In this document: positions 1 to 64,000 of the stretch, piece by piece | How the letters are laid out: each line of letters starts with the position of its first letter | How positions within the stretch are numbered: position 1 is the first letter of the stretch | Position numbers and translations under genes: made by a program | Source of the DNA: Candidatus Colinaster equi | GTDB lineage: Bacteria > Bacillota > Clostridia > Lachnospirales > Lachnospiraceae | DNA: 64,000 nt | NCBI GenBank assembly: GCA_018064425.1 | Contig: JAGHVF010000020.1 | Span: 1-64,000 of the forward strand | Direction of reading: 5' to 3' | Notes under the pieces: model-generated | Seen by the model: the letters and a program-made list of their open reading frames with translations, nothing else | Database searches by the model: none | Told to the model about the DNA's origin: nothing

Positions 1-1856
1 CTATTCATATGATACGTCGGTACTATTTCCTTGATAAGCGGTCTGACATCGTTGCATTCATTGCGGCTCTCTTCTTTGAGAGTCTTAAGCTGTGCAAAGA
101 ATTTCATCTCGTCTATTTCAATCGGCTTACCGATATGAATCATCTTGTTTGCAGTATCCTGCAATCCTTCCTCATCCATAAGAAGCTCTTCATACAACTT
201 CTCACCCGGCCTGAGTCCTGTAAATTCTATCTTGATATCCTCATCTACCTTATATCCGGACAATCTGATAAGGTTCTTGGCAAGATCCAATATTTTTACC
301 GGCTCTCCCATATCCAGAACAAATATCTCTCCGCCTTTTGCATAAGCTCCTGCCTGCAATACAAGAGATACTGCTTCGGGTATTGTCATAAAATACCTGA
401 TAATATCCGGATGAGTTACCGTAACAGGTCCGCCCTGTGCAATCTGCTTTTTGAAAAGCGGAATAACACTTCCGTTACTTCCAAGCACATTACCGAATCG
501 TACTGCAACGAATTCCGTCTCATAATGTCTGTTAAATGTCTGTACAATCATTTCACAGATACGCTTGCTTGCACCCATTATGTTTGTCGGGTTAACAGCT
601 TTATCCGTAGATATCATCACAAATTTGCGCACACCGAAGGCTGCTGCCGCCTGTGCCGTCTTCCAGGTACCGAATACGTTGTTTTTAATGGCTTCATTCG
701 GACTGGTCTCCATAAGCGGTACATGCTTGTGCGCTGCCGCATGATATACAATATCAGGTCTGTATGTTTCGAATATATTATTCATTCGATTGGTATTACG
801 AACAGATGCAATAAGCACCACAAGATTAAGCTCGGGATATTTTCTCAAAAGTTCCTGCTGTATCTCATATGCATTGTTCTCATATATATCCAGAATCAAC
901 AGTTGTTTAGGTTTGTGAGCGGCTATCTGACGACACAACTCACTACCAATAGAGCCACCGCCGCCTGTTACCAATACCACCTTACCGCTGACGTATCCCA
1001 ATATGGAATCAATATCTACCTGTATGGGATCACGTCCGAGCAAATCCTCAACTTCAACATCTCTCAATTTGCTGACGCTGACTTCACCGTTTACCAATTG
1101 ATATATACCCGGCAGTGAACGGAGCTTACATTCCGTCTCCTTACATATCTCGAGTATCTCTCTGATAGTCTGTCTCGATGCAGAAGGAATAGCCACAAAT
1201 ATCTCATCAATACCATGTGTATCCACACATTCCAATATCTTGTCACGTCCGCCTTCTACTTTAATGCCCTGTACATAGCTTCCCCATTTGCTCTTGTCAT
1301 CGTCAATAATACATGCAACCGTCATTGTAGAATAGTTGCTTGTTGCAATCTCTTTAATAATAGAATTACCCGCATCACCTGCGCCTATTATCATAACAGT
1401 CGTAGCATTTTTCTTATTCTGCAGCTTATGCTTCTTACTACGTAAGAATCTATATGAGAATCTACTGGCAAAAATGAGAGTGATTAATATGAATCCATAC
1501 ATAAAATAGTAGCTGTTCGGTACAGGACGCTTCTCAACCTTTACAAGGAAAAGTCCGATACCGTCCACAGCAGTACCGCATATACATGCCACAATCAGAT
1601 TCTGCAGCTCATTCTCACCCGCAAAAGCCCACAGACTGTTATACAGTTTAAATACATAGAACAGAAATATCGTAAGTACCACGTTAAATGGCAGGAATCT
1701 GATAATTGTCTCTAAGAAATAATCCGGTATAGCTTCAAATTCAAATTCATAACGCATCGCTATAGCTAAGAAACTTGCCACCAGCACACTTGCAATATCA
1801 TATATTATTAAGCATGTTCTTCTGTAGAATAATTTGTAATTAACTACCTTTTTCAT
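1..1856 (-). CDS. Membrane-anchored nucleoside-diphosphate-sugar 4,6-dehydratase/epimerase (FlaA1/CapD/PglF type), truncated at left window edge
   Basis: Minus-strand reading from ATG at 1854-1856 (MKKVVNYKLFYRRTCLIIYD...) stays open to base 1 and is absent from the ORF track because it has no stop. Encodes VLVTGGGGSIGSELCRQI, KHVPLMETSPNEAIKNNVFGT, STDKAVNPTNIMGASKR, FGNVLGSNGSVIPLF and GLRPGEKLYEELL. Confidence 0.95.
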   Translation of the reverse strand, partial: MKKVVNYKLFYRRTCLIIYDIASVLVASFLAIAMRYEFEFEAIPDYFLETIIRFLPFNVVLTIFLFYVFKLYNSLWAFAGENELQNLIVACICGTAVDGIGLFLVKVEKRPVPNSYYFMYGFILITLIFASRFSYRFLRSKKHKLQNKKNATTVMIIGAGDAGNSIIKEIATSNYSTMTVACIIDDDKSKWGSYVQGIKVEGGRDKILECVDTHGIDEIFVAIPSASRQTIREILEICKETECKLRSLPGIYQLVNGEVSVSKLRDVEVEDLLGRDPIQVDIDSILGYVSGKVVLVTGGGGSIGSELCRQIAAHKPKQLLILDIYENNAYEIQQELLRKYPELNLVVLIASVRNTNRMNNIFETYRPDIVYHAAAHKHVPLMETSPNEAIKNNVFGTWKTAQAAAAFGVRKFVMISTDKAVNPTNIMGASKRICEMIVQTFNRHYETEFVAVRFGNVLGSNGSVIPLFKKQIAQGGPVTVTHPDIIRYFMTIPEAVSLVLQAGAYAKGGEIFVLDMGEPVKILDLAKNLIRLSGYKVDEDIKIEFTGLRPGEKLYEELLMDEEGLQDTANKMIHIGKPIEIDEMKFFAQLKTLKEESRNECNDVRPLIKEIVPTYHMN

Positions 1857-1868
1857 AATTGCTCCCGT

Positions 1869-3260
1869 TTAATATTCGGTCCAGTCCTCACGGCTGACTA
1901 CCTTAAGGCTGTCCAAATCATAATAATGAATATATATCTTATTTCCGAATGCTTCCGCATCTACATCGGAAATATCATTATCAAAGAAGAACGAATATCT
2001 TGTCTCAAATTCCTTACGTACCATAGGCAAAGTAAGATCAAGATTACCATTAGCTACCTGTTTGTCTACATATTCCTGACGCTCATTAAGCTCTCGCTCT
2101 ATACGCATCAAATCAGCGCCGCCTTCACAATAATCAAAGAACATATAACATGTAAGAACAATAATCGCAGCGTATTTTGCCGTCTGCAGATATACATCAT
2201 CTCTTGGAATGTATGTTATTAACTGCATACATGCAATCAGTAAAAATGTCCATGCGCCGAAATGGGCTCTCTCCATAGGAGTTGCTATTATTATAAGGAC
2301 ATACGATGTAATTATTGCACTTCCTACCAATACCGCAACTTCATTGAATTTCTTAAGCTGTGTTCCCCTAAGTAAAAGATATATTGTCAATAAAACAATA
2401 ATCACAAATACAACACCATACGAATGCTCAACCTGTGCATTAAGCTTTAAGAATCTGGCAAAATAAGCCATTGCTCCGGTATGTGCTTCTTCATCGTTAC
2501 GCAAAATATTACGCAAATCATTACCCGGCGACAATACCATCATTGTGATTCCCATAAGAACACCAATAGCCGACGTATATTGCCAAGGTTTGAATTTTGC
2601 CTTTTTCTCGCCGGCAGTTACGATATTTTCTTCTCTCTTAGCAAGCATAGAGAATCCCACGATAAGTAAAAATATACCTCCTGATGTATTCTCATTACAC
2701 CAGCCGGATATAATACCGTATAATCCCATTCCTACGGCAATCCATACTCTTTTTTTAGATGAAAATGTATCATAATCGGCAGCAAGTAATCTGCGAAACA
2801 GCGTTACAAAGCCAAGCATTATTACCATGCCCCACAAATAATTGCAGGAACCGCTAAGCCACAAAAATGTCTCATCGAATGATACGCCCCAAATCCAGGT
2901 GAAAAGATTAATTAATGCAAACAAAACCACATCATATTTTTTCTTTTCTTTGACATTAACATATACAAGCAACGTAAAAGCTGTATATACGGCACTGTTT
3001 ACCACATTAAATACCCATTTGGGCAATGCCAAAAAGCAACGCATAATAAACTGCAAAACAGTTCTTCCGTTCCACAGCATATAATTCTCATATTCCTCGG
3101 CAATAAGCTGTGCTATCGGCTTCGGTTGTCCCGGTTTATAATACAAATCATCCGACATATACGGAGTCAATATGTTAAATACCAAAAAAGCCACATAAGC
3201 TACCGCTAAGATTATATAGAATATTCTCTTTCTGTTCTTCTCACTTACTTTAATACTCAT
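1869..3260 (-). CDS. Polytopic membrane protein, DUF6056-like (GT-C-like)
   Basis: 463 aa, many hydrophobic segments, N-terminal NILTPYMSDDLYYKP loop typical of this family. Confidence 0.75.
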   Translation of the reverse strand: MSIKVSEKNRKRIFYIILAVAYVAFLVFNILTPYMSDDLYYKPGQPKPIAQLIAEEYENYMLWNGRTVLQFIMRCFLALPKWVFNVVNSAVYTAFTLLVYVNVKEKKKYDVVLFALINLFTWIWGVSFDETFLWLSGSCNYLWGMVIMLGFVTLFRRLLAADYDTFSSKKRVWIAVGMGLYGIISGWCNENTSGGIFLLIVGFSMLAKREENIVTAGEKKAKFKPWQYTSAIGVLMGITMMVLSPGNDLRNILRNDEEAHTGAMAYFARFLKLNAQVEHSYGVVFVIIVLLTIYLLLRGTQLKKFNEVAVLVGSAIITSYVLIIIATPMERAHFGAWTFLLIACMQLITYIPRDDVYLQTAKYAAIIVLTCYMFFDYCEGGADLMRIERELNERQEYVDKQVANGNLDLTLPMVRKEFETRYSFFFDNDISDVDAEAFGNKIYIHYYDLDSLKVVSREDWTEY

Positions 3261-3306
3261 TCCGATTTGTTACCTCTTTTTTACAACATCATATATTGAT
3301 GTAATA

Positions 3307-5277
3307 TTATTCCCATACAGCTTTTCCGAAAGACGCATTTTTCTCATCAATGCACTTCATAATCGTGCCACAGATATCTGTGTCCTTCAAAGGCTTATCA
3401 CATATCTGCAATTCGTTATTTGACTCGCCCGCTCTTTTAACCATGAATATCGGATTACTGTTTTTTGTAAATTCATATCCGTATTCGGAGGCCGCTTCGC
3501 GCTGTGCATCATTAAATCCATGATCTGCCATAATTATGACAGTCGTGTCATCATATGTACCTGCCTGCTTCAATGCATCGAGATAATCAAATGCTATCTT
3601 TAACGTGCCCTTCCACTGTGCCATAGGAGTCGAGTTGTAATCAAGTGTCGCCTCTTCTGTCAGGTAATAAGGTGAATGCGCACCGTAAAGATGATAGAAC
3701 CGGAAAGCACTGTCACCGTTTATACCATCAAGCTTAATACCTGATTGCAGCAATTCATCCTCAAAAGAATAATCAAGTCCCATCACATACACATCCGTAT
3801 CTGCAATAATATTGGTTAACGAATATGCCTCATAATGATAGTGCGGCTTAAAAATGAACGGCATGTCCTTATATCTGATGCAATCAGATAACTGCGAGAC
3901 CGCCTTATCAACATCAAGCTTACACATATAATCCAACGTAAAATTATCTACCACGCCGTCTTTACTTGGTTGCAGATACAATCTGTCGGTTAAGATTCGT
4001 ATATCATATCCGGCATTCTTTATATCTTCCAGAAAATGTGCATTCTCATATGCTTTGCTAATATATTCATCCACGTCACCGTCTATGGCTACATCATTAC
4101 CGGTCATATATAAAGGCAACTGGCCATCGGTATAGTCATATCTTGTTGACATATTGTTGTAATATGTAAAATCCTTAAGCGGGCTAAGATAATCCGACGA
4201 TTCTTTTGTCACTTCATCTATCATCTGTGTATCATATGCATCAAGAAGCAAAACAACCACATCTTTATTGCCTGACAAAGTAAACATATCGTCTTTTACA
4301 AGCGCACGCTCATCCTTACTTGTTACTCCGGTTGTTAATAATACCGTTACAAGAGTTATTACCTGAACAGCTGACAGATATATTGCTGCCATATTCATAA
4401 TATGTCTGCCCTTTTTCAATTTGTATTCAATCAAAAGTAACGTAATCGCAAGCACAACCCATATACAAGCGTTGATTACTATCGTAAACGTACTCCACGA
4501 CTGACCTGCTCCGTTAATTGTACTCATCTTTCCGTTAAGGAACATACCCTGTATAAAACTGAGTACCGAATATACAAAGCATGCTGAAGCAACATAATCA
4601 AACATTCGGCCGCTCACATAAAAAGAAAGTACAGTGACGGACACGGCTGCCATCAAAATTGCAGCCGGAATTATGCAAGTTGCAACCGACATGTATGAAT
4701 ATACAAAATCACCTTTATTATATGCATACAATTCGGTAGGACCTTCTAAAACAAAAAGCAGTATGAACAATAGCATTCTGCTACCGATAGTTTTAACTTT
4801 GGTCTTCCTGTCTGCATTGCCCTCGGCAAACCATTTAATAAAGCACGTCTTATCAGTCGCCAAAATAATCAATCCGATTACTACCGATACAATCCCAATA
4901 ATAACTACCGCAGTCATCTTGGGATAACCGAGCAATACCGTCACAAGTAACATAAGTGACGCAAAACTTCCGATTATGTATCGAACAAACTTTTCCACAA
5001 AACGACGAAGCAGGCAATACGCCACATATGTGACTACAATCAGTATCCCTACTTTGGCATATGCACTTACCCCTTTTTGGTAAAAGGAATAGCTAAGGTA
5101 AGTACTTCCTCCGCTAAGCAAAGTTCTTGCAGCCGTAACCACATAATAAAATGCCGCAAAATATCCTGCCACCGCACCTGCAATATTTGCATTTTTCTTA
5201 AACAAATATTTGTCTGCAACTGCCGCAACACACGCCGTTAATACAATTAATCCATAAACACAATAAAAACTATTCAT
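3307..5277 (-). CDS. Membrane protein with alkaline-phosphatase/sulfatase-superfamily extracellular domain (LtaS/phosphoglycerol-transferase-like)
   Basis: 656 aa; N-terminal TM segments then DVVVLLLDAYD, YGAHSPYYL, VIIMADHGFND. Confidence 0.75.
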   Translation of the reverse strand: MNSFYCVYGLIVLTACVAAVADKYLFKKNANIAGAVAGYFAAFYYVVTAARTLLSGGSTYLSYSFYQKGVSAYAKVGILIVVTYVAYCLLRRFVEKFVRYIIGSFASLMLLVTVLLGYPKMTAVVIIGIVSVVIGLIILATDKTCFIKWFAEGNADRKTKVKTIGSRMLLFILLFVLEGPTELYAYNKGDFVYSYMSVATCIIPAAILMAAVSVTVLSFYVSGRMFDYVASACFVYSVLSFIQGMFLNGKMSTINGAGQSWSTFTIVINACIWVVLAITLLLIEYKLKKGRHIMNMAAIYLSAVQVITLVTVLLTTGVTSKDERALVKDDMFTLSGNKDVVVLLLDAYDTQMIDEVTKESSDYLSPLKDFTYYNNMSTRYDYTDGQLPLYMTGNDVAIDGDVDEYISKAYENAHFLEDIKNAGYDIRILTDRLYLQPSKDGVVDNFTLDYMCKLDVDKAVSQLSDCIRYKDMPFIFKPHYHYEAYSLTNIIADTDVYVMGLDYSFEDELLQSGIKLDGINGDSAFRFYHLYGAHSPYYLTEEATLDYNSTPMAQWKGTLKIAFDYLDALKQAGTYDDTTVIIMADHGFNDAQREAASEYGYEFTKNSNPIFMVKRAGESNNELQICDKPLKDTDICGTIMKCIDEKNASFGKAVWE

Positions 5278-5317
5278 ACGTAATAAGCAAACTATCCCAA
5301 ATTTACATAATCATCAT

Positions 5318-5323
5318 ATTATA
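5318..5323 (-). promoter_or_regulatory. Candidate extended -10 (TGCTATAAT) upstream of 3307..5277
   Basis: Minus-strand TTGTGCTATAATATG about 45 nt upstream of the ATG; no clear -35. Confidence 0.4.
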
Positions 5324-5364
5324 GCACAAAAAAACTTTAGCTGCACATTTTAAGCCAAAAGAAA

Positions 5365-5404
5365 AGTCCTCTGAGCCGACATCTTCATATCTGCTCAGAG
5401 GACT
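5365..5404 (-). terminator. Intrinsic terminator downstream of the GDSL hydrolase gene
   Basis: AGTCCTCTGAGC...GCTCAGAGGACT inverted repeat followed on minus strand by TTTTCTTTT. Confidence 0.75.
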
Positions 5405-5419
5405 GTATTTCCTTATCAA

Positions 5420-6550
5420 TTACTCTGTCTTAATTCTCTGGATAATCTCACTTGCCAGATGTTCTGCAAGTATTCTGTATCCGTCTGTGTTCGGATGTAC
5501 TCCATCCGGTGTGAACTGATGATTAATCTGCTCATCATGTGAATTAAGGAAATTGCTGTTATACAGGTCAATTACAGCAAAATCATAATCAGGTACTATT
5601 TCATTAATGGCTTCGGCAAAAGATACCTGCGCTACCATATTGCCCGGATCTGTAGCGTATACACCATCGTTAAGAATAGTAGACATTGGATTGACATATA
5701 TAAGTTTCACATATCTGTCAGTCATGTTGTCATGGAATTTCCACTTCATTGCAGAGCACATTTCATCAAGATCTCCGCAGAATGTGTCATTCTTCATTCG
5801 CTTATCGTATTCAAGCTCACCGAAATCCCACTTGTTCATGTACAGACAGTCATTGGTTCCGCCAAAGATAATTACAATATCACTGTCTTCCGGAATATCA
5901 TCCCATCTGTCAACCATAGCAAAACTTGATGCACAGCTGCTGACAACCGAACCACCTATTCCAAGATTCACAACTTCTTTACATCCAAGTATCTCCTGCA
6001 AAATCTTCGGATAATTGTAGATTGGCTTTTCTTCGTCGGACAGATTGCTTCCTTCGGTAATACTGTCACCCATTATTGTTATCTTAACATCCGAAAAATC
6101 AATCTTACTATTCTCAATCACCTTACGATCGAATGCATTTACGGACATTGTATAATCATATGATGACTCTTCTGCTTCATTCTCCGCAAGAGTTCCTTCT
6201 ATATCAAGCGGCGGATAATCCATATTCCAATTCAGCTTAGAGGTCTTACCGTCAATAATGAATTCATCCTTTTCATTCTTCTTTTGTTCCTCTTCAGGCT
6301 TACTTGCTTCGGCATCTGCCTGCATCTTCTCATATTTCTCTTCCGCAACAGATTCATAATCAACCGTAGCTGTCTCGACAGGTATTGTTGTCTCTTCCGC
6401 AGTAGCCACAGTCTCAATGCTCTCCGCTATTTCTTCAGTCATTCCTGCAATCACTCTGTCCTTAATCAGTACAGCTGCAACAGTAAGTAAAATACCGAGT
6501 AAAAAACACATCAGCCTTACAACTGCTTCAGGCATTTTCCCTTTCTTCAT
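5420..6550 (-). CDS. Secreted/membrane-anchored SGNH/GDSL hydrolase
   Basis: 376 aa; N-terminal TM, T/E-rich linker, IMGDSITEGSN, FGGTNDC, DGVHPNTDGY. Confidence 0.88.
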   Translation of the reverse strand: MKKGKMPEAVVRLMCFLLGILLTVAAVLIKDRVIAGMTEEIAESIETVATAEETTIPVETATVDYESVAEEKYEKMQADAEASKPEEEQKKNEKDEFIIDGKTSKLNWNMDYPPLDIEGTLAENEAEESSYDYTMSVNAFDRKVIENSKIDFSDVKITIMGDSITEGSNLSDEEKPIYNYPKILQEILGCKEVVNLGIGGSVVSSCASSFAMVDRWDDIPEDSDIVIIFGGTNDCLYMNKWDFGELEYDKRMKNDTFCGDLDEMCSAMKWKFHDNMTDRYVKLIYVNPMSTILNDGVYATDPGNMVAQVSFAEAINEIVPDYDFAVIDLYNSNFLNSHDEQINHQFTPDGVHPNTDGYRILAEHLASEIIQRIKTE

Positions 6551-6670
6551 AACGTCTCCTCCATATCATATATCAAATATTTCCATATACTTTCTGACAT
6601 CACTTTTATGCATAATATCAGTTTCTTAATAAGTATTCCATTATAAAAATATTAAGATTCTCTTAATAAT

Positions 6671-7645
6671 CTATCTTTTTCCCGTAATAACCGCATACAT
6701 CATAGGAAAATATGAGAATATTCTCATAGCCAGCTTCCTCTTTGTACTCCAGGCAAAAGAAGGATCAAGACACTCCTGCAATTTCTTTTTATATTTGCAC
6801 ATCATCTCATCTGTCAGTTGCTTGTTATCACCCGACATATGTTTTACCTGATAATAGCAGGTAAGTAACTTGCACAGATACTTGTAAGAATCCTTTTTAT
6901 ACAAATCCATCAGGCCATTATTCCTAAAATACTCCATCCTTTGCTCTATTGCCCACAAAATGTCGAGTCTTTTATGTGAAAAAGTGCTTCCGGTTATTCC
7001 CGATGCATTGCGATAGTAATAGTAAAGAACCGTATCCAGACTTACCACCTTCTTAGCCTTATGTAAAAGCTTATACGTAGTTGCTTCGTCTTCGTGAATT
7101 CTTCCCTTAGGATATCGCACATCCTTCCACAGCTTTGCACTATACAACTTATTCCAGGCCACTACCGTATTAACATTATTGGCACTGTATATACTTTGCA
7201 ATGCCTCAATCGAAGTCATTACCTCTTCTGCAACAGTTATATTGCCTTCATGCACTATATAATCCGCTTCAACATTCTCAAATCTGCATATAGCAATATC
7301 CGCATCGTTTTTCTGACATGCTTCCAACATACACGATACATATCTGCTGTCTATGGCATCATCCGAATCCACAAAACAAATATACTCACCGCCACAAATA
7401 TCAATTCCTGCATTTCTTGCATCGGATAAGCCGCCGTTTGCTTTATGTATTACTCTGATTCTGTCATCTGTATCCGCATATCTATCGGCAATAGCACCGG
7501 ATTCGTCCGCAGAGCCGTCATCTACAAGTATTATTTCAATATTCTTATATGTCTGATTTAAAATACTTTTAACGCATCTGTCCAAATATTTTTCAACATT
7601 ATATATCGGCACAACAATGCTAACTTTGATATCTTCACTCATCAC
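6671..7645 (-). CDS. Glycosyltransferase family 2
   Basis: 324 aa; KVSIVVPIYNVEKYLDRCVKSILNQTYKNIEIILVDDGS. Confidence 0.93.
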   Translation of the reverse strand: MMSEDIKVSIVVPIYNVEKYLDRCVKSILNQTYKNIEIILVDDGSADESGAIADRYADTDDRIRVIHKANGGLSDARNAGIDICGGEYICFVDSDDAIDSRYVSCMLEACQKNDADIAICRFENVEADYIVHEGNITVAEEVMTSIEALQSIYSANNVNTVVAWNKLYSAKLWKDVRYPKGRIHEDEATTYKLLHKAKKVVSLDTVLYYYYRNASGITGSTFSHKRLDILWAIEQRMEYFRNNGLMDLYKKDSYKYLCKLLTCYYQVKHMSGDNKQLTDEMMCKYKKKLQECLDPSFAWSTKRKLAMRIFSYFPMMYAVITGKR

Positions 7646-8843
7646 ATTTACCGTATATCTTTAATAGTTTCTCTGCATACTCTTTTGCTGTATCAAAATG
7701 AACCGCGTTACAGCCTGCTTCACATTGTGCCAATATCCTATCATCAGTCATAAGTGCCTGCACTGCCGCAGTCAATGCATCCGCATTACCCGGCTCAAAT
7801 AACATGCCGCCCTCGACCAATTCGGGAATACCGCCAATATTACTTCCTATCACCGGTGTTTTGTACATTTGAGATTCCATCACCGAGAAAGGGCAATTCT
7901 CATACCATTCGCTCGGATAAATACTGACACGCGCGTCATTTATTAATCTTCGCATCTTTTCACCGTTGCAAAATCCCATGTTGATAACATTAGGAACTGC
8001 ATTAACCATATCCTCAAGCGGACCGTTTCCCGCAAAGACATATTTAATATTCGGTGTTCTCTTAGCACACTCAAGCAGTGTCTCAATGCCTTTCTCTTTT
8101 GCATATCTTCCAAAATACAATGCATACGGTCCTGTCACTTCATTAACAGAATCATTGCTCTGCGGGATAGCATCCAAAAAATTGTGCATCATAACAAGTT
8201 TATCTTTCAATTGCTCATTAACGCTGAATTTATCAAACAGGAACTGACTTGGTGCAATAATGACATCCACCATTCTATATGTCTTTCTCCATTTATAGTA
8301 ATAGCCTTCAAGCATTCCAAGCAGTGAACGTAACTTTGATCCATGAATACAATTATTCTTTACACAATTAACATATTCACCGCGAATGCAGGCTTCACAT
8401 ATTTCGCCTGTCGGCTTACACATCATATGATTGGGACATATCCATTGATAATCATGTGCGGTAAATACAATCTTCACATTATGCGCATTACGCTTCTGCC
8501 ATGCACGTATCTCATATATAATACTTGGAGTTATTTGAAAATTGATATTATTAAGATGCACTACATCCGGATGCATGCTGTCAAGCACCATACGAATCTT
8601 TCGACGTGCTTCAAAGCTGTATATAATTTTGAAAGGATATGTTATTTTACTTAACTTGCTACCATGAAAATCCATATTGGACGTATATGCATCTACATCA
8701 TTGCCCACAATTCTTCCTTCGTGCTCCATACCGAAGTACTGTACTGTGTGACCCATTTTCTCAAGCTGCTCTCCCAGCTTAAATATATACGTCTCAGAAC
8801 CGCCGTTAGGGTATAAGAATTTGTTAACAATCAAAACCTTCAT
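7635..8843 (-). CDS. Glycosyltransferase family 4
   Basis: 402 aa; NGGSETYIFKLGEQLEKMGH..., FGRYAKEKGIETLL, YPSEWYENCPFSVMES. Confidence 0.92.
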   Translation of the reverse strand: MKVLIVNKFLYPNGGSETYIFKLGEQLEKMGHTVQYFGMEHEGRIVGNDVDAYTSNMDFHGSKLSKITYPFKIIYSFEARRKIRMVLDSMHPDVVHLNNINFQITPSIIYEIRAWQKRNAHNVKIVFTAHDYQWICPNHMMCKPTGEICEACIRGEYVNCVKNNCIHGSKLRSLLGMLEGYYYKWRKTYRMVDVIIAPSQFLFDKFSVNEQLKDKLVMMHNFLDAIPQSNDSVNEVTGPYALYFGRYAKEKGIETLLECAKRTPNIKYVFAGNGPLEDMVNAVPNVINMGFCNGEKMRRLINDARVSIYPSEWYENCPFSVMESQMYKTPVIGSNIGGIPELVEGGMLFEPGNADALTAAVQALMTDDRILAQCEAGCNAVHFDTAKEYAEKLLKIYGKCDE

Positions 8844-8872
8844 CTTTTTCTCTCTTATCCGGGTAATCCAAC

Positions 8873-9856
8873 CTACATCACTATATCTTCTTGACGCAGT
8901 TCTCTTATCATAATTTCATTGTATTTCATCATACATATGCCGTCTTTGTAATCTCCGATGCGCACTTCATTGGTTATTCCGTTTAGATTATTAACCACCT
9001 GCATTGGCATATCTACGCCACACTCGTATGCATGAGGATACCCTCCTCCGAATCTTGGATTGACTTCGGAAAAATAGTATTCGTCGCCTATTTTGAAAAT
9101 ATCAATATCAATCATACCTCTAAATCCGGCACTTTCCACGAATGTCACAATACGATTAAACAATCCGATATCCTTAACCGATACTGATTTGTCCGTCTCA
9201 CCGGCACGCATTTTTATTTTCTTCTTAAGAAATACGGAAGTACACTTGCCGCTTATCATATCGATATACACGTCAGCTCCATATTCGTCACCATCCATAT
9301 ATTCCTGAATCATCAGATCATTATACATATGGAACAGTCCTTCCAACTCCTCGTCACTTGCCACCTTATTGATATGCAGGCTTGCGCTGCCGCACACCGG
9401 CTTAACAAATACGGGATAATCTATTTCGCCCCTATTTTTTGCAGCATAGAATTCATCAACAGACATATACACTTTGGCAGTCGACAGTCCATACTCACGA
9501 AACATCTTTGCCATCTCATATTTGTTAAAACATGTCTCAACAAGCTCATATGGTGAAACAATCGGAGTCGTACCGATTGCGATAAAATCATCCGCTCTGC
9601 TTGCAAGCATACTAAGTTCCGGATCTATCAGGGAAAAAATACCATCAATTTGCTCTTCCTTACATATTTCCAATACTCTGTCCATATATCCCGGCTCATT
9701 AATTCGCGTTACCATGCGAAACTTATCTGCCTCATATACCGCAGGTGCAAGATTACTGCAATCTGTAGCGACAATCGTACCCTGATCGCCTACTGTTTTC
9801 TTAAAATACTGCACAACTTTATCTCTTGTTCCCGCGCTGAGAATTAAGATATTCAT
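8873..9856 (-). CDS. ATP-grasp protein (carbamoyl-phosphate-synthase-like)
   Basis: MNILILSAGTRDKVVQYF..., PVFVKPVCGSAS, EYMDGDEYGADVYID, FSEVNPRFGGGYPHA. Confidence 0.85.
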   Translation of the reverse strand: MNILILSAGTRDKVVQYFKKTVGDQGTIVATDCSNLAPAVYEADKFRMVTRINEPGYMDRVLEICKEEQIDGIFSLIDPELSMLASRADDFIAIGTTPIVSPYELVETCFNKYEMAKMFREYGLSTAKVYMSVDEFYAAKNRGEIDYPVFVKPVCGSASLHINKVASDEELEGLFHMYNDLMIQEYMDGDEYGADVYIDMISGKCTSVFLKKKIKMRAGETDKSVSVKDIGLFNRIVTFVESAGFRGMIDIDIFKIGDEYYFSEVNPRFGGGYPHAYECGVDMPMQVVNNLNGITNEVRIGDYKDGICMMKYNEIMIRELRQEDIVM

Positions 9857-9858
9857 AG

Positions 9859-10959
9859 TTAACATAATTCCTTTCGGTATTTATCAATAACAATCTGTCT
9901 GCTGAAGTTATCCTCAACGTGTTTCCTACCATTTTTTCCCATCAAAGAACGGTCTTCCTTGTTCTTGTGAGTTAACATAATGTCCAGAGCTGCTACTATT
10001 GCATCCTTGCTTGCAGCTTCAAAAAGAATACCCGATTCACCATCGACAACTGTTTCCGCACATCCGGGCACATTCGTTGTAAGTACAGGTCTGCCGCACG
10101 CTGCCGCTTCCAAACAAACATTGGAAAGTCCTTCATGATACGATGGATGCAATATAATATGCGATGATGCATATACAGGTCTCATCTCATTTACATATCC
10201 CAAATACTCCATCTTGCCTTCCGACACAAGACGTTCTATCTGTGGTTCATATATAGCTTTACTTTCTTCTTCATACTTACCGGCAAGTACAAACTTCACC
10301 TGTGATGAGCCAAAACGATCGGCTGCTTCAATCAATTCTTCAATACCTTTATCTTTCATGATACGAAGTACCGACAATATTCGTATACCTTCATCTTCAC
10401 TCGGATAATCTTTGTATATATGATGCATCAGATTAACACCCGATCCCGGTAATAGAACAGTCTTACCTTTTACAACACCACGCTTGCACATAAATTCAAG
10501 ATTATACTCATTTTGAAAGAAAACACACTTTGCCTTCTTCAGTGCGGCCTTATACATACAGATAAGGATTTTGCTTAACAATCCATCATTTTGCAGTGCA
10601 GTTCCCAATCCCGTAATATTGGTCATATACGGTATGCCCTTAATTCTGCAGGCCAGACCGCCGTATATATTCGGTTTGATTGTATAAGTACACACTACAT
10701 CAGGCTTAATCTGCGCAAGCAATCGCATATACTTACTCATAAGCTTTATATCCTTAACAGGATTCATTCCCCTTCTTTCAAAGGGCGTATGTATTATCTC
10801 ACAACCTTTTTCCTGCAACAGTTTTGTATGAACCTCTTCATCCGGCAATGAAATGTACACCTTGGAATCTTCGAGAAAATCATCTATTAGTTCACTTCTG
10901 AATTCATAAAGTCCGCTGGATGAATTGGATAAAATCAATATTTTTCTCATTGTTTTCAC
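9859..10959 (-). CDS. Glycosyltransferase family 4
   Basis: 366 aa; KPNIYGGLACRIKGIPYMTNITGLG, LHPSYHEGLSNVCLEAAACGRPVLTTNVPGCAE. Confidence 0.92.
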   Translation of the reverse strand: MKTMRKILILSNSSSGLYEFRSELIDDFLEDSKVYISLPDEEVHTKLLQEKGCEIIHTPFERRGMNPVKDIKLMSKYMRLLAQIKPDVVCTYTIKPNIYGGLACRIKGIPYMTNITGLGTALQNDGLLSKILICMYKAALKKAKCVFFQNEYNLEFMCKRGVVKGKTVLLPGSGVNLMHHIYKDYPSEDEGIRILSVLRIMKDKGIEELIEAADRFGSSQVKFVLAGKYEEESKAIYEPQIERLVSEGKMEYLGYVNEMRPVYASSHIILHPSYHEGLSNVCLEAAACGRPVLTTNVPGCAETVVDGESGILFEAASKDAIVAALDIMLTHKNKEDRSLMGKNGRKHVEDNFSRQIVIDKYRKELC

Positions 10960-10995
10960 TTCCGATATGACTCGCCTATATCAGTCATTTTCCAA

Positions 10996-11970
10996 TTACA
11001 GATTCTCTTTATACCATTCGATTGCAAGTGCAATTCCCTTGGCAAAATCATAATCAGGATCATATCCAAGCATCTTCTTTGCCTTGGAAATATCTGCATT
11101 GGAATGTTTGATATCACCGGCTCTGTCAGGACCGAAATTAGGCTCTCTTGTAATATCAAGTGCTTTACACAAATCGTAATATATATCTATAAGATATTCT
11201 CTTCCGCCATAAGCTACATTAAATGCATTACCTGCCGCCTCACTTGGTGCAAGGCAAGCTTTAAGATTGGCTTCTATAACATTGTCTACATACGTAAAGT
11301 CTCTCGATTGCTTACCGTCGCCGTTAATTGTAGGAGTCTCTCCATCCAATAACTGCTTAATGAATTTGGGAATAACTGCAGCATATGCACCGTTTGGATC
11401 CTGACGACGACCGAATACATTAAAATATCTAAGGCCGTATGTATCAAGCCCATACAACTTCGTGTAAAGCTTTGCATACTCCTCATCCACTCTTTTTGTA
11501 AGTGCATATGGGCTAAGGAGATTGCCTTCTTGTCCTTCAACCTTCGGCAATACCGGATGATCGCCGTATACAGATGAACTGGAAGCATATACAAATTTCT
11601 TAACACCGTTTTGTCTTGAAGCTTCCATCATATTAAGTGTACCGGCAATATTATTCTGACAGTAGAACAAAGGCATCTCGATACTTCTCGGAACGCTGCC
11701 CCATGCAGCCTCATTAAGCACGTAGTCAACACCTTCCGTTGCCTTCATACATGTATCCAAATCCTTAATATCACCCTTTATAAAAGAGTAACCCGCTCTG
11801 TCTGCCAGAAGATTAACATTCTCCTGTTTACCTGTGGACAAATCATCCAAGCATCTGACATTGTATCCCAAATCAAGAATTGCCTCACACAGGTTAGAGC
11901 CTATAAAACCGGCACCTCCGGTTACAAGGAATGTACTTCCTTCAGGAAATTTTAGATTTTTAAAACCCAT
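10996..11970 (-). CDS. NAD-dependent nucleotide-sugar epimerase (UDP-glucose/UDP-GlcNAc 4-epimerase type)
   Basis: 324 aa; FLVTGGAGFIGSNLCEAIL, YASSSSVYGDHP, SPYALTKRVDEEY, RYFNVFGRRQDPNGAYAAVIPKF. Confidence 0.92.
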   Translation of the reverse strand: MGFKNLKFPEGSTFLVTGGAGFIGSNLCEAILDLGYNVRCLDDLSTGKQENVNLLADRAGYSFIKGDIKDLDTCMKATEGVDYVLNEAAWGSVPRSIEMPLFYCQNNIAGTLNMMEASRQNGVKKFVYASSSSVYGDHPVLPKVEGQEGNLLSPYALTKRVDEEYAKLYTKLYGLDTYGLRYFNVFGRRQDPNGAYAAVIPKFIKQLLDGETPTINGDGKQSRDFTYVDNVIEANLKACLAPSEAAGNAFNVAYGGREYLIDIYYDLCKALDITREPNFGPDRAGDIKHSNADISKAKKMLGYDPDYDFAKGIALAIEWYKENL

Positions 11971-12014
11971 ATCTACTACCTCTTTCTAGTTCTTTTTTGT
12001 TAACAAGTTTTTAT

Positions 12015-13643
12015 TTAACCGGTTTTCTTGTTTAATACACCTGACACACTCATCAGATATAACGGTATACATATAAATACCGGGAATATATATCTAAACG
12101 AAAATGCAAGCGGTACAGCTATCATTATAGTCAGCCACAAAGCAAAGCCCGGTAAAACAGCAATAGCTTTGCGCTTATCCTTACCCATAATTATCATTAA
12201 TGCGCCCAACATTATCCATGCAATAAGTCCGGCACTAATGTAATGTCTCGGTGAAACAACACTATCCCACGATTTGTCAAAATAATAATCAACATAATCA
12301 CTCATAAAGTATTCCGATTGTGCTGTATGGTCTTTGCATATATAGGCACTGGACGAGCTTTCCGTCGCATCCCAGAATCCTAATGTCGCCAAAAGATACC
12401 CTTTGACCGCTTTTACGGGATTCTTAATACATATATGTACATACGTCTTCAGGAAATCACCTACATGGCTATTATAATACTCTCTGTCAAAGAATTCCGA
12501 AAACTTGATACTGTCCGCAACAATAGGATTATACAGATACTTCCACGTCTCTATATCCATTATTGACTGCAGCACTTCTTCATCCTCTATGCTTATGTTG
12601 CCTTCCGTTGCCAGAATATATCCTGTCTGCTGAAGCGGAATACCCATACATTCCACCATTCCTGTTGTATTATATCCCAAGGTGGAAAATACCGGACCTT
12701 GTATTACAACAGTTACCAATATAACCGACACGCATGTCAGTAACATTTTCTTGAATAAATCTTTGTTATTACGTAAGAATATCAATATGCATATGCTCAC
12801 AAATACAATTACATATACACCATTATTACGTAAGAATGCCACAAGCAATGACAGAATAATAAAACGAATCAGCATATGTATGTTAATCTTCATTTTATCC
12901 GTATCTGTCTTTTCACCTATCGGATTAATCATCGAATACAACATCCAACTGTATAAAAACATAACTATTCCAAACGTTGTATCCTTCCACAGGCTGATAC
13001 CGTAATATGGGAATATCGGTATTATGGCTACTGCCAAAGTCATAAGACACACCATAAAAAGACGCACGCCTCTTTTATATAACCAAGCGATAAACGATGC
13101 AAACAATGCTGCAAGGCATATCATAGACATAGCTGTAAACACTTTCAGTCCGCCGTATTCTCCCTGGCCGAATATATTACCTACCGCAAATGCCAAACGC
13201 CATAGCAAAGCATACAAAACAGTATTCTGATTGTTCATAGGCTCCTTATGCAAAGCAATATGTATTGAATCAAGCGTGTCATTGTATATTCCGCCCGGCC
13301 AATAGCTCATAATATACGGAATCCAACAGATCGCAATAAACACAAATAAAATAACACCAATCCACCAAGTGTTGTTTGTTCTCGGCTTATCATATATAAG
13401 AGGTGTTACTTTTACTATCAGATACTTGATAAGCTGTACCAAAAGATATGCTACTACGGCTAATATAACAAGCAACGGCAAATCAATTATTGATACCGTC
13501 GAGATGCTTGTTGTTGCCAAAGTCGATGTTGAAGCATCCATATTAATGACATGTCTGTCAAGTACTAACATAAGTGCCAAAAGAATACTATATGCTATTT
13601 CCCATCTGTTTGTCTTTTTTAGATATTCAAGTACCTTCTTCAT
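12015..13643 (-). CDS. Polytopic membrane protein, DUF6020-like
   Basis: 542 aa; SYWPGGIYNDTLDSIHIALHKEPMNNQNTVLYALLWR, related in layout to 15442..17262. Confidence 0.7.
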   Translation of the reverse strand: MKKVLEYLKKTNRWEIAYSILLALMLVLDRHVINMDASTSTLATTSISTVSIIDLPLLVILAVVAYLLVQLIKYLIVKVTPLIYDKPRTNNTWWIGVILFVFIAICWIPYIMSYWPGGIYNDTLDSIHIALHKEPMNNQNTVLYALLWRLAFAVGNIFGQGEYGGLKVFTAMSMICLAALFASFIAWLYKRGVRLFMVCLMTLAVAIIPIFPYYGISLWKDTTFGIVMFLYSWMLYSMINPIGEKTDTDKMKINIHMLIRFIILSLLVAFLRNNGVYVIVFVSICILIFLRNNKDLFKKMLLTCVSVILVTVVIQGPVFSTLGYNTTGMVECMGIPLQQTGYILATEGNISIEDEEVLQSIMDIETWKYLYNPIVADSIKFSEFFDREYYNSHVGDFLKTYVHICIKNPVKAVKGYLLATLGFWDATESSSSAYICKDHTAQSEYFMSDYVDYYFDKSWDSVVSPRHYISAGLIAWIMLGALMIIMGKDKRKAIAVLPGFALWLTIMIAVPLAFSFRYIFPVFICIPLYLMSVSGVLNKKTG

Positions 13644-13694
13644 TTCATCTTCCTACTTCTTATTACATTATTCGTTAATACGAACGGTTACTCC

Positions 13695-15449
13695 CTACAT
13701 TGTCTCAATTGTGTTCTCAACATAATCTGCCCACATTTTGTTGACAATATTCGGATGTAATCTGTCTATTATCTTCGATGCATTCTCGCCCAATGTCTTA
13801 CGTAAATTCTCATCGTTAATCAATTGCTCAAGACGCTTCGCAAGTGCATTCGTATCATCAACTTTTATCAGATATCCGTTCCATCCGTCCTTTATAAGAT
13901 CTTTAGGGCCTCCGCACGGACAATCCGTACTGATACATGCCATTGAAAGAGTCATCGCCTCAATCAAGGCATTCGGCATGCCTTCGATTTTTGACGGCAA
14001 CACAAAGATAGAGGCCTCCTGCATTCTCTTTGGTACATCATCCACTTTTCCGTGAAAAATCACACGCCCCTTCAATCCGAGATTATCAGAATATTCCTCA
14101 AGGATCTCGGGATGATCACCGCCTCCGTACAGTCTGACCTTCCAATCGGGATACTTATTTGCAATCTTTGCAAAAGCATCGATTAGCATCTTTTCGTTCT
14201 TATTATCATCAATTCGACCAACAGCAATAATATCATGTTGCCTGCAATTACAATCGGAATTATATTCATTGATACAATCAATAAATGCAGGATTAATGCT
14301 GTTAGGCAAAACAGTAATTTTCTCTTGCAATCTTTGTGGGAAGAATTCACATGCCTCATTTGTCTGCAATACTATACCTGCAGCTTTGCCAAACATATAC
14401 TTATACAGCATGTGATTCAATCTTCCGGCCATCTCGCGATTCGGATCGCTACGTACACTCACAACTACCGGTATATGCAATTGTCGGGCACTCGCTATCG
14501 CCATCAGATTGTTCTTGCCAATAAATGAAATAATCATATCCGGCTCTATCTCAACCCAGATACTCTTTAATTTGTTAATTCGTGCTCTGAGATTGCCTAT
14601 TCTGCTGCCGGTCTCTTCATCCTTTGTAATATCAGCAATAATTCTTGTAATGGAATCCTTTAGCTCGTACTCTGTATCGGCCTTCAGCTTGGTTACCATA
14701 TACACTTTGTAGCCAATGGATTCAAAATACACAGCCAGATTGGTGGCAACCCTCTCTGCGCCGCCAACTGCCAAACTGCCTATATAGAAAGCTATCGTTC
14801 TTTGCGGCTCTTCTTTGAGCTTACCGATAGTATCAAGTCGCTCCTGTCTCTCCTTGGCAAAATTGCTCTCAACACGTGCGGTATCAACTTCCACTCCCGA
14901 ATGATGCAATACCGTTTTTACAGTAAGCAATACTACTTTTATATCCATCAAAAAGCTGATATTTTTAACATACTCGACATCTTTTGCTATTCTGTCATCC
15001 CAGGCAATCATATTACGTCCCGACACCTGAGCAAGTCCGGTCAATCCGGGACGAACACTGTGTCGCAGTTGTTCCTGCTTTGTATAGTAGGGCAAATAAC
15101 TGACTAACAATGGTCTCGGTCCGATTAAACTCATATCACCTTTAAATATATTCCACAATTCGGGAAGTTCATCAAGACTTGTAGTACGCAGTAATTTGCC
15201 GAATTTGGTAAGCCTTACCGCATCCGGAAGCAGATTACCTTCAGCGTCTCTTTCATCTGTCATTGTACGAAATTTGCACAATGTAAATATCTGTCCGTTT
15301 AGTCCCGGTCTCTCCTGATGAAAAATCACGGGGCTACCCAGTTTGGTTCTTACAAGCACTGCAAGAATCAGATATATCGGTGACAATATTATTAATGCCA
15401 CACCGGAAATAACTATATCAAATAATCTTTTTACAATCTTGTTATACAT
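13695..15449 (-). CDS. Fusion: monotopic phosphoglycosyl transferase (bacterial sugar transferase, PglC/WcaJ-like) + C-terminal GT4
   Basis: N-terminal half: KRLFDIVISGVALIILSPIYLILAVLVRTKLGSPVIFHQERPG...LIGPRPLL...RPGLTGLAQVSGRN. C-terminal half: GGAERVATNLAVYFESIGYKVYMV...VLPSKIEGMPNALIEAM. One uninterrupted frame; likely start at internal Met, 15449. Confidence 0.93.
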   Translation of the reverse strand: MYNKIVKRLFDIVISGVALIILSPIYLILAVLVRTKLGSPVIFHQERPGLNGQIFTLCKFRTMTDERDAEGNLLPDAVRLTKFGKLLRTTSLDELPELWNIFKGDMSLIGPRPLLVSYLPYYTKQEQLRHSVRPGLTGLAQVSGRNMIAWDDRIAKDVEYVKNISFLMDIKVVLLTVKTVLHHSGVEVDTARVESNFAKERQERLDTIGKLKEEPQRTIAFYIGSLAVGGAERVATNLAVYFESIGYKVYMVTKLKADTEYELKDSITRIIADITKDEETGSRIGNLRARINKLKSIWVEIEPDMIISFIGKNNLMAIASARQLHIPVVVSVRSDPNREMAGRLNHMLYKYMFGKAAGIVLQTNEACEFFPQRLQEKITVLPNSINPAFIDCINEYNSDCNCRQHDIIAVGRIDDNKNEKMLIDAFAKIANKYPDWKVRLYGGGDHPEILEEYSDNLGLKGRVIFHGKVDDVPKRMQEASIFVLPSKIEGMPNALIEAMTLSMACISTDCPCGGPKDLIKDGWNGYLIKVDDTNALAKRLEQLINDENLRKTLGENASKIIDRLHPNIVNKMWADYVENTIETM

Positions 15450-17262
15450 CCGTATTCCTGCTTTCATTCATTAACAAAATCGGTAATAAGGGTATTATCA
15501 TCCATAAAATAAGTACATAGCGCACAAGTGTTGTGGGTCCGAGCAGTACCGTCAACCAAAGCATTCCGACCGGAATAAGCGGTACCGACATGACATATCC
15601 GTCATATTCTTTCCACATTCTGCCTCGCATCATATTTCCGAATAATACCAATGCATATACCCAGAAAACGAATCCCGGTGCAAACAACATACTTACAACA
15701 GGAATTCTTTGCTGATACAAATCCAAGCTCAAATGTTCGTAGAATCTTTCCAACAACCCAAACTTACTGTCTCTGTGTCCCGGTGGTTCTGTCTCAAATC
15801 CAAAATACGAACTTTTATCATATTGGAATGTATACATTTGATTACCCTTATACACATTATTAAGTGCATCCGGATACCAATATCCGTACGAAGTTCCCAA
15901 CCACGCGGTAAAATATATGATAGGTTTACGCATACCTATATCTGCCCAGAGTTTCCTATACTTGGCAGGATTCTTCTCATATGCCATATTATCAAATCCG
16001 CTCTTCACTATATCAGATACTCTCAGTGAATATGTTTCCAAATTCTCCTGTGGAATAATCTCATACAATGTATTCAACTCATCCTGTGAAAATGTCTCTT
16101 TTGAATAAGTATATACACGCGCAAGCTGCTGTATCGGCACAGTTAACATCTCCTGATGTTCATTATCCGAAGCCCCCGTAGCCAGCTTCAATACAGTATT
16201 GCCACCGAAAGCAAGTACAATTGACAGCACCATCAGAACTACCAATCGCATTAATCTCTTATCACGCTTCTTCCATAGAAGCATTACAATTAACGGTATT
16301 GAAACAAGATATGCATAGATTCCGTTGTTGCGCAAAAGCATCATACATACGCTGCCTGCAACAAACAATCCATTATTTATTTTTCGTATTTTTACAAAAT
16401 CGATAAGGCATATTATAACAAGCAAAAAGAAACCGGTAAAAAGCGTATCCTTGGCTGTGCACACGGCATACATCGGAAAAATCGGAAACAATCCGAAAAC
16501 CAACGTCATCGCAAAGCAATATTTATGATTCATTCCGTACAAATACAATTTCCTTACCGCATATGCCAAAATGGCCGACAGAATAAGCATCTGTATAACA
16601 ACGTATACAGCTATTCCGACATTGGCATCCAATCCTACATATTCAGCCGCATGAATAGTTCCGCCAAGGGCAAGCACATGTACAAGCGGGTGATGTGTTG
16701 TAAAAGCCCTGGATATTACTTCAACATATTCCTCTCTTGCATCATATACAAAAGCTCCCGGGTACAATGCTAAAAAAGTCGGTATCCACAGTACAAAAAT
16801 GAGAATCCAAATTCTGTAAAATGCAAACTTTTTATCATCTCTGTTCTCGCTTTTTGTTGAAAGTACGGACATCAAAAAGCCCGGTAACGTATCCCATAAA
16901 TATGCAATTACCGGTGCCAGGAAAAGTGTCAATGCCAATATGTGAATCCACATATCCATATCTGCAATTCTGATACTGTCAACCGCTTCCAGTCTGGCGC
17001 CATAATGCAATGCGCCCGATAAGCAAAAGCTAAATACTACCGCCCATATGCATTCTCTTTTCCCCTGCTTTACAAAGACAGGCACCAATTTGCATAACAT
17101 GTAACTGCCGGCTACAAATACAAACACAGACATCATACTGTTAGCATATCTGATATTCTCGCCTGAAGGGAAAGCCATTATTCCCTGTACACCTATTGCT
17201 CCCGCAAAGGATAAAATTATTGCAAGTATTCTGTTTTGAACTGTATTAAGCTCACTTTTCAT
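15442..17262 (-). CDS. Polytopic membrane protein, DUF6020-like
   Basis: ORF 15442..17298, probable start MKSELNTVQNR at 17262; YPGAFVYDAREEYVEVISRAFTTHHPLVHVL. Confidence 0.7.
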   Translation of the reverse strand: MKSELNTVQNRILAIILSFAGAIGVQGIMAFPSGENIRYANSMMSVFVFVAGSYMLCKLVPVFVKQGKRECIWAVVFSFCLSGALHYGARLEAVDSIRIADMDMWIHILALTLFLAPVIAYLWDTLPGFLMSVLSTKSENRDDKKFAFYRIWILIFVLWIPTFLALYPGAFVYDAREEYVEVISRAFTTHHPLVHVLALGGTIHAAEYVGLDANVGIAVYVVIQMLILSAILAYAVRKLYLYGMNHKYCFAMTLVFGLFPIFPMYAVCTAKDTLFTGFFLLVIICLIDFVKIRKINNGLFVAGSVCMMLLRNNGIYAYLVSIPLIVMLLWKKRDKRLMRLVVLMVLSIVLAFGGNTVLKLATGASDNEHQEMLTVPIQQLARVYTYSKETFSQDELNTLYEIIPQENLETYSLRVSDIVKSGFDNMAYEKNPAKYRKLWADIGMRKPIIYFTAWLGTSYGYWYPDALNNVYKGNQMYTFQYDKSSYFGFETEPPGHRDSKFGLLERFYEHLSLDLYQQRIPVVSMLFAPGFVFWVYALVLFGNMMRGRMWKEYDGYVMSVPLIPVGMLWLTVLLGPTTLVRYVLILWMIIPLLPILLMNESRNTDV

Positions 17263-18187
17263 CCTGTGTTGTCTCTCTGATAATATACTGCGGTGCATTA
17301 TTAATGCCCATATACATACGTCCTACATATTCGCCTACCAAGCCAAGCATCAACATTATCACGCCGCCGATAAAAAGCATGGCAGCCATCATTGAAGCAT
17401 ATCCCATAGGTGCTCTGCCATCAACAAAATGTTTGACAATGGTATATATGCCATACACGAATCCAACGAATGCACATACGCATCCGCAATATGTTGATAT
17501 GCGCAAAGGTGTTACACTAAATGCCGTAAATCCGTTCATCCATAGATTAAGAAGCTTTGACAATGTATATCCGGACTGTCCTTCTTCTCTCATTCTGTGA
17601 TTGACATCCACATTTGTAATTCTCTTGGTAGTTCTTAACACCAATCCCATCAAATACGGATAACTTCTGTCATATTTGATCATTTCATCTATCACAAATC
17701 TACGTGCGGCAAAATAGCTGCCCACATACAATTCCTTTGGTTTGCCTATAAGCACACGCGTCATAAGTTCATTCACCGCACTACCGAAGTTTCTGAAAAG
17801 TGAATGCTTTTTTGACGGATATCTGGCATATACCACATCATAGCCATTATCAATTTCGTTAAGCAGCTTGCCCACTTCGCATGCGGGAGTCTGTCCGTCA
17901 TCATCCAGGCATACTATAATATCACCGCTTACATAATGCAGACCTGCCATAATTGCAGCATGCTGACCAAAATTTCTGGCAAGATTTATACCCATTACAT
18001 TATCATTGGTATGTGAAAGCTCCGTTATCGTTCCGTACGTATCATCCGGCGAACAATCATTTACCAGAACTATCTCATACGAATACGTATCACTAAGTGC
18101 TGTCATCGTATTCTTTATTTCTTCTACCACACCCGCAATAGTATGTTCACTTCTGTAACACGGAATACAAAAACTGATTTTCTTCAT
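17252..18187 (-). CDS. GT2, polyprenyl-phosphate sugar transferase (DPM/GtrB/ArnC-like) with C-terminal TM pair
   Basis: MKKISFCIPCYRSEHTIAGVVEEI..., DDDGQTP, ARNFGQHAAIMAGL, C-terminal hydrophobic hairpin. Confidence 0.9.
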   Translation of the reverse strand: MKKISFCIPCYRSEHTIAGVVEEIKNTMTALSDTYSYEIVLVNDCSPDDTYGTITELSHTNDNVMGINLARNFGQHAAIMAGLHYVSGDIIVCLDDDGQTPACEVGKLLNEIDNGYDVVYARYPSKKHSLFRNFGSAVNELMTRVLIGKPKELYVGSYFAARRFVIDEMIKYDRSYPYLMGLVLRTTKRITNVDVNHRMREEGQSGYTLSKLLNLWMNGFTAFSVTPLRISTYCGCVCAFVGFVYGIYTIVKHFVDGRAPMGYASMMAAMLFIGGVIMLMLGLVGEYVGRMYMGINNAPQYIIRETTQDEK

Positions 18188-18212
18188 GTCTTCTCTCCTG
18201 TAATATCTATGA

Positions 18213-18749
18213 CTACATTTTGCAATCATCACGCCTTTTGGCCAGTATCACAACATCACGATATTCTCCGTCCAACAATACATTCTTTTCCAAGTATTTC
18301 TCTCTGACAAAACCGCAACTGATAAAGTGTCCAATAGATGCAGCATTATCGGATAAAGCTCTTGCATATACCAACTTAAGCCTCATTACATTGTAAGCAT
18401 AATCAAGAACCATCTGTAAGGCTTCGCTTCCGACACCATGTCCTCTGATGTCTTCCTCACCTAAGAATACGCCGTATTCAGCCTTCATCTCATCTTTGTC
18501 TATATCTCTCAGATACACACTTCCGACAGGTCTGTCATTTTCTTTCATACACACAATGAACTGTACAACATGTCCTGCCTCCACCTGAGTTTTCATCCAA
18601 TTGGTATGTACCTCTGTGGTTAATTCACCTCTGTATATAAAATACCTTTTCACATTGTCCTGTGCACGCCACTTTACAATGAGCGGTGTATCCTCATATG
18701 TAATTGATCTTAAATAAATATGACTTCCCTCAAGTCGTAGCTGTTCCAT
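18213..18749 (-). CDS. GNAT N-acetyltransferase (RimJ/RimL or PseH/FdtC-like); candidate Pse/4-amino-sugar N-acetyltransferase
   Basis: MEQLRLEGSHIYLRSITYEDTPLIVKWR..., EEDIRGHGVGSEALQMVLDYA. Confidence 0.8.
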   Translation of the reverse strand: MEQLRLEGSHIYLRSITYEDTPLIVKWRAQDNVKRYFIYRGELTTEVHTNWMKTQVEAGHVVQFIVCMKENDRPVGSVYLRDIDKDEMKAEYGVFLGEEDIRGHGVGSEALQMVLDYAYNVMRLKLVYARALSDNAASIGHFISCGFVREKYLEKNVLLDGEYRDVVILAKRRDDCKM

Positions 18750-20520
18750 TGTCTTCTCCGATTCTGTAGACATATAGATGCTCATTATTTGTTCCTTCTA
18801 TGACATCACATATATCTACTATAGCGTCCTTTCCATACTTACTCTTATACCACTCTGTAAGCCACGCTATATTCTCTTCTTCACTGATGAAATTGAATTG
18901 CCTCATATCCTCATTGACATCGGCTAAATGCCTCTTTTCACTATCAAGAGGACTGCATGCCATCCATCCTCCGGCAAGCTGCCACCTGCTCTTATCAAGA
19001 GTCGCATCAAACACTCTCTCGGTCATACTTACCGTAGAATAAACATCCACATAAAAATATCCGTCATTTGACGATACATATTCACTCAACTGTCTTGCAA
19101 GAACATTTTTATTATCACGTATCTCCTGTTTCATACATATATTCGTATATTGACCGGAAATATTGATAATCGAAATTCCCATTAACAGCGCAAGCGTTAA
19201 ATACAGATACACTTTTGTACCTTTCACGCATTCATATATAAGTATCGCTAACAGTAACATCACTTCACACATCAACATAGGATGTGTAATTCTGGTTACA
19301 AGTCTGCCCTTCATATACACATATATCCACGGAACGCTTCGCACTATTGCAGCACTTATTACCTTTATAGCAAGCCATTTGTTTTTCATCACTATCGCAA
19401 TAAGGATAAGCGATACGTACAATAACATAATCACGATATTAAACGGCATCAGTTGATTGATATCATCCGCAAAAGGCGAACTGATATCAGCATCTTCCAT
19501 TCGCAATTTTACAAAATCCTTTACATATTGCGACACGATTGTCTTAATGCTCTTGGGTGCGCCCATAGCCTTGCTTGCATTACCCGAATGTACATACATT
19601 GCGATTGCATTCAAAGTATCGGCATCAATCGAATCATCCAAAGCATAATTATAATTGCATAACAGATTATACTTATTAATATCAACATCTATACTTTCAT
19701 AGAATGACACATTCTCGTCATAAGGAGGTATTCCGGTAAAGTCATACACATCTGTTCTTGCATCAAATACTTCTCGATAGTTTTTCCATTCGTCAGACGA
19801 ATATGCAGCAATATCAGCAATATATGTAATCAACACTCCTATTGCTAACACAGCACATATTGACGCATATTTGGCGCATACCTTTTTGACATTGATATGC
19901 ATTCCTTCACCTGCCACACGTTCTTCATCTATCATTCTGCCTATTGCTGCAATCCCCATATACGGAACCATTAATAGGCACATTTCGCTACGAATGTTAA
20001 AAGCTATAAGGACTAATACTATTGCCGGGATGTTTTTACAAAGCATCGCCTTAACATCATATGTCGGTTCATTCAGATATAGCCATACACATGCTGCAGC
20101 GCACATTGTTCCCGCAAGAACCGTGTACTGCATAATACTAAGCTCCCACGCATACAATCCCATCCAGATTAATATCAGTACAACTGCGAGTATTACCTTT
20201 GAATATGCTTTTCTCATTACGGCTATCATTCGGTATGTTATCATATAAAAACACACCATAAATCCCGCTATTTCGAATAAGCCAAACCATGCAATCTTTG
20301 GGAACACTTTATATATCATACTAAGAAGAAGGCTAATCGGATACATCATCTGATTATTATGAGCTTCGGGAATTCCTGTATATATTCCTGCTACAATATC
20401 CTTAATAAGTATGTCATCATTTAGCTCATAGAAAAAATCAAAGCACAAAGCAACAAGCGCCCACAAGATTATTGTCGACGCTGTGGATATTATTAAGTTT
20501 ATCCGTTTTTCGTTTTTCAA
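18730..20520 (-). CDS. Polytopic membrane protein (GT-C-like, unknown)
   Basis: 596 aa, about a dozen hydrophobic stretches; N-terminal FFYELNDDILIKDIVAG. Confidence 0.6.
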   Translation of the reverse strand: MKNEKRINLIISTASTIILWALVALCFDFFYELNDDILIKDIVAGIYTGIPEAHNNQMMYPISLLLSMIYKVFPKIAWFGLFEIAGFMVCFYMITYRMIAVMRKAYSKVILAVVLILIWMGLYAWELSIMQYTVLAGTMCAAACVWLYLNEPTYDVKAMLCKNIPAIVLVLIAFNIRSEMCLLMVPYMGIAAIGRMIDEERVAGEGMHINVKKVCAKYASICAVLAIGVLITYIADIAAYSSDEWKNYREVFDARTDVYDFTGIPPYDENVSFYESIDVDINKYNLLCNYNYALDDSIDADTLNAIAMYVHSGNASKAMGAPKSIKTIVSQYVKDFVKLRMEDADISSPFADDINQLMPFNIVIMLLYVSLILIAIVMKNKWLAIKVISAAIVRSVPWIYVYMKGRLVTRITHPMLMCEVMLLLAILIYECVKGTKVYLYLTLALLMGISIINISGQYTNICMKQEIRDNKNVLARQLSEYVSSNDGYFYVDVYSTVSMTERVFDATLDKSRWQLAGGWMACSPLDSEKRHLADVNEDMRQFNFISEEENIAWLTEWYKSKYGKDAIVDICDVIEGTNNEHLYVYRIGEDNGTATT

Positions 20521-20530
20521 CGCACTATCC

Positions 20531-21664
20531 CTATCTATTCTTATAGAACTGCTTTACTTTATCTATTATATATTCCGCATCACTATCCGACAGATTGTAA
20601 TACAATGGTAATCTGACAAGTCTGTCGGATTCTTTTGTTGTATATTCGTCTGTTCCGTTGAATCTGGCATACTTAATACCTGCCGGAGCTGTATGAAGCG
20701 GCACATAATGAAATACTGCCAGTACTCCCTGTTCCTTCAGATATGATATAAGCTCAGTTCTCTCTGCAAGATTCGCCGTCTTAATATAGAACATATGCGC
20801 ATTATGCTCGCAGTAATCCGGTACATATGGCAATTCCAACTGTTCTTTCGCTGCCAACTCTTTAAATGCATCTCTATATCTGTTATAGCTCTTCATTCTG
20901 TCAGCTGTTATCTCATCAGCAAGCTCCAACTGTGCCCACAGATATGCTGCATTCATATCACTCGGCAGATATGAAGAACCGTAATCCACCCATCTGTATT
21001 TATCAACCTGACCACGGAAAAACTTACTTCTGTCAGTTCCTTTTTCTCTGAATATTTCTGCAGCCTCTACATACTTATCATCTCTCATAAGTAACGCGCC
21101 ACCTTCTCCCATTGAGAAATTCTTGGTCTCATGAAAAGAAAAACATCCGAAATCCGCAATTGCTCCAAGTGCCTTCCCTTTGTAAGTAGACATTACTCCC
21201 TGAGCGGCATCTTCAATAACCAACAGATTATGTCGCTTTGCAATATCCATTATTACATCCATCTCGCAACCGACTCCTGCATAATGCACAGGTACAATTG
21301 CACGCGTTTTATCTGTAATTGCATCTTCAATCTTATTCTCATCAATATTCATGGTATCCGGTCTGATATCAACAAATACCGGTACCGCTCCACGCAATAC
21401 AAAAGCATCCGCTGTAGACACAAACGTATATGAAGGCATAATCACCTCATCTCCGGGCTTGATATCCGCAAGCAAGGCGGCAAGCTCGGTTGCGTGAGTA
21501 CACGATGTGGTAAGCAGTGCCTTATTGCAACTCGTCTTTTTCTCAATCCATTCATTACACTTCTTTGTAAACTGTCCGTCACCGCAGATTTTCTGTGCTT
21601 CCACAGCCTGCATAATGTACTTCATCTCATTGCCTGTATACGGCGGTACGTTAAAATTTATCAC
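20531..21664 (-). CDS. rffA: dTDP-4-amino-4,6-dideoxygalactose transaminase-like DegT/DnrJ/EryC1/StrS aminotransferase (RffA/WecE type)
   Basis: 377 aa; MINFNVPPYTGNEMKYIMQAV, TTSCTHATELAALLADIKPGDEVIMPSYTFVSTADAFVLRGA, RQ..KYRWVDYGSSYLPSDMNAAYLWAQLE. Confidence 0.88.
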   Translation of the reverse strand: MINFNVPPYTGNEMKYIMQAVEAQKICGDGQFTKKCNEWIEKKTSCNKALLTTSCTHATELAALLADIKPGDEVIMPSYTFVSTADAFVLRGAVPVFVDIRPDTMNIDENKIEDAITDKTRAIVPVHYAGVGCEMDVIMDIAKRHNLLVIEDAAQGVMSTYKGKALGAIADFGCFSFHETKNFSMGEGGALLMRDDKYVEAAEIFREKGTDRSKFFRGQVDKYRWVDYGSSYLPSDMNAAYLWAQLELADEITADRMKSYNRYRDAFKELAAKEQLELPYVPDYCEHNAHMFYIKTANLAERTELISYLKEQGVLAVFHYVPLHTAPAGIKYARFNGTDEYTTKESDRLVRLPLYYNLSDSDAEYIIDKVKQFYKNR

Positions 21665-21682
21665 TCCCTGTTCCTCGATTCC

Positions 21683-23482
21683 TTATTTTTCTGCATTAGG
21701 TCTATATACAATGTACTCATCATTTTCAAATATTTGTGACATGTGATTACATACAATATAATCCTGCAAAATATCCTGCTTTACAGCACCGTTTATTCCC
21801 GACGGTTCCGGCAGCTTGCGGATTATTATGACACTGTTGTCATATTCATCGCTCATGCCTAGTTTCAGTAACTGTTCATCAAATTCGTCCGTCGGATACG
21901 AATCCAAATCCGGCCACGTACTTGATATAGCAGGGCTCATTCTTAATATGTATGACAATCCGGGACAATCTCCCCAAAATACTGCACTTGTTACATCCGC
22001 AGGAATCGCTGCATACAATCCCTCAATTGATGCGGCATTATCTGCAGTAGTATATATTCCTTCCAAAGACGGCACGCCACTTACTTTAACATCTCTTAAT
22101 GTACCATCCATTCCGTCTCTGAATACGAACTGTGTATGAAAACCGGTTATCTGAATATATGTCACGGTGAATACAATTAGCAACATACTCATCCATGGAA
22201 AATTGCAGCCATATAACAAACCGTTCATTCTCATCTTATGCGCGCCCCTGTGTAACCAACCGCCTGTTACATATAATACAAACGGCATCACAAGGAACAT
22301 ATTGTTCAAATTCTGGCATGTAAAGTTGTTACTTCCAAGAGGTGTAACGATAAGTACAACCAATACAATAGTCGCCAACGTTTTTACCAAAATATTGTAA
22401 TCACGTCTGGCAAGTACCGTTATCGCACATATCCATGCAAGCAGAAGTATTATCATACCCCACTCAAACATGGCAGTGTAATCCTCGTAATATTTGAAGG
22501 TAAACATTCCTCTGCCCCAGAAAAATCGCAGCATCACGCCTACCACAAGAATATATACTCCTCTCTTAATCCATTTGAGTATACCTTCTTTGTTAAATGC
22601 CGCGAACATAAGCGTACCCATAAAGATGACCGCAGCAATAATTGCAATCCATTTAAAACTGCGCACATACGCTGACACAACAGATGTAATCATCGAAAAC
22701 GTAGTGTAAGTATCATCCGTTCCGGATATAGCGAACATCTCCGTAATCCTATCCGCAAATCCATCAATTCCAAATCTCGCAACAACAAGACAAAACGGAA
22801 CAAGAACACCGACGACATAGCCCAATATGCAATATCCGGTAGATTGAAGTGCAGCTGCCCCCGCCTTTGTATCTTTTGAAGTATATCTGATTTTCCAAAC
22901 GGCAGTCGCCCACACAGTTACAATAAGTAATGCCTGCGTAACATTCGGAATACGTACAAATACATTAAGTCCGAGTACAATTCCTGCCAATGCATACAAA
23001 TAATCCCGTTCATCTCTTATTGCCATATACAGCAAAACCGCACCGAGCGTAAACATAAGGTATGACATATAATTGTACAAAATGCCTGTCGGTATCCAAC
23101 AAAAAGCTATTGCCGCATATTCTCCGGCAAAAAGTATTGGTGCGGAAAAATCTTTCTTTAACGCGTAATAACAAATAAGTGCAATTGCAGAAACAACAAG
23201 TCCCATATATATGTTGGCACCAACCAGAGTATTACCCCCCGGCAATCTAACAAGTATCGAACCAATACCATTAGATAAATAAGTAGATACCAACCACATA
23301 CCCTGCAATTTATCAGGATACATATAATTACCCAAACTATATGTCGAATCCGACACATCGGCACCAACACACACTTTTACAAGCGGCCACAGCAAAAGTA
23401 CTAGCGGAAAAAGAACCTGCTCAAGCGGCCATGATATTCTCTTATATAATGTTTTAACTGTTACCGATATCTTGTCGTACAT
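21683..23482 (-). CDS. Polytopic membrane protein, GT-C-like
   Basis: 599 aa, repeated TM segments, N-terminal GADVSDSTYSLGNYMYPDKLQG. Confidence 0.6.
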   Translation of the reverse strand: MYDKISVTVKTLYKRISWPLEQVLFPLVLLLWPLVKVCVGADVSDSTYSLGNYMYPDKLQGMWLVSTYLSNGIGSILVRLPGGNTLVGANIYMGLVVSAIALICYYALKKDFSAPILFAGEYAAIAFCWIPTGILYNYMSYLMFTLGAVLLYMAIRDERDYLYALAGIVLGLNVFVRIPNVTQALLIVTVWATAVWKIRYTSKDTKAGAAALQSTGYCILGYVVGVLVPFCLVVARFGIDGFADRITEMFAISGTDDTYTTFSMITSVVSAYVRSFKWIAIIAAVIFMGTLMFAAFNKEGILKWIKRGVYILVVGVMLRFFWGRGMFTFKYYEDYTAMFEWGMIILLLAWICAITVLARRDYNILVKTLATIVLVVLIVTPLGSNNFTCQNLNNMFLVMPFVLYVTGGWLHRGAHKMRMNGLLYGCNFPWMSMLLIVFTVTYIQITGFHTQFVFRDGMDGTLRDVKVSGVPSLEGIYTTADNAASIEGLYAAIPADVTSAVFWGDCPGLSYILRMSPAISSTWPDLDSYPTDEFDEQLLKLGMSDEYDNSVIIIRKLPEPSGINGAVKQDILQDYIVCNHMSQIFENDEYIVYRPNAEK

Positions 23483-23564
23483 GTTTTCCTCTTATAATGC
23501 AAGTGCATTTGTCAGCGCACGAATAGTGCTTCAGCATATCAAATATATCAATATGACATCTGTG

Positions 23565-24632
23565 TCAGATTAATTCATTCTGCCTATGCAACTCAGGCGC
23601 TTCGTATTTATCCATAAAATCATCGCTTAAGAATATTTTCTCTTTAGCAAAATGTATGCTATCCACAACAGTAAATACAGATATTACTTTATCTACCTCA
23701 ATCCCCGGTATATCATTCATCACTTCCATAGGGAATCGTCCCTTAAGTACAATTGCCTGCGGAAATTCTTTTTCATAATCCAATATATCTCTCGGATGCG
23801 GCTTCATATATACAGTTGCGCCTTGTCCGTACTCTGCAATAATATCCTCAAATATCTGTTTGCGCACATCGAGCTCACATAACGGCTCAGTCAAAATAAG
23901 TATTGCCGGCTTATTCTTACCTGCTTCCTGCATCTGATTGAGCAATCCGGACACATCTTCCATAAAGACGCCCAACAGTACGAGTTTGTCTTCTTTTGAA
24001 ACATTATCAATAAGCTGCTGCCTGTTCACGCACACATAATGTAATGACTTATATTTCAATCTGCTGTCATCATTGATTTCCATATCAAGGCAATATTTGG
24101 AATAGCCGTTCTCAATAAATATCAATCCTTTTTTTGCCATCATGCACTTCAATTCAAAATGTCCTCTGTTGGACCATCTTGCGGAATCACTGTATACAAG
24201 AGTATCCAGACCATCTTCAAGTGCATGGTAATATATCTTCTTATAATTCAAATAATAGCCGATAGGATCCGAGTCGTTAAATACATATATATCTTTGTAC
24301 TGTGTAAAATCAACCGGAACATGCGGTTCCTGAAGCTTACCCAACAACCTTGTATAAACAATCCTCTGCAGCAGATTCAGAATAATATTTCCTCTGTCGG
24401 AATGGTACTTCATAACACGTTTGCTTGAGCTGTCTACTTGTTCATCAAAGAAAAGCACATCTTCAAACAGTCCCGATTCCCTCGCACGCAAATCAAGCGA
24501 TTCAAAATCGTTAGCCATAGTACTCAAAATAAGCGTCGCATTTCCTCTCTGCTTTGGCTCAAGATTCAGTTCCTTAACTACTGCAATATACACATGATAA
24601 TATGTATGGCATACATATATTCTGTCTTTCAT
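23565..24632 (-). CDS. GT52-like glycosyltransferase (sialyltransferase LsgB-type family)
   Basis: MKDRIYVCHTYYHVYIAVVKELN N-terminus characteristic of GT52; YMKPHPRDILDYEKEFP C-terminal motif. Confidence 0.7.
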   Translation of the reverse strand: MKDRIYVCHTYYHVYIAVVKELNLEPKQRGNATLILSTMANDFESLDLRARESGLFEDVLFFDEQVDSSSKRVMKYHSDRGNIILNLLQRIVYTRLLGKLQEPHVPVDFTQYKDIYVFNDSDPIGYYLNYKKIYYHALEDGLDTLVYSDSARWSNRGHFELKCMMAKKGLIFIENGYSKYCLDMEINDDSRLKYKSLHYVCVNRQQLIDNVSKEDKLVLLGVFMEDVSGLLNQMQEAGKNKPAILILTEPLCELDVRKQIFEDIIAEYGQGATVYMKPHPRDILDYEKEFPQAIVLKGRFPMEVMNDIPGIEVDKVISVFTVVDSIHFAKEKIFLSDDFMDKYEAPELHRQNELI

Positions 24633-24649
24633 ATTTTTTTCGAAGAGCA

Positions 24650-25957
24650 CTAGTCTCTCCACTCCCCAACCACTAATTTATGTTCAGTAAATTTCTTTGC
24701 AATACCAATCATCTCTGTTACCGGTACATGTGCAATATTGGCAATATCAATAAGATCATTGCGTCCGTCCGCGTATGACAGAAAATCGCGCGTTACCAAA
24801 ATTGCATCCCAGGCATCTTTTCTGCTGACTGTCGGATATAATCCGCGTTTTCCAAGCTGAGGCTCACATAATACCTGTACCTGATAATATGCATTATGCT
24901 CCAACGCATTAATAGCGTCAGTCATCACATCATATGCTCCTTCAAAGCCGGCCGGTGACACAAAATCCATATTATCGGCTGATGTATGATATTCCGGATA
25001 CTGATCAAATAACGTTCTGCAGAAACATACAAACGGAAGGTCTACTCCCGGAGAACAATACTGTCTCTCATCCGAACCTCTCTCAAGATATGAATACACC
25101 TTGGCATTCTCTCTATACTTAAGCAGATTCAGAATCACCTTATCCGCCAAAGTATCACCATATCTGGACTGCACTACCGAATAATCACCGTCATCGCCCA
25201 CACATGAAATATTGAAACCTGCAACAATGTGGCTCCTCATATAATCAAGATGTGAAGAAATATACGTTATGGAACCGATTGTCTCGGGAATATATATAAA
25301 TCTGTATGAATAATGTCTCTTCTCAAGACTCATAATATATCTTGCAAGGTTAACCGAAAGGGCCGGTCCCGAACATTCATTATTAGCCATCGACGGATGA
25401 CAAATATATGTGGAGATAAATACCTCTTTCTGGCTTTCTCCCGGAATAAGAATCTCACCATAAGTCAGATTACCGTCTATCAATTCGGAATCAATATACA
25501 TATGATACTTGCCGGGCTTAAGTGAACGCTTCATATTCTCAGACATACAGAACGCATATCTCTCACGATAATATGATGTCACATAAGGAATCAAATCGGG
25601 TTGCTCCTCCAGAGTCTCAATATGCTCAAGCAATTCATCCAGCTCAACCCATTCATCAACAGGAGTCGAATATCCCATCACATGCAGATTATTCTCCTTA
25701 AAATCAATTATGTGATTGCCGTTCTCATCTTCGATATATGCTTCGTTAATCACCCATTCCTTAGGAACCGTCCAGTCAAATACCTGTGTACCCGTAGGTA
25801 CATTATGTATCTGCATTGATATACCGGCTTCCTCTACATATTCTTTCAAAATATCGAGAGTTTGGCGTACTCCCTTGCCGGACAGACTTCTGCATATCGG
25901 AAACAAGCGTCCCGCAAGATTGTACATATCCTGTCCGATGTTCTCTTTATCTATCAT
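24650..25957 (-). CDS. DUF4910-type putative zinc peptidase (aminopeptidase-like)
   Basis: MIDKENIGQDMYNLAGRLFPICRSLSGKGVRQTLDIL..., STYICHPSMANNECSGPALSVNLARYI, YHTSADNMDF. Confidence 0.85.
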   Translation of the reverse strand: MIDKENIGQDMYNLAGRLFPICRSLSGKGVRQTLDILKEYVEEAGISMQIHNVPTGTQVFDWTVPKEWVINEAYIEDENGNHIIDFKENNLHVMGYSTPVDEWVELDELLEHIETLEEQPDLIPYVTSYYRERYAFCMSENMKRSLKPGKYHMYIDSELIDGNLTYGEILIPGESQKEVFISTYICHPSMANNECSGPALSVNLARYIMSLEKRHYSYRFIYIPETIGSITYISSHLDYMRSHIVAGFNISCVGDDGDYSVVQSRYGDTLADKVILNLLKYRENAKVYSYLERGSDERQYCSPGVDLPFVCFCRTLFDQYPEYHTSADNMDFVSPAGFEGAYDVMTDAINALEHNAYYQVQVLCEPQLGKRGLYPTVSRKDAWDAILVTRDFLSYADGRNDLIDIANIAHVPVTEMIGIAKKFTEHKLVVGEWRD

Positions 25958-27020
25958 TTTTACCCTTTCCAAACAGCATAATAAAAGCTGTGAATATTCC
26001 ATTCCTTACCAGGTCAACCAATACACCGATGGCAAAAACAACTATTACGCAAAGAATCATATGTATTATCTGCCACCATTGTCCGTTAGCATTCTCGATA
26101 CCGAGCCATGTCTGCCAACAGCCTCTTATCATCACATTTTCATGTAACAAATACACTCCAAAAGTACAGGCTGCAATTCTGTTAATTATCTTACCGCATC
26201 TGTATTCTCTCTCCGGAATATGAATGAACACATAAAACAAGCTCACGGCAGCCCACAATACGGTCACATAATTGTACGCATAAGTCATATCCATATAGTA
26301 TTCAAGATTATTCGTTGCACGTACTATCACGGCACACAACGCACAAATTCCCCATGTAACAAGGACGCCGGCAATATACATAACAAGCGATTTTTTCTTA
26401 TTCGAATATATACCGATTCCATATACTCTGATATATCCTGCCACTAAGAACAAGCAGATAAACCACAAAATATCATATCCGTATTTGTCCCACGGAATAA
26501 GATAAGGATTGATGGATTTTAATCCGCCAAACATTATAAGCAGCGCTACTATTACCGTTTGCAACTGTTTTTTCTCCAGATTCTTAACAGCAGCAACAAG
26601 TATCGGTGAGAGCAGATATAACATCACATACGATGTTGCAAACCAATAATGTTCTTCTTCTATTGGCAGTAATATTGTCAGTATATTGGTAAAATCAAGT
26701 GAACCTAAGTTAACCACCCCGACTGCTCCAAGACAAAGCGGAACAATCCACGAATAGAACAATACTTCTGCCACCAGACGTATCACCTTACCGATATTCC
26801 ATTTGGCATCTATCATAAAATAGCCGCTGATAAGTACATACACATTTACTGCCACATTACATGCCGCATACAGCAACCACCACAAGTGATTAACTATCCC
26901 CATGTCTTCAGACAGTTTGGGAATAGACATCCCCTTTGTCATATAATGCATGGCGATAATCATCATCATAGCCAATATTCTTAAGATTTCAAATTTCGTC
27001 TGTCTGGCTTTCATAAACAT
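25947..27020 (-). CDS. Acyltransferase family 3 (membrane O-acyltransferase)
   Basis: 357 aa; KFEILRILAMMMIIAMHYMTKG, NVYVLISGYFMI. Confidence 0.9.
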   Translation of the reverse strand: MFMKARQTKFEILRILAMMMIIAMHYMTKGMSIPKLSEDMGIVNHLWWLLYAACNVAVNVYVLISGYFMIDAKWNIGKVIRLVAEVLFYSWIVPLCLGAVGVVNLGSLDFTNILTILLPIEEEHYWFATSYVMLYLLSPILVAAVKNLEKKQLQTVIVALLIMFGGLKSINPYLIPWDKYGYDILWFICLFLVAGYIRVYGIGIYSNKKKSLVMYIAGVLVTWGICALCAVIVRATNNLEYYMDMTYAYNYVTVLWAAVSLFYVFIHIPEREYRCGKIINRIAACTFGVYLLHENVMIRGCWQTWLGIENANGQWWQIIHMILCVIVVFAIGVLVDLVRNGIFTAFIMLFGKGKNDR

Positions 27021-27044
27021 TCCTTTATTGGTCTCACGGTCTAT

Positions 27045-27500
27045 TTACTTATTTTTCGGTTTACGAAATACTATGAGCTTGCTGAGTACATAGTTGGTAA
27101 TAATTACCAGCACCTGTGCAAACAACTTCACAATCGTACCATCATCAATAAATGAAAGATGATATGACTGCGAATTGAAGCCGAATATATTACATCCGAC
27201 AATAATTATCACTTCTTCAAGACCGAGTGTTGCAAGTCTTGCCACCGTAAAACTGATGAATTCCTTGCAAAAATCAATAAGCGAACTTGATTTACTGCGG
27301 AAAACAAAAAACTTATTTGTAAAGAATGCAAAAATAACAACTATAATCCAGTCAATGATATTGGCAATCCATTCTATCCAGCCAAGCTTATTAACAAATA
27401 CCCAGAACAAAATCATACTGAGTACAAATGCTGCTACTCCCCAAAACAAATAATCAATTATTTCCTGAAACTTCTTATACAATGCAAATAACTTTTTCAT
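27045..27500 (-). CDS. GtrA family flippase-like protein
   Basis: 151 aa, four TM segments, FFTNKFFVFRSKS, LSKLIVFRKPKNK. Confidence 0.88.
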   Translation of the reverse strand: MKKLFALYKKFQEIIDYLFWGVAAFVLSMILFWVFVNKLGWIEWIANIIDWIIVVIFAFFTNKFFVFRSKSSSLIDFCKEFISFTVARLATLGLEEVIIIVGCNIFGFNSQSYHLSFIDDGTIVKLFAQVLVIITNYVLSKLIVFRKPKNK

Positions 27501-27526
27501 AATGATGCGTATCCGCTCGCTTTCCC

Positions 27527-29278
27527 TTATCTTTCTTTTGATATTTTGCCGTTCTCAACACGATATACCATATCGCACTTCTCTATCGTCTGAAGTCTGT
27601 GGGCAATAATAATCAATGTCTTTCTGCCTGCCAATACATTAATTGAATCCATAATGGCAGCTTCTGTCTCGCCATCCAGTGCAGATGTTGCCTCATCCAG
27701 TACAAGCACCTCCGGATCTTCATACAATGCTCTGGCAATACCTATTCTCTGTCGCTGACCACCGGATATTCTGATACCTCGTTCACCTATTTCGGTATCC
27801 AATCCTTCCGGCAGACTCTTTACAAATTCATCAAGTGCAGCTTCCTTTAAGACAGCCCAGACTCTGTTATCATCTATCTCATCATCTGCATATCCGAACG
27901 CAACATTGCGTCGTATTGTAGAATCAGTCATAAATATTGTCTGCGGAATATATCCGATATTCTTAAGCCATCCCGGATAATTGCTCATAATATCAACACC
28001 GTCAGCTGTTATCTTGCCGTTCTCAAGATGTAACAGGCCAAGCAACACATCAATAATTGTCGTTTTACCTGCGCCTGAAGCACCTACCACACCGACAGCA
28101 CTTCCGACCGGAATATCCATATTCGCATTATCAAAGATATACTTATCTGTATTGGGATATTTGTACACAATATCTGTAAGCTTAATCTCTTTGGTAACAG
28201 GAAGTTTTTCTACCTGCACATGACCCCTGTAAGCCTTCTCATCATAAACGACACTGTTGTCATGTATATCATCCTGCAGATGATCGCTTATGTTCCACAA
28301 AAACGGCTCCAAATAGCTTATTGATGTTGTATAATTGTTGATTCTGTTGGCACTGGGCATAAGTCTCATTGCCGCCAATCCGAATACGGCAATCTGCGGA
28401 AGCAGTTGCTCAACCGTAGCACCTCCCAATATTACAACAATCATATACAGCACAAGGCCGGCTATACAGATTGTCTCTATAAGAAGTCGCGGAGTGGAAT
28501 TGTACATGCTGTACTTCTGTACCGCATTAACATACCCTGCACCGCACTCGGCATACTCGTTTATAAAATGGCTCTCTTTATTGGCTACCTTTATTTCTTT
28601 AATACCTATTACAGACTCGTCAATAATCTTATACAGCCCCGAATAGTAATCTTGATTATCCTGACCTGCTTTATGCATAATCGGCTGAATAATCTTCTTA
28701 ATGACTATAAGCAAAATAAGCAATAATACTGTTATAGTAATAATCATTGCAGCATCAACCACAACAAGCACCGCAACAAGACATGCAAACACAACAATCT
28801 CACTGGTCAGCTGCAATATAGTAAGTATAAGTGCATACATATTATTTACATCAGATGTAATATTACGCTGTATGACGCTTGTGTCGGCATTCAGATAGTA
28901 TTCATACGGACGCTTCATAAAATTAATCATCATCTTACGAGATGTTGCAAACTGATTCGTATATACAAATCGTAGCTGTACCTTGGTCTGTATGAACAGG
29001 AACAGATTCTTAAGCACAAATGCCAAGATAAGTGCAGCCATAAAGAGCACCGCAAGTTGTTTGGTATCTGTCATGCCAAGTGCATCATATACATATCTGA
29101 AATACTTATTTTCCAAACATTTTACCGGATCAATAACCACCTGCAGCACCGGAATGGCTACAGAGATACTGAGTGATTCAAGTATTCCTCCGATTAGCAT
29201 AAGAAATACAATGAGTATCATTTTTCTCTTTTGCTTCTTATCAAGCAACAGGTTCAGTCTTTTTAATATCTTAATCAT
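27527..29278 (-). CDS. ABC transporter, fused permease/ATPase (PglK/MsbA-like flippase)
   Basis: VGVVGASGAGKTTIIDVLLGLL, RISGGQRQRIGIARALYEDPEVLVLDEATSALDG, IIAHRLQTI. Confidence 0.92.
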   Translation of the reverse strand: MIKILKRLNLLLDKKQKRKMILIVFLMLIGGILESLSISVAIPVLQVVIDPVKCLENKYFRYVYDALGMTDTKQLAVLFMAALILAFVLKNLFLFIQTKVQLRFVYTNQFATSRKMMINFMKRPYEYYLNADTSVIQRNITSDVNNMYALILTILQLTSEIVVFACLVAVLVVVDAAMIITITVLLLILLIVIKKIIQPIMHKAGQDNQDYYSGLYKIIDESVIGIKEIKVANKESHFINEYAECGAGYVNAVQKYSMYNSTPRLLIETICIAGLVLYMIVVILGGATVEQLLPQIAVFGLAAMRLMPSANRINNYTTSISYLEPFLWNISDHLQDDIHDNSVVYDEKAYRGHVQVEKLPVTKEIKLTDIVYKYPNTDKYIFDNANMDIPVGSAVGVVGASGAGKTTIIDVLLGLLHLENGKITADGVDIMSNYPGWLKNIGYIPQTIFMTDSTIRRNVAFGYADDEIDDNRVWAVLKEAALDEFVKSLPEGLDTEIGERGIRISGGQRQRIGIARALYEDPEVLVLDEATSALDGETEAAIMDSINVLAGRKTLIIIAHRLQTIEKCDMVYRVENGKISKER

Positions 29279-29282
29279 ATTG

Positions 29283-29990
29283 TTATGCCTTACAGCTTCC
29301 TCCGATTTCATTTAGCAGACGGTACTTAAGCTCTGCAAGTCTCCAGTCTGTCTCATTATCGATATCCTGCACTTCCATTTCATCAAGCACAATATATGTC
29401 ATATCATCATCCTGGTTTATCTTAGGATCGACAAATTTCTCAACATCATAAAAATAGAATTGACCGCAGTCGTGATATATCGGCTCCAAATCCTGGCTAC
29501 GTGTCAATCTGTATTGCGGCTCTCTGTAAGATACGCGTCCATCTTTTGAGATAACACCTCTCTGTGGCGGAAACGAAAACGGAACAACCGGCATAAGTTG
29601 CGCTGCACCGCTTGATTTGAGCTTCTCATATGCTTCCTTTAGTCTTTCGGCTGTTATAAACGGAGCGGTCGGATACAAACACACCATCGTATCAAACTCT
29701 TTGCCGAGCTTTTTATATTCAGCGAGTACCTCTGCAAGCACTTCGTCCGTTGTCGTATGATCATCGGCTGTAGCCGCACTTCGCATAAACGGCACACTTG
29801 CCCCTGCTTCTTTTGCAATCCGGGCTATCGTATCATCATCCGTAGACACCATTACTTCATCAAAAATGCCTGATTTCAAAGCAGCTTCGATAGAATAACA
29901 TATTATCGGTTTGCCACAAAAATCCTTTTTGTTTTTTCCCGGAATGCGCTTGCTTCCGCCTCTTGCTGTGATTATTGCAATATTTCGCAT
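29283..29990 (-). CDS. pseF: Acylneuraminate/pseudaminic-acid cytidylyltransferase
   Basis: MRNIAIITARGGSKRIPGKNKKDFCGKPIICYSIEAAL, VCLYPTAPFITAERLKEAY. Confidence 0.9.
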   Translation of the reverse strand: MRNIAIITARGGSKRIPGKNKKDFCGKPIICYSIEAALKSGIFDEVMVSTDDDTIARIAKEAGASVPFMRSAATADDHTTTDEVLAEVLAEYKKLGKEFDTMVCLYPTAPFITAERLKEAYEKLKSSGAAQLMPVVPFSFPPQRGVISKDGRVSYREPQYRLTRSQDLEPIYHDCGQFYFYDVEKFVDPKINQDDDMTYIVLDEMEVQDIDNETDWRLAELKYRLLNEIGGSCKA

Positions 29991-30024
29991 AGTATCCCAC
30001 TTTCTATAGTCCATAATCTTCTAT

Positions 30025-30054
30025 ATTTTACCACATTCACACACTTGAATGCAA
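30025..30054 (-). promoter_or_regulatory. Candidate sigma-70 promoter for pseF
   Basis: Minus strand TTGCAT (30049-30054), 18 nt, TAAAAT (30025-30030) preceded by TGG (extended -10). Confidence 0.5.
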
Positions 30055-30073
30055 TTTATAGATATGCGATAAT
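30045..30073 (+). promoter_or_regulatory. Candidate sigma-70 promoter for the divergent GT2 gene, 6 nt before its ATG
   Basis: TTGAAT (30045-30050), 17 nt, GATAAT (30068-30073), preceded by TGC (extended -10). Confidence 0.65.
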
Positions 30074-30079
30074 GCAAGC

Positions 30080-31114
30080 ATGAAAGTAAGTATAATTGTT
30101 CCCGTATTTAATATGGCTTCAGATGGCAAATTGTCATTTTGTTTGGATTCACTGATTAACCAGACTATTGATGATTATGAGATTATCGCAGTCGACGATT
30201 GTTCAACAGACAATTCAATGGATATCTTGCGTCAGTACGAAGAAAAGTATCCCGACAAATTCCATGCTATACACAGCGAAGTCAACCACCACCAGGGTGG
30301 TGCCAAGAACATCGCTTTGCATGCAGCAAAGGGAGAATGGATATCTTTTATCGATGCTGATGACTGGATTGTTCCGGATTATTATGAACAGATGTTGGAG
30401 GTTGCCAATCGCACCGGCGCTGATATGGTCGGATGTGACTACTGCGAAGTAAGCGAGCACACTTTCACACCGGGACATCAGGTTGCCAATAGCAGGCCTG
30501 AGCAGACAGGTGTATTGGGTGCTACCCAAAAACGCAGTATGATAATAGACGGTGGAAGTCTGTGCACCAAGATTTACAAGCGCGAGCGAATCATTAAGAA
30601 CAGTCTGTTTTTCCCGGAAGATATATTCTATGAAGATAATGCAGTCGGCAATTCGTATTTGATAATGGCTCAGCATTATGAATACATCGCCAAGCCGCTT
30701 TACTACTACTATCAACATAATTCATCAACTGTGCACACCTTCTCGGTAACGCGTTGTTTGGACCGCATGGCAGCCGGACGAATGATAGTAGAGGAAGCAA
30801 AAAGACATGGATACTATGACGAATTCAAGCCGGAGCTTGAATTTTCATTTACGCAGCTGTTCTACGTGAACACATTATTTACATATATGCCATGTGTTCG
30901 TCCCACAAATCCAAAATTTGTGCGCGATATTACAAAAGAAATGCTTACGTTTTTCCCCGATTTCAGGGAGAACGAATATTATATCAACCGCGTTGGCGCC
31001 GAGGAAAAGAAGCTCATTAATATGGCTTGTGCTTCTCCTCTACGATTCTATATATATTACAAGCTCCTATGGGCTTATCGTAATTTGCGTCGCGCCATAT
31101 CGGGTAAACACTAA
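30080..31114 (+). CDS. Glycosyltransferase family 2
   Basis: 344 aa; MKVSIIVPVFNMASDGKLSFCLDSLINQTIDDYEIIAVDDCSTDNS; only plus-strand gene in the left 55 kb. Confidence 0.93.
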   Translation: MKVSIIVPVFNMASDGKLSFCLDSLINQTIDDYEIIAVDDCSTDNSMDILRQYEEKYPDKFHAIHSEVNHHQGGAKNIALHAAKGEWISFIDADDWIVPDYYEQMLEVANRTGADMVGCDYCEVSEHTFTPGHQVANSRPEQTGVLGATQKRSMIIDGGSLCTKIYKRERIIKNSLFFPEDIFYEDNAVGNSYLIMAQHYEYIAKPLYYYYQHNSSTVHTFSVTRCLDRMAAGRMIVEEAKRHGYYDEFKPELEFSFTQLFYVNTLFTYMPCVRPTNPKFVRDITKEMLTFFPDFRENEYYINRVGAEEKKLINMACASPLRFYIYYKLLWAYRNLRRAISGKH

Positions 31115-31148
31115 TTAGTTATGCTTTTTGTTTTATTGTTGCAGTTTT

Positions 31149-32330
31149 CTATATCAGTTCAAAAGCCTGCAACACACTTTGCGAATCTTCATCCGTAGGT
31201 TCGCTCACAATATAGTATCCGCGTCCCATAAGAGCATGGCCGTTTCCCGCAGGTTCCAAAACATCACCGGGAGCAATATTACATACCCAACGAACAAGTC
31301 TGTCACCAAGTATCTTACTTATATCATCCTTGGTTGGCACTTTTGCGACCTTTCCCGTATAGTCAAAATACCTAATCATAATATTGCGCGTAACAGCAGG
31401 TGTAAAACTATATGCATCACCCATCTGATACTTCATATATTCTGTAGCCACATCAATATCGGTAGCCAACGGCGTAAAAAGATTGTGCAGATTATGTCCC
31501 GACGGTCTGCCGGATGCCTCTATAACGAAAGGGCCGTTTGCCGATCTCAAAATATCAGCATGCATCAAACAATCATCAAGTCCCATTGCCACAACCACTT
31601 TTGTCATATATTCATTAACCTGCGCGCGAAATGCATCATTCATATCAACAGAATAATATGCAACTGCCTGACGCATCGGGAGAGGTGTATTCTCCTTATG
31701 TCGCAACAGTACAAGATGGAATCTGCCATCTATCACAGCACCGTCCACACCATATTCTTCACCATCAATACACTGTTCGAGCACATACTCTTCATCCGTC
31801 ACTTCGTTTAGTGCCGATATAAGCTCGCCCTCGTTATTTACAACATATATGCCGCGACTTCCCGAACCGTATCGTGGCTTCAAAATCATAGGAAATGCAT
31901 ACTTTGTATCTTGATTATTTCCCGGGTTCTCATCACGCACTATCTTGCCGTCTTTAACAAGATACATCACGCAATCACGCAACCTGTCCGACTGCAAGCA
32001 CTTATGAAAAGTGTATTTGTCCGTACAATTAACAGCTGCACCACGACATATTCCTTTAAGTCCCAAAGCATCATTACATGCGCCGATTGTTGTCAAATAT
32101 CTTCCTATCGGCACCGTCTGTATCCAGTTACACCCAAGTTCATTAAGCACGTTTAGAGTCGCCTGCTCATCCGATATATCCGTCACAATCGGAATATCAG
32201 CCGTCTTAAGTCCTGCTGCCGCCGCGTTGCCATCGATAGCAACCACTTCTATTCCCATCTTATGTGCACATTCAATTGTATGTAGAGCTTCTTCACTCGC
32301 TCCGATTATTGCAAGTCTTTTTTTCATCAC
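31149..32330 (-). CDS. ATP-grasp ligase-like protein
   Basis: 393 aa; RLAIIGASEEALHTIECAHKMGIEVVAID, FPMILKPRYGSGSRGIYVV, EEYGVDGAVIDGRFHLV, VIEASGRPSGHNL. Confidence 0.85.
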   Translation of the reverse strand: MMKKRLAIIGASEEALHTIECAHKMGIEVVAIDGNAAAAGLKTADIPIVTDISDEQATLNVLNELGCNWIQTVPIGRYLTTIGACNDALGLKGICRGAAVNCTDKYTFHKCLQSDRLRDCVMYLVKDGKIVRDENPGNNQDTKYAFPMILKPRYGSGSRGIYVVNNEGELISALNEVTDEEYVLEQCIDGEEYGVDGAVIDGRFHLVLLRHKENTPLPMRQAVAYYSVDMNDAFRAQVNEYMTKVVVAMGLDDCLMHADILRSANGPFVIEASGRPSGHNLHNLFTPLATDIDVATEYMKYQMGDAYSFTPAVTRNIMIRYFDYTGKVAKVPTKDDISKILGDRLVRWVCNIAPGDVLEPAGNGHALMGRGYYIVSEPTDEDSQSVLQAFELI

Positions 32331-32400
32331 ACCACTCTGTCTATCACATTCATCGATCTTTGTTTTCTCGTTTTCTCGATGACATTACTGCAATCCCGCC

Positions 32401-33453
32401 CTATAACGACGCAAGTGCCTGCGCAATCCTTTGTGCGCCCTTACCGTCAGTTATTGTGGCAAGCTTCTTAGCACAATCTTCTCTACGTTTTTTTTCAAAA
32501 ACAAGCGACCGCAATTCACTTACAATCACGCCAAGCGTCTTGTCGCGGTCAGCCGTAACATCGCCGGCGTATATCATGGCGCCGTTTCGACACCAGTAAT
32601 CGGCATCATACCTTTGATTATCAGCCGTAACCGCATATATTGTGGCCAATCGCATAACAGCACACTCTGTAAGCATTGTTCCCGCTGCCGATATGGCAAT
32701 ATCGCATTCACTCATCAATTCAGCCATATTTGATACATTCTTATGAACCGTAACATTAGGCATACTCTCGGCAAGTTCAAGCAATTCGCCTTCATTCTCA
32801 ATATATCTGCCGATTACCACATGCCAGTCACACGTATCAAGCAATTCATCTTGCAGATTCGCAATATTTTTCAATACTCCGTACATCAATCTGCAGATGT
32901 CACCGCCTCCCGCAGCCAGCAATATCTGTCTGCCGTTGCCACCACGCGGATTGTGTTCAAGAAACTGCTCTCTGAGAGGAGCATACATCGGACCTAACAG
33001 AAGTTTTGTTGTATTGATTTTGTCATGTCCGAATACATTTTTATAATCAGCGACATAATTCCAATTATCACAATACCCATTGTAATTAATCAGCAAATCA
33101 ACCGGATATATGTGCTCATGCAAATCATCAATATATGCCACCTTGCACTCTTTACTGATTTCCTCGATATACTCACAGTTCACAAGATAGCTGTCGATTA
33201 ACATGACACAAATGTCATATTTACGTATGATTTCTCGCTGTCTGTCAGATTCGGCATCAGGAGTATTCCAATCAATATTCAGCACAATATGTTCAAAAGA
33301 CTCTCCGGCAAGCAATGCATCTGCGCCATGATCTGACGTAATAAAGATTACATCTTCTCCCAATTTGCGCAAAGCATTTGCAATTGTTATGCATCGCATC
33401 ACATGTCCCGTAGCTATTACATTGTTGGCATCCGCTCTGATTCCTATCATCAC
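32401..33453 (-). CDS. pseG: UDP-2,4-diacetamido-2,4,6-trideoxy-beta-L-altropyranose hydrolase
   Basis: 350 aa; MMIGIRADANNVIATGHVMRCITIANALRKLGEDVIFITSD, VAYIDDLHEHIYPVDLLINYN, AISAAGTMLTECAVM. Confidence 0.92.
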   Translation of the reverse strand: MMIGIRADANNVIATGHVMRCITIANALRKLGEDVIFITSDHGADALLAGESFEHIVLNIDWNTPDAESDRQREIIRKYDICVMLIDSYLVNCEYIEEISKECKVAYIDDLHEHIYPVDLLINYNGYCDNWNYVADYKNVFGHDKINTTKLLLGPMYAPLREQFLEHNPRGGNGRQILLAAGGGDICRLMYGVLKNIANLQDELLDTCDWHVVIGRYIENEGELLELAESMPNVTVHKNVSNMAELMSECDIAISAAGTMLTECAVMRLATIYAVTADNQRYDADYWCRNGAMIYAGDVTADRDKTLGVIVSELRSLVFEKKRREDCAKKLATITDGKGAQRIAQALASL

Positions 33454-33469
33454 AAGCTCTCCATAAAAA

Positions 33470-34522
33470 CTATTCTATCAATTCCCAGGCAAGCGGTGTT
33501 CCAAGCTTCATATCCTTCTTGGCTCTTTTACCGAGAATTTCTTCATAATACATCGTATGCAATCCGTTACCCGGTCGAATAGACCTGACGTTTTCCGGAG
33601 TAAGCAATTCACCTGCCGCTATATCCTTTACGGCAAAAAGCGATCTTGAGCCCTCATGCTCAACAATCTGTGTCTGCGTCAGTCTATATTCGGCACTGCC
33701 TAACGCCTGCTCCATAATGCGAACATCACGTACCATAGCTGCAAATTCTTCAGGTTCCATGGAAAATGACGAATCCGCTCCACCATCCGCTCTCTTTAAC
33801 GTAAGATGTTTCTCTATCATCTTTCCGCCAAGCGCTATCGAGCCTGTCGACACGACAGTTCCCATAGTATGATCCGACAATCCAACAAGACAATCATATT
33901 TTTCAGCCAATGTATTCATTACACGCAGATTGACCTGGTCATACGGCGTCGGATAAGCACTCACACATTTTAAAAGAATAACATCTTCGTTGCCCTCTTC
34001 TTTACATACATTGAGAGCGCGCTCAATATCTTCTTCGTATGCAATACCTGTAGCAAAAATAATAGGCTTATGCAGTCTTGCAATCTTTCTGATTAACGGA
34101 ATATCATTTATCTCATAGCTGGCTACTTTGTAAGCCGGAACATCCATTTGCTCCAAGAAGTCAACGCTGGTAAAATCAAACGGAGAAGAAAAGCACTCAA
34201 GTCCGAGTTTCATTGCCTCTTCTTTAAGTCGCGGTTGCCATTCCCACGGTGTATATGCTTCCTGATACAATTTGTATAATGTGGTACCATCCCAAATCGT
34301 TCCCTGCGTCAATTGAAAGCACGGATCATCGCAATCCACCGTAATTGTGTCAGCCGTATATGTCTGCAATTTAACAGCGTCTGCTCCCGCTTCCGCTGCC
34401 GCATGTATTATTTCTACCGCCCTGTTATAATCGCCGTTATGATTGGCCGAGACTTCCGCAACAATCATACATGGACTGTTTTCGCTTATTTCCTTTTTTC
34501 CTATCCTAATTGTCTTGTTCAT
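33470..34522 (-). CDS. pseI: Pseudaminic acid synthase (NeuB family with C-terminal SAF domain)
   Basis: 350 aa; MIVAEVSANHNGDYNRAVEIIHAAAEAGADAVKLQTYTADTITVD, VGLSDHTMGTVVSTGSIALGGKMIEKHLTL, GNGLHTMYYEEILGKRAKKD. Confidence 0.94.
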   Translation of the reverse strand: MNKTIRIGKKEISENSPCMIVAEVSANHNGDYNRAVEIIHAAAEAGADAVKLQTYTADTITVDCDDPCFQLTQGTIWDGTTLYKLYQEAYTPWEWQPRLKEEAMKLGLECFSSPFDFTSVDFLEQMDVPAYKVASYEINDIPLIRKIARLHKPIIFATGIAYEEDIERALNVCKEEGNEDVILLKCVSAYPTPYDQVNLRVMNTLAEKYDCLVGLSDHTMGTVVSTGSIALGGKMIEKHLTLKRADGGADSSFSMEPEEFAAMVRDVRIMEQALGSAEYRLTQTQIVEHEGSRSLFAVKDIAAGELLTPENVRSIRPGNGLHTMYYEEILGKRAKKDMKLGTPLAWELIE

Positions 34523-35801
34523 AATAATTCCTACTCAAAAACTCATTATTGGTCCATTCTTTACGCGCCGTAAATAATGTTCCGTCCCTACGCTCAACAT
34601 ATACCGCCGGAAAATAATGAATAAACAACGGACTAAGACACATCGTATAACCGCCGGCTGTGTCATATATTATTCTGTCGCCTGCTTTCAGTTCAACATC
34701 ATTTTCAATCGGAAACAGCCTATCGTATTCCATACAGGTTGCACCGCACACCCACTGAATCGGAATCATATCCTGCCTTACAGTTTCCTTCGCATATTCA
34801 ATATGGTGCGGGTAAGAATGTCTTGTCACCTGCGGATTCAGATTAACACGACTTCCGTCAGTTACCACGTATCTAATATCTCTGATATCTTTCACATCAA
34901 TTACACTTGTCTCAAAAGATATAGCTCTCGAAATAAGTGACACACCCGGTTCAACAATAAGCTTCGTCTTTTCCGGATAAAAGAATTTCCTAAGTTCATC
35001 ACAAATTGCCGGCATATAGTCAGCATATGACGGCATATCGGAACGTCCGCCGAAATATCCGCCACCCATATCAACATATTCAAGCGATAAGCTGTACTCT
35101 TTTGCCACCTTAACAGCCAACGCTGCCAGAGCCGCAAAAACTGCAGGTCTGCGTGATTTGGTGGATGTATGAAGATGCAATCCCGCAATCTTCGCATTCG
35201 GAATCGCTTTTATTCTATCAATCACCTGTTCCAAATCGCCGTTTTCATAACAATATCCGAATCTTCCGCCATCTTCTTCTAAAAGTTCCTCATCAGGACA
35301 CATTGCAGACATATCCGCATTTACACGCAAACCGACTTTATATGTGTTACCCGGATTATTCTTACACAATTCCTCAAGCCATTCGGGTTCATAGCTTGAA
35401 TCCAGATTGACGTATCCGCCGTTTTCCAATACTTTGGCAAAAACCGATTTGTCTTTAATCGGACCGTTATATATTATTCTGTTATCTTTATAGCCAAGTA
35501 TTTCGGATAATTCATACTCCTGTTCGGATACTACTTCCGCAAAAAAACCATGCTTCTTTAGATAGGTAAGCAGCCATGGCAATGAATTGGTCTTCACCGA
35601 ATATCCCATTACATAATTGCCCCAGCTTTTCTCAAGCGAACGTCTGAGCAATTCTATATCATATACCAGATTGGCCTCATTAATCATATAGTAAGGTGTC
35701 TTCAATTCTTGCATTTTGCTCCATTCTCCGTTTATGGCTAACATCAACTCATCTGTCACATTAACATTACCGCGTTGCATACCATTGTCCACATATAGCA
35801 A
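34506..35801 (-). CDS. PLP-dependent group-IV (DapDC/ODC fold III) decarboxylase-like protein
   Basis: 431 aa; YSVKTN PLP-Lys motif, GLHLHTSTKSR, VDMGGGYFGG, VEPGVSLISRA, CGATCMEYDRL, DTAGGYTMCLS. Confidence 0.88.
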   Translation of the reverse strand: MLYVDNGMQRGNVNVTDELMLAINGEWSKMQELKTPYYMINEANLVYDIELLRRSLEKSWGNYVMGYSVKTNSLPWLLTYLKKHGFFAEVVSEQEYELSEILGYKDNRIIYNGPIKDKSVFAKVLENGGYVNLDSSYEPEWLEELCKNNPGNTYKVGLRVNADMSAMCPDEELLEEDGGRFGYCYENGDLEQVIDRIKAIPNAKIAGLHLHTSTKSRRPAVFAALAALAVKVAKEYSLSLEYVDMGGGYFGGRSDMPSYADYMPAICDELRKFFYPEKTKLIVEPGVSLISRAISFETSVIDVKDIRDIRYVVTDGSRVNLNPQVTRHSYPHHIEYAKETVRQDMIPIQWVCGATCMEYDRLFPIENDVELKAGDRIIYDTAGGYTMCLSPLFIHYFPAVYVERRDGTLFTARKEWTNNEFLSRNYYEQDN

Positions 35802-35813
35802 ATGACATGTGTG

Positions 35814-37007
35814 TCATTTATGGTAATACTCAACAAGTTTCTTCACCGCATTAATCACATCTTCCTGGTCTGCATCTGTCATTCCGTAATAGAGCGGCAA
35901 TGACAACATTTCTTCATACAGACTTTCCGCATTAGGGCACAAGCCTCTCTTATATCCGAGTGACTCATAATGAGGGAAATAATATACAGGTATATAATGT
36001 ACGTTACAACATATTCCTTCAGCACCCATCGCATCAAAAAACTGACGTCTGTTAACATTCAATACCTTTGTATTCAGTCTGAGAATATAAAGGTGTCTGC
36101 AAGTATCACTTTCCGGAATTTCCTCTTGTATGATGATTCCGTCGACATTTGCAAATGCAGCATTATATCTGTCTACCAATTGCTTACGTCTTTCCTTAAA
36201 CATCTGCAATTTATCAAGCTGGCTGATAAGCAATCCCGCCTGTACATCAGTCATTCTGTAATTGTATCCCAGTTCAACCTGTTCGTAATACCACGGTCCA
36301 TCGGATTCATTCTTCATAAGATTGGTGTTTCTGGTAATACCATGTGAACGAAACAGTGCCAGACGCTCATATAACGCATCGTCATTAGTCATTACCGCTC
36401 CACCCTCTGCTGCCGTAACAGTCTTCACCGGATGAAATGAAAAAGTCGTCATATCGGCAATTGAGCCAACAGATTGTCCTTTGTATAAAGTACCTATACT
36501 ATGTGCTCCGTCTTCGATAAGAATCAAATTGTGCTTATGTGCAATCTCACGCAGTCTGTCCAATTCAACTGCCTGACCGGTATAATCAACTGCCACTATT
36601 GCCTTTGTTTTATCAGTAATATGTGCTTCAACCGAATCCGGATCGATATTGTAAGTCTTAGGATTAATATCTGCAAAGACGGGAATCGCACCACAATACA
36701 ACGCACAATTGGCACTCGCTGCAAAAGTAATAGGAGTTGTAATCACTTCATCTCCCGGCTTAACTCCTGCCGCCATCGCTGCAATATGTAATGCAGCCGT
36801 ACCATTACTGCATACTACCGCGTGCTTTGCGCCCGTTATCTTACACAACTTAGCTTCCAATTCCTCAATCTTCGGACCACATGTCAAATAATCAGACTTA
36901 AGTACATCCAGTACCGCATTATAATCTGCTTCATCCAAATATTGATGACCATAATATATTTTCTTATCTCTTATCGGGGTTCCGCCCTCTATTGCCGGTT
37001 TATTCAT
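35814..37007 (-). CDS. pseC: UDP-4-amino-4,6-dideoxy-N-acetyl-beta-L-altrosamine transaminase
   Basis: 397 aa; MNKPAIEGGTPIRDKKIYYGHQYLDEADYNAVLDVLKSDYLTCGPKIEELEAKLCKITGAKHAVVCSNGTAALHIA, FSFHPVKTVTAAEGG. Confidence 0.92.
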   Translation of the reverse strand: MNKPAIEGGTPIRDKKIYYGHQYLDEADYNAVLDVLKSDYLTCGPKIEELEAKLCKITGAKHAVVCSNGTAALHIAAMAAGVKPGDEVITTPITFAASANCALYCGAIPVFADINPKTYNIDPDSVEAHITDKTKAIVAVDYTGQAVELDRLREIAHKHNLILIEDGAHSIGTLYKGQSVGSIADMTTFSFHPVKTVTAAEGGAVMTNDDALYERLALFRSHGITRNTNLMKNESDGPWYYEQVELGYNYRMTDVQAGLLISQLDKLQMFKERRKQLVDRYNAAFANVDGIIIQEEIPESDTCRHLYILRLNTKVLNVNRRQFFDAMGAEGICCNVHYIPVYYFPHYESLGYKRGLCPNAESLYEEMLSLPLYYGMTDADQEDVINAVKKLVEYYHK

Positions 37008-37190
37008 TTCTCTGCTCCGTTTCTTTTTTCTATCTGTATCTTATTTGTTATCTATGCCACGTTTCATAATTTTACAGCACCAAAATACGTCAAACCTATC
37101 ACTTATATCTCATATGTCTCATTAACGCAATTTTACCATATTTTTCATATGTTGAGGCAAAAGGATTATCTACCACCACTATCCTACTGC

Positions 37191-38975
37191 CTATTTCAAA
37201 GAATACACATATATTGTATATGGGCCATTCTCATCAGTATAGGTATGTGTAAGTTCCACTCCCGCTTCATCCTCATTGTCAAATTTCACTCTTGACAGAA
37301 TGTACTTACAATCCATTTCCTTAAGCAAATCCGTATTTGCCATAAGTCGCTTATCCGAAGGGTCCATAATCCTAAGCGAATCGTATGTGTTCTCATCGGA
37401 ACCCGAATACAGACACACACGCGCTCCCCATTCCTCAAAATACATTTTGAAATATGGTGAACCCTCAAAAGCCGGTGCCTCTACTTCGGTCCATTTATCC
37501 TTGTATTCCTGGGAATACATACCCAAATATCCATCCAACGTTGCAAATCCGTTATATACCAACACACCCGGATGCAATCCATATGCCGCAACCCATTCTT
37601 CGGAATATTCCATATCGGTCTTTATTTCATCAAAAAAATCTTCCGAATAGAATTCTCTGTAATTCAAAGTTGATGTATCTTTGTGTTTAATCAACTTATA
37701 TGCCTGGTTGTAACAGTTGATATAGAAGTTGTTATACATCTGCGGTACGAGCATTACGACAGCCAAGGCAAAAGTTGCAATCAGACACGGCAGTCCCTTC
37801 CATTTTCCGACAAGATTGTCATAAATATATATACACACGCATGCCAATGCCATATACCACAGCACAGGATTAAAGAATGATGTTCTGGAAAAATCAAATC
37901 CTGTCAATTTTGATACAAGCGTCTCCAGCAAATCTCTAAAAGGTTTGAATGAATACATACCGCACACAAGACAATTAAAGATAATAACAAGCACGCACAG
38001 ATTAACAGGTTCTCTAAAACATTTCTTACCTTCACCTTTAATAATATGGCGAATATTGATAACAAGCACACCAATCAATACTACAGGCAGAATAATATAT
38101 GTGTGTGAATCTTCACAATGGAAGGAAGCATTAAGAAACTCGGTATATGCAAGCCTCATTGCCTCACCAAATGACACATCCGCATGTACCATTGTACTTC
38201 TTATTGTGACAGTATCATCAAAGAGCATCGCACCAAACAATCGATATTCGAATGTTACATATCCCAACGCCAATACACACACACTTACAAAAGTTGACAT
38301 TGGAAAACGCTTGTCTTTAATCCATAAGATTATCACTGCAAGGCACATATAACACAGAATAAAAAATCCATGATATGAGAAGTACGACAAAATCGGATAA
38401 CAAAATACAGCAATATACAAAAGTATTCTTCTGTATATCGGCTTCTTGCTCTTATGCAATGTGACAAACGTGTCGGTTTTGTACAATTTGATAATCAACC
38501 ATATAATAAACGGTACAGAAGTAAAAGCAATTCCGTACGTTGGAAAAACCGGTATCATACCATATGCGGTGGAAACAATTGCAACAATAGGCTTATATCT
38601 CTCATATCTTTCACCATATACTTCTTTTGCCAGAAGCATCATAGAGAACATACCTATAAAAATCTTTAAGAAATATCCAATCATATACGCAACGTATGAC
38701 GGCAAAAATGCGAACATTATGTTGTACAAAGAGAATTCCGATCCAAACAGGTCACGTGACAATCCACCTATCATCGGCACAGTTACACCATGTGCAAAAA
38801 ACGCATGATTGTTTTTCAGCATTTGGAAATGAGGTACAAAAAGATCCAAATCATCCTGTACCTGTAAATAACTGTTCTCTCCAAATACGGCAAACACCAG
38901 TATCTGTGCAAGCAATGCAAGAGCAATTATCACCTTATAAGGTTTAAATATTTTTTCTTTCATCATTTTTCCCAC
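37191..38975 (-). CDS. Polytopic membrane protein, DUF6044-like
   Basis: 594 aa; VFGENSYLQVQDDLDLFVPHFQMLKNNHAFFAHG, repeated TM segments. Confidence 0.75.
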   Translation of the reverse strand: MGKMMKEKIFKPYKVIIALALLAQILVFAVFGENSYLQVQDDLDLFVPHFQMLKNNHAFFAHGVTVPMIGGLSRDLFGSEFSLYNIMFAFLPSYVAYMIGYFLKIFIGMFSMMLLAKEVYGERYERYKPIVAIVSTAYGMIPVFPTYGIAFTSVPFIIWLIIKLYKTDTFVTLHKSKKPIYRRILLYIAVFCYPILSYFSYHGFFILCYMCLAVIILWIKDKRFPMSTFVSVCVLALGYVTFEYRLFGAMLFDDTVTIRSTMVHADVSFGEAMRLAYTEFLNASFHCEDSHTYIILPVVLIGVLVINIRHIIKGEGKKCFREPVNLCVLVIIFNCLVCGMYSFKPFRDLLETLVSKLTGFDFSRTSFFNPVLWYMALACVCIYIYDNLVGKWKGLPCLIATFALAVVMLVPQMYNNFYINCYNQAYKLIKHKDTSTLNYREFYSEDFFDEIKTDMEYSEEWVAAYGLHPGVLVYNGFATLDGYLGMYSQEYKDKWTEVEAPAFEGSPYFKMYFEEWGARVCLYSGSDENTYDSLRIMDPSDKRLMANTDLLKEMDCKYILSRVKFDNEDEAGVELTHTYTDENGPYTIYVYSLK

Positions 38976-38998
38976 TTATATTCTCATACAACAAAATC

Positions 38999-39028
38999 CA
39001 CTAACCACCGAAAACGGTAGCCAGTGGA
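38999..39028 (-). terminator. Probable intrinsic terminator after pseB
   Basis: CCACTGGCTACCGTTTTCGGTGGTTAGTGG on minus strand followed by ATTTTGTTG. Confidence 0.55.
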
Positions 39029-39076
39029 TTCACAAAATCTGTCTTATTTGGTAGTCTCGATATACAATCGAAAAAA

Positions 39077-40075
39077 CTATTTCTCAAGTTCAATTGTTCC
39101 AAGTAATTCTTTTATCTCGTCAACACTCAACCACTCAGTATTATTACCTGATGTATAACAGAAGCCATCTTCTACCTTCTTACCACCCGGCAATGGCTGC
39201 TGACGTCCGTTCCATACCATCTGAGGATATACAATGAAATGCTTATCATATTCATATGTAGTCATGGAATCCTCGGTTGTTACCATTATCTCATGAAGCT
39301 TCTCGCCTTCACGGATACCTACCTCCGGCATCTTGCAACCCGGCAACATAGCCTGTGCCAAATCAGTTATCTTAAATGACGGAATCTTGCTTATAAAAGT
39401 CTCACCGCCGTTTGCATCGGCAAGAGCCTTAATCACGAGCTCAACACCCTGCTCCAAGCTAATCCAGAATCTTGTCATTCTATAATCTGTTATTGGTAGC
39501 TCATTGCCGCCATTCTTAATAATATTATTAAAAAACGGAATAACACTTCCTCGGCTTCCCGCAACATTACCGTATCTTACAATTGAAAAATTGATATCTT
39601 TCTCACCTGCATATGCATTGGCAGCTATAAACAATTTATCCGAAACAAGCTTTGTTCCACCGTAAAGATTGACAGGGTTAACCGCTTTATCTGTAGACAA
39701 TGCAACAACCTTACGAACCGAACCCGAATCAAGTGCTGCATCTATTACATTCATAGCACCATGAATATTTGTCTTAATCGCCTCATTGGGATTATATTCA
39801 CAAGCCGGTACCTGCTTTAGAGCTGCTGCATGCACTACATAATCAACACCTTCAAAAGCTCTTGTGAGTCTCTCTTTATCTCTGACATCACCGATGAAAA
39901 ATCTAAGCTTATCAGCATATTCCTTCATCTCATTCTGCATAATAAACTGCTTAAATTCATCACGTGAATAAATGATAATCTTCTTCGGATTATAGTGAGT
40001 CAGAACATATTTGGTAAAGCACTTACCGAACGAACCGGTTCCGCCCGTAATCAAAATTGTCTTGTTGTTTAACAT
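39077..40075 (-). CDS. pseB: UDP-N-acetylglucosamine 4,6-dehydratase (inverting)
   Basis: 332 aa; MLNNKTILITGGTGSFGKCFTKYVLTHYNPKKIIIYSRDEFKQF, HAAALKQVPACEYNPNEAIKTN, ALSTDKAVNPVNLYGGTKLVSDKLF. Confidence 0.95.
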   Translation of the reverse strand: MLNNKTILITGGTGSFGKCFTKYVLTHYNPKKIIIYSRDEFKQFIMQNEMKEYADKLRFFIGDVRDKERLTRAFEGVDYVVHAAALKQVPACEYNPNEAIKTNIHGAMNVIDAALDSGSVRKVVALSTDKAVNPVNLYGGTKLVSDKLFIAANAYAGEKDINFSIVRYGNVAGSRGSVIPFFNNIIKNGGNELPITDYRMTRFWISLEQGVELVIKALADANGGETFISKIPSFKITDLAQAMLPGCKMPEVGIREGEKLHEIMVTTEDSMTTYEYDKHFIVYPQMVWNGRQQPLPGGKKVEDGFCYTSGNNTEWLSVDEIKELLGTIELEK

Positions 40076-40118
40076 TATTATCTCCTTATGGCATAGCCAC
40101 TTTTCACTTCAACGCCCT

Positions 40119-40147
40119 ATTATAGCACACTGTGCTATTCATATCAA
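40119..40147 (-). promoter_or_regulatory. Sigma-70 promoter for pseB with palindrome between -35 and -10
   Basis: Minus strand TTGATA (40142-40147), exactly 17 nt, TATAAT (40119-40124) with TGC extension; 15-bp palindrome TAGCACAcTGTGCTA at 40123-40137. Confidence 0.7.
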
Positions 40148-40236
40148 TCTGTTTGCCCTTTACAGGGTTCAAACATTTTGCCCTCACAAGGCTCGTACAT
40201 TTGCCCTTTATAAGGCTCAAATACGGCATTCAACAT
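40144..40236 (-). CDS. Candidate micro-ORF, 30 aa with three heptapeptide repeats (MLNAVFEPYKGQMYEPCEGKMFEPCKGQTD)
   Basis: Manual translation of minus strand: ATG TTG AAT GCC GTA TTT GAG CCT TAT AAA GGG CAA ATG TAC GAG CCT TGT GAG GGC AAA ATG TTT GAA CCC TGT AAA GGG CAA ACA GAT TGA. Starts 4 nt after the ACP stop codon. Confidence 0.45.
   Translation of the reverse strand: MLNAVFEPYKGQMYEPCEGKMFEPCKGQTD
40152..40224. repeat. Three imperfect tandem repeats of 24-25 bp (TTTGCCCTTTACAGGGTTCAAACAT / TTTGCCCTCACAAGGCTCGTACAT / TTTGCCCTTTATAAGGCTCAAATAC)
   Basis: Direct reading of 40152-40224; in phase with the micro-ORF. Confidence 0.85.
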
Positions 40237-40240
40237 TGAA

Positions 40241-40471
40241 TTACATGCATCTTTCAATCAGCTTCCATATAAGTTCAGCCGAATTGAAATTGTCCGGTAC
40301 AATATCTGCAACATCAATCTCTATATTGTACTTATCCTGAATCTCACTGACTATTGTTATCACGTCAAAAGAATCAAGTACATCTGCATCCATAAGTTCA
40401 TCTTCTGCTTCGAAATCCACATCCGGTCTTATTTCACTTAACAATTGTAATAACTCTTCCATAATTCCCAC
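40241..40471 (-). CDS. Acyl/peptidyl carrier protein
   Basis: 76 aa; ADVLDSFDVITIVSEIQDKYNIEIDVADI (phosphopantetheine Ser in DSFD). Confidence 0.88.
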   Translation of the reverse strand: MGIMEELLQLLSEIRPDVDFEAEDELMDADVLDSFDVITIVSEIQDKYNIEIDVADIVPDNFNSAELIWKLIERCM

Positions 40472-41989
40472 CTACCTATTCTCAATATAATCCTTTTTTA
40501 GTTTCACTCTGTCTATCTTACCGTTTTTATTAAAAGGCAATTGCTCATAATGTACATAAATGTTCGGCCACATATATTTGGGTAATTTTTTACCCAATCC
40601 ATCCACGATCTGCTTCTTACACTCTTGTTGTGCCTGATAGAAACATACTATTTTCCCTTTTTCCTCATCAAAAACGCAACAGGCTACAGTAACATCCTCT
40701 ATAGCATTAAGTGCTGTCTCTATTTCACCAAGCTCAATTCTATGTCCCATATGCTTAATCTGGGAATCCTTTCTCGATGCAAAGACAATATTGCCGTCAT
40801 TGTCATAATATCCCAAATCCCCGGTTGCATACATGATACCCGGATATGCACTCACGCCTATATCTTTTACAAAAGCCTCACTTGTTTTCTGCTCATTATT
40901 ATAATAGCCGCAAGCCACACACGTTCCGCTGACCGCTATTTCTCCGATAACATCCGCATTCTCCGGTCTGATAATATGCCCCGACTCGTCGCGCAGATAT
41001 ACTCGCGTGTTCTTAAACGGTTTACCTGCCGGTATCTTCTCTTCCGGACTAAAATGTCTGTCAATGACATAGTATGTACAATTGCAGGTTATCTCTGTAG
41101 GTCCGTATAAATTGACATATCTGACATTCTCAATGTTTTCCATCCAATAATTGAGCGATTTAACCGGCATCACCTCACCGGAAAACATTACATTATTAAG
41201 ACATTTTGGTATGTATTTATCCAATGCTTTAAAATCAGATACAATTCTAAGAGCCGACACAGCCCAAATAAGCGTATCAATATTATGCTCATCAATATAT
41301 TCAAGCAGCATCACCGGAGACATAAACAGTTTCTTGGGAATTATCTGTACAGTTCCGCCTACATACAACGCATTATATATATCCTTAACCGATACGTCAA
41401 AATCAAACGGAGCCTGATTACCCCATACTGTTGATTCAGTAAAATTGAATGCCTCTTCAAATGCTTCCAACAAATCAATTACACTTCGATGCGCTACCGT
41501 AACACCCTTAGGTACTCCTGTCGAGCCGGATGTGAAAATAGTATAAAGCGGATCAATATCTATCATATTGTCACGAATCTTCGATAGGAGTAATCGATCC
41601 GGGCTAACATCCAGATACTCATCTACCGACACTGCTCCAAAACTGCCGTCACACACATCTCTTGCATCCAATATCGCCATCGGTTGCAATGTATCCAATA
41701 TCAACTGTACTCGTTCAATCGGCATTGTAGCATCAATCGGCACATAAAAATTGCCACTATATACAACGCCTAAAAATGTATATATCGAGCGAACATTACG
41801 ATCAATCAATACTGCAACAGGCATATTGGTCTGCTTAATTGCACGCGCAATACCTGTACCTATTCTACGCGCATAATCTGCATACTGAGCATACGTTATA
41901 CTGACACATGTGTCAGCTAAAGCTGTTTTCTCAGGACATCTTTGTTCATTTTTTTCCAAATAGTCTAATACATTGTTAATCATGCACAC
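40472..41989 (-). CDS. AMP-forming amino-acid adenylating enzyme (DltA / NRPS A-domain-like, stand-alone)
   Basis: 505 aa; YTIFTSGSTGVPKGVTVAHRS, NLYGPTEITCNCTYY, YATGDLGYYDNDGNIVFASRKDSQIKHMGHRIELGEIE, FNKNGKIDRVKLK. Confidence 0.93.
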   Translation of the reverse strand: MCMINNVLDYLEKNEQRCPEKTALADTCVSITYAQYADYARRIGTGIARAIKQTNMPVAVLIDRNVRSIYTFLGVVYSGNFYVPIDATMPIERVQLILDTLQPMAILDARDVCDGSFGAVSVDEYLDVSPDRLLLSKIRDNMIDIDPLYTIFTSGSTGVPKGVTVAHRSVIDLLEAFEEAFNFTESTVWGNQAPFDFDVSVKDIYNALYVGGTVQIIPKKLFMSPVMLLEYIDEHNIDTLIWAVSALRIVSDFKALDKYIPKCLNNVMFSGEVMPVKSLNYWMENIENVRYVNLYGPTEITCNCTYYVIDRHFSPEEKIPAGKPFKNTRVYLRDESGHIIRPENADVIGEIAVSGTCVACGYYNNEQKTSEAFVKDIGVSAYPGIMYATGDLGYYDNDGNIVFASRKDSQIKHMGHRIELGEIETALNAIEDVTVACCVFDEEKGKIVCFYQAQQECKKQIVDGLGKKLPKYMWPNIYVHYEQLPFNKNGKIDRVKLKKDYIENR

Positions 41990-42003
41990 GTTACCTTACT
42001 AAT

Positions 42004-42879
42004 CTATTCCATTCTGTCACGATTCTTAAGGAATCCCATCTGATACGCGTCATCCCTTGCAGCATCCCAGTCAATAGAATAATTCTCAAATTCATATACA
42101 TTGTGTCCGCCGTTATGCAACAAATCATCACTTAGCGCATCATATGCACCGGGCAAATCAATAACAGCCATATCCATGCCGCGAAATGTTGTACGATTAC
42201 AGCAACCTTTTCTTACAAAAAAGTCAGTTGTCTGCGACGGAGTTAGTGTTACTTCCAGTCTACGCACATACATAGAATACACTCTTGTCTCTCTGCATCC
42301 GTCAATATCTGTATATTCACCCATAAAAAATTTCTGATATCTATATGGGACATTAAGTGATTGTTCCACATAATGTTTGAAAGTCATCCCCTGTGTCGCG
42401 TTCACATTAAGGCACAATTCTTTTCCACCGTTATGATGAAGATAAGCAAACGGCGAATTACTTCCCCACGAATCCTGATTATCCATATTTACAAGTCTAT
42501 CAGCATCCTTGCCCCACACCATAAGGGAGTACAAGGGATGTTTTGTCCTTGCAAAGTCATTTCTCGTATTCAAAATGTAATTGTTAAGAGAACCCACTTG
42601 TCCCTGGGTAGTCTTTATATCAAACGCAACACCTTTGCAAAAATCCCAATTATATACAGGAAAAAGAAGCGTACCTTCCGGTCCGACAACCTCCTGTAAC
42701 ACATCAATCAAAGTATTTAGGAAACGTTCTCTATCATCGCGTCCCTTAAATCCCAGCTCTTTCATAGCCGTCAGAACAACACCGGTAACATCGGAACTGA
42801 CATATACAATGTCATTCTTTTTCAATCCGATATCGCCAAGTGCTTTTCTAAAATCAGCAAAATACGTCGACTCTTTCAT
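42004..42879 (-). CDS. AAC(3)-family (aminoglycoside N3'-acetyltransferase-like) N-acyltransferase
   Basis: 291 aa; LGDIGLKKNDIVYVSSDVTG, GPEGTLLFPVYNWDFCKG, ARTKHPLYSLMVWGKDAD, SPFAYLHHNGGKELCLNVNATQGMTFKHYVEQ. Confidence 0.83.
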   Translation of the reverse strand: MKESTYFADFRKALGDIGLKKNDIVYVSSDVTGVVLTAMKELGFKGRDDRERFLNTLIDVLQEVVGPEGTLLFPVYNWDFCKGVAFDIKTTQGQVGSLNNYILNTRNDFARTKHPLYSLMVWGKDADRLVNMDNQDSWGSNSPFAYLHHNGGKELCLNVNATQGMTFKHYVEQSLNVPYRYQKFFMGEYTDIDGCRETRVYSMYVRRLEVTLTPSQTTDFFVRKGCCNRTTFRGMDMAVIDLPGAYDALSDDLLHNGGHNVYEFENYSIDWDAARDDAYQMGFLKNRDRME

Positions 42880-42903
42880 ACTATTGTATTCCTTTGTTAC
42901 GCA

Positions 42904-43917
42904 CTACTCTGTAGGCTTTGTAATAAACTTATTCTCAGATAGAGAATATTTGTTGCCCATAAAGAGCTTATGCTTAACAACCCACCAGCCGGGAATCCAG
43001 ATTCGTTGCTTCATGGCAGGCGATACCGAACCAATCATCCAGCAGTTCTTGTCACAATGGCATACCTGCTCACGTACTTTCTTAGCCTGTTCTCCTGTCC
43101 ATATCTCATCCCAGGTCTGTTCATGCAGATTACCCATAGACATTTTTTCCGTACTACCGTTACAAGGCAAAACATTACCGTACGGATCCAAAAAGAATCC
43201 GTTAGTACCCATCTCACACGGCAATAGTCTTGGATTGCCATAGATATAATTAATCAAGCCATGATTAAAATACGCTCTTCCCCATTTCTTAGGGCTCTTG
43301 CTGCTTAAAAGTTCATTAATAAGCTCTTCAAAAGCTTGTGACACCATATATTTATCATCAATCTTATTGTCTGTCTTGCGAAAATAGAAGCTGTTATGAA
43401 GTGTTGCCGTAGCAAATTCCATATTAAGGTCATTGGCCAAATGATACAACGGCACCAAATCCTTACAATTCATATCCTGCACGGTCATACCGAATCCAAC
43501 ATCTTCATGGCCCATCTCAACCAATTTCTGCAAAGTGCCGTATCCTCGATTGAATCCGTCAGGCAAGCCTCTTATTGCATTATTTGTCTCTTCAAGTCCC
43601 TCTATTGAAATACGAATACCAATCTTGGGGAAACGCTCGCACAATTCAATTATTCTGTCAGTAAAATATCCATTGGTTGAAATTACAATACGCGGAGTCT
43701 TTTTATACAAAAGCTCAACAATATCTCCTATATCCTTACGTATGAAAGTCTCTCCGCCGGTAATATTGGTAAATGCCATCTCCGGTAGCTTCTCAAGCGT
43801 TGCCAGATCTATCTCTTCTTCCGGCATAGTCGGGTCTTTGAAACAATCACACATATTACAATGTGCATTGCATCTGTATGTTATTATTATCGATCCATGT
43901 AGATTATTCTTAGCCAT
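42904..43917 (-). CDS. Radical SAM protein with SPASM-like C-terminal Cys cluster
   Basis: CNAHCNMCDC (CxxxCxxC), FTNITGGETFIRKDIGDIV, ISTNGYFTD, C-terminal CEMGTNGFFLDPYGNVLPCNGS...CHCDKNC. Confidence 0.92.
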   Translation of the reverse strand: MAKNNLHGSIIITYRCNAHCNMCDCFKDPTMPEEEIDLATLEKLPEMAFTNITGGETFIRKDIGDIVELLYKKTPRIVISTNGYFTDRIIELCERFPKIGIRISIEGLEETNNAIRGLPDGFNRGYGTLQKLVEMGHEDVGFGMTVQDMNCKDLVPLYHLANDLNMEFATATLHNSFYFRKTDNKIDDKYMVSQAFEELINELLSSKSPKKWGRAYFNHGLINYIYGNPRLLPCEMGTNGFFLDPYGNVLPCNGSTEKMSMGNLHEQTWDEIWTGEQAKKVREQVCHCDKNCWMIGSVSPAMKQRIWIPGWWVVKHKLFMGNKYSLSENKFITKPTE

Positions 43918-43994
43918 ATTTATCACTCTGCTCTTTCTGCGTTATGCGTAGTATCATATCAAAGCTGTATTCCATTACGGGATTAATCGCACTC

Positions 43995-44000
43995 ATTATA
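43995..44000 (-). promoter_or_regulatory. Candidate extended -10 (TGGTATAAT) for the radical SAM-ACP operon
   Basis: Minus-strand TTAATTATGGTATAATGAGTGC between the protease A terminator and the radical SAM start; -35 not convincing. Confidence 0.45.
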
Positions 44001-44047
44001 CCATAATTAACCTCTTTTTCCATAACAGATAGATATATTACCAAAAA

Positions 44048-44079
44048 CCCCTTTCATCGGACAAATCCGATGAAAGGGG
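44048..44079 (-). terminator. Intrinsic terminator after protease A
   Basis: CCCCTTTCATCGGATTTGTCCGATGAAAGGGG then TTTTTGG on minus strand. Confidence 0.9.
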
Positions 44080-44115
44080 TATACCCACTCAATCAAGCAA
44101 AAACATAATCTCTGC

Positions 44116-47100
44116 TTATTTTACAATTTTTAGATTGACTGTAAACTTCTTACCTGTAATCTTGTCGACATAAGAAATCTTAGCATTACCGGTCTTAAGC
44201 GGCTTGTAGCACAATTGAATATATCCTGTGTCATCTTCACACGGTTCAGCCTTTGCCGACACAATACTCGGCTTGTCTATCGATGGCCGTACATCACTAT
44301 TTGCACTATGTGCCTGTCGTCCATATTCAATATAAGCCGGAAGAACAAATATACTATCATAATCATCATCCGAATAATCTCGTAACCGCACAGTATACGA
44401 CTGACTATTTACAGGTTGGTAAATCTGCTTTCCGTTTTTTTCTTCCACTATTCCGAAAGTGGTCATCGGATTTGGCACTACTAACATTTCATATGTATCA
44501 CTTATGTCGTCCAAACCAGCCATCGCAGCCCTAACGGTAATCCGAAGCATTGCTTTATGCAGCATAGACTTATCAACCTTCAATGTACCGTTTGATGAAA
44601 TAGTAACATGCTTGTCGTATGACTTGCCATCCGTACTCAAAATTCTATCAATCGACCAATCCACTTTGGTACTTGACAGCTTACCATATTCTTTACCGAT
44701 AACCGCCTTCATTTTCTTTGAACTGCCCGGGGTCATAATATAATAATCATCCGGAGGGGTAATTTTAAGTGAAGACGGAGGATTGACAACGTTGACAGTA
44801 ACCTGTGTCTTCTTTCCGGTTCCGTCATTGGATGCCACTGTCACCACTACTTTACCCGTGGCATTACCGGTTGCTTCGACGGTAACTTTCAATACATTAC
44901 TATCCTCTTCCTTGTTACAATCTATTGTGGCAATATTGGTTCCTGTCTGTGTGACACTTATCGCATTAGATGAAAAACCTGTCTTACCATCAATAGTCAC
45001 ATAGAAATCAGCTACTGTCGGTATTTCCGGTAATATTCCGTGAGTTCTATATATTGTCACATTTTTTACATCAGATGTTAAAGACGTTATTCCGCCTTTT
45101 CTTACCTCAAACATATATTCCTTAGCTACAGTGGGAGTGCCTTCTACCAGTGTACCGTCCTGCGCTGTTGCAACCGCAACATACTGTCCCGGGGCTGCAT
45201 TTGTCGTTGTGGTCACTACACCGCTTGATGATATGCTGATTCCGTTGTCTTTCGCATTCATCATATTGCCGCTCGTATCTTTAACAGTCCAAAGTACTTT
45301 CTTATTTGTAGCATTTGACGGCGATACAGCTGCCTTTAGGGTAAGCTTTTTGCCGGCAACCACATAGTAGCCCGAACCTGTCACGGTTATATCTTGAACC
45401 ATTTGCTTAACGGTCACATTTATTGTTGCTTTCTTGTTACTACCATCTATTGCAGCTAATGTTATTGTTGCTTTACCCGGCTTCCTGCCTTTCAACTTAA
45501 TAGTAGCATGCTTATCATCCGAGAACACAAAACCATCAATACCTACAATTTTATCATTTGTCTGTGTAATTTTTACCGCACCGGAACTGTAGTCTCCCGT
45601 TCCTTCAATAGTAACATCACAGTCACCGCTTACTGTAGGCTCACCCGTTAATCGCAACTCCACATTCTTGGTAGCCGGAGTAATGGAAGATATTCCACCG
45701 TTTGTTACTTTAAATTCATGTACGTCATTCATGCACGTACCATCAAGAGCTGTTGCAATTGCACGATATGTTCCGGTCTGCACATTAGCCTTAGTCTTAA
45801 CCACACCGCTTGATGATATACTTATTCCCGGTCCCGGTTCAGCATCATTTTCTCCGTCAAAATACATTAAATTCCATAAGACCTTCTTATTTGTAGCATT
45901 TGACGGCAAAACATTGGCTTTTAATGTTATTGATTTGCCGGCAATAACACTTGGTGAACCTTCTATGGAAACACTATTGACCATCTGTTTAACAGTAATG
46001 TTCACTGTTGCTTTCTTGTTGCTTCCGTCAGTTGAAGCTATCGTCACTACAGCTTTGCCTAATTTTGCTCCGGTAGCAGTAACAGGAATCTGTACAAGAT
46101 CATCATCTTCGTCTACTATCCAATGTCTACTATCACAATCTACTTTTGCAATATTAGCACCCGTCTGCGTAACCTTTAGTGCCCCAATATTTTCACCGAC
46201 AACTTTTAAATATATCCGACCGGAAGCCACTTCGTCACGCACTTCCATTACCATATTCTTCTCAATCGGCGTAATAGAAGTTATTCCTGCATCTACTACG
46301 AAGTAATATGTATCACTTTTCCCCGAACCATCAGCTGCTGTTGCAGTCGCACAGTACACATCCGATGCTATACCTGCCTTTGTGGTTACCACACCGCTTG
46401 ATGATATACTAATACCTTCCGCCGGTTCCAAACATCCGGTTACGGTGTTCTCTTTTCCCACAAACCATACCACTTTCTTATTGGTTGCGTTATTTGGCGT
46501 TACAGTTGCCTTCAGGCTAAGAGATTTACCGGCCATCAAAGCTTCACTTGCTCCGGTTATCTCAACACCGGTCACAGGATTCTTATCATATACGTTTATT
46601 GTGTATGTGCCGAATATTTTATTTCTATCAATCGCTGTTGCAGTTACGGTATATGTACCGGTCTTTGCAATCACACTCTTACTTTTTACAGTAGTTACTT
46701 TGCCTGAGGATGATACACTGATACCATCCTTCTTTGCAGTCATCTCAGTTCCCTGCGCATCCACAATCTTCCATGACAACTTCTTATTGGAAGCAAATGA
46801 AGGTAACACTTCAGCAGACAACTGTATGCTTTTACCTACCTCTACAGTATTATTACCTGATAAAATAATGGCTCTTACATACGGTTTTACAGTAATAGCT
46901 AAGGTCTTAACCTTACTAACCATTCCGGCATCCGTATAACAAAGTGCCGATATCTTACGTGTCTCAACTTTATCCCTATCAAGCGGGCAATTTATTGTCA
47001 CAGAGCATCCATCATCCTGTATTCCTTTTACTACGCCGCCTGAATATGATGGCTTTGTTCCATCCTGAGTATATACAATATGTGTAATCAAAGATGAAGT

Positions 47101-48798
47101 AATAGTAACATCCAAAGAAGCCGGCTCACCATCTTCATCATAATTGGTAGTATATGTAATAGCAGGTGCATTCGGTGTAACAGCATCGGTATCTATACCC
47201 AATGCCTTCGGTAGATATGGAATACCTGCGCCCATTCCGCCACCAACTTTGATAGCGGATTTTTTCAATGTACTTTCTATTTGGTCAACTTTTTTTCCAC
47301 CTTCATATTCATCAAACCGACCTGAAGAAAGGATAACAGCCACTTCACCGACTACAACCGGACAAGCCATGGAAGTTCCGCTCTTGCAAACATATTCCCC
47401 GTCATTACCATAACCATTTGCCCATATATCTGTTCCCGGTCCACAGACATCTACTTTGTCACATTTACTTGTAAAACTGCTCGGTTCATTGCTTGAATTC
47501 GTAGAAGCAACACTGATAACATGATTATTACAAGCAGGATAGCTGTAATTATATCCACCGTCATTTCCGGATGATGCCACTACTACTATACCGTTATTAT
47601 ATAATTCATCAATAGCTTCCTGTAGTGCAGGATTGTCGAGCGGACCGCCAAGTGACATATTCACCACATCACATTCATCTTCTCCTGCCACATTTAGCGC
47701 TCGAATTATGGCAGCATCATCAAGATTTTTCTTCGAATCGTTTACACGAATTGCCTCAATGTCAGCTTCGGGAGCTATTCCTGCACCATAATATCCATCC
47801 AGTTTTGCACCGATTATACCGGCAACATGAGTACCATGACCGACTATATCTTCATAATTGCCTTCTTCTACCCCGCTGGGTTCGCCATTCTTTCCCACAG
47901 CAATCTCAAGATCTGCTGTCTGATTTGCGCCGGTATCAATTACAGCCACCTTTACGTCTTGTCCCATGTAACCTTGCTTCCAGGCATATTCGGAACCTAC
48001 TACAGCATGCTGATATTGATAATGTGAATTACCGGATATCATATACGGATCAACCGGTGTCCCATCTAACATCTCATTAAACTGGTCCGTCTTTAAAGAA
48101 AACAAGTCATTCTCAACATATTGAACAACATCTATCAAATCATCATCTTGGGCACCTGCATCAATATTATCCAATTGTCTGATACCGTTAGGATATACCG
48201 CAGGAAGTTTTACATTCGTATTTGCCGCAAGCTCCAATACTTCCTTAACATCATGGCCTTCAGGCAATTCGATTTCGGCAACTCCATTGCTAAAGCATAA
48301 AAGTTCACCTTGAAGTTCATCGGCAACAGCCTTGGCATCTTCCATACTATCAGACATGTAGATTACTTCATCTTTTACATAATCTACATCTTCCTTAACG
48401 CCGTTTAGCATATCGAGTGAATCTGCCAGTTCATCCTTTTCCTGCAACTGGGTTAAAGACAATTGATAATTAAACGACTCTCCCCATACACTGTCCATAG
48501 ACTCGGTTGCTGTCTCGGTCTCTGCTACAGTAGTTTCTTCGCTCATTACATCGGTTGTTGTCTCCTCGACAGTATCGGTTGTTGTCTCAACCTCCAACAC
48601 TTCTTCCGACTCAGATTCTGTCTCTGCTACCGACGTCTCTGTCTCTTCATTGTAAGACTCTGTCTCACTCTCAGTCTCACTTTGTATGCTAATTATGTCA
48701 TTTTGCGCTGCATACACAGTGCCACCGTTTCCGCAAATATCAACGCATAATAACACACACGCACATATTGCGGCCCATAATCTTTTATTCCTCTTCAT
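44116..48798 (-). CDS. Secreted S8 subtilisin-like protease with chitobiase-like and multiple BIG2-type domains (protease A)
   Basis: 1560 aa; signal peptide; catalytic motifs VAVIDTGAN, GHGTHVAG, SGTSMACP; VYTQDGTKPSYSGG; recurring 'LKA.V.PSNATNKKV.W...GISISSSGVV.T' units; C-terminal DKITGKKFTVNLKIVK. Confidence 0.95.
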   Translation of the reverse strand: MKRNKRLWAAICACVLLCVDICGNGGTVYAAQNDIISIQSETESETESYNEETETSVAETESESEEVLEVETTTDTVEETTTDVMSEETTVAETETATESMDSVWGESFNYQLSLTQLQEKDELADSLDMLNGVKEDVDYVKDEVIYMSDSMEDAKAVADELQGELLCFSNGVAEIELPEGHDVKEVLELAANTNVKLPAVYPNGIRQLDNIDAGAQDDDLIDVVQYVENDLFSLKTDQFNEMLDGTPVDPYMISGNSHYQYQHAVVGSEYAWKQGYMGQDVKVAVIDTGANQTADLEIAVGKNGEPSGVEEGNYEDIVGHGTHVAGIIGAKLDGYYGAGIAPEADIEAIRVNDSKKNLDDAAIIRALNVAGEDECDVVNMSLGGPLDNPALQEAIDELYNNGIVVVASSGNDGGYNYSYPACNNHVISVASTNSSNEPSSFTSKCDKVDVCGPGTDIWANGYGNDGEYVCKSGTSMACPVVVGEVAVILSSGRFDEYEGGKKVDQIESTLKKSAIKVGGGMGAGIPYLPKALGIDTDAVTPNAPAITYTTNYDEDGEPASLDVTITSSLITHIVYTQDGTKPSYSGGVVKGIQDDGCSVTINCPLDRDKVETRKISALCYTDAGMVSKVKTLAITVKPYVRAIILSGNNTVEVGKSIQLSAEVLPSFASNKKLSWKIVDAQGTEMTAKKDGISVSSSGKVTTVKSKSVIAKTGTYTVTATAIDRNKIFGTYTINVYDKNPVTGVEITGASEALMAGKSLSLKATVTPNNATNKKVVWFVGKENTVTGCLEPAEGISISSSGVVTTKAGIASDVYCATATAADGSGKSDTYYFVVDAGITSITPIEKNMVMEVRDEVASGRIYLKVVGENIGALKVTQTGANIAKVDCDSRHWIVDEDDDLVQIPVTATGAKLGKAVVTIASTDGSNKKATVNITVKQMVNSVSIEGSPSVIAGKSITLKANVLPSNATNKKVLWNLMYFDGENDAEPGPGISISSSGVVKTKANVQTGTYRAIATALDGTCMNDVHEFKVTNGGISSITPATKNVELRLTGEPTVSGDCDVTIEGTGDYSSGAVKITQTNDKIVGIDGFVFSDDKHATIKLKGRKPGKATITLAAIDGSNKKATINVTVKQMVQDITVTGSGYYVVAGKKLTLKAAVSPSNATNKKVLWTVKDTSGNMMNAKDNGISISSSGVVTTTTNAAPGQYVAVATAQDGTLVEGTPTVAKEYMFEVRKGGITSLTSDVKNVTIYRTHGILPEIPTVADFYVTIDGKTGFSSNAISVTQTGTNIATIDCNKEEDSNVLKVTVEATGNATGKVVVTVASNDGTGKKTQVTVNVVNPPSSLKITPPDDYYIMTPGSSKKMKAVIGKEYGKLSSTKVDWSIDRILSTDGKSYDKHVTISSNGTLKVDKSMLHKAMLRITVRAAMAGLDDISDTYEMLVVPNPMTTFGIVEEKNGKQIYQPVNSQSYTVRLRDYSDDDYDSIFVLPAYIEYGRQAHSANSDVRPSIDKPSIVSAKAEPCEDDTGYIQLCYKPLKTGNAKISYVDKITGKKFTVNLKIVK

Positions 48799-48800
48799 CC

Positions 48801-48884
48801 CTACCTCCGTATAACCTCATGGAAATGCAGCGACAAAACACGTTTTGCGAGCTCTGTCAGCTGATTAGCGGTCGTCAAATTCAT
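48801..48884 (-). other. Candidate leader ORF or gene remnant upstream of protease A (MNLTTANQLTELAKRVLSLHFHEVIRR)
   Basis: Manual translation; ATG 48882-48884, TAG 48801-48803 overlapping the protease A ribosome-binding site; frame also open further upstream. Confidence 0.3.
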
Positions 48885-48927
48885 TTGAGCAATCTCAATG
48901 TATTTTCCTCGTCGCCATAACAAAAAA

Positions 48928-48965
48928 AATGATATTCACGGTGCTTAACAACCGTGAATATCATT
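48928..48965 (-). terminator. Intrinsic terminator after the hydrogenase-MCP gene
   Basis: AATGATATTCACGGT...ACCGTGAATATCATT followed on minus strand by an eight-T run. Confidence 0.92.
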
Positions 48966-48977
48966 TTATCATTTCAA

Positions 48978-50933
48978 TTATTTGTTTACAAGATTTTCCA
49001 AATTAATCTTAATCGAATCTGCCGATTCTCTAATTCGCTCGGTAGACAATTCAATCTTGTCTGCCACCGATGCAAGATTCTCGGTCCTTGTATTAACAGT
49101 GCTTACCGTCTTTAGGAGAATATCCGAATCCTCCAAAAGCTTAGAAACCAGCTTATTGATGATATCCTGTGTCTCACTACTCTTTGAGGCGGTCTCTTTC
49201 GAATTTGTCGCCAATTTATTAATCTCATCAGCCACAACCGCGAAGCCTTTGCCTGCCTCACCGGCACGTGCTGCTTCAATTGACGCATTCAGTGCCAACA
49301 GGTTAGTCTGCGATGCAATGTTAACAACTTCAACATTGTTCTGCGTAAGCTCATTAATTGCATCATTGATTTTTGCCATCGAATCATTCAGTTCTGCACA
49401 AAAATTACTTATTTCGTTCATCTTTGCTGCAATATCATTGCACTCGGAAGTATTATTATTATTATTACCGGCCAATTCTTCAATAGCGTTGTTTACTACT
49501 TCGAAATCACCGTTAATCTGATTGATTGTATCTATAATGGCATTCTGTTTTGCAACAACCGCATTCTTCTCTTCTTCTACTTCACTGCTAAGTTGTCTTG
49601 CAACTCTATTCTGCTCCTCAACCTGGCTCTTCACATAATGAATACAATTATCTCTATGATTGAAACCGTTATGTATTGCAACCGCCATCTCCTTACATGT
49701 TGAATATCCGCAACATGAACAATTGATACGCTGTGAAGCCGGTGTTGTCTTATTCATAGATTCAAATATCCTGTTCAGCTCTGCAGTAGTCGGTTCCTCC
49801 CATGCACAAGTCTTGGAACGATCCGTATATGTACATACAAAGTCCTCAAGATTAAGTCCCTTAAACTGTTTATTTAAGTGTTCAAGTCTCTTTTCCGGCT
49901 TAAGCTTTCTTGACCATGTACTGTGTGCCGAGTTATTCTTGCTTGCCTGCTTAATCTTCATCATCTGAATAATAGCATCATCTGTGTCGACCTTTGTCTC
50001 TTCGCAAGCTGTTCCGTACAAACAACCCGAGCTACAATTAAGCGCATCAATAAACACGTACGGCAATTGACATTTGGATATCTTATCTTTATTGGTATCA
50101 AGATAATGATACATGTGCTTCTCACCTTCTACCTGGCGAATGAAAGCATCTTCTCCCAAGAACCAATATACATTCTCCTTAAGGCCGCCGGGAGTAGGAT
50201 ATATAGAACCAAGACCATACTCGATCTCATCCTTTGCGGACGGTCCACTGATATGATGATCTCTGACATATTTCATCAAATGATCAAATGTTACATTATA
50301 TTGAATAAGTCCCTTACCTCGAACCGATGTCATCTCATTCTTCTTAGCAATACAAGGACTGATAAATGCCATCTTTTCTTTTACACCCATATATTTGTTG
50401 GCATAAATCGCACCACACATCATAGGACTCTGTACAGGGAAAAGCTTCGGCAATACCTCCGGTACATACTTCTCAATATAACCTACAACAGCAGGACACG
50501 GTTGAGAAATTCCTCCCATAAAATTGTATTTACTAATGTAATTAAGATAAGCCCATGTAGTAATATCGGCTCCAAAAGAAATACTAATCATTCTATTGAC
50601 GCCAAGCTGCTTTAATCCTCCCAAAACAGACGCATATTCCGAAGGATAATTAGCCAAAAATGCAGGTGCGATAAGTATTGATATTTTCTCACCCTTTTTC
50701 AAATCCTCAAAAAACGCTTCCGTATCATCGTAGAACTCTCTCGCATTATGCTCACATGCATCAAAGCAAGCTCCACAGGCGATACACTTATCGCCGTCTA
50801 CAGATATAATATTACGACCGTCAGGCGTCTCTTCCGCTACAGTTGCCCCCATACAGCTACATACGCTGATGCACTTATTACATCCGACGCAATTCTCATT
50901 GGTACGCACCAATCCATTCTTGTTATTAACCAT
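48978..50933 (-). CDS. Soluble chemoreceptor: 2x[4Fe-4S] ferredoxin + sensory-type [FeFe]-hydrogenase domain + 4Fe-4S (PF04060-like) + MCP signalling domain
   Basis: 651 aa; [13 protein letters not shown] and [105 protein letters not shown]. No TM segment. Confidence 0.93.
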
Positions 50934-50965
50934 ACCTATAATATCCTCCTACCCAACTATTCCAA

Positions 50966-51031
50966 ATAGCAAATTTTATATAACAATTATACACCATTTT
51001 ACTTAATATGTCTTGATGTTCCCAATATTTG
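50966..51031. repeat. 66-bp direct repeat, copy 1
   Basis: ATAGCAAATTTTATATAACAATTATACACCATTTTACTTAATATGTCTTGATGTTCCCAATATTTG; 64/66 identical to 55835-55900 by eye. Confidence 0.95.
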
Positions 51032-51065
51032 GCATATCAAGAATATCTCATTCAAGTTACCCAAA

Positions 51066-51102
51066 AACGTCATACACAATCATAATGATTATGTATGACG
51101 TT
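51066..51102 (-). terminator. Intrinsic terminator after protease B
   Basis: AACGTCATACATAATCATTATGATTGTGTATGACGTT then TTT on minus strand. Confidence 0.8.
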
Positions 51103-51187
51103 AAATTTATGCACATATTAAATTGCCGGCATCATCGGTCAGCCCAATCTACCTCCACGTGTACGAAAACATTCACGTAATTACGTA

Positions 51188-54100
51188 TTATTTTGTAACC
51201 TTCAGATTAACCGTAAACTTCTTACCGGTTATTTTATCGGTAAAATACACTTTTGTGCTTCCGACTTTTTTCGGAATCATATATGCATCAACTACAAATG
51301 ACGAATCATAATTCGAATCTGAATAAGCAGCCCCCGCTATCTGAGGATTTTCAACAGATATCGCAAACTCAAAAAGGCTTAGGTCAATACGTCTTCCGTC
51401 AAGAGTTATGGGCATAATTGGTACATATCCAACACCGCTTTTGCCACTTTGATAATCCTTCAACGAAACAGTCGCATTGTAACTGTTTTTCTCATACAAG
51501 TATCCGTTCTGTTGGTAAACGAATTTTGATATTGGATAACACACTACTGTCATTTTATAGGTATCGGACAATCCGGATCCATCCGCCATAACAGCCTTTA
51601 CCGTCACCGGAATTGCAATCGTCTTTCTAAACAATTTCTTATCGGCCTTCAATGTTCCGTTAGATGAAATAGTAATGTATTTCGCAAATTCTTTCGCCAA
51701 TTCGCTGTAATCACTATCTACCGACACAGACCACTTGACTTTTGAATTGGCCAACTTTCCATATTCCTTACCGACAACAGCAGTCATTTTCTTCGAACTT
51801 CCCGGTGCCATACAATCGAAATTGTTTGGCGAAGTAATCTTAAGAGACGAAGGTGGGTTGACAACATTAACCGTAATTTGTGCCTTTTTGCCGCTTCCAT
51901 CATTTGATGCAACCGTAATTACCGATTTGCCGGTTGCTTTTCCCGTTGCACTTACATCTATAGTCAGAATACCATTGCTCATATCATAGGTATATGCGGG
52001 TATACTGACCACATTTGTACCTGTCTGCGAAACGGAGCATGCAGCGCAGTTATATCCCTCCGTACCGGCAATCGCAAGCTTTATTTCACCCGTTGTAGGT
52101 GAGTTGTTTATTCCCTTCACTCTATACAATGTAAGATTCTTTGTATCCGGTTTGATAGACGTTATTCCACCGCTTGTAACGGTAAAATCAAAGAAGTCAT
52201 ATACCCACATGTTATCCTCTAATTCAGCAAATGCATAATACTCTCCCGGAACAGCGTTTGCCTTTGCTGTAATTACACCGGAAGAAGATATGGAAATACC
52301 GCACGCTTTATAATCTATTTCATATTCCGGGTTACCCTGCCATAGTGACCATTTTATTTTCTTCTTGACCGCATTTGATGGTAAAGCTGTGGCTTTTAAC
52401 GACATTTTCTTTCCGCGCATCAACGTCGTGCTTTTTCCCGTTACCTCAATTTTCGTTACATCTTGTTTGACATTTACTGCAACAGATGCCTTCTTTCCGC
52501 TGCCGTCAGCCGCTGAAACTACAATATTGGCTTTGCCTATTTTATTTCCTACTGCTTGAATATAAACATTAATAGCATTTTCACCGTTAATATTCTCTAT
52601 TCCACTAATCTTTACAATATCAGTATTGGAACTGGTAACACGCATGCATCCGGTATATAAACTATCCAACCCATCTACTGTTACTTTAAATGATTTGATG
52701 TCATAAGAATAATTGCTTCTGTAAAACATGGATATCGACTTAGTTGATGTTTTGATTGCTTTGATTTTTTTGTCGGTAACCATGAATTTCTTTACGGCAT
52801 TAACAGTAGTATTAGGGACATCTGTAGCCAAGGCGCGAACAGCGTATTCACCTGTGTCAGCAGTCTTTTTGACAGTCACCGCGCCCGATGTAGATACTGT
52901 AATCGACTTATCGGTTACATCAAGCGGTGTGAATTTTCCGTCAACAACTCGCCCTACTTCCCACTTCACTTTCTTATTTGAAGCATTGCTCGGAGAAACG
53001 GTTGTTCCAAAATTCAATTTGTTTCCTGTTGCAACATATATTGTTGAATTATTCTCGGCATATGATTTTAGATTGATATCTATGCCGGTCACTGCCTGTT
53101 TACATACAACTGTAACTGACGCCTTTTTGCCGCTTCCGTCATTGGCGGTTGCTGTTATTACTGCACTTCCCGGTGCATACAAGACCACTTTTCCCTTTTC
53201 ATCCGTTACATTGCTTACCGACGCCACTTTTCCGTTGCTGCTTGTAAAAATAAAATCATTTGCATCCGCCGCAGTACCATCGGTCTTCTGTGCGGTCAGA
53301 TAATCAGCTATATTCAATGTGCCGTTTGCTCCGGCTCTATATTCCGTTATCGTCTTTGTACTGAATTTTGCCGATTTTATAATCACATCAGCTATTACAT
53401 GTATTTTGTATTTGTTTGTAATTCGCTTTCTGTCGACAGCTGTTGCAACGACATAGTAATCGCCGGGTTTTACCGTTACTGATTTATTCTTTAAAGTCGT
53501 AACTTTTCCCGTTGCCGAAACACTGATACCATCCGTTTCAGCCTTCATTTCTTTGCCGCTTTCATTTGTTACCTTCCACGATAACTTCTTATTGCCGGCA
53601 TACGACGGAACTACATCTGTAGTTAACTGCAAACTCTTTCCCTGGGCAATTGTATCACCGCCGCTTATCTTAATCTCTCTGACATACGGTTTTACACTAA
53701 TTGCCAGTGTTTTTACTTTGCTGGCCAAACCGCAGTCGTTATAGCACAATGCAGATATCTTGTATGTTTGTGTTGTATCCATTTTAATCGGAATCGTGAA
53801 AGTTACTGCATTATCGGGTCCATCCCCGGTTTGTGGTGCCTCTTCTCCTTTCAGATTTCCGTTGGAATATGAAGGCTTCGAACCATCTCTTGTATATACA
53901 AGATGTGTAATTATTGACGATGTAATAGTAATATCCATCGACACAGGGTCCATATTTCCATCATAATTCGTTACATACGAAATATCAGGCGCAGTCGGCG
54001 TCATGCTATCTGTATCGATTGAAAGAGCTTTTGGGAGATACGGTATTCCGGCACCCATTCCCGCTCCGACTTTAATTGCTGATTTCTTCAAATCCTTCTC

Positions 54101-55615
54101 GATTGCATCAACCTTTGCAGATCCTGTGTATTGATCGTATTTTCCCGAAGACAACATAACTGCAACTTCACCTGTTACAACAGGACATGCCATGGATGTT
54201 CCGCTCTTCATAACATAATCAGTTGAAGTATTCGATGTTGACCAAATATCACTTCCCGGTGCACTCACGTCAACCATGTCACTTTTATTGGTAAAATCAC
54301 TCGGTTCATTTTTGACAGTTGTTGATGCAACACATATTACATGCTTGCAGCATGAAGGATATGTATACTGATATCCGCCGTCATTTCCTGCCGATGATAC
54401 CACCACGACACCCTTTTGATACAATTTCTCAAGAGCCTCGTCAAAAACATTCGTTTTTACATTTCCACCCAGCGACATATTTATGACATCAATGTCATTT
54501 TTTGCAGCCCAGTTCAAAGCACCGATAATATAAGTGTCCTCAATCCTTTCCGCTCCGATTTTGAGTCCGTAAAGATTGGCCTTCGGTGCAATTCCCGTAC
54601 CCTGTATGCCGTTTTCTCTTGCGGCGATTATTCCCGCAACATGAGTTCCGTGTCCGACCTGGTCATCTACATTTGTAGAACCGGTAACAAAAGTCTTTCT
54701 GCTTTGTAAAGCTCCACCCAATTCATCTGAATTCTTTGAATCGATTCCGGAGTCGATTACAGCTACGTTAACTCCCTGTCCTCTGTATCCATGCTTCCAC
54801 GCATATTCTGTGCCTAAAACCGCGTGATAATATTGATAATACTTACTTCCTGATATCAAATACGGATCAACCTTTGTTCCGTCGCGATATTCATTAAAGC
54901 TGTCAAGCTTTGTTCCCAAGAAATCATTGTCCGGTTCTGTATACTGTACAATATCAAGAATATCGTCGTTATATGAATCATCCTCCACAACCGTATCAAA
55001 GTGTCTGATACCGTTTGGATATACGGCAGGAAGATTGACATCCATATCAGCCGAGAGTTCCACGGCCTCACAAACACTTAAGTCTGTCGGCAAATCGATT
55101 ACTGCCACTTCGTATTCGTAGCTTTGAAGTGTTCCTCCAAGCATTGATGCCACAGTTTCCGCATCATTGGCATCCTCTGCCAAATATATTACTTCATCAG
55201 CAACGTAGTCTGTTCCTTCAACTCCATCCGCCACTGATTTGACTGTATCAGACATTTCAGACTTTTCCTGAAGCTGCACAGGCGTAAGTTCATAATCAAA
55301 TTCCATCTCAATGGGATTTGTTTCTGTCTCAGTAAATGTTTCATTCTCATCCGATGAAAGTGTCTGCATCTCATCTGTTTCCACAGTAAGCTCTTCCAAG
55401 CTTTCATCACTACATTCTTCTACTACAGTTTCAGATTGAGATTCTGTCTCTTCAATCAACGTTTCATCTGTTGTAGTTTCTGTTTCATCAAGCAAATAAT
55501 CGCTTATCATACTTCCCGAAGCAGCATATGAATCGGTTCCGTAACAGATTACTTCTGCACCAAAGATTGCGCACGCAAGCAATATTGCAGATATTCGACG
55601 TGTCAATTTTTCCAT
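51188..55615 (-). CDS. Secreted S8 subtilisin-like protease with chitobiase-like and multiple BIG2-type domains (protease B, paralog of A)
   Basis: 1475 aa; VAVIDSGIDSKN, GHGTHVAG, SGTSMACPVVTGE; VYTRDGSKPSYSNG; BIG2-like repeats; C-terminal DKITGKKFTVNLKVTK nearly identical to protease A. Confidence 0.95.
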   Translation of the reverse strand: MEKLTRRISAILLACAIFGAEVICYGTDSYAASGSMISDYLLDETETTTDETLIEETESQSETVVEECSDESLEELTVETDEMQTLSSDENETFTETETNPIEMEFDYELTPVQLQEKSEMSDTVKSVADGVEGTDYVADEVIYLAEDANDAETVASMLGGTLQSYEYEVAVIDLPTDLSVCEAVELSADMDVNLPAVYPNGIRHFDTVVEDDSYNDDILDIVQYTEPDNDFLGTKLDSFNEYRDGTKVDPYLISGSKYYQYYHAVLGTEYAWKHGYRGQGVNVAVIDSGIDSKNSDELGGALQSRKTFVTGSTNVDDQVGHGTHVAGIIAARENGIQGTGIAPKANLYGLKIGAERIEDTYIIGALNWAAKNDIDVINMSLGGNVKTNVFDEALEKLYQKGVVVVSSAGNDGGYQYTYPSCCKHVICVASTTVKNEPSDFTNKSDMVDVSAPGSDIWSTSNTSTDYVMKSGTSMACPVVTGEVAVMLSSGKYDQYTGSAKVDAIEKDLKKSAIKVGAGMGAGIPYLPKALSIDTDSMTPTAPDISYVTNYDGNMDPVSMDITITSSIITHLVYTRDGSKPSYSNGNLKGEEAPQTGDGPDNAVTFTIPIKMDTTQTYKISALCYNDCGLASKVKTLAISVKPYVREIKISGGDTIAQGKSLQLTTDVVPSYAGNKKLSWKVTNESGKEMKAETDGISVSATGKVTTLKNKSVTVKPGDYYVVATAVDRKRITNKYKIHVIADVIIKSAKFSTKTITEYRAGANGTLNIADYLTAQKTDGTAADANDFIFTSSNGKVASVSNVTDEKGKVVLYAPGSAVITATANDGSGKKASVTVVCKQAVTGIDINLKSYAENNSTIYVATGNKLNFGTTVSPSNASNKKVKWEVGRVVDGKFTPLDVTDKSITVSTSGAVTVKKTADTGEYAVRALATDVPNTTVNAVKKFMVTDKKIKAIKTSTKSISMFYRSNYSYDIKSFKVTVDGLDSLYTGCMRVTSSNTDIVKISGIENINGENAINVYIQAVGNKIGKANIVVSAADGSGKKASVAVNVKQDVTKIEVTGKSTTLMRGKKMSLKATALPSNAVKKKIKWSLWQGNPEYEIDYKACGISISSSGVITAKANAVPGEYYAFAELEDNMWVYDFFDFTVTSGGITSIKPDTKNLTLYRVKGINNSPTTGEIKLAIAGTEGYNCAACSVSQTGTNVVSIPAYTYDMSNGILTIDVSATGKATGKSVITVASNDGSGKKAQITVNVVNPPSSLKITSPNNFDCMAPGSSKKMTAVVGKEYGKLANSKVKWSVSVDSDYSELAKEFAKYITISSNGTLKADKKLFRKTIAIPVTVKAVMADGSGLSDTYKMTVVCYPISKFVYQQNGYLYEKNSYNATVSLKDYQSGKSGVGYVPIMPITLDGRRIDLSLFEFAISVENPQIAGAAYSDSNYDSSFVVDAYMIPKKVGSTKVYFTDKITGKKFTVNLKVTK

Positions 55616-55771
55616 ACTTTCCTCCTAATATTCCTATCCGCCAACCGAACGTTCGTAAGAATGAATATATCACATCATTTTAATTATATCAACTGCTATA
55701 TTTCATTTTCTGAATAGGATATCCTTTTGCAATACCTCTTCAGCATATTATCCGAAGTTAAAGAAAAAAAT

Positions 55772-55800
55772 GCCCACAAGCACATTTTGTACTTGTGGGC
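55772..55800 (-). terminator. Intrinsic terminator after the 50-aa ORF/remnant
   Basis: GCCCACAAGTACAAAATGTGCTTGTGGGC then ATTTTTTTCTTT on minus strand. Confidence 0.88.
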
Positions 55801-55834
55801 TAATTAAGATTCACTCGCAAAACCTTACTTTGTT

Positions 55835-55900
55835 ATAGCAAATTTTATATAACAACTATACACCATTTTACTTAATAAGTCTTGATGTTCCCAATATTTG
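55835..55900. repeat. 66-bp direct repeat, copy 2
   Basis: ATAGCAAATTTTATATAACAACTATACACCATTTTACTTAATAAGTCTTGATGTTCCCAATATTTG; two mismatches to copy 1. Confidence 0.95.
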
Positions 55901-56020
55901 TCCTACAAAAAGCGGACCTCCGTGACCGTTCGCATCAAGTACAAGTGCCGGATTGACTCCTGCAGGGATTGTTACACTGTACAAGTGTCCTTTATGGTTA
56001 AAAAAGTATGTCATTGACAT
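55868..56020 (-). pseudogene. Small ORF / C-terminal remnant (MSMTYFFNHKGHLYSVTIPAGVNPALVLDANGHGGPLFVGQILGTSRLIK)
   Basis: Manual translation of minus strand; frame stays open 10 codons upstream of the ATG (SAETTLTAKN), followed downstream by its own terminator. Looks like the tail of a larger exported protein. Confidence 0.5.
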
Positions 56021-56103
56021 GTTTTTAGCGGTAAGTGTAGTTTCTGCACTCTACCCACATTTTGATATCGCAAAAAAGGAGAGTTTGTGATATTATCTAT
56101 CTT

Positions 56104-57021
56104 ATGAAAAAGATATCTGTAGTAGTACCTTGTTATAACGAGGAAGAAACAATTGAATCATTCTACAATGCAATATGCGCATTTTGGAATCAGATGGGCG
56201 ACTATGAACCGGAATATATCTTTATTGATGACGGTTCCAAGGATAAGACATGTGAATTGGCTATGCAGCTTGCCAAACGCGACGAACACGTAAGGTACAC
56301 ATCCTTTTCCCGCAACTTCGGCAAAGAAGCAGCCGTATTCTGTGGTCTGAAGCAGGCAACAGGCGACGCGGTTGTCGTTATCGACGCAGATTTGCAACAT
56401 CCGGTCGAGACAATAAAAGACATGGCTATGAAATGGGAAGAAGGCTATGATATTGTCGAGGGTATGAAATCAACAAGAGGAAAAGAAAGTGCAACTCACG
56501 GTTTTTTTGCAGGATTGTTCTATAAACTGATCAGCAGTATGATTGGATTTGATATGAATAATTCATCTGATTTTAAGTTGATGGACAGACGTGTTGTGGA
56601 TACGCTTAATACGCTAACAGAGAAGGACACTTTTTTCAGAGCCCTAAGCTACTGGGTCGGATTCAAAAGTACTTATGTCGAATACGAAGTACATGAACGT
56701 GTTGGCGGTGAGAGTAAATGGTCGAGCCTGTCATTAATCAAATATGCGGTGCGCAATCTTACGTCATTCACTTATGCCCCTTTGCATATTATTGCCTATT
56801 TGGGTATCATCATTATCATGTTAGGCATAGGACTTGGCATTGATGCCGTAATCAGCTATGCACACGGTAATGCAATCGGTGGTTACCCATCGTTAGTTAT
56901 TCTCATCGTTCTTGCAACAGGTGCTATTATGACAAGTCTTGGTATTATTGCATTATATATTTCCAAGATGTACGAAGAGCTGAAAAACAGACCTCGCTAT
57001 ATCGTAAGAGATCACAATTGA
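56104..57021 (+). CDS. GT2, bactoprenol-phosphate glucosyltransferase-like (GtrB/YkcC) with C-terminal TM segments
   Basis: MKKISVVVPCYNEEETIESFYNAI, DADLQHPVETI, SRNFGKEAAVFCGL, MYEELKNRPRYIV. Confidence 0.93.
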   Translation: MKKISVVVPCYNEEETIESFYNAICAFWNQMGDYEPEYIFIDDGSKDKTCELAMQLAKRDEHVRYTSFSRNFGKEAAVFCGLKQATGDAVVVIDADLQHPVETIKDMAMKWEEGYDIVEGMKSTRGKESATHGFFAGLFYKLISSMIGFDMNNSSDFKLMDRRVVDTLNTLTEKDTFFRALSYWVGFKSTYVEYEVHERVGGESKWSSLSLIKYAVRNLTSFTYAPLHIIAYLGIIIIMLGIGLGIDAVISYAHGNAIGGYPSLVILIVLATGAIMTSLGIIALYISKMYEELKNRPRYIVRDHN

Positions 57022-57050
57022 CATATATTAAGTATCATGAAGGTAAAAAA

Positions 57051-57079
57051 GAAAGTAGGAATACAAATTCCTACTTTCT
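57051..57079. terminator. Bidirectional intrinsic terminator between convergent genes
   Basis: AAAAAAGAAAGTAGGAATACAAATTCCTACTTTCTTTTTT. Confidence 0.88.
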
Positions 57080-57082
57080 TTT

Positions 57083-57988
57083 TTATCTTTCTAACTTATT
57101 GACCGCTTCCAATTCCACATCCCTGTTCTCGGAAACATAAAAATCCGTTACATCTTCTTTACAATGTGCCTTCGTCACCTCATCAGTTAAGATGCGTCCG
57201 GGATGATACAGTATTTCCATACTTCTACCACGCTTATTTGCATACTTTGTCATATCATCCAACAACACCGTACACCTATCCAAGTCCATGTGCCCACTCA
57301 TAATAAGTCCCCATAACAAACCATAATCTATGCCTCGTTCACGAAGTCGACGCTCCATGCCGGGTGACAATATATTCAATATCACATTCTTGACAAAATT
57401 AATGGGAGAATAAGTCAAATACAACTTCGGCTTACTTAAAAAAGGGGTAATCGGCTCCCTGGCAACTCTCACAAATGCAGGCTTAACATTATACTTTTCC
57501 GAAAAGCTGTCAACAGCTTCGAACATAGCATCCCTAACAACAGGAATCATATGTGTATGCATATGACTATCCAATCTAAGTTCACATTCATCCGGCAGTC
57601 CAACGTACACTGCCTCCATCTGTGCAAGAATCTCTTCGCGCAGTTCCTTCTTTAGCCTGTCTCTTTTTTTACCGGGAATACAGGAAGCAATAAACAATCC
57701 GCCCCAGGATGAAATATTATATCCGTTATCATCCTTTATAAGTACATGCTCTTCGCCCGAAAGTGCATTACCGTCAATCAAATCGATATGCACTGTTATT
57801 AACGGTTTGCTGTCAAAGGAATCCCACTCGCTAAGCAGCATCTTTTTGCATTCTTCATAACAATCCATTGTGGGGATAATACTAATACTGTCCAACCTTT
57901 TATTTTTGATGCAGTCAATCATTATCCTTGAATTGGTAACAGACAGTCCATAATCGTCTGCATGGTAATCAATCATCTGTTTTCTCAT
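57083..57988 (-). CDS. ChbG/YdjC-like carbohydrate deacetylase
   Basis: 301 aa; MIDYHADDYGLSVTNSRIMIDCI, VHIDLIDGNALS, RLDSHMHTHMIPVV, LYHPGRI. Confidence 0.85.
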   Translation of the reverse strand: MRKQMIDYHADDYGLSVTNSRIMIDCIKNKRLDSISIIPTMDCYEECKKMLLSEWDSFDSKPLITVHIDLIDGNALSGEEHVLIKDDNGYNISSWGGLFIASCIPGKKRDRLKKELREEILAQMEAVYVGLPDECELRLDSHMHTHMIPVVRDAMFEAVDSFSEKYNVKPAFVRVAREPITPFLSKPKLYLTYSPINFVKNVILNILSPGMERRLRERGIDYGLLWGLIMSGHMDLDRCTVLLDDMTKYANKRGRSMEILYHPGRILTDEVTKAHCKEDVTDFYVSENRDVELEAVNKLER

Positions 57989-57997
57989 AATTTATCC

Positions 57998-58672
57998 TCA
58001 AAATCTTATTTCACCTTCGTTGGTGAGCAATGACACGCTTGTCACTTTTTCCAGCTTATCCAATGCTGATAACAATTCCTTCTCCTTAACCGTATATACT
58101 TCCATCATATAATCAGTTGAATTGTTCTTCATATTACGCGATTTTACTTTAACGCCCTTACAGTATTTCTTAAGGCTCTCCATAACATCATCTTCCGCAT
58201 CGGTGCCGTCGCAATTGACAATAAGCAAATACGGCTTCTTAACTCCCGGAAAATATTGCAATACAAACACACCGACTGTAACCATCAGTGCTACAATAAT
58301 CGCTATTTTGAAAAGTCCCGCTCCGCAAATAATTCCTTCACCTATGCTCCAGAACAAAAAGAGCAGATCCATTGTATCCTTTATTGCCGTTCTGAATCGA
58401 ACAATCGAAAGTGCACCAACCATACCAAGCGATATAACAATGCTGCTCTGCATCGCCAAAATTATTCCTGCCGTAATAACCGACAGTAACGACATAGCCA
58501 CATGATAGCTTCTGTCATACATTGATGTCTTATTCACAAGCTTATATATCACATAAATATATATGCCGATAAGAAAAGTAACGCACAACACCGTAAGCAC
58601 CTGACTGGTCGGAATATCATTGCCTGCAAATCCTTCCAACACCGACTTTTTGATTGCATCTGTAAAATTCAT
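57998..58672 (-). CDS. DUF4956 membrane protein
   Basis: MNFTDAIKKSVLEGF..., SLGMVGALSIVRFRTAIKDTMDLLFLFWSIGEGIICGAG. Confidence 0.88.
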   Translation of the reverse strand: MNFTDAIKKSVLEGFAGNDIPTSQVLTVLCVTFLIGIYIYVIYKLVNKTSMYDRSYHVAMSLLSVITAGIILAMQSSIVISLGMVGALSIVRFRTAIKDTMDLLFLFWSIGEGIICGAGLFKIAIIVALMVTVGVFVLQYFPGVKKPYLLIVNCDGTDAEDDVMESLKKYCKGVKVKSRNMKNNSTDYMMEVYTVKEKELLSALDKLEKVTSVSLLTNEGEIRF

Positions 58673-58683
58673 GTCTCTCTCCT

Positions 58684-59445
58684 TCAATATCGCGCCATAT
58701 TCTGCGAATCATTTATTCTATGAAAACTATATTTGGAAAATGCCGTTCTTGTAAAAGCTCCTGCATCAATACTCTGTCTGATAACATCCGGCAACACCTC
58801 GTCATATTTCACTTCCAAAATGTGCTGACCTGTCGGTAGCAGAGGACTTACTGCTGCGACCTTATCCGTAAACGAATCATACTCATAAGTTCCGCCTATA
58901 CATCTGTCAAATGTTATTCTTACGTTACCGATATCGCCGACATATGCCGTTCGCTCATATTCTATCATGTTCACGGGTTGCATACGTCTGTTTAACATAG
59001 CCGCATACAACTTCTTACGCAAAAAAACATCTTCCTCCGTATATATCTCGCCATGTTCCGTCAGAAATTCTCCGGGAATCAAAGCACACCAATTACATTT
59101 ATCTCTGAGAGCATATATATTCTTTGACAACAGATATGACAACTCTTCACCGCCGATACGTGTCTGTCGTTTTTTTGTATATCCTTTTTTCTTAATCTTT
59201 AGTTCCAAACGTATGACGCTTGTGTCATTATTGTATGTCCTTATACGAAATTTCTCACGATTGTCAACTCCGCTAATATTATCATTCAGACAGGTATCAT
59301 ACATATCATCAAAATATACGCTTCTTACAAGATATGTTCCGTTAACAGCATGCTTATCTTCAGAAACGCACCCTGCCAATCGCCTCTTCAAATATTCAAT
59401 TTGTGCATCGTTAATCAGATATTTCTGCTCTACTCTATATTCCAT
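58684..59445 (-). CDS. VTC-domain protein (polyphosphate polymerase superfamily)
   Basis: 253 aa; RVEQKYLINDAQIEYLKRRL, VRSVYFDDMYDTCLNDNISGVDNREKFRIRTYN, RLELKIKKKGYTKKRQTRI, ILEVKYDEVLPDVI. Confidence 0.9.
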   Translation of the reverse strand: MEYRVEQKYLINDAQIEYLKRRLAGCVSEDKHAVNGTYLVRSVYFDDMYDTCLNDNISGVDNREKFRIRTYNNDTSVIRLELKIKKKGYTKKRQTRIGGEELSYLLSKNIYALRDKCNWCALIPGEFLTEHGEIYTEEDVFLRKKLYAAMLNRRMQPVNMIEYERTAYVGDIGNVRITFDRCIGGTYEYDSFTDKVAAVSPLLPTGQHILEVKYDEVLPDVIRQSIDAGAFTRTAFSKYSFHRINDSQNMARY

Positions 59446-60977
59446 ATCTCATCTAAATAATTACATCGAATATGAAGAAAATCAGCCAGTTTTGCGTATT
59501 CTTCCTCATCACCCGCAGTGTAACCGTTCTCTTTATACATTTCCTTCCACCGTATGGCATCCATTGCCGCACTGTCTTGCAACAATACACGATATTCATC
59601 TATTCCGCAAGTAATCAAAGAATCTATATAATCGTGCATCTTCTTATATTTTTCTTCAATTATGATGCGCTGCTTCGGTACTTCATATAATATCGTATAC
59701 CACTCACTTGCATCCGATACTTCAGGCTTTCTGGCAAGTCCTATCGGTGGCTCGTCATGATATTCCATCCAATCCAGATAATTTCCAAGGCTCATATCAT
59801 AATCCCAACCGGGACCGGCATAAAGTCTGTCATCAATGCCGTCACTGTCTTTATAGAAATATTCGCTTGACACTCCGGCATCATAATTTTTTGTAATCAC
59901 GTTGACAAGATACTTGGCAGCAAAGGAACGCTCATCAATATAGTCATCGTACACCTGCATACCATACTGTTCATGCATATCAGCCGAATTGATAACTTCC
60001 TCGACTTCGTTCATATACTCCGCCAAATACTCAATCTGTTCCTTGGAGCAATATCTTGGAGATGAAACAATAAAATGTTCATCCATATCTGTTATAAAAC
60101 AGCTCTCGTTTGTTGCATACTCTGTATCATATCTCTGCGCATATTCACGTTCAATAATATATCCGCCGGTAATGTCATCAGGATTGGTATCAAGATTCCA
60201 TCCTTTCATCTTTTCCGTCTCATATGTCTTGTATGATTCATAATTGGCATGGTCATACAGTTCATCCATTGACGCTTCCATATCGGTTATATTTACTCTT
60301 TCGCTACCGACATCAATGGTTGCCTTCAGATAATAATTGCCTGCGTAATCACCGTTCACATACAGATCGCAAAACCTTCCGGGATATGAATACGGTACGC
60401 CCGCTTTCTGTTCCATATTAAAAGCTATATCATTCCGGACAAGTGTTGCATCACTGGCATTGGCATATAGCGCATATCCTGTTCCTGTTCCGAGTCCAAG
60501 TAGAGACACCTCTTCTTTAAGAACAATTCTATATGGTTTCTTTTCCCAATTCATCCAACTGTAATTGCCTCTGCCGCCAAATTTCTTGATGCCGCCGGAA
60601 TATACTCTGTTACCGTCCTCATCATATACTCGTATCTTCGCTCTTTCGGAATATTCCTTATCGGCAAGAATATCATCGAGCTTACCTGACTTTGTATCAA
60701 TATATACTGTCGGAAGATTTGCCGAGTGCATCACAGTATACTGCACATTTTTTGCATTGGGTGACATACGTGTTATATTATCGTCTGCATATGAAGGCAT
60801 AAAAAAGTACACTTTTCCATCTGACCAAAACGCATTGATTCTCTCGTCACCTACAGTAGCATACATATACTCAGTCTTCGAAAGTCCTCTGCTGTCTGCT
60901 ACTCCCATCACCATTATGCCTGTTATGGCCGCTATGATGATTAATATTCTGATACTCTTCTTTGTTTTCTCACCCAT
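59430..60977 (-). CDS. CotH-kinase-like protein, membrane-anchored
   Basis: 515 aa; KKFGGRGNYSWMNWEKKPYRIVLKE, ATLVRNDIAFNMEQKAGVPYSYPGRFCDLYVNGDYAGNYYL, AGPGWDYDMSLGN. Confidence 0.9.
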   Translation of the reverse strand: MGEKTKKSIRILIIIAAITGIMVMGVADSRGLSKTEYMYATVGDERINAFWSDGKVYFFMPSYADDNITRMSPNAKNVQYTVMHSANLPTVYIDTKSGKLDDILADKEYSERAKIRVYDEDGNRVYSGGIKKFGGRGNYSWMNWEKKPYRIVLKEEVSLLGLGTGTGYALYANASDATLVRNDIAFNMEQKAGVPYSYPGRFCDLYVNGDYAGNYYLKATIDVGSERVNITDMEASMDELYDHANYESYKTYETEKMKGWNLDTNPDDITGGYIIEREYAQRYDTEYATNESCFITDMDEHFIVSSPRYCSKEQIEYLAEYMNEVEEVINSADMHEQYGMQVYDDYIDERSFAAKYLVNVITKNYDAGVSSEYFYKDSDGIDDRLYAGPGWDYDMSLGNYLDWMEYHDEPPIGLARKPEVSDASEWYTILYEVPKQRIIIEEKYKKMHDYIDSLITCGIDEYRVLLQDSAAMDAIRWKEMYKENGYTAGDEEEYAKLADFLHIRCNYLDEIWNIE

Positions 60978-63637
60978 GTATATGCTACCGCCAATATCAC
61001 CAAAATAATTGCAACTATCGTAATGAAACTGCCTGCAATCATTCCTACCGGAATAAATATCATATCAATGTTGTATTCATCCGCATCTTCGGTGTAGGGA
61101 ATATACATCATTGAATCATAAACAGCTACAGGCTCTGTTATTCTACCGTTAACACGTATATGCCATCCTTCTTCATAAGGAATTGTCAAAAATACCCCGT
61201 CTGTTTTTTTACCGGTTATGCTCAGATGCGATGAAGATAACTTACAAATATCTGCTCCGTTTTCGACAATCATATTATATGCAGCCTGCAAAGCGTTTAT
61301 ATCTTCTGTCACAAATACCACATCTCCCAGTATTGCGTTCGGATCGTCAGAGTCAATTGTTACCTTTATACTATCACCCTTATCGTAGGTACCGAGATTC
61401 AATACTTTAAGGCATGAAGCATTACCATACGACGTAAGCAATTCATCGTTAACATATATGGCAAGGCTTTGATTATATCCCAGTATATTATCAACATACA
61501 TATACAGGTTTCCTTCCGCCATGGTATTGATATAATATTCCGCAGCCATTTTGTCATTGGAAGAAATATCCTTCGTTGTAACACTTGCCTTTGTAAAAAG
61601 AGATACATCCTTATTACACAATCTCGAATAAATATCTTCCTGCAAATCAAACGGAGACATATCCGGCACATGTGTCATATTACTGTCGGCTTTTTTATCT
61701 GTCGATGATATTTTGTTAAGATCATATCCGTTAACTCCAAGTGCAATCGGTAATGCCCACGGGTTACGATATGCAGATACCTCACCGTCAACACACTTCT
61801 CATATCCCTCATGTACATCGTGCACACCATCGCTAAGAATATAACGTATACCTAAAAGACTGTCCGCCGTAGCGGTATTGTCATAGCCGTAATGAGTATA
61901 TAATTCATCATCATTAAAGCCTAATCTCTGCAAGAAATATCTGACATATATCATTCCGGCCGAACTGTAATGAGTTACACCGTTATACCCAAATTGCATG
62001 GCATCATTTTGCTGTCGCGGATTAAGATTCTCCATGCGGTAAAATGATGTATCCTCATTTGTCACCTTTTTCACTGTCGACTCTGTGGTTACAACCTTAG
62101 CACGATAATCCGACATATCTTCGTTATTCATCGACTGATATATATATGTATATCCGGCATTGGCACATAATTCACCTACCAGTACGGTCGCAGTCACCGC
62201 AAGTAACGCAATCTCCAATCGTTTGATGGGTTGTCCGCATTTTCGAACCGCTATAAGGCTTACAATAATCAATGCATATACAGCCAACAATCCCCAATTA
62301 ACCGCTATAGTATAAGTACTTATATGGTCATATCTTAATCTCAATACCTCATAAAAAATCACACCGATTATTACTGTCACACACGCAAGTGAAATATATG
62401 GATAGTATTTGAATCCATTATCTGTTGTGTCAGCACTGTCAAGATAATCAATGATGGTATCGTACGAGCACAATATCATTAAGAACACCCACATATATGC
62501 CTGTCTGTAAGGATGTCCTGACGGCTCCATTCCCGCATGCCAAAAGAGATTAAGTCCATCTATGCAAAAGGATGCAAGCAAAAATGCAGCAATTACACCC
62601 CTGCCGATTTTCTCTCTTGCAGGTATACGTCTTACAAAGAAATACAGTAATGCCAAGAACAGCATCAGCACACCGCAATATACTTGCGGCAGTCCGAATC
62701 TCGCCTCAATATAATCATATGACATTGTAGGCAGCTTTGATAAAACATCTCGAATAATAAGATTTTTGCCTGTCAATTCCAATCCGAGTTTCGTAATATC
62801 CTTAGGGCTGTTAGCCAATTCTATTGCGGTAGGTATGAGTACGAATGCGTCCAACATAACCGACACAATTGTCGCCGCCATAACTCTGAGAATCTGTCTG
62901 ATCGGATGCTTATCATGTGATGCCCAAAGGCATTTTATTGTCCATAGTCCTACAAATATCAACACACCGTACGTAATATAGTAATTACATATAAGCATAT
63001 ATGCCAACACAAATGTATATGGCAGCATTGAACAAAAATGATACTTCTTATCATCACACGCGCATTTCTTCAGCATATGCTCAAGTGCCCATATAATAAT
63101 CGGGAGTAGCATCACCACATCTATCCACATCATGTTCATGCTGTGTGCAAACAAAAAGCCTGACATTGCCCATGATATTGCGCAAATATCTGTAACAAGA
63201 TAACGAATGTGACTATTCCTGCCACGATATCTTGATAATAAAAACGCATACATAATCATTGCCGATACAGCCAGTTTAATGCCTATCACCAGACTAACAC
63301 CCATAGGCAATAACTCATTGGGAAACGGAAGCAGCAACAGTAAAAACGGGCTGGAAATGTAATAGATATCAAATCCGCACATTGCAGATCCCAACGCTGT
63401 CGAAAACGAATAGACCAAATTATTTTCGCCGTTCCATATGCTTTTCATATAAGCGTAGTAATCAATGTACTGGCGCTTCATGTCATACATCAAAAAAGTC
63501 TCATTGCCAAACGGTGTAACGTGACATGCACAAAGTACAACAAGATATATGGCCAGTGTCAATACACCGGCCAAACACGCATATGCAATATTCAATTTAC
63601 GTGTTCTGTTTATCTCACTTGTTTTATTCTTAACCAT
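60941..63637 (-). CDS. YfhO-family large membrane protein
   Basis: 898 aa; TPFGNETFLMYDMKRQYIDYYAYMKSIWNGENNLVYSFSTALGSAMCGFDIYYISSPFLLL, C-terminal IPYEEGWHIRVNGR. Confidence 0.9.
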   Translation of the reverse strand: MVKNKTSEINRTRKLNIAYACLAGVLTLAIYLVVLCACHVTPFGNETFLMYDMKRQYIDYYAYMKSIWNGENNLVYSFSTALGSAMCGFDIYYISSPFLLLLLPFPNELLPMGVSLVIGIKLAVSAMIMYAFLLSRYRGRNSHIRYLVTDICAISWAMSGFLFAHSMNMMWIDVVMLLPIIIWALEHMLKKCACDDKKYHFCSMLPYTFVLAYMLICNYYITYGVLIFVGLWTIKCLWASHDKHPIRQILRVMAATIVSVMLDAFVLIPTAIELANSPKDITKLGLELTGKNLIIRDVLSKLPTMSYDYIEARFGLPQVYCGVLMLFLALLYFFVRRIPAREKIGRGVIAAFLLASFCIDGLNLFWHAGMEPSGHPYRQAYMWVFLMILCSYDTIIDYLDSADTTDNGFKYYPYISLACVTVIIGVIFYEVLRLRYDHISTYTIAVNWGLLAVYALIIVSLIAVRKCGQPIKRLEIALLAVTATVLVGELCANAGYTYIYQSMNNEDMSDYRAKVVTTESTVKKVTNEDTSFYRMENLNPRQQNDAMQFGYNGVTHYSSAGMIYVRYFLQRLGFNDDELYTHYGYDNTATADSLLGIRYILSDGVHDVHEGYEKCVDGEVSAYRNPWALPIALGVNGYDLNKISSTDKKADSNMTHVPDMSPFDLQEDIYSRLCNKDVSLFTKASVTTKDISSNDKMAAEYYINTMAEGNLYMYVDNILGYNQSLAIYVNDELLTSYGNASCLKVLNLGTYDKGDSIKVTIDSDDPNAILGDVVFVTEDINALQAAYNMIVENGADICKLSSSHLSITGKKTDGVFLTIPYEEGWHIRVNGRITEPVAVYDSMMYIPYTEDADEYNIDMIFIPVGMIAGSFITIVAIILVILAVAYTWVRKQRRVSEY

Positions 63638-64000
63638 ACTCTGTGAATCTTTCTTATTGTTCTCGGATTATATGACATCAATGTCAGATACAATCTGTTT
63701 TTCTTTGTTAATAATCCGTTATGTTTGATGCTTTCTCTGTTATCCTTAATATATCTACATACATTCACATAGAACTCATTGGAGTCATTCATCTGTGAAA
63801 TTGGAATATGTAACAGATAATCAAGTCTTTGATACAGTGCAAATCTTTTTGCATACTCTGCCATATCAGGCAAATATTCGGCCACTGCCTCTTCTACCCA
63901 GTCGGCATTATCCACTATGTCGATAAATACACGGCTGAAATCTTCTTTATCTTTACGTCTGCTGTTACTACCGATTCTGTAAAAAACATGATATGCCTGC
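63610..64000 (-). CDS. C-terminal part of a probable GT2 glycosyltransferase, truncated at right window edge
   Basis: Frame is open from 64000 (AYHVFYRIGSNSRRKDKEDFSRVFIDIVDNADWVEEAV...) to the stop at 63610; the GTG start in the ORF track is probably not real. C-terminal layout resembles GT2 proteins. Confidence 0.5.
   Translation of the reverse strand, partial: QAYHVFYRIGSNSRRKDKEDFSRVFIDIVDNADWVEEAVAEYLPDMAEYAKRFALYQRLDYLLHIPISQMNDSNEFYVNVCRYIKDNRESIKHNGLLTKKNRLYLTLMSYNPRTIRKIHRVWLRIKQVR

Follow-up and report, generated by a model that had tools for sequence, protein, structure and literature searches.

In Campylobacter jejuni, the di-O-methylglyceroyl group at N5 of pseudaminic acid (Pse) requires Cj1295, and deacetylation at N5 was proposed by the authors of that study (PMC3068675). 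In neither of the two variants studied was Cj1296/7, the N-acetyltransferase gene adjoining Cj1295, in frame, and acylated Pse was produced with Cj1295 on despite this (PMC3068675). Since acylated Pse was made with Cj1296/7 off, another transferase would have to work in C. jejuni. In the crystal structure of a DUF4910 protein the standard peptidase active site was not found, and transacylation was also considered (PMC4000134). For the VinN/VinL/VinO set of vicenistatin biosynthesis, decarboxylation was found to occur solely after thioester formation (PMC11284099).

We analyzed a 64,000-nucleotide stretch of Candidatus Colinaster equi DNA (the window) containing a gene set at 40241-43917. We consider it probable that a stand-alone adenylation enzyme (A-domain), an acyl carrier protein (ACP), an AAC(3)-fold protein and a DUF4910 protein together swap the N-acyl group of pseudaminic acid.

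The transcription unit and the surrounding pseudaminic acid genes

The original prediction described four closely packed genes, and all four open reading frames were confirmed on the minus strand at the positions claimed. These genes and the terminators around them were:

40241..40462, minus strand: acyl carrier protein of 73 aa with a DS motif containing Ser31; PF00550, 26.0 bits (cut-off 20.8)
40472..41983, minus strand: stand-alone adenylation enzyme, 503 aa, putatively charging the ACP with an amino acid; PF00501, 184.9 bits
42004..42879, minus strand: AAC(3)-fold N-acyltransferase, 291 aa, putative ACP-acyl transferase; PF02522, 86.9 bits (cut-off 25)
42904..43917, minus strand: radical SAM/SPASM protein, encoded by the leading gene of the unit; PF04055 and PF13186, 43.5 and 42.4 bits, both above cut-off
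44047..44080, minus strand: intrinsic terminator upstream of the unit, 15-bp stem, T tail
38994..39031, minus strand: intrinsic terminator after pseB, 17-bp stem, T tail

With ATG starts, the gaps from the radical SAM gene through the AAC(3)-like and A-domain genes to the ACP gene were 24, 20 and 9 nt; GTG starts made the last two shorter. A promoter had been placed at 43995, and a site was present there (10/12 match, TG). We regard it as only a candidate since promoter-like sites in the region were no more frequent than in shuffled sequences (25 vs 22.2 +/- 6.3). The separate promoter claimed for pseB was recovered at 40147-40119 (11/12, TG) among the two best sites in the scan. The two strong terminators are better boundaries of the unit than the promoter sites.

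The canonical Pse pathway was encoded in the window, with PseB, C, G, I and F all above their cut-offs, together with other genes relevant to the analysis:

39077..40075, minus strand: pseB, UDP-GlcNAc 4,6-dehydratase (inverting); TIGR03589, 533 bits (cut-off 408)
35814..37007, minus strand: pseC, aminotransferase; TIGR03588, 478 bits (cut-off 424)
33470..34522, minus strand: pseI, pseudaminic acid synthase; TIGR03586, 478 bits (cut-off 340)
32401..33453, minus strand: pseG, UDP-sugar hydrolase; TIGR03590, 175 bits (cut-off 154)
29283..30014, minus strand: pseF, CMP-Pse cytidylyltransferase; TIGR03584, 279 bits (cut-off 206)
18213..18785, minus strand: PseH-like GNAT, candidate N4/N7 acetyltransferase; TIGR03585, 68 bits (below the cut-off of 93)
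23565..24662, minus strand: GT52/polysialyltransferase-like glycosyltransferase, candidate Pse transferase; PF07922, 50 bits, and PF07388, 38 bits
24650..26002, minus strand: peptidase-like DUF4910/DUF2172/HTH_47 protein of the Cj1295 family, putative N-deacetylase; PF16254, 335.8 bits
34506..35801, minus strand: LysA-fold PLP decarboxylase, FslC-like, doubtful module member; nearest PDB entry N-citrylornithine decarboxylase, 127 bits (BtrK, 72)

The PseH-like GNATs of relatives likewise fell under the cut-off of 93, with similar scores with or without the acylation module, and from these comparisons the PseH-like GNAT appears to be independent of it. A role for the AAC(3)-like protein as a PseH replacement was disfavoured because PseH-like GNATs were found in pse clusters both with and without the module. 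In sister loci the GT52-like gene was conserved as a neighbour of either DUF4910 or pseF. The same cluster also contained wecE (20531-21664, 635 bits), and a second 4-amino sugar made by WecE could be an alternative acceptor.

The acyltransferase, its acyl supply and the DUF4910 partner

The AlphaFold2 model of the AAC(3)-like protein (pLDDT 91) had AAC(3)-IIIb, AAC(3)-Xa, YokD, BA2930 and FrbF as its best PDB matches (E ~1e-16; 1.2e-16 for AAC(3)-IIIb by Foldseek). The catalytic residues, which the original prediction had singled out for checking, were kept: S29, R111, P115, S118, H169 and E172 were unchanged across 17 relatives, including the His/Glu pair (H169, E172). By Pfam score, fold and this pair, the protein belongs to the Antibiotic_NAT / AAC(3) superfamily. 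It missed the NCBIfam AAC_3 equivalog cut-off (43 vs 270 bits), and a role in antibiotic resistance as an aminoglycoside 3-N-acetyltransferase was ruled out because the score lay so far below it.

The A-domain had the core motifs, catalytic Lys included, and a ten-residue pocket code, DVKIMSLCNK, that was identical in three intact homologues from sister pse loci. The pocket, which contains Asp235 and Lys239, was common to the decarboxylase-paired homologues. Since the code matched that of A-domains paired with a BtrK-like decarboxylase, the specificity prediction proposed earlier as a check suggests as substrate an acidic amino acid, or the omega-amino acid that its decarboxylation would give. 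In beta-amino-acid adenylation of the VinN type, it is the distal carboxyl of Asp or 3-MeAsp that is activated. Asp30-Ser31 of the ACP showed no change in 15 ACPs from related loci.

Acyl supply came in three versions: A-domain with ACP; A-domain, ACP and a BtrK-like decarboxylase; and BtrK, ATP-grasp and ACP, the last of which is, by its gene content, a butirosin-like set. The sister loci L025, L028/L135, L029 and L136 contained an ACP, a pre-ATP-grasp ligase and a decarboxylase most similar to BtrK, and the decarboxylases of L025, L028, L029 and L136 were of the BtrK type. The scores of sister-locus decarboxylases nearest BtrK were 312 bits (L029) and 129 bits. No BtrK-type decarboxylase was found in the source assembly, which is 83.7% complete. 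The LysA-fold enzyme was the cluster's only decarboxylase candidate and was initially preferred as the BtrK of the locus. This assignment was then doubted since the enzyme was 57% identical to one in G017, whose pse cluster lacks AAC(3)/DUF4910, and only 20-25% identical to ACP-linked decarboxylases. It shared a clade with the enzymes of G017 and G023, in both of which the AAC(3)/DUF4910 module was not found.

The DUF4910 gene, which the original prediction had overlooked, was the constant partner of the acyltransferase. Its true start probably lies ~22 codons into the open reading frame, and H202, E240, D311 and H339 were identical in all 17 proteins compared. Among 61 relatives, DUF4910 was present in 15/15 genomes with the AAC(3)-like gene vs 1/46 without it (Fisher 2e-13; 4e-4 within the genus; the genomes are not independent). 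The scan of genome contigs took in a single distant relative, Mucispirillum, in which the AAC(3)-like and DUF4910 genes were fused (L002) and adjoined an ACP and an A-domain gene. Leaving aside loci cut by a contig end, the AAC(3) loci of the genus had both an ACP gene and a ligase gene, for an A-domain or an ATP-grasp enzyme, only a few genes away; the exception was L023, which showed just an ACP-sized gap. PseB was above its cut-off in 14/15 of the AAC(3) genomes, and the remaining genome carried pseC/I/G/F. The predicted co-occurrence of AAC(3), A-domain, ACP and pse genes in relatives was thus borne out: the AAC(3)-like protein, A-domain and ACP are a genuine functional module, associated beyond chance.

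Elsewhere, DUF4910 occurred without AAC(3) beside a formyltransferase (L128, L129), or with AAC(3) beside FkbH (L125), and these pairings indicate that the acyl step probably varies while DUF4910 is constant. The window itself, like Cj1295-type loci, has a DUF4910 protein within a Pse locus alongside an N-acyltransferase. The ~16 kb between its DUF4910 and AAC(3) genes counts against a joint model, and the module and pseB were on different contigs in G007, G009, G012, G013, G014 and G019.

The proposed N-acyl exchange and its alternatives

In the exchange we propose, the A-domain would adenylate an amino acid and load it onto holo-ACP. A BtrK-type enzyme would decarboxylate the aminoacyl-ACP in sister loci; here this step would be absent or fall to the FslC-like enzyme at 34506. 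DUF4910 would deacetylate N5 of Pse, of CMP-Pse or of a precursor, and the acyl group on the ACP would be shifted onto the freed nitrogen by the AAC(3)-fold enzyme. PseF and a GT52-type transferase would then bring the modified Pse into a surface glycan. The direct basis of the model is the set of genes present, their families and folds, the conservation of catalytic residues, the co-occurrence and the identical pocket code; from these we infer the chemical steps and their sequence, N5 as the site, and the amino acid, which is probably acidic or its omega-amino product. Exchange at N5 fits both the Cj1295 genetics and the pairing of DUF4910 with AAC(3). Of the original prediction, carrier-protein-dependent amino-sugar acylation within a Pse locus was supported, but the DUF4910 partner points to exchange of the N5 acetyl already present more than to acylation of the 4-amino precursor.

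We nevertheless weighed acylation of a 4-amino group (Pse N7 or the WecE sugar) by the module, replacing or beside PseH, with DUF4910 acting elsewhere. Free amines are the acceptors of AAC(3) enzymes, wecE lies within the cluster, and the low-scoring PseH-like GNAT (68 vs 93 bits) could serve the WecE sugar. However, AAC(3) and DUF4910 are tightly linked and even fused, equally scoring PseH-like GNATs accompany pse clusters irrespective of the module, and the C. jejuni precedent is at N5, all of which make this reading unlikely. It appears quite improbable that DUF4910 performs the transacylation itself, leaving the AAC(3)-fold protein to work on another amine or on the acyl-ACP. Such a role would agree with the transacylation considered by Das et al. 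2014 (PMC4000134) and with acylated Pse being made while Cj1296/7 was off (PMC3068675), but an unrelated N-acyl (formyl) transferase adjoins DUF4910 in other families, so a separate transferase is seemingly needed.

A Dlt-like function seems very improbable; in it, the A-domain and ACP would activate an amino acid destined for a polymer of the wall or the extracellular space, and AAC(3) would be an accidental neighbour. Both proteins are related to DltA and DltC, and relatives possess similar A-domains accompanied by ACP and MBOAT. Against it, both missed the NCBIfam equivalog cut-offs (288.9 vs 476 bits for DltA, 31.3 vs 68 for DltC), a Pfam search of the cassette genes found no MBOAT partner, and AAC(3) and pse genes accompany the same A-domain code in sister loci. 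We give least credence to the original proposal of a radical SAM-modified acyl group on the ACP, and to its variant in which the enzyme acts on the sugar, as a step of this pathway. Its gene shares a strand and a single terminator-bounded transcription unit with the module across a 24-nt gap, it immediately precedes pseB in seven congeners, and many radical SAM enzymes, the sugar enzyme BlsE among them, resembled its model (pLDDT 79.5); these structural matches did not decide the question. Distribution, distance and divergence led us to reject it as a pathway member: the gene was uncoupled from the module in relatives, being present without AAC(3)/DUF4910 in five genomes (G016, G017, G022, G026, G067) and distant from the module or on another contig in G007, G012, G013, G019 and G032. 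It was 84-94% identical in most congeners, a direct comparison gave 87-91% identity vs 36-46% for AAC(3), and its co-occurrence with AAC(3) within the genus was not significant (p=0.20). The beyond-chance association of AAC(3), A-domain and ACP was not seen for the radical SAM gene, which is very probably a bystander outside the acylation module.

Significance and comparison with known systems

More tentatively, and with rather less confidence than the exchange itself, the loci may represent a swappable toolkit in Pse-producing relatives. An N-acetyl group of Pse would give way to an amino acid or to an omega-amino acid (GABA, beta-alanine), through aminoacyl-ACP chemistry of the antibiotic kind, resembling butirosin BtrI/J/K or VinN/L/O, and an AAC(3)-fold enzyme accepting acyl-ACP. 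The products would be zwitterionic sialic-acid-like sugars whose acyl group differs among close relatives by exchange of supply genes. If true, a constant deacylase (DUF4910) with interchangeable acyl suppliers would explain N-acyl variation of a surface sugar visible to host and phage. The DUF4910 family, its chemistry unproven since the 2014 structure, would gain a testable reaction, an aminoglycoside-resistance fold would be using carrier-protein substrates, and butirosin-type chemistry would be operating in glycans. Experimenters should leave out the radical SAM gene and add DUF4910. For BtrJ/BtrK, and for AAC(3) combined with ACP in clusters of Pse genes, our literature search found nothing usable.

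The locus resembles that of C. jejuni Cj1295, which serves the flagellin sugar Pse5-di-O-methylglyceroyl-7Ac (PMC3068675), in having a DUF4910 protein in a pse locus; there, the adjoining gene is the annotated N-acetyltransferase Cj1296/7, which we take to be AAC(3)-like. It differs in the acyl group, glyceric-acid derived in C. jejuni and predicted to be an amino acid from the A-domain of the window. It is also like the CA_C2195 neighbourhoods of Das et al. 2014 (PMC4000134), where DUF4910 is accompanied by NulO genes, ACP and aminosugar N-acetyltransferases, and fusions are noted. The partner tabulated there is an N-acetyltransferase plus HAD, which we read as FkbH-type, and the A-domain, BtrK/ATP-grasp and formyltransferase versions seen here are not named in the text consulted. 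Among carrier-protein systems, butirosin BtrI/BtrJ/BtrK is matched by the ACP/ligase/decarboxylase content of the sister loci L025, L028/L135, L029 and L136. Unlike it, the window has an A-domain for the ATP-grasp enzyme, no BtrK-type enzyme and Pse as the predicted acceptor. VinN/VinL/VinO likewise combine a stand-alone A-domain, an ACP and a PLP decarboxylase but supply a polyketide synthase (PMC11284099). D-alanyl-ACP loading by DltA/DltC also uses a stand-alone A-domain and an ACP, and the window pair scored against both families (289 and 31 bits). On the other hand, this pair lies under the NCBIfam cut-offs and is accompanied by a soluble AAC(3)-fold transferase instead of the MBOAT protein DltB.

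Layout of the cassette and its cluster

ORFs and family matches in the window placed all four originally predicted genes (radical SAM, AAC(3)-like acyltransferase, A-domain and ACP) at their predicted positions on the minus strand, with intergenic gaps of 24, 20 and 9 nt if ATG starts are used. A transcription unit running from the radical SAM gene through these genes to pseB is likely, since terminators flank it on both sides. A tandem repeat (24-bp unit, 2.9 copies) lies at 40152-40221, in the ACP-pseB intergenic space. Upstream of the cassette, 44116-48798 encodes a 1560-aa protein in which repeated beta-rich segments and a region resembling subtilisin proteases were recognized by eye.

Features of the window cluster
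44080-44047, minus strand, intrinsic terminator with a 15-bp stem, preceding the radical SAM gene
39031-38994, minus strand, intrinsic terminator with a 17-bp stem, after pseB
34506-35801, minus strand, FslC-like PLP decarboxylase adjoining pseI/pseG
31149-32330, ATP-grasp protein adjoining pseI/pseG
24650-26002, minus strand, DUF4910 protein in the same cluster as the pse genes

The A-domain had its core motifs and the ACP its DS motif. The AAC(3)-like protein scored above the Pfam cut-off but far under the aminoglycoside-resistance cut-off, and its AlphaFold2 model (pLDDT 91) matched the structures of AAC(3)-IIIb, AAC(3)-Xa, YokD, BA2930 and FrbF. In an alignment with 7lap, H169 and E172 fell at the His-x-x-Glu motif of AAC(3) enzymes, and both were invariant in 17 relatives; the catalytic residues on which the original prediction depended are thus kept.

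The cluster's pseC, pseI, pseG and pseF all exceeded their cut-offs, and its PseH-like GNAT scored below its own. A GT52-type transferase is also present, and the exporter and transferase genes of the window suggest a polysaccharide. The glycan could be flagellar or capsular, since the genome encodes four flagellins; it also has one AcpS-type transferase. The FslC-like decarboxylase and ATP-grasp protein possibly form a separate system for decorating nonulosonic acids with amino acids. The FslC-like clade also had two members in G017 and one in G023 (two of the genomes searched), near nonulosonate-type or ATP-grasp genes and without AAC(3) or DUF4910. Two other contigs of the window's genome (C71 and C21) carry large nonribosomal-peptide-synthetase-like multi-A-domain ORFs (open frames of ~4009 and ~3016 aa).

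Partners of the acyltransferase

Of 20 genomes from the genus, 14 (the window's own among them) carry strong relatives of the AAC(3)-like protein, as do two further genera in the family (G032, G048). Among the 61 genomes searched, DUF4910 was present in 15/15 acyltransferase-positive versus 1/46 acyltransferase-negative genomes (Fisher 2e-13 overall, 4e-4 within the genus, p-values that overstate independence because the genomes are related). The sole exception, G006, has DUF4910 only as pieces on short contigs. Pse genes occurred in every AAC(3)-positive genome, with PseB above cut-off in 14/15 and pseC/I/G/F in G010. Gene maps of relatives gave orders such as pseB-pseC-DUF4910-AAC(3)-A-domain-ACP-decarboxylase-pseI-pseG, and in one genome from another family of the phylum (L127) DUF4910-AAC(3)-A-domain-ACP adjoined pse-type genes. 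A single Mucispirillum protein combines the AAC(3) and DUF4910 parts, with two ACPs, an A-domain, KASIII and SDR as neighbours and flagellin genes adjoining.

The radical SAM gene, which the original prediction had made a pathway member, probably does not belong. It occurred without AAC(3) or DUF4910 in five genomes (G016, G017, G022, G026, G067), and lay more than 20 kb from the module or on a different contig in five others (G007, G012, G013, G019, G032). Its identity to sister pse loci (87-91%) resembled that of pseB (88-90%), versus 36-46% for AAC(3) and 41-54% for the A-domain. In seven congeners it directly precedes pseB, and among the loci mapped it touches the AAC(3) gene in the window only. 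The simplest reading of this arrangement would be an insertion, by which AAC(3)-A-domain-ACP came to separate pseB from a conserved radical SAM gene.

Acyl supply and the A-domain pocket

Four types of acyl supply were distinguished: (1) A-domain and ACP alone (L024, L026, L031, and L022 and L023, where the gap between AAC(3) and A-domain is of ACP size); (2) the same pair plus a decarboxylase whose closest match is BtrK (L030, L032, L033 and L034, the last at 129 bits); (3) a decarboxylase much closer to BtrK, an ACP and a PGM1-related pre-ATP-grasp ligase (L025, L029, L136, and L028 with L135 in genome G005), the L029 decarboxylase matching BtrK at 312 bits and its next match at 176; and (4) HMGL-like and cyclase-like genes (L035, L036). 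At L125 an FkbH protein, a known route to glyceryl-ACP, adjoins AAC(3). In two pse-type clusters a formyltransferase, not AAC(3), directly follows DUF4910, making them candidate N-formyl nonulosonic acid pathways:

L128:8412-10539, DUF4910 then formyltransferase
L129:9412-11561, DUF4910 then formyltransferase

DUF4910 is thus constant and the acyl step variable.

The ten-residue pocket code of the window A-domain, derived by hand, was DVKIMSLCNK. It was identical in L030, L033 and L034, and in what can be read of the split L032 gene; these loci all belong to type 2, and overall identity is only ~50-56%; type 1 codes were DNLFLCLDVK or DNLFLCLDAK. Because this code is common to type 2 loci, the window substrate is probably the acid that those loci decarboxylate on the ACP. 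Asp235 argues for an amino acid, and Lys239, whose equivalent occurs in some Glu codes, would fit a second carboxylate. A model for decarboxylation on the ACP is VinN/VinO, where loading by VinN must come before VinO can act (PMC11284099). No BtrK-type enzyme was found in the window genome, whose assembly is 83.7% complete. The pathway may include decarboxylation by the FslC-like enzyme, which sits in place before pseI and whose clade is also found without the module.

Near variants of the window code occurred in MBOAT operons of other genera, L176 among them again with a BtrK-like decarboxylase. This Dlt-like operon (L176:4846-10515; A-domain DVKVMSICNK, decarboxylase, ACP, MBOAT) looks like one that would attach an acidic amino acid, once decarboxylated, to a polymer. 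A second Dlt-like A-domain type, DAKCAGLGMK or close (L170, L171, L173, L174, L175, L177), is common across the family and order and is usually accompanied by an ACP and a long (~530 aa) protein; MBOAT was found in L175, the one tested.

Acceptor site and relation to Cj1295

The N5 of Pse derives from GlcNAc and arrives acetylated, so a non-acetyl acyl group there would require deacetylation, which would account for the DUF4910-acyltransferase pairing: DUF4910 would strip the N5 acetyl and the acyltransferase would then add the new acyl. We take Cj1295 of C. jejuni to be a DUF4910 member, in line with the listing of Campylobacter as a carrier by Das et al. Hitchen et al. (2010, PMC3068675) cite Logan et al. 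2009 for C. jejuni Pse with 2,3-di-O-methylglyceroyl on N5, found as the CMP-sugar; they describe Cj1295 as needed for the N5 acyl group, and propose that it carries out N5 deacetylation. Das et al. (2014, PMC4000134) assign DUF4910 to operons for modified carbohydrates that also hold N-acetyltransferases and ACP, consider transacylation or deacylation, and match its residue pattern to no known peptidase site. DUF4910 residues H202, E240, D311 and H339 were invariant in 17 relatives and would form a hydrolytic centre.

A replacement of PseH by AAC(3) is disfavoured, since a PseH-like GNAT is present in pse clusters both with and without the module. A different acceptor is possible: WecE, encoded in the window cluster, could make a second 4-amino sugar. 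Counting against the N5 exchange model, Cj1296/7, the N-acetyltransferase gene adjoining Cj1295, is described by Hitchen et al. (PMC3068675) as out of frame in both of their C. jejuni variants, which implies that a different transferase acylated Pse in that strain. Acylation of Pse N5 after deacetylation is the reading we prefer. The original prediction was right about ACP-dependent acylation and missed its key partner, DUF4910. The module is real and conserved across relatives, and is probably a variant of the Cj1295-type acyl modification of Pse that is itself new.
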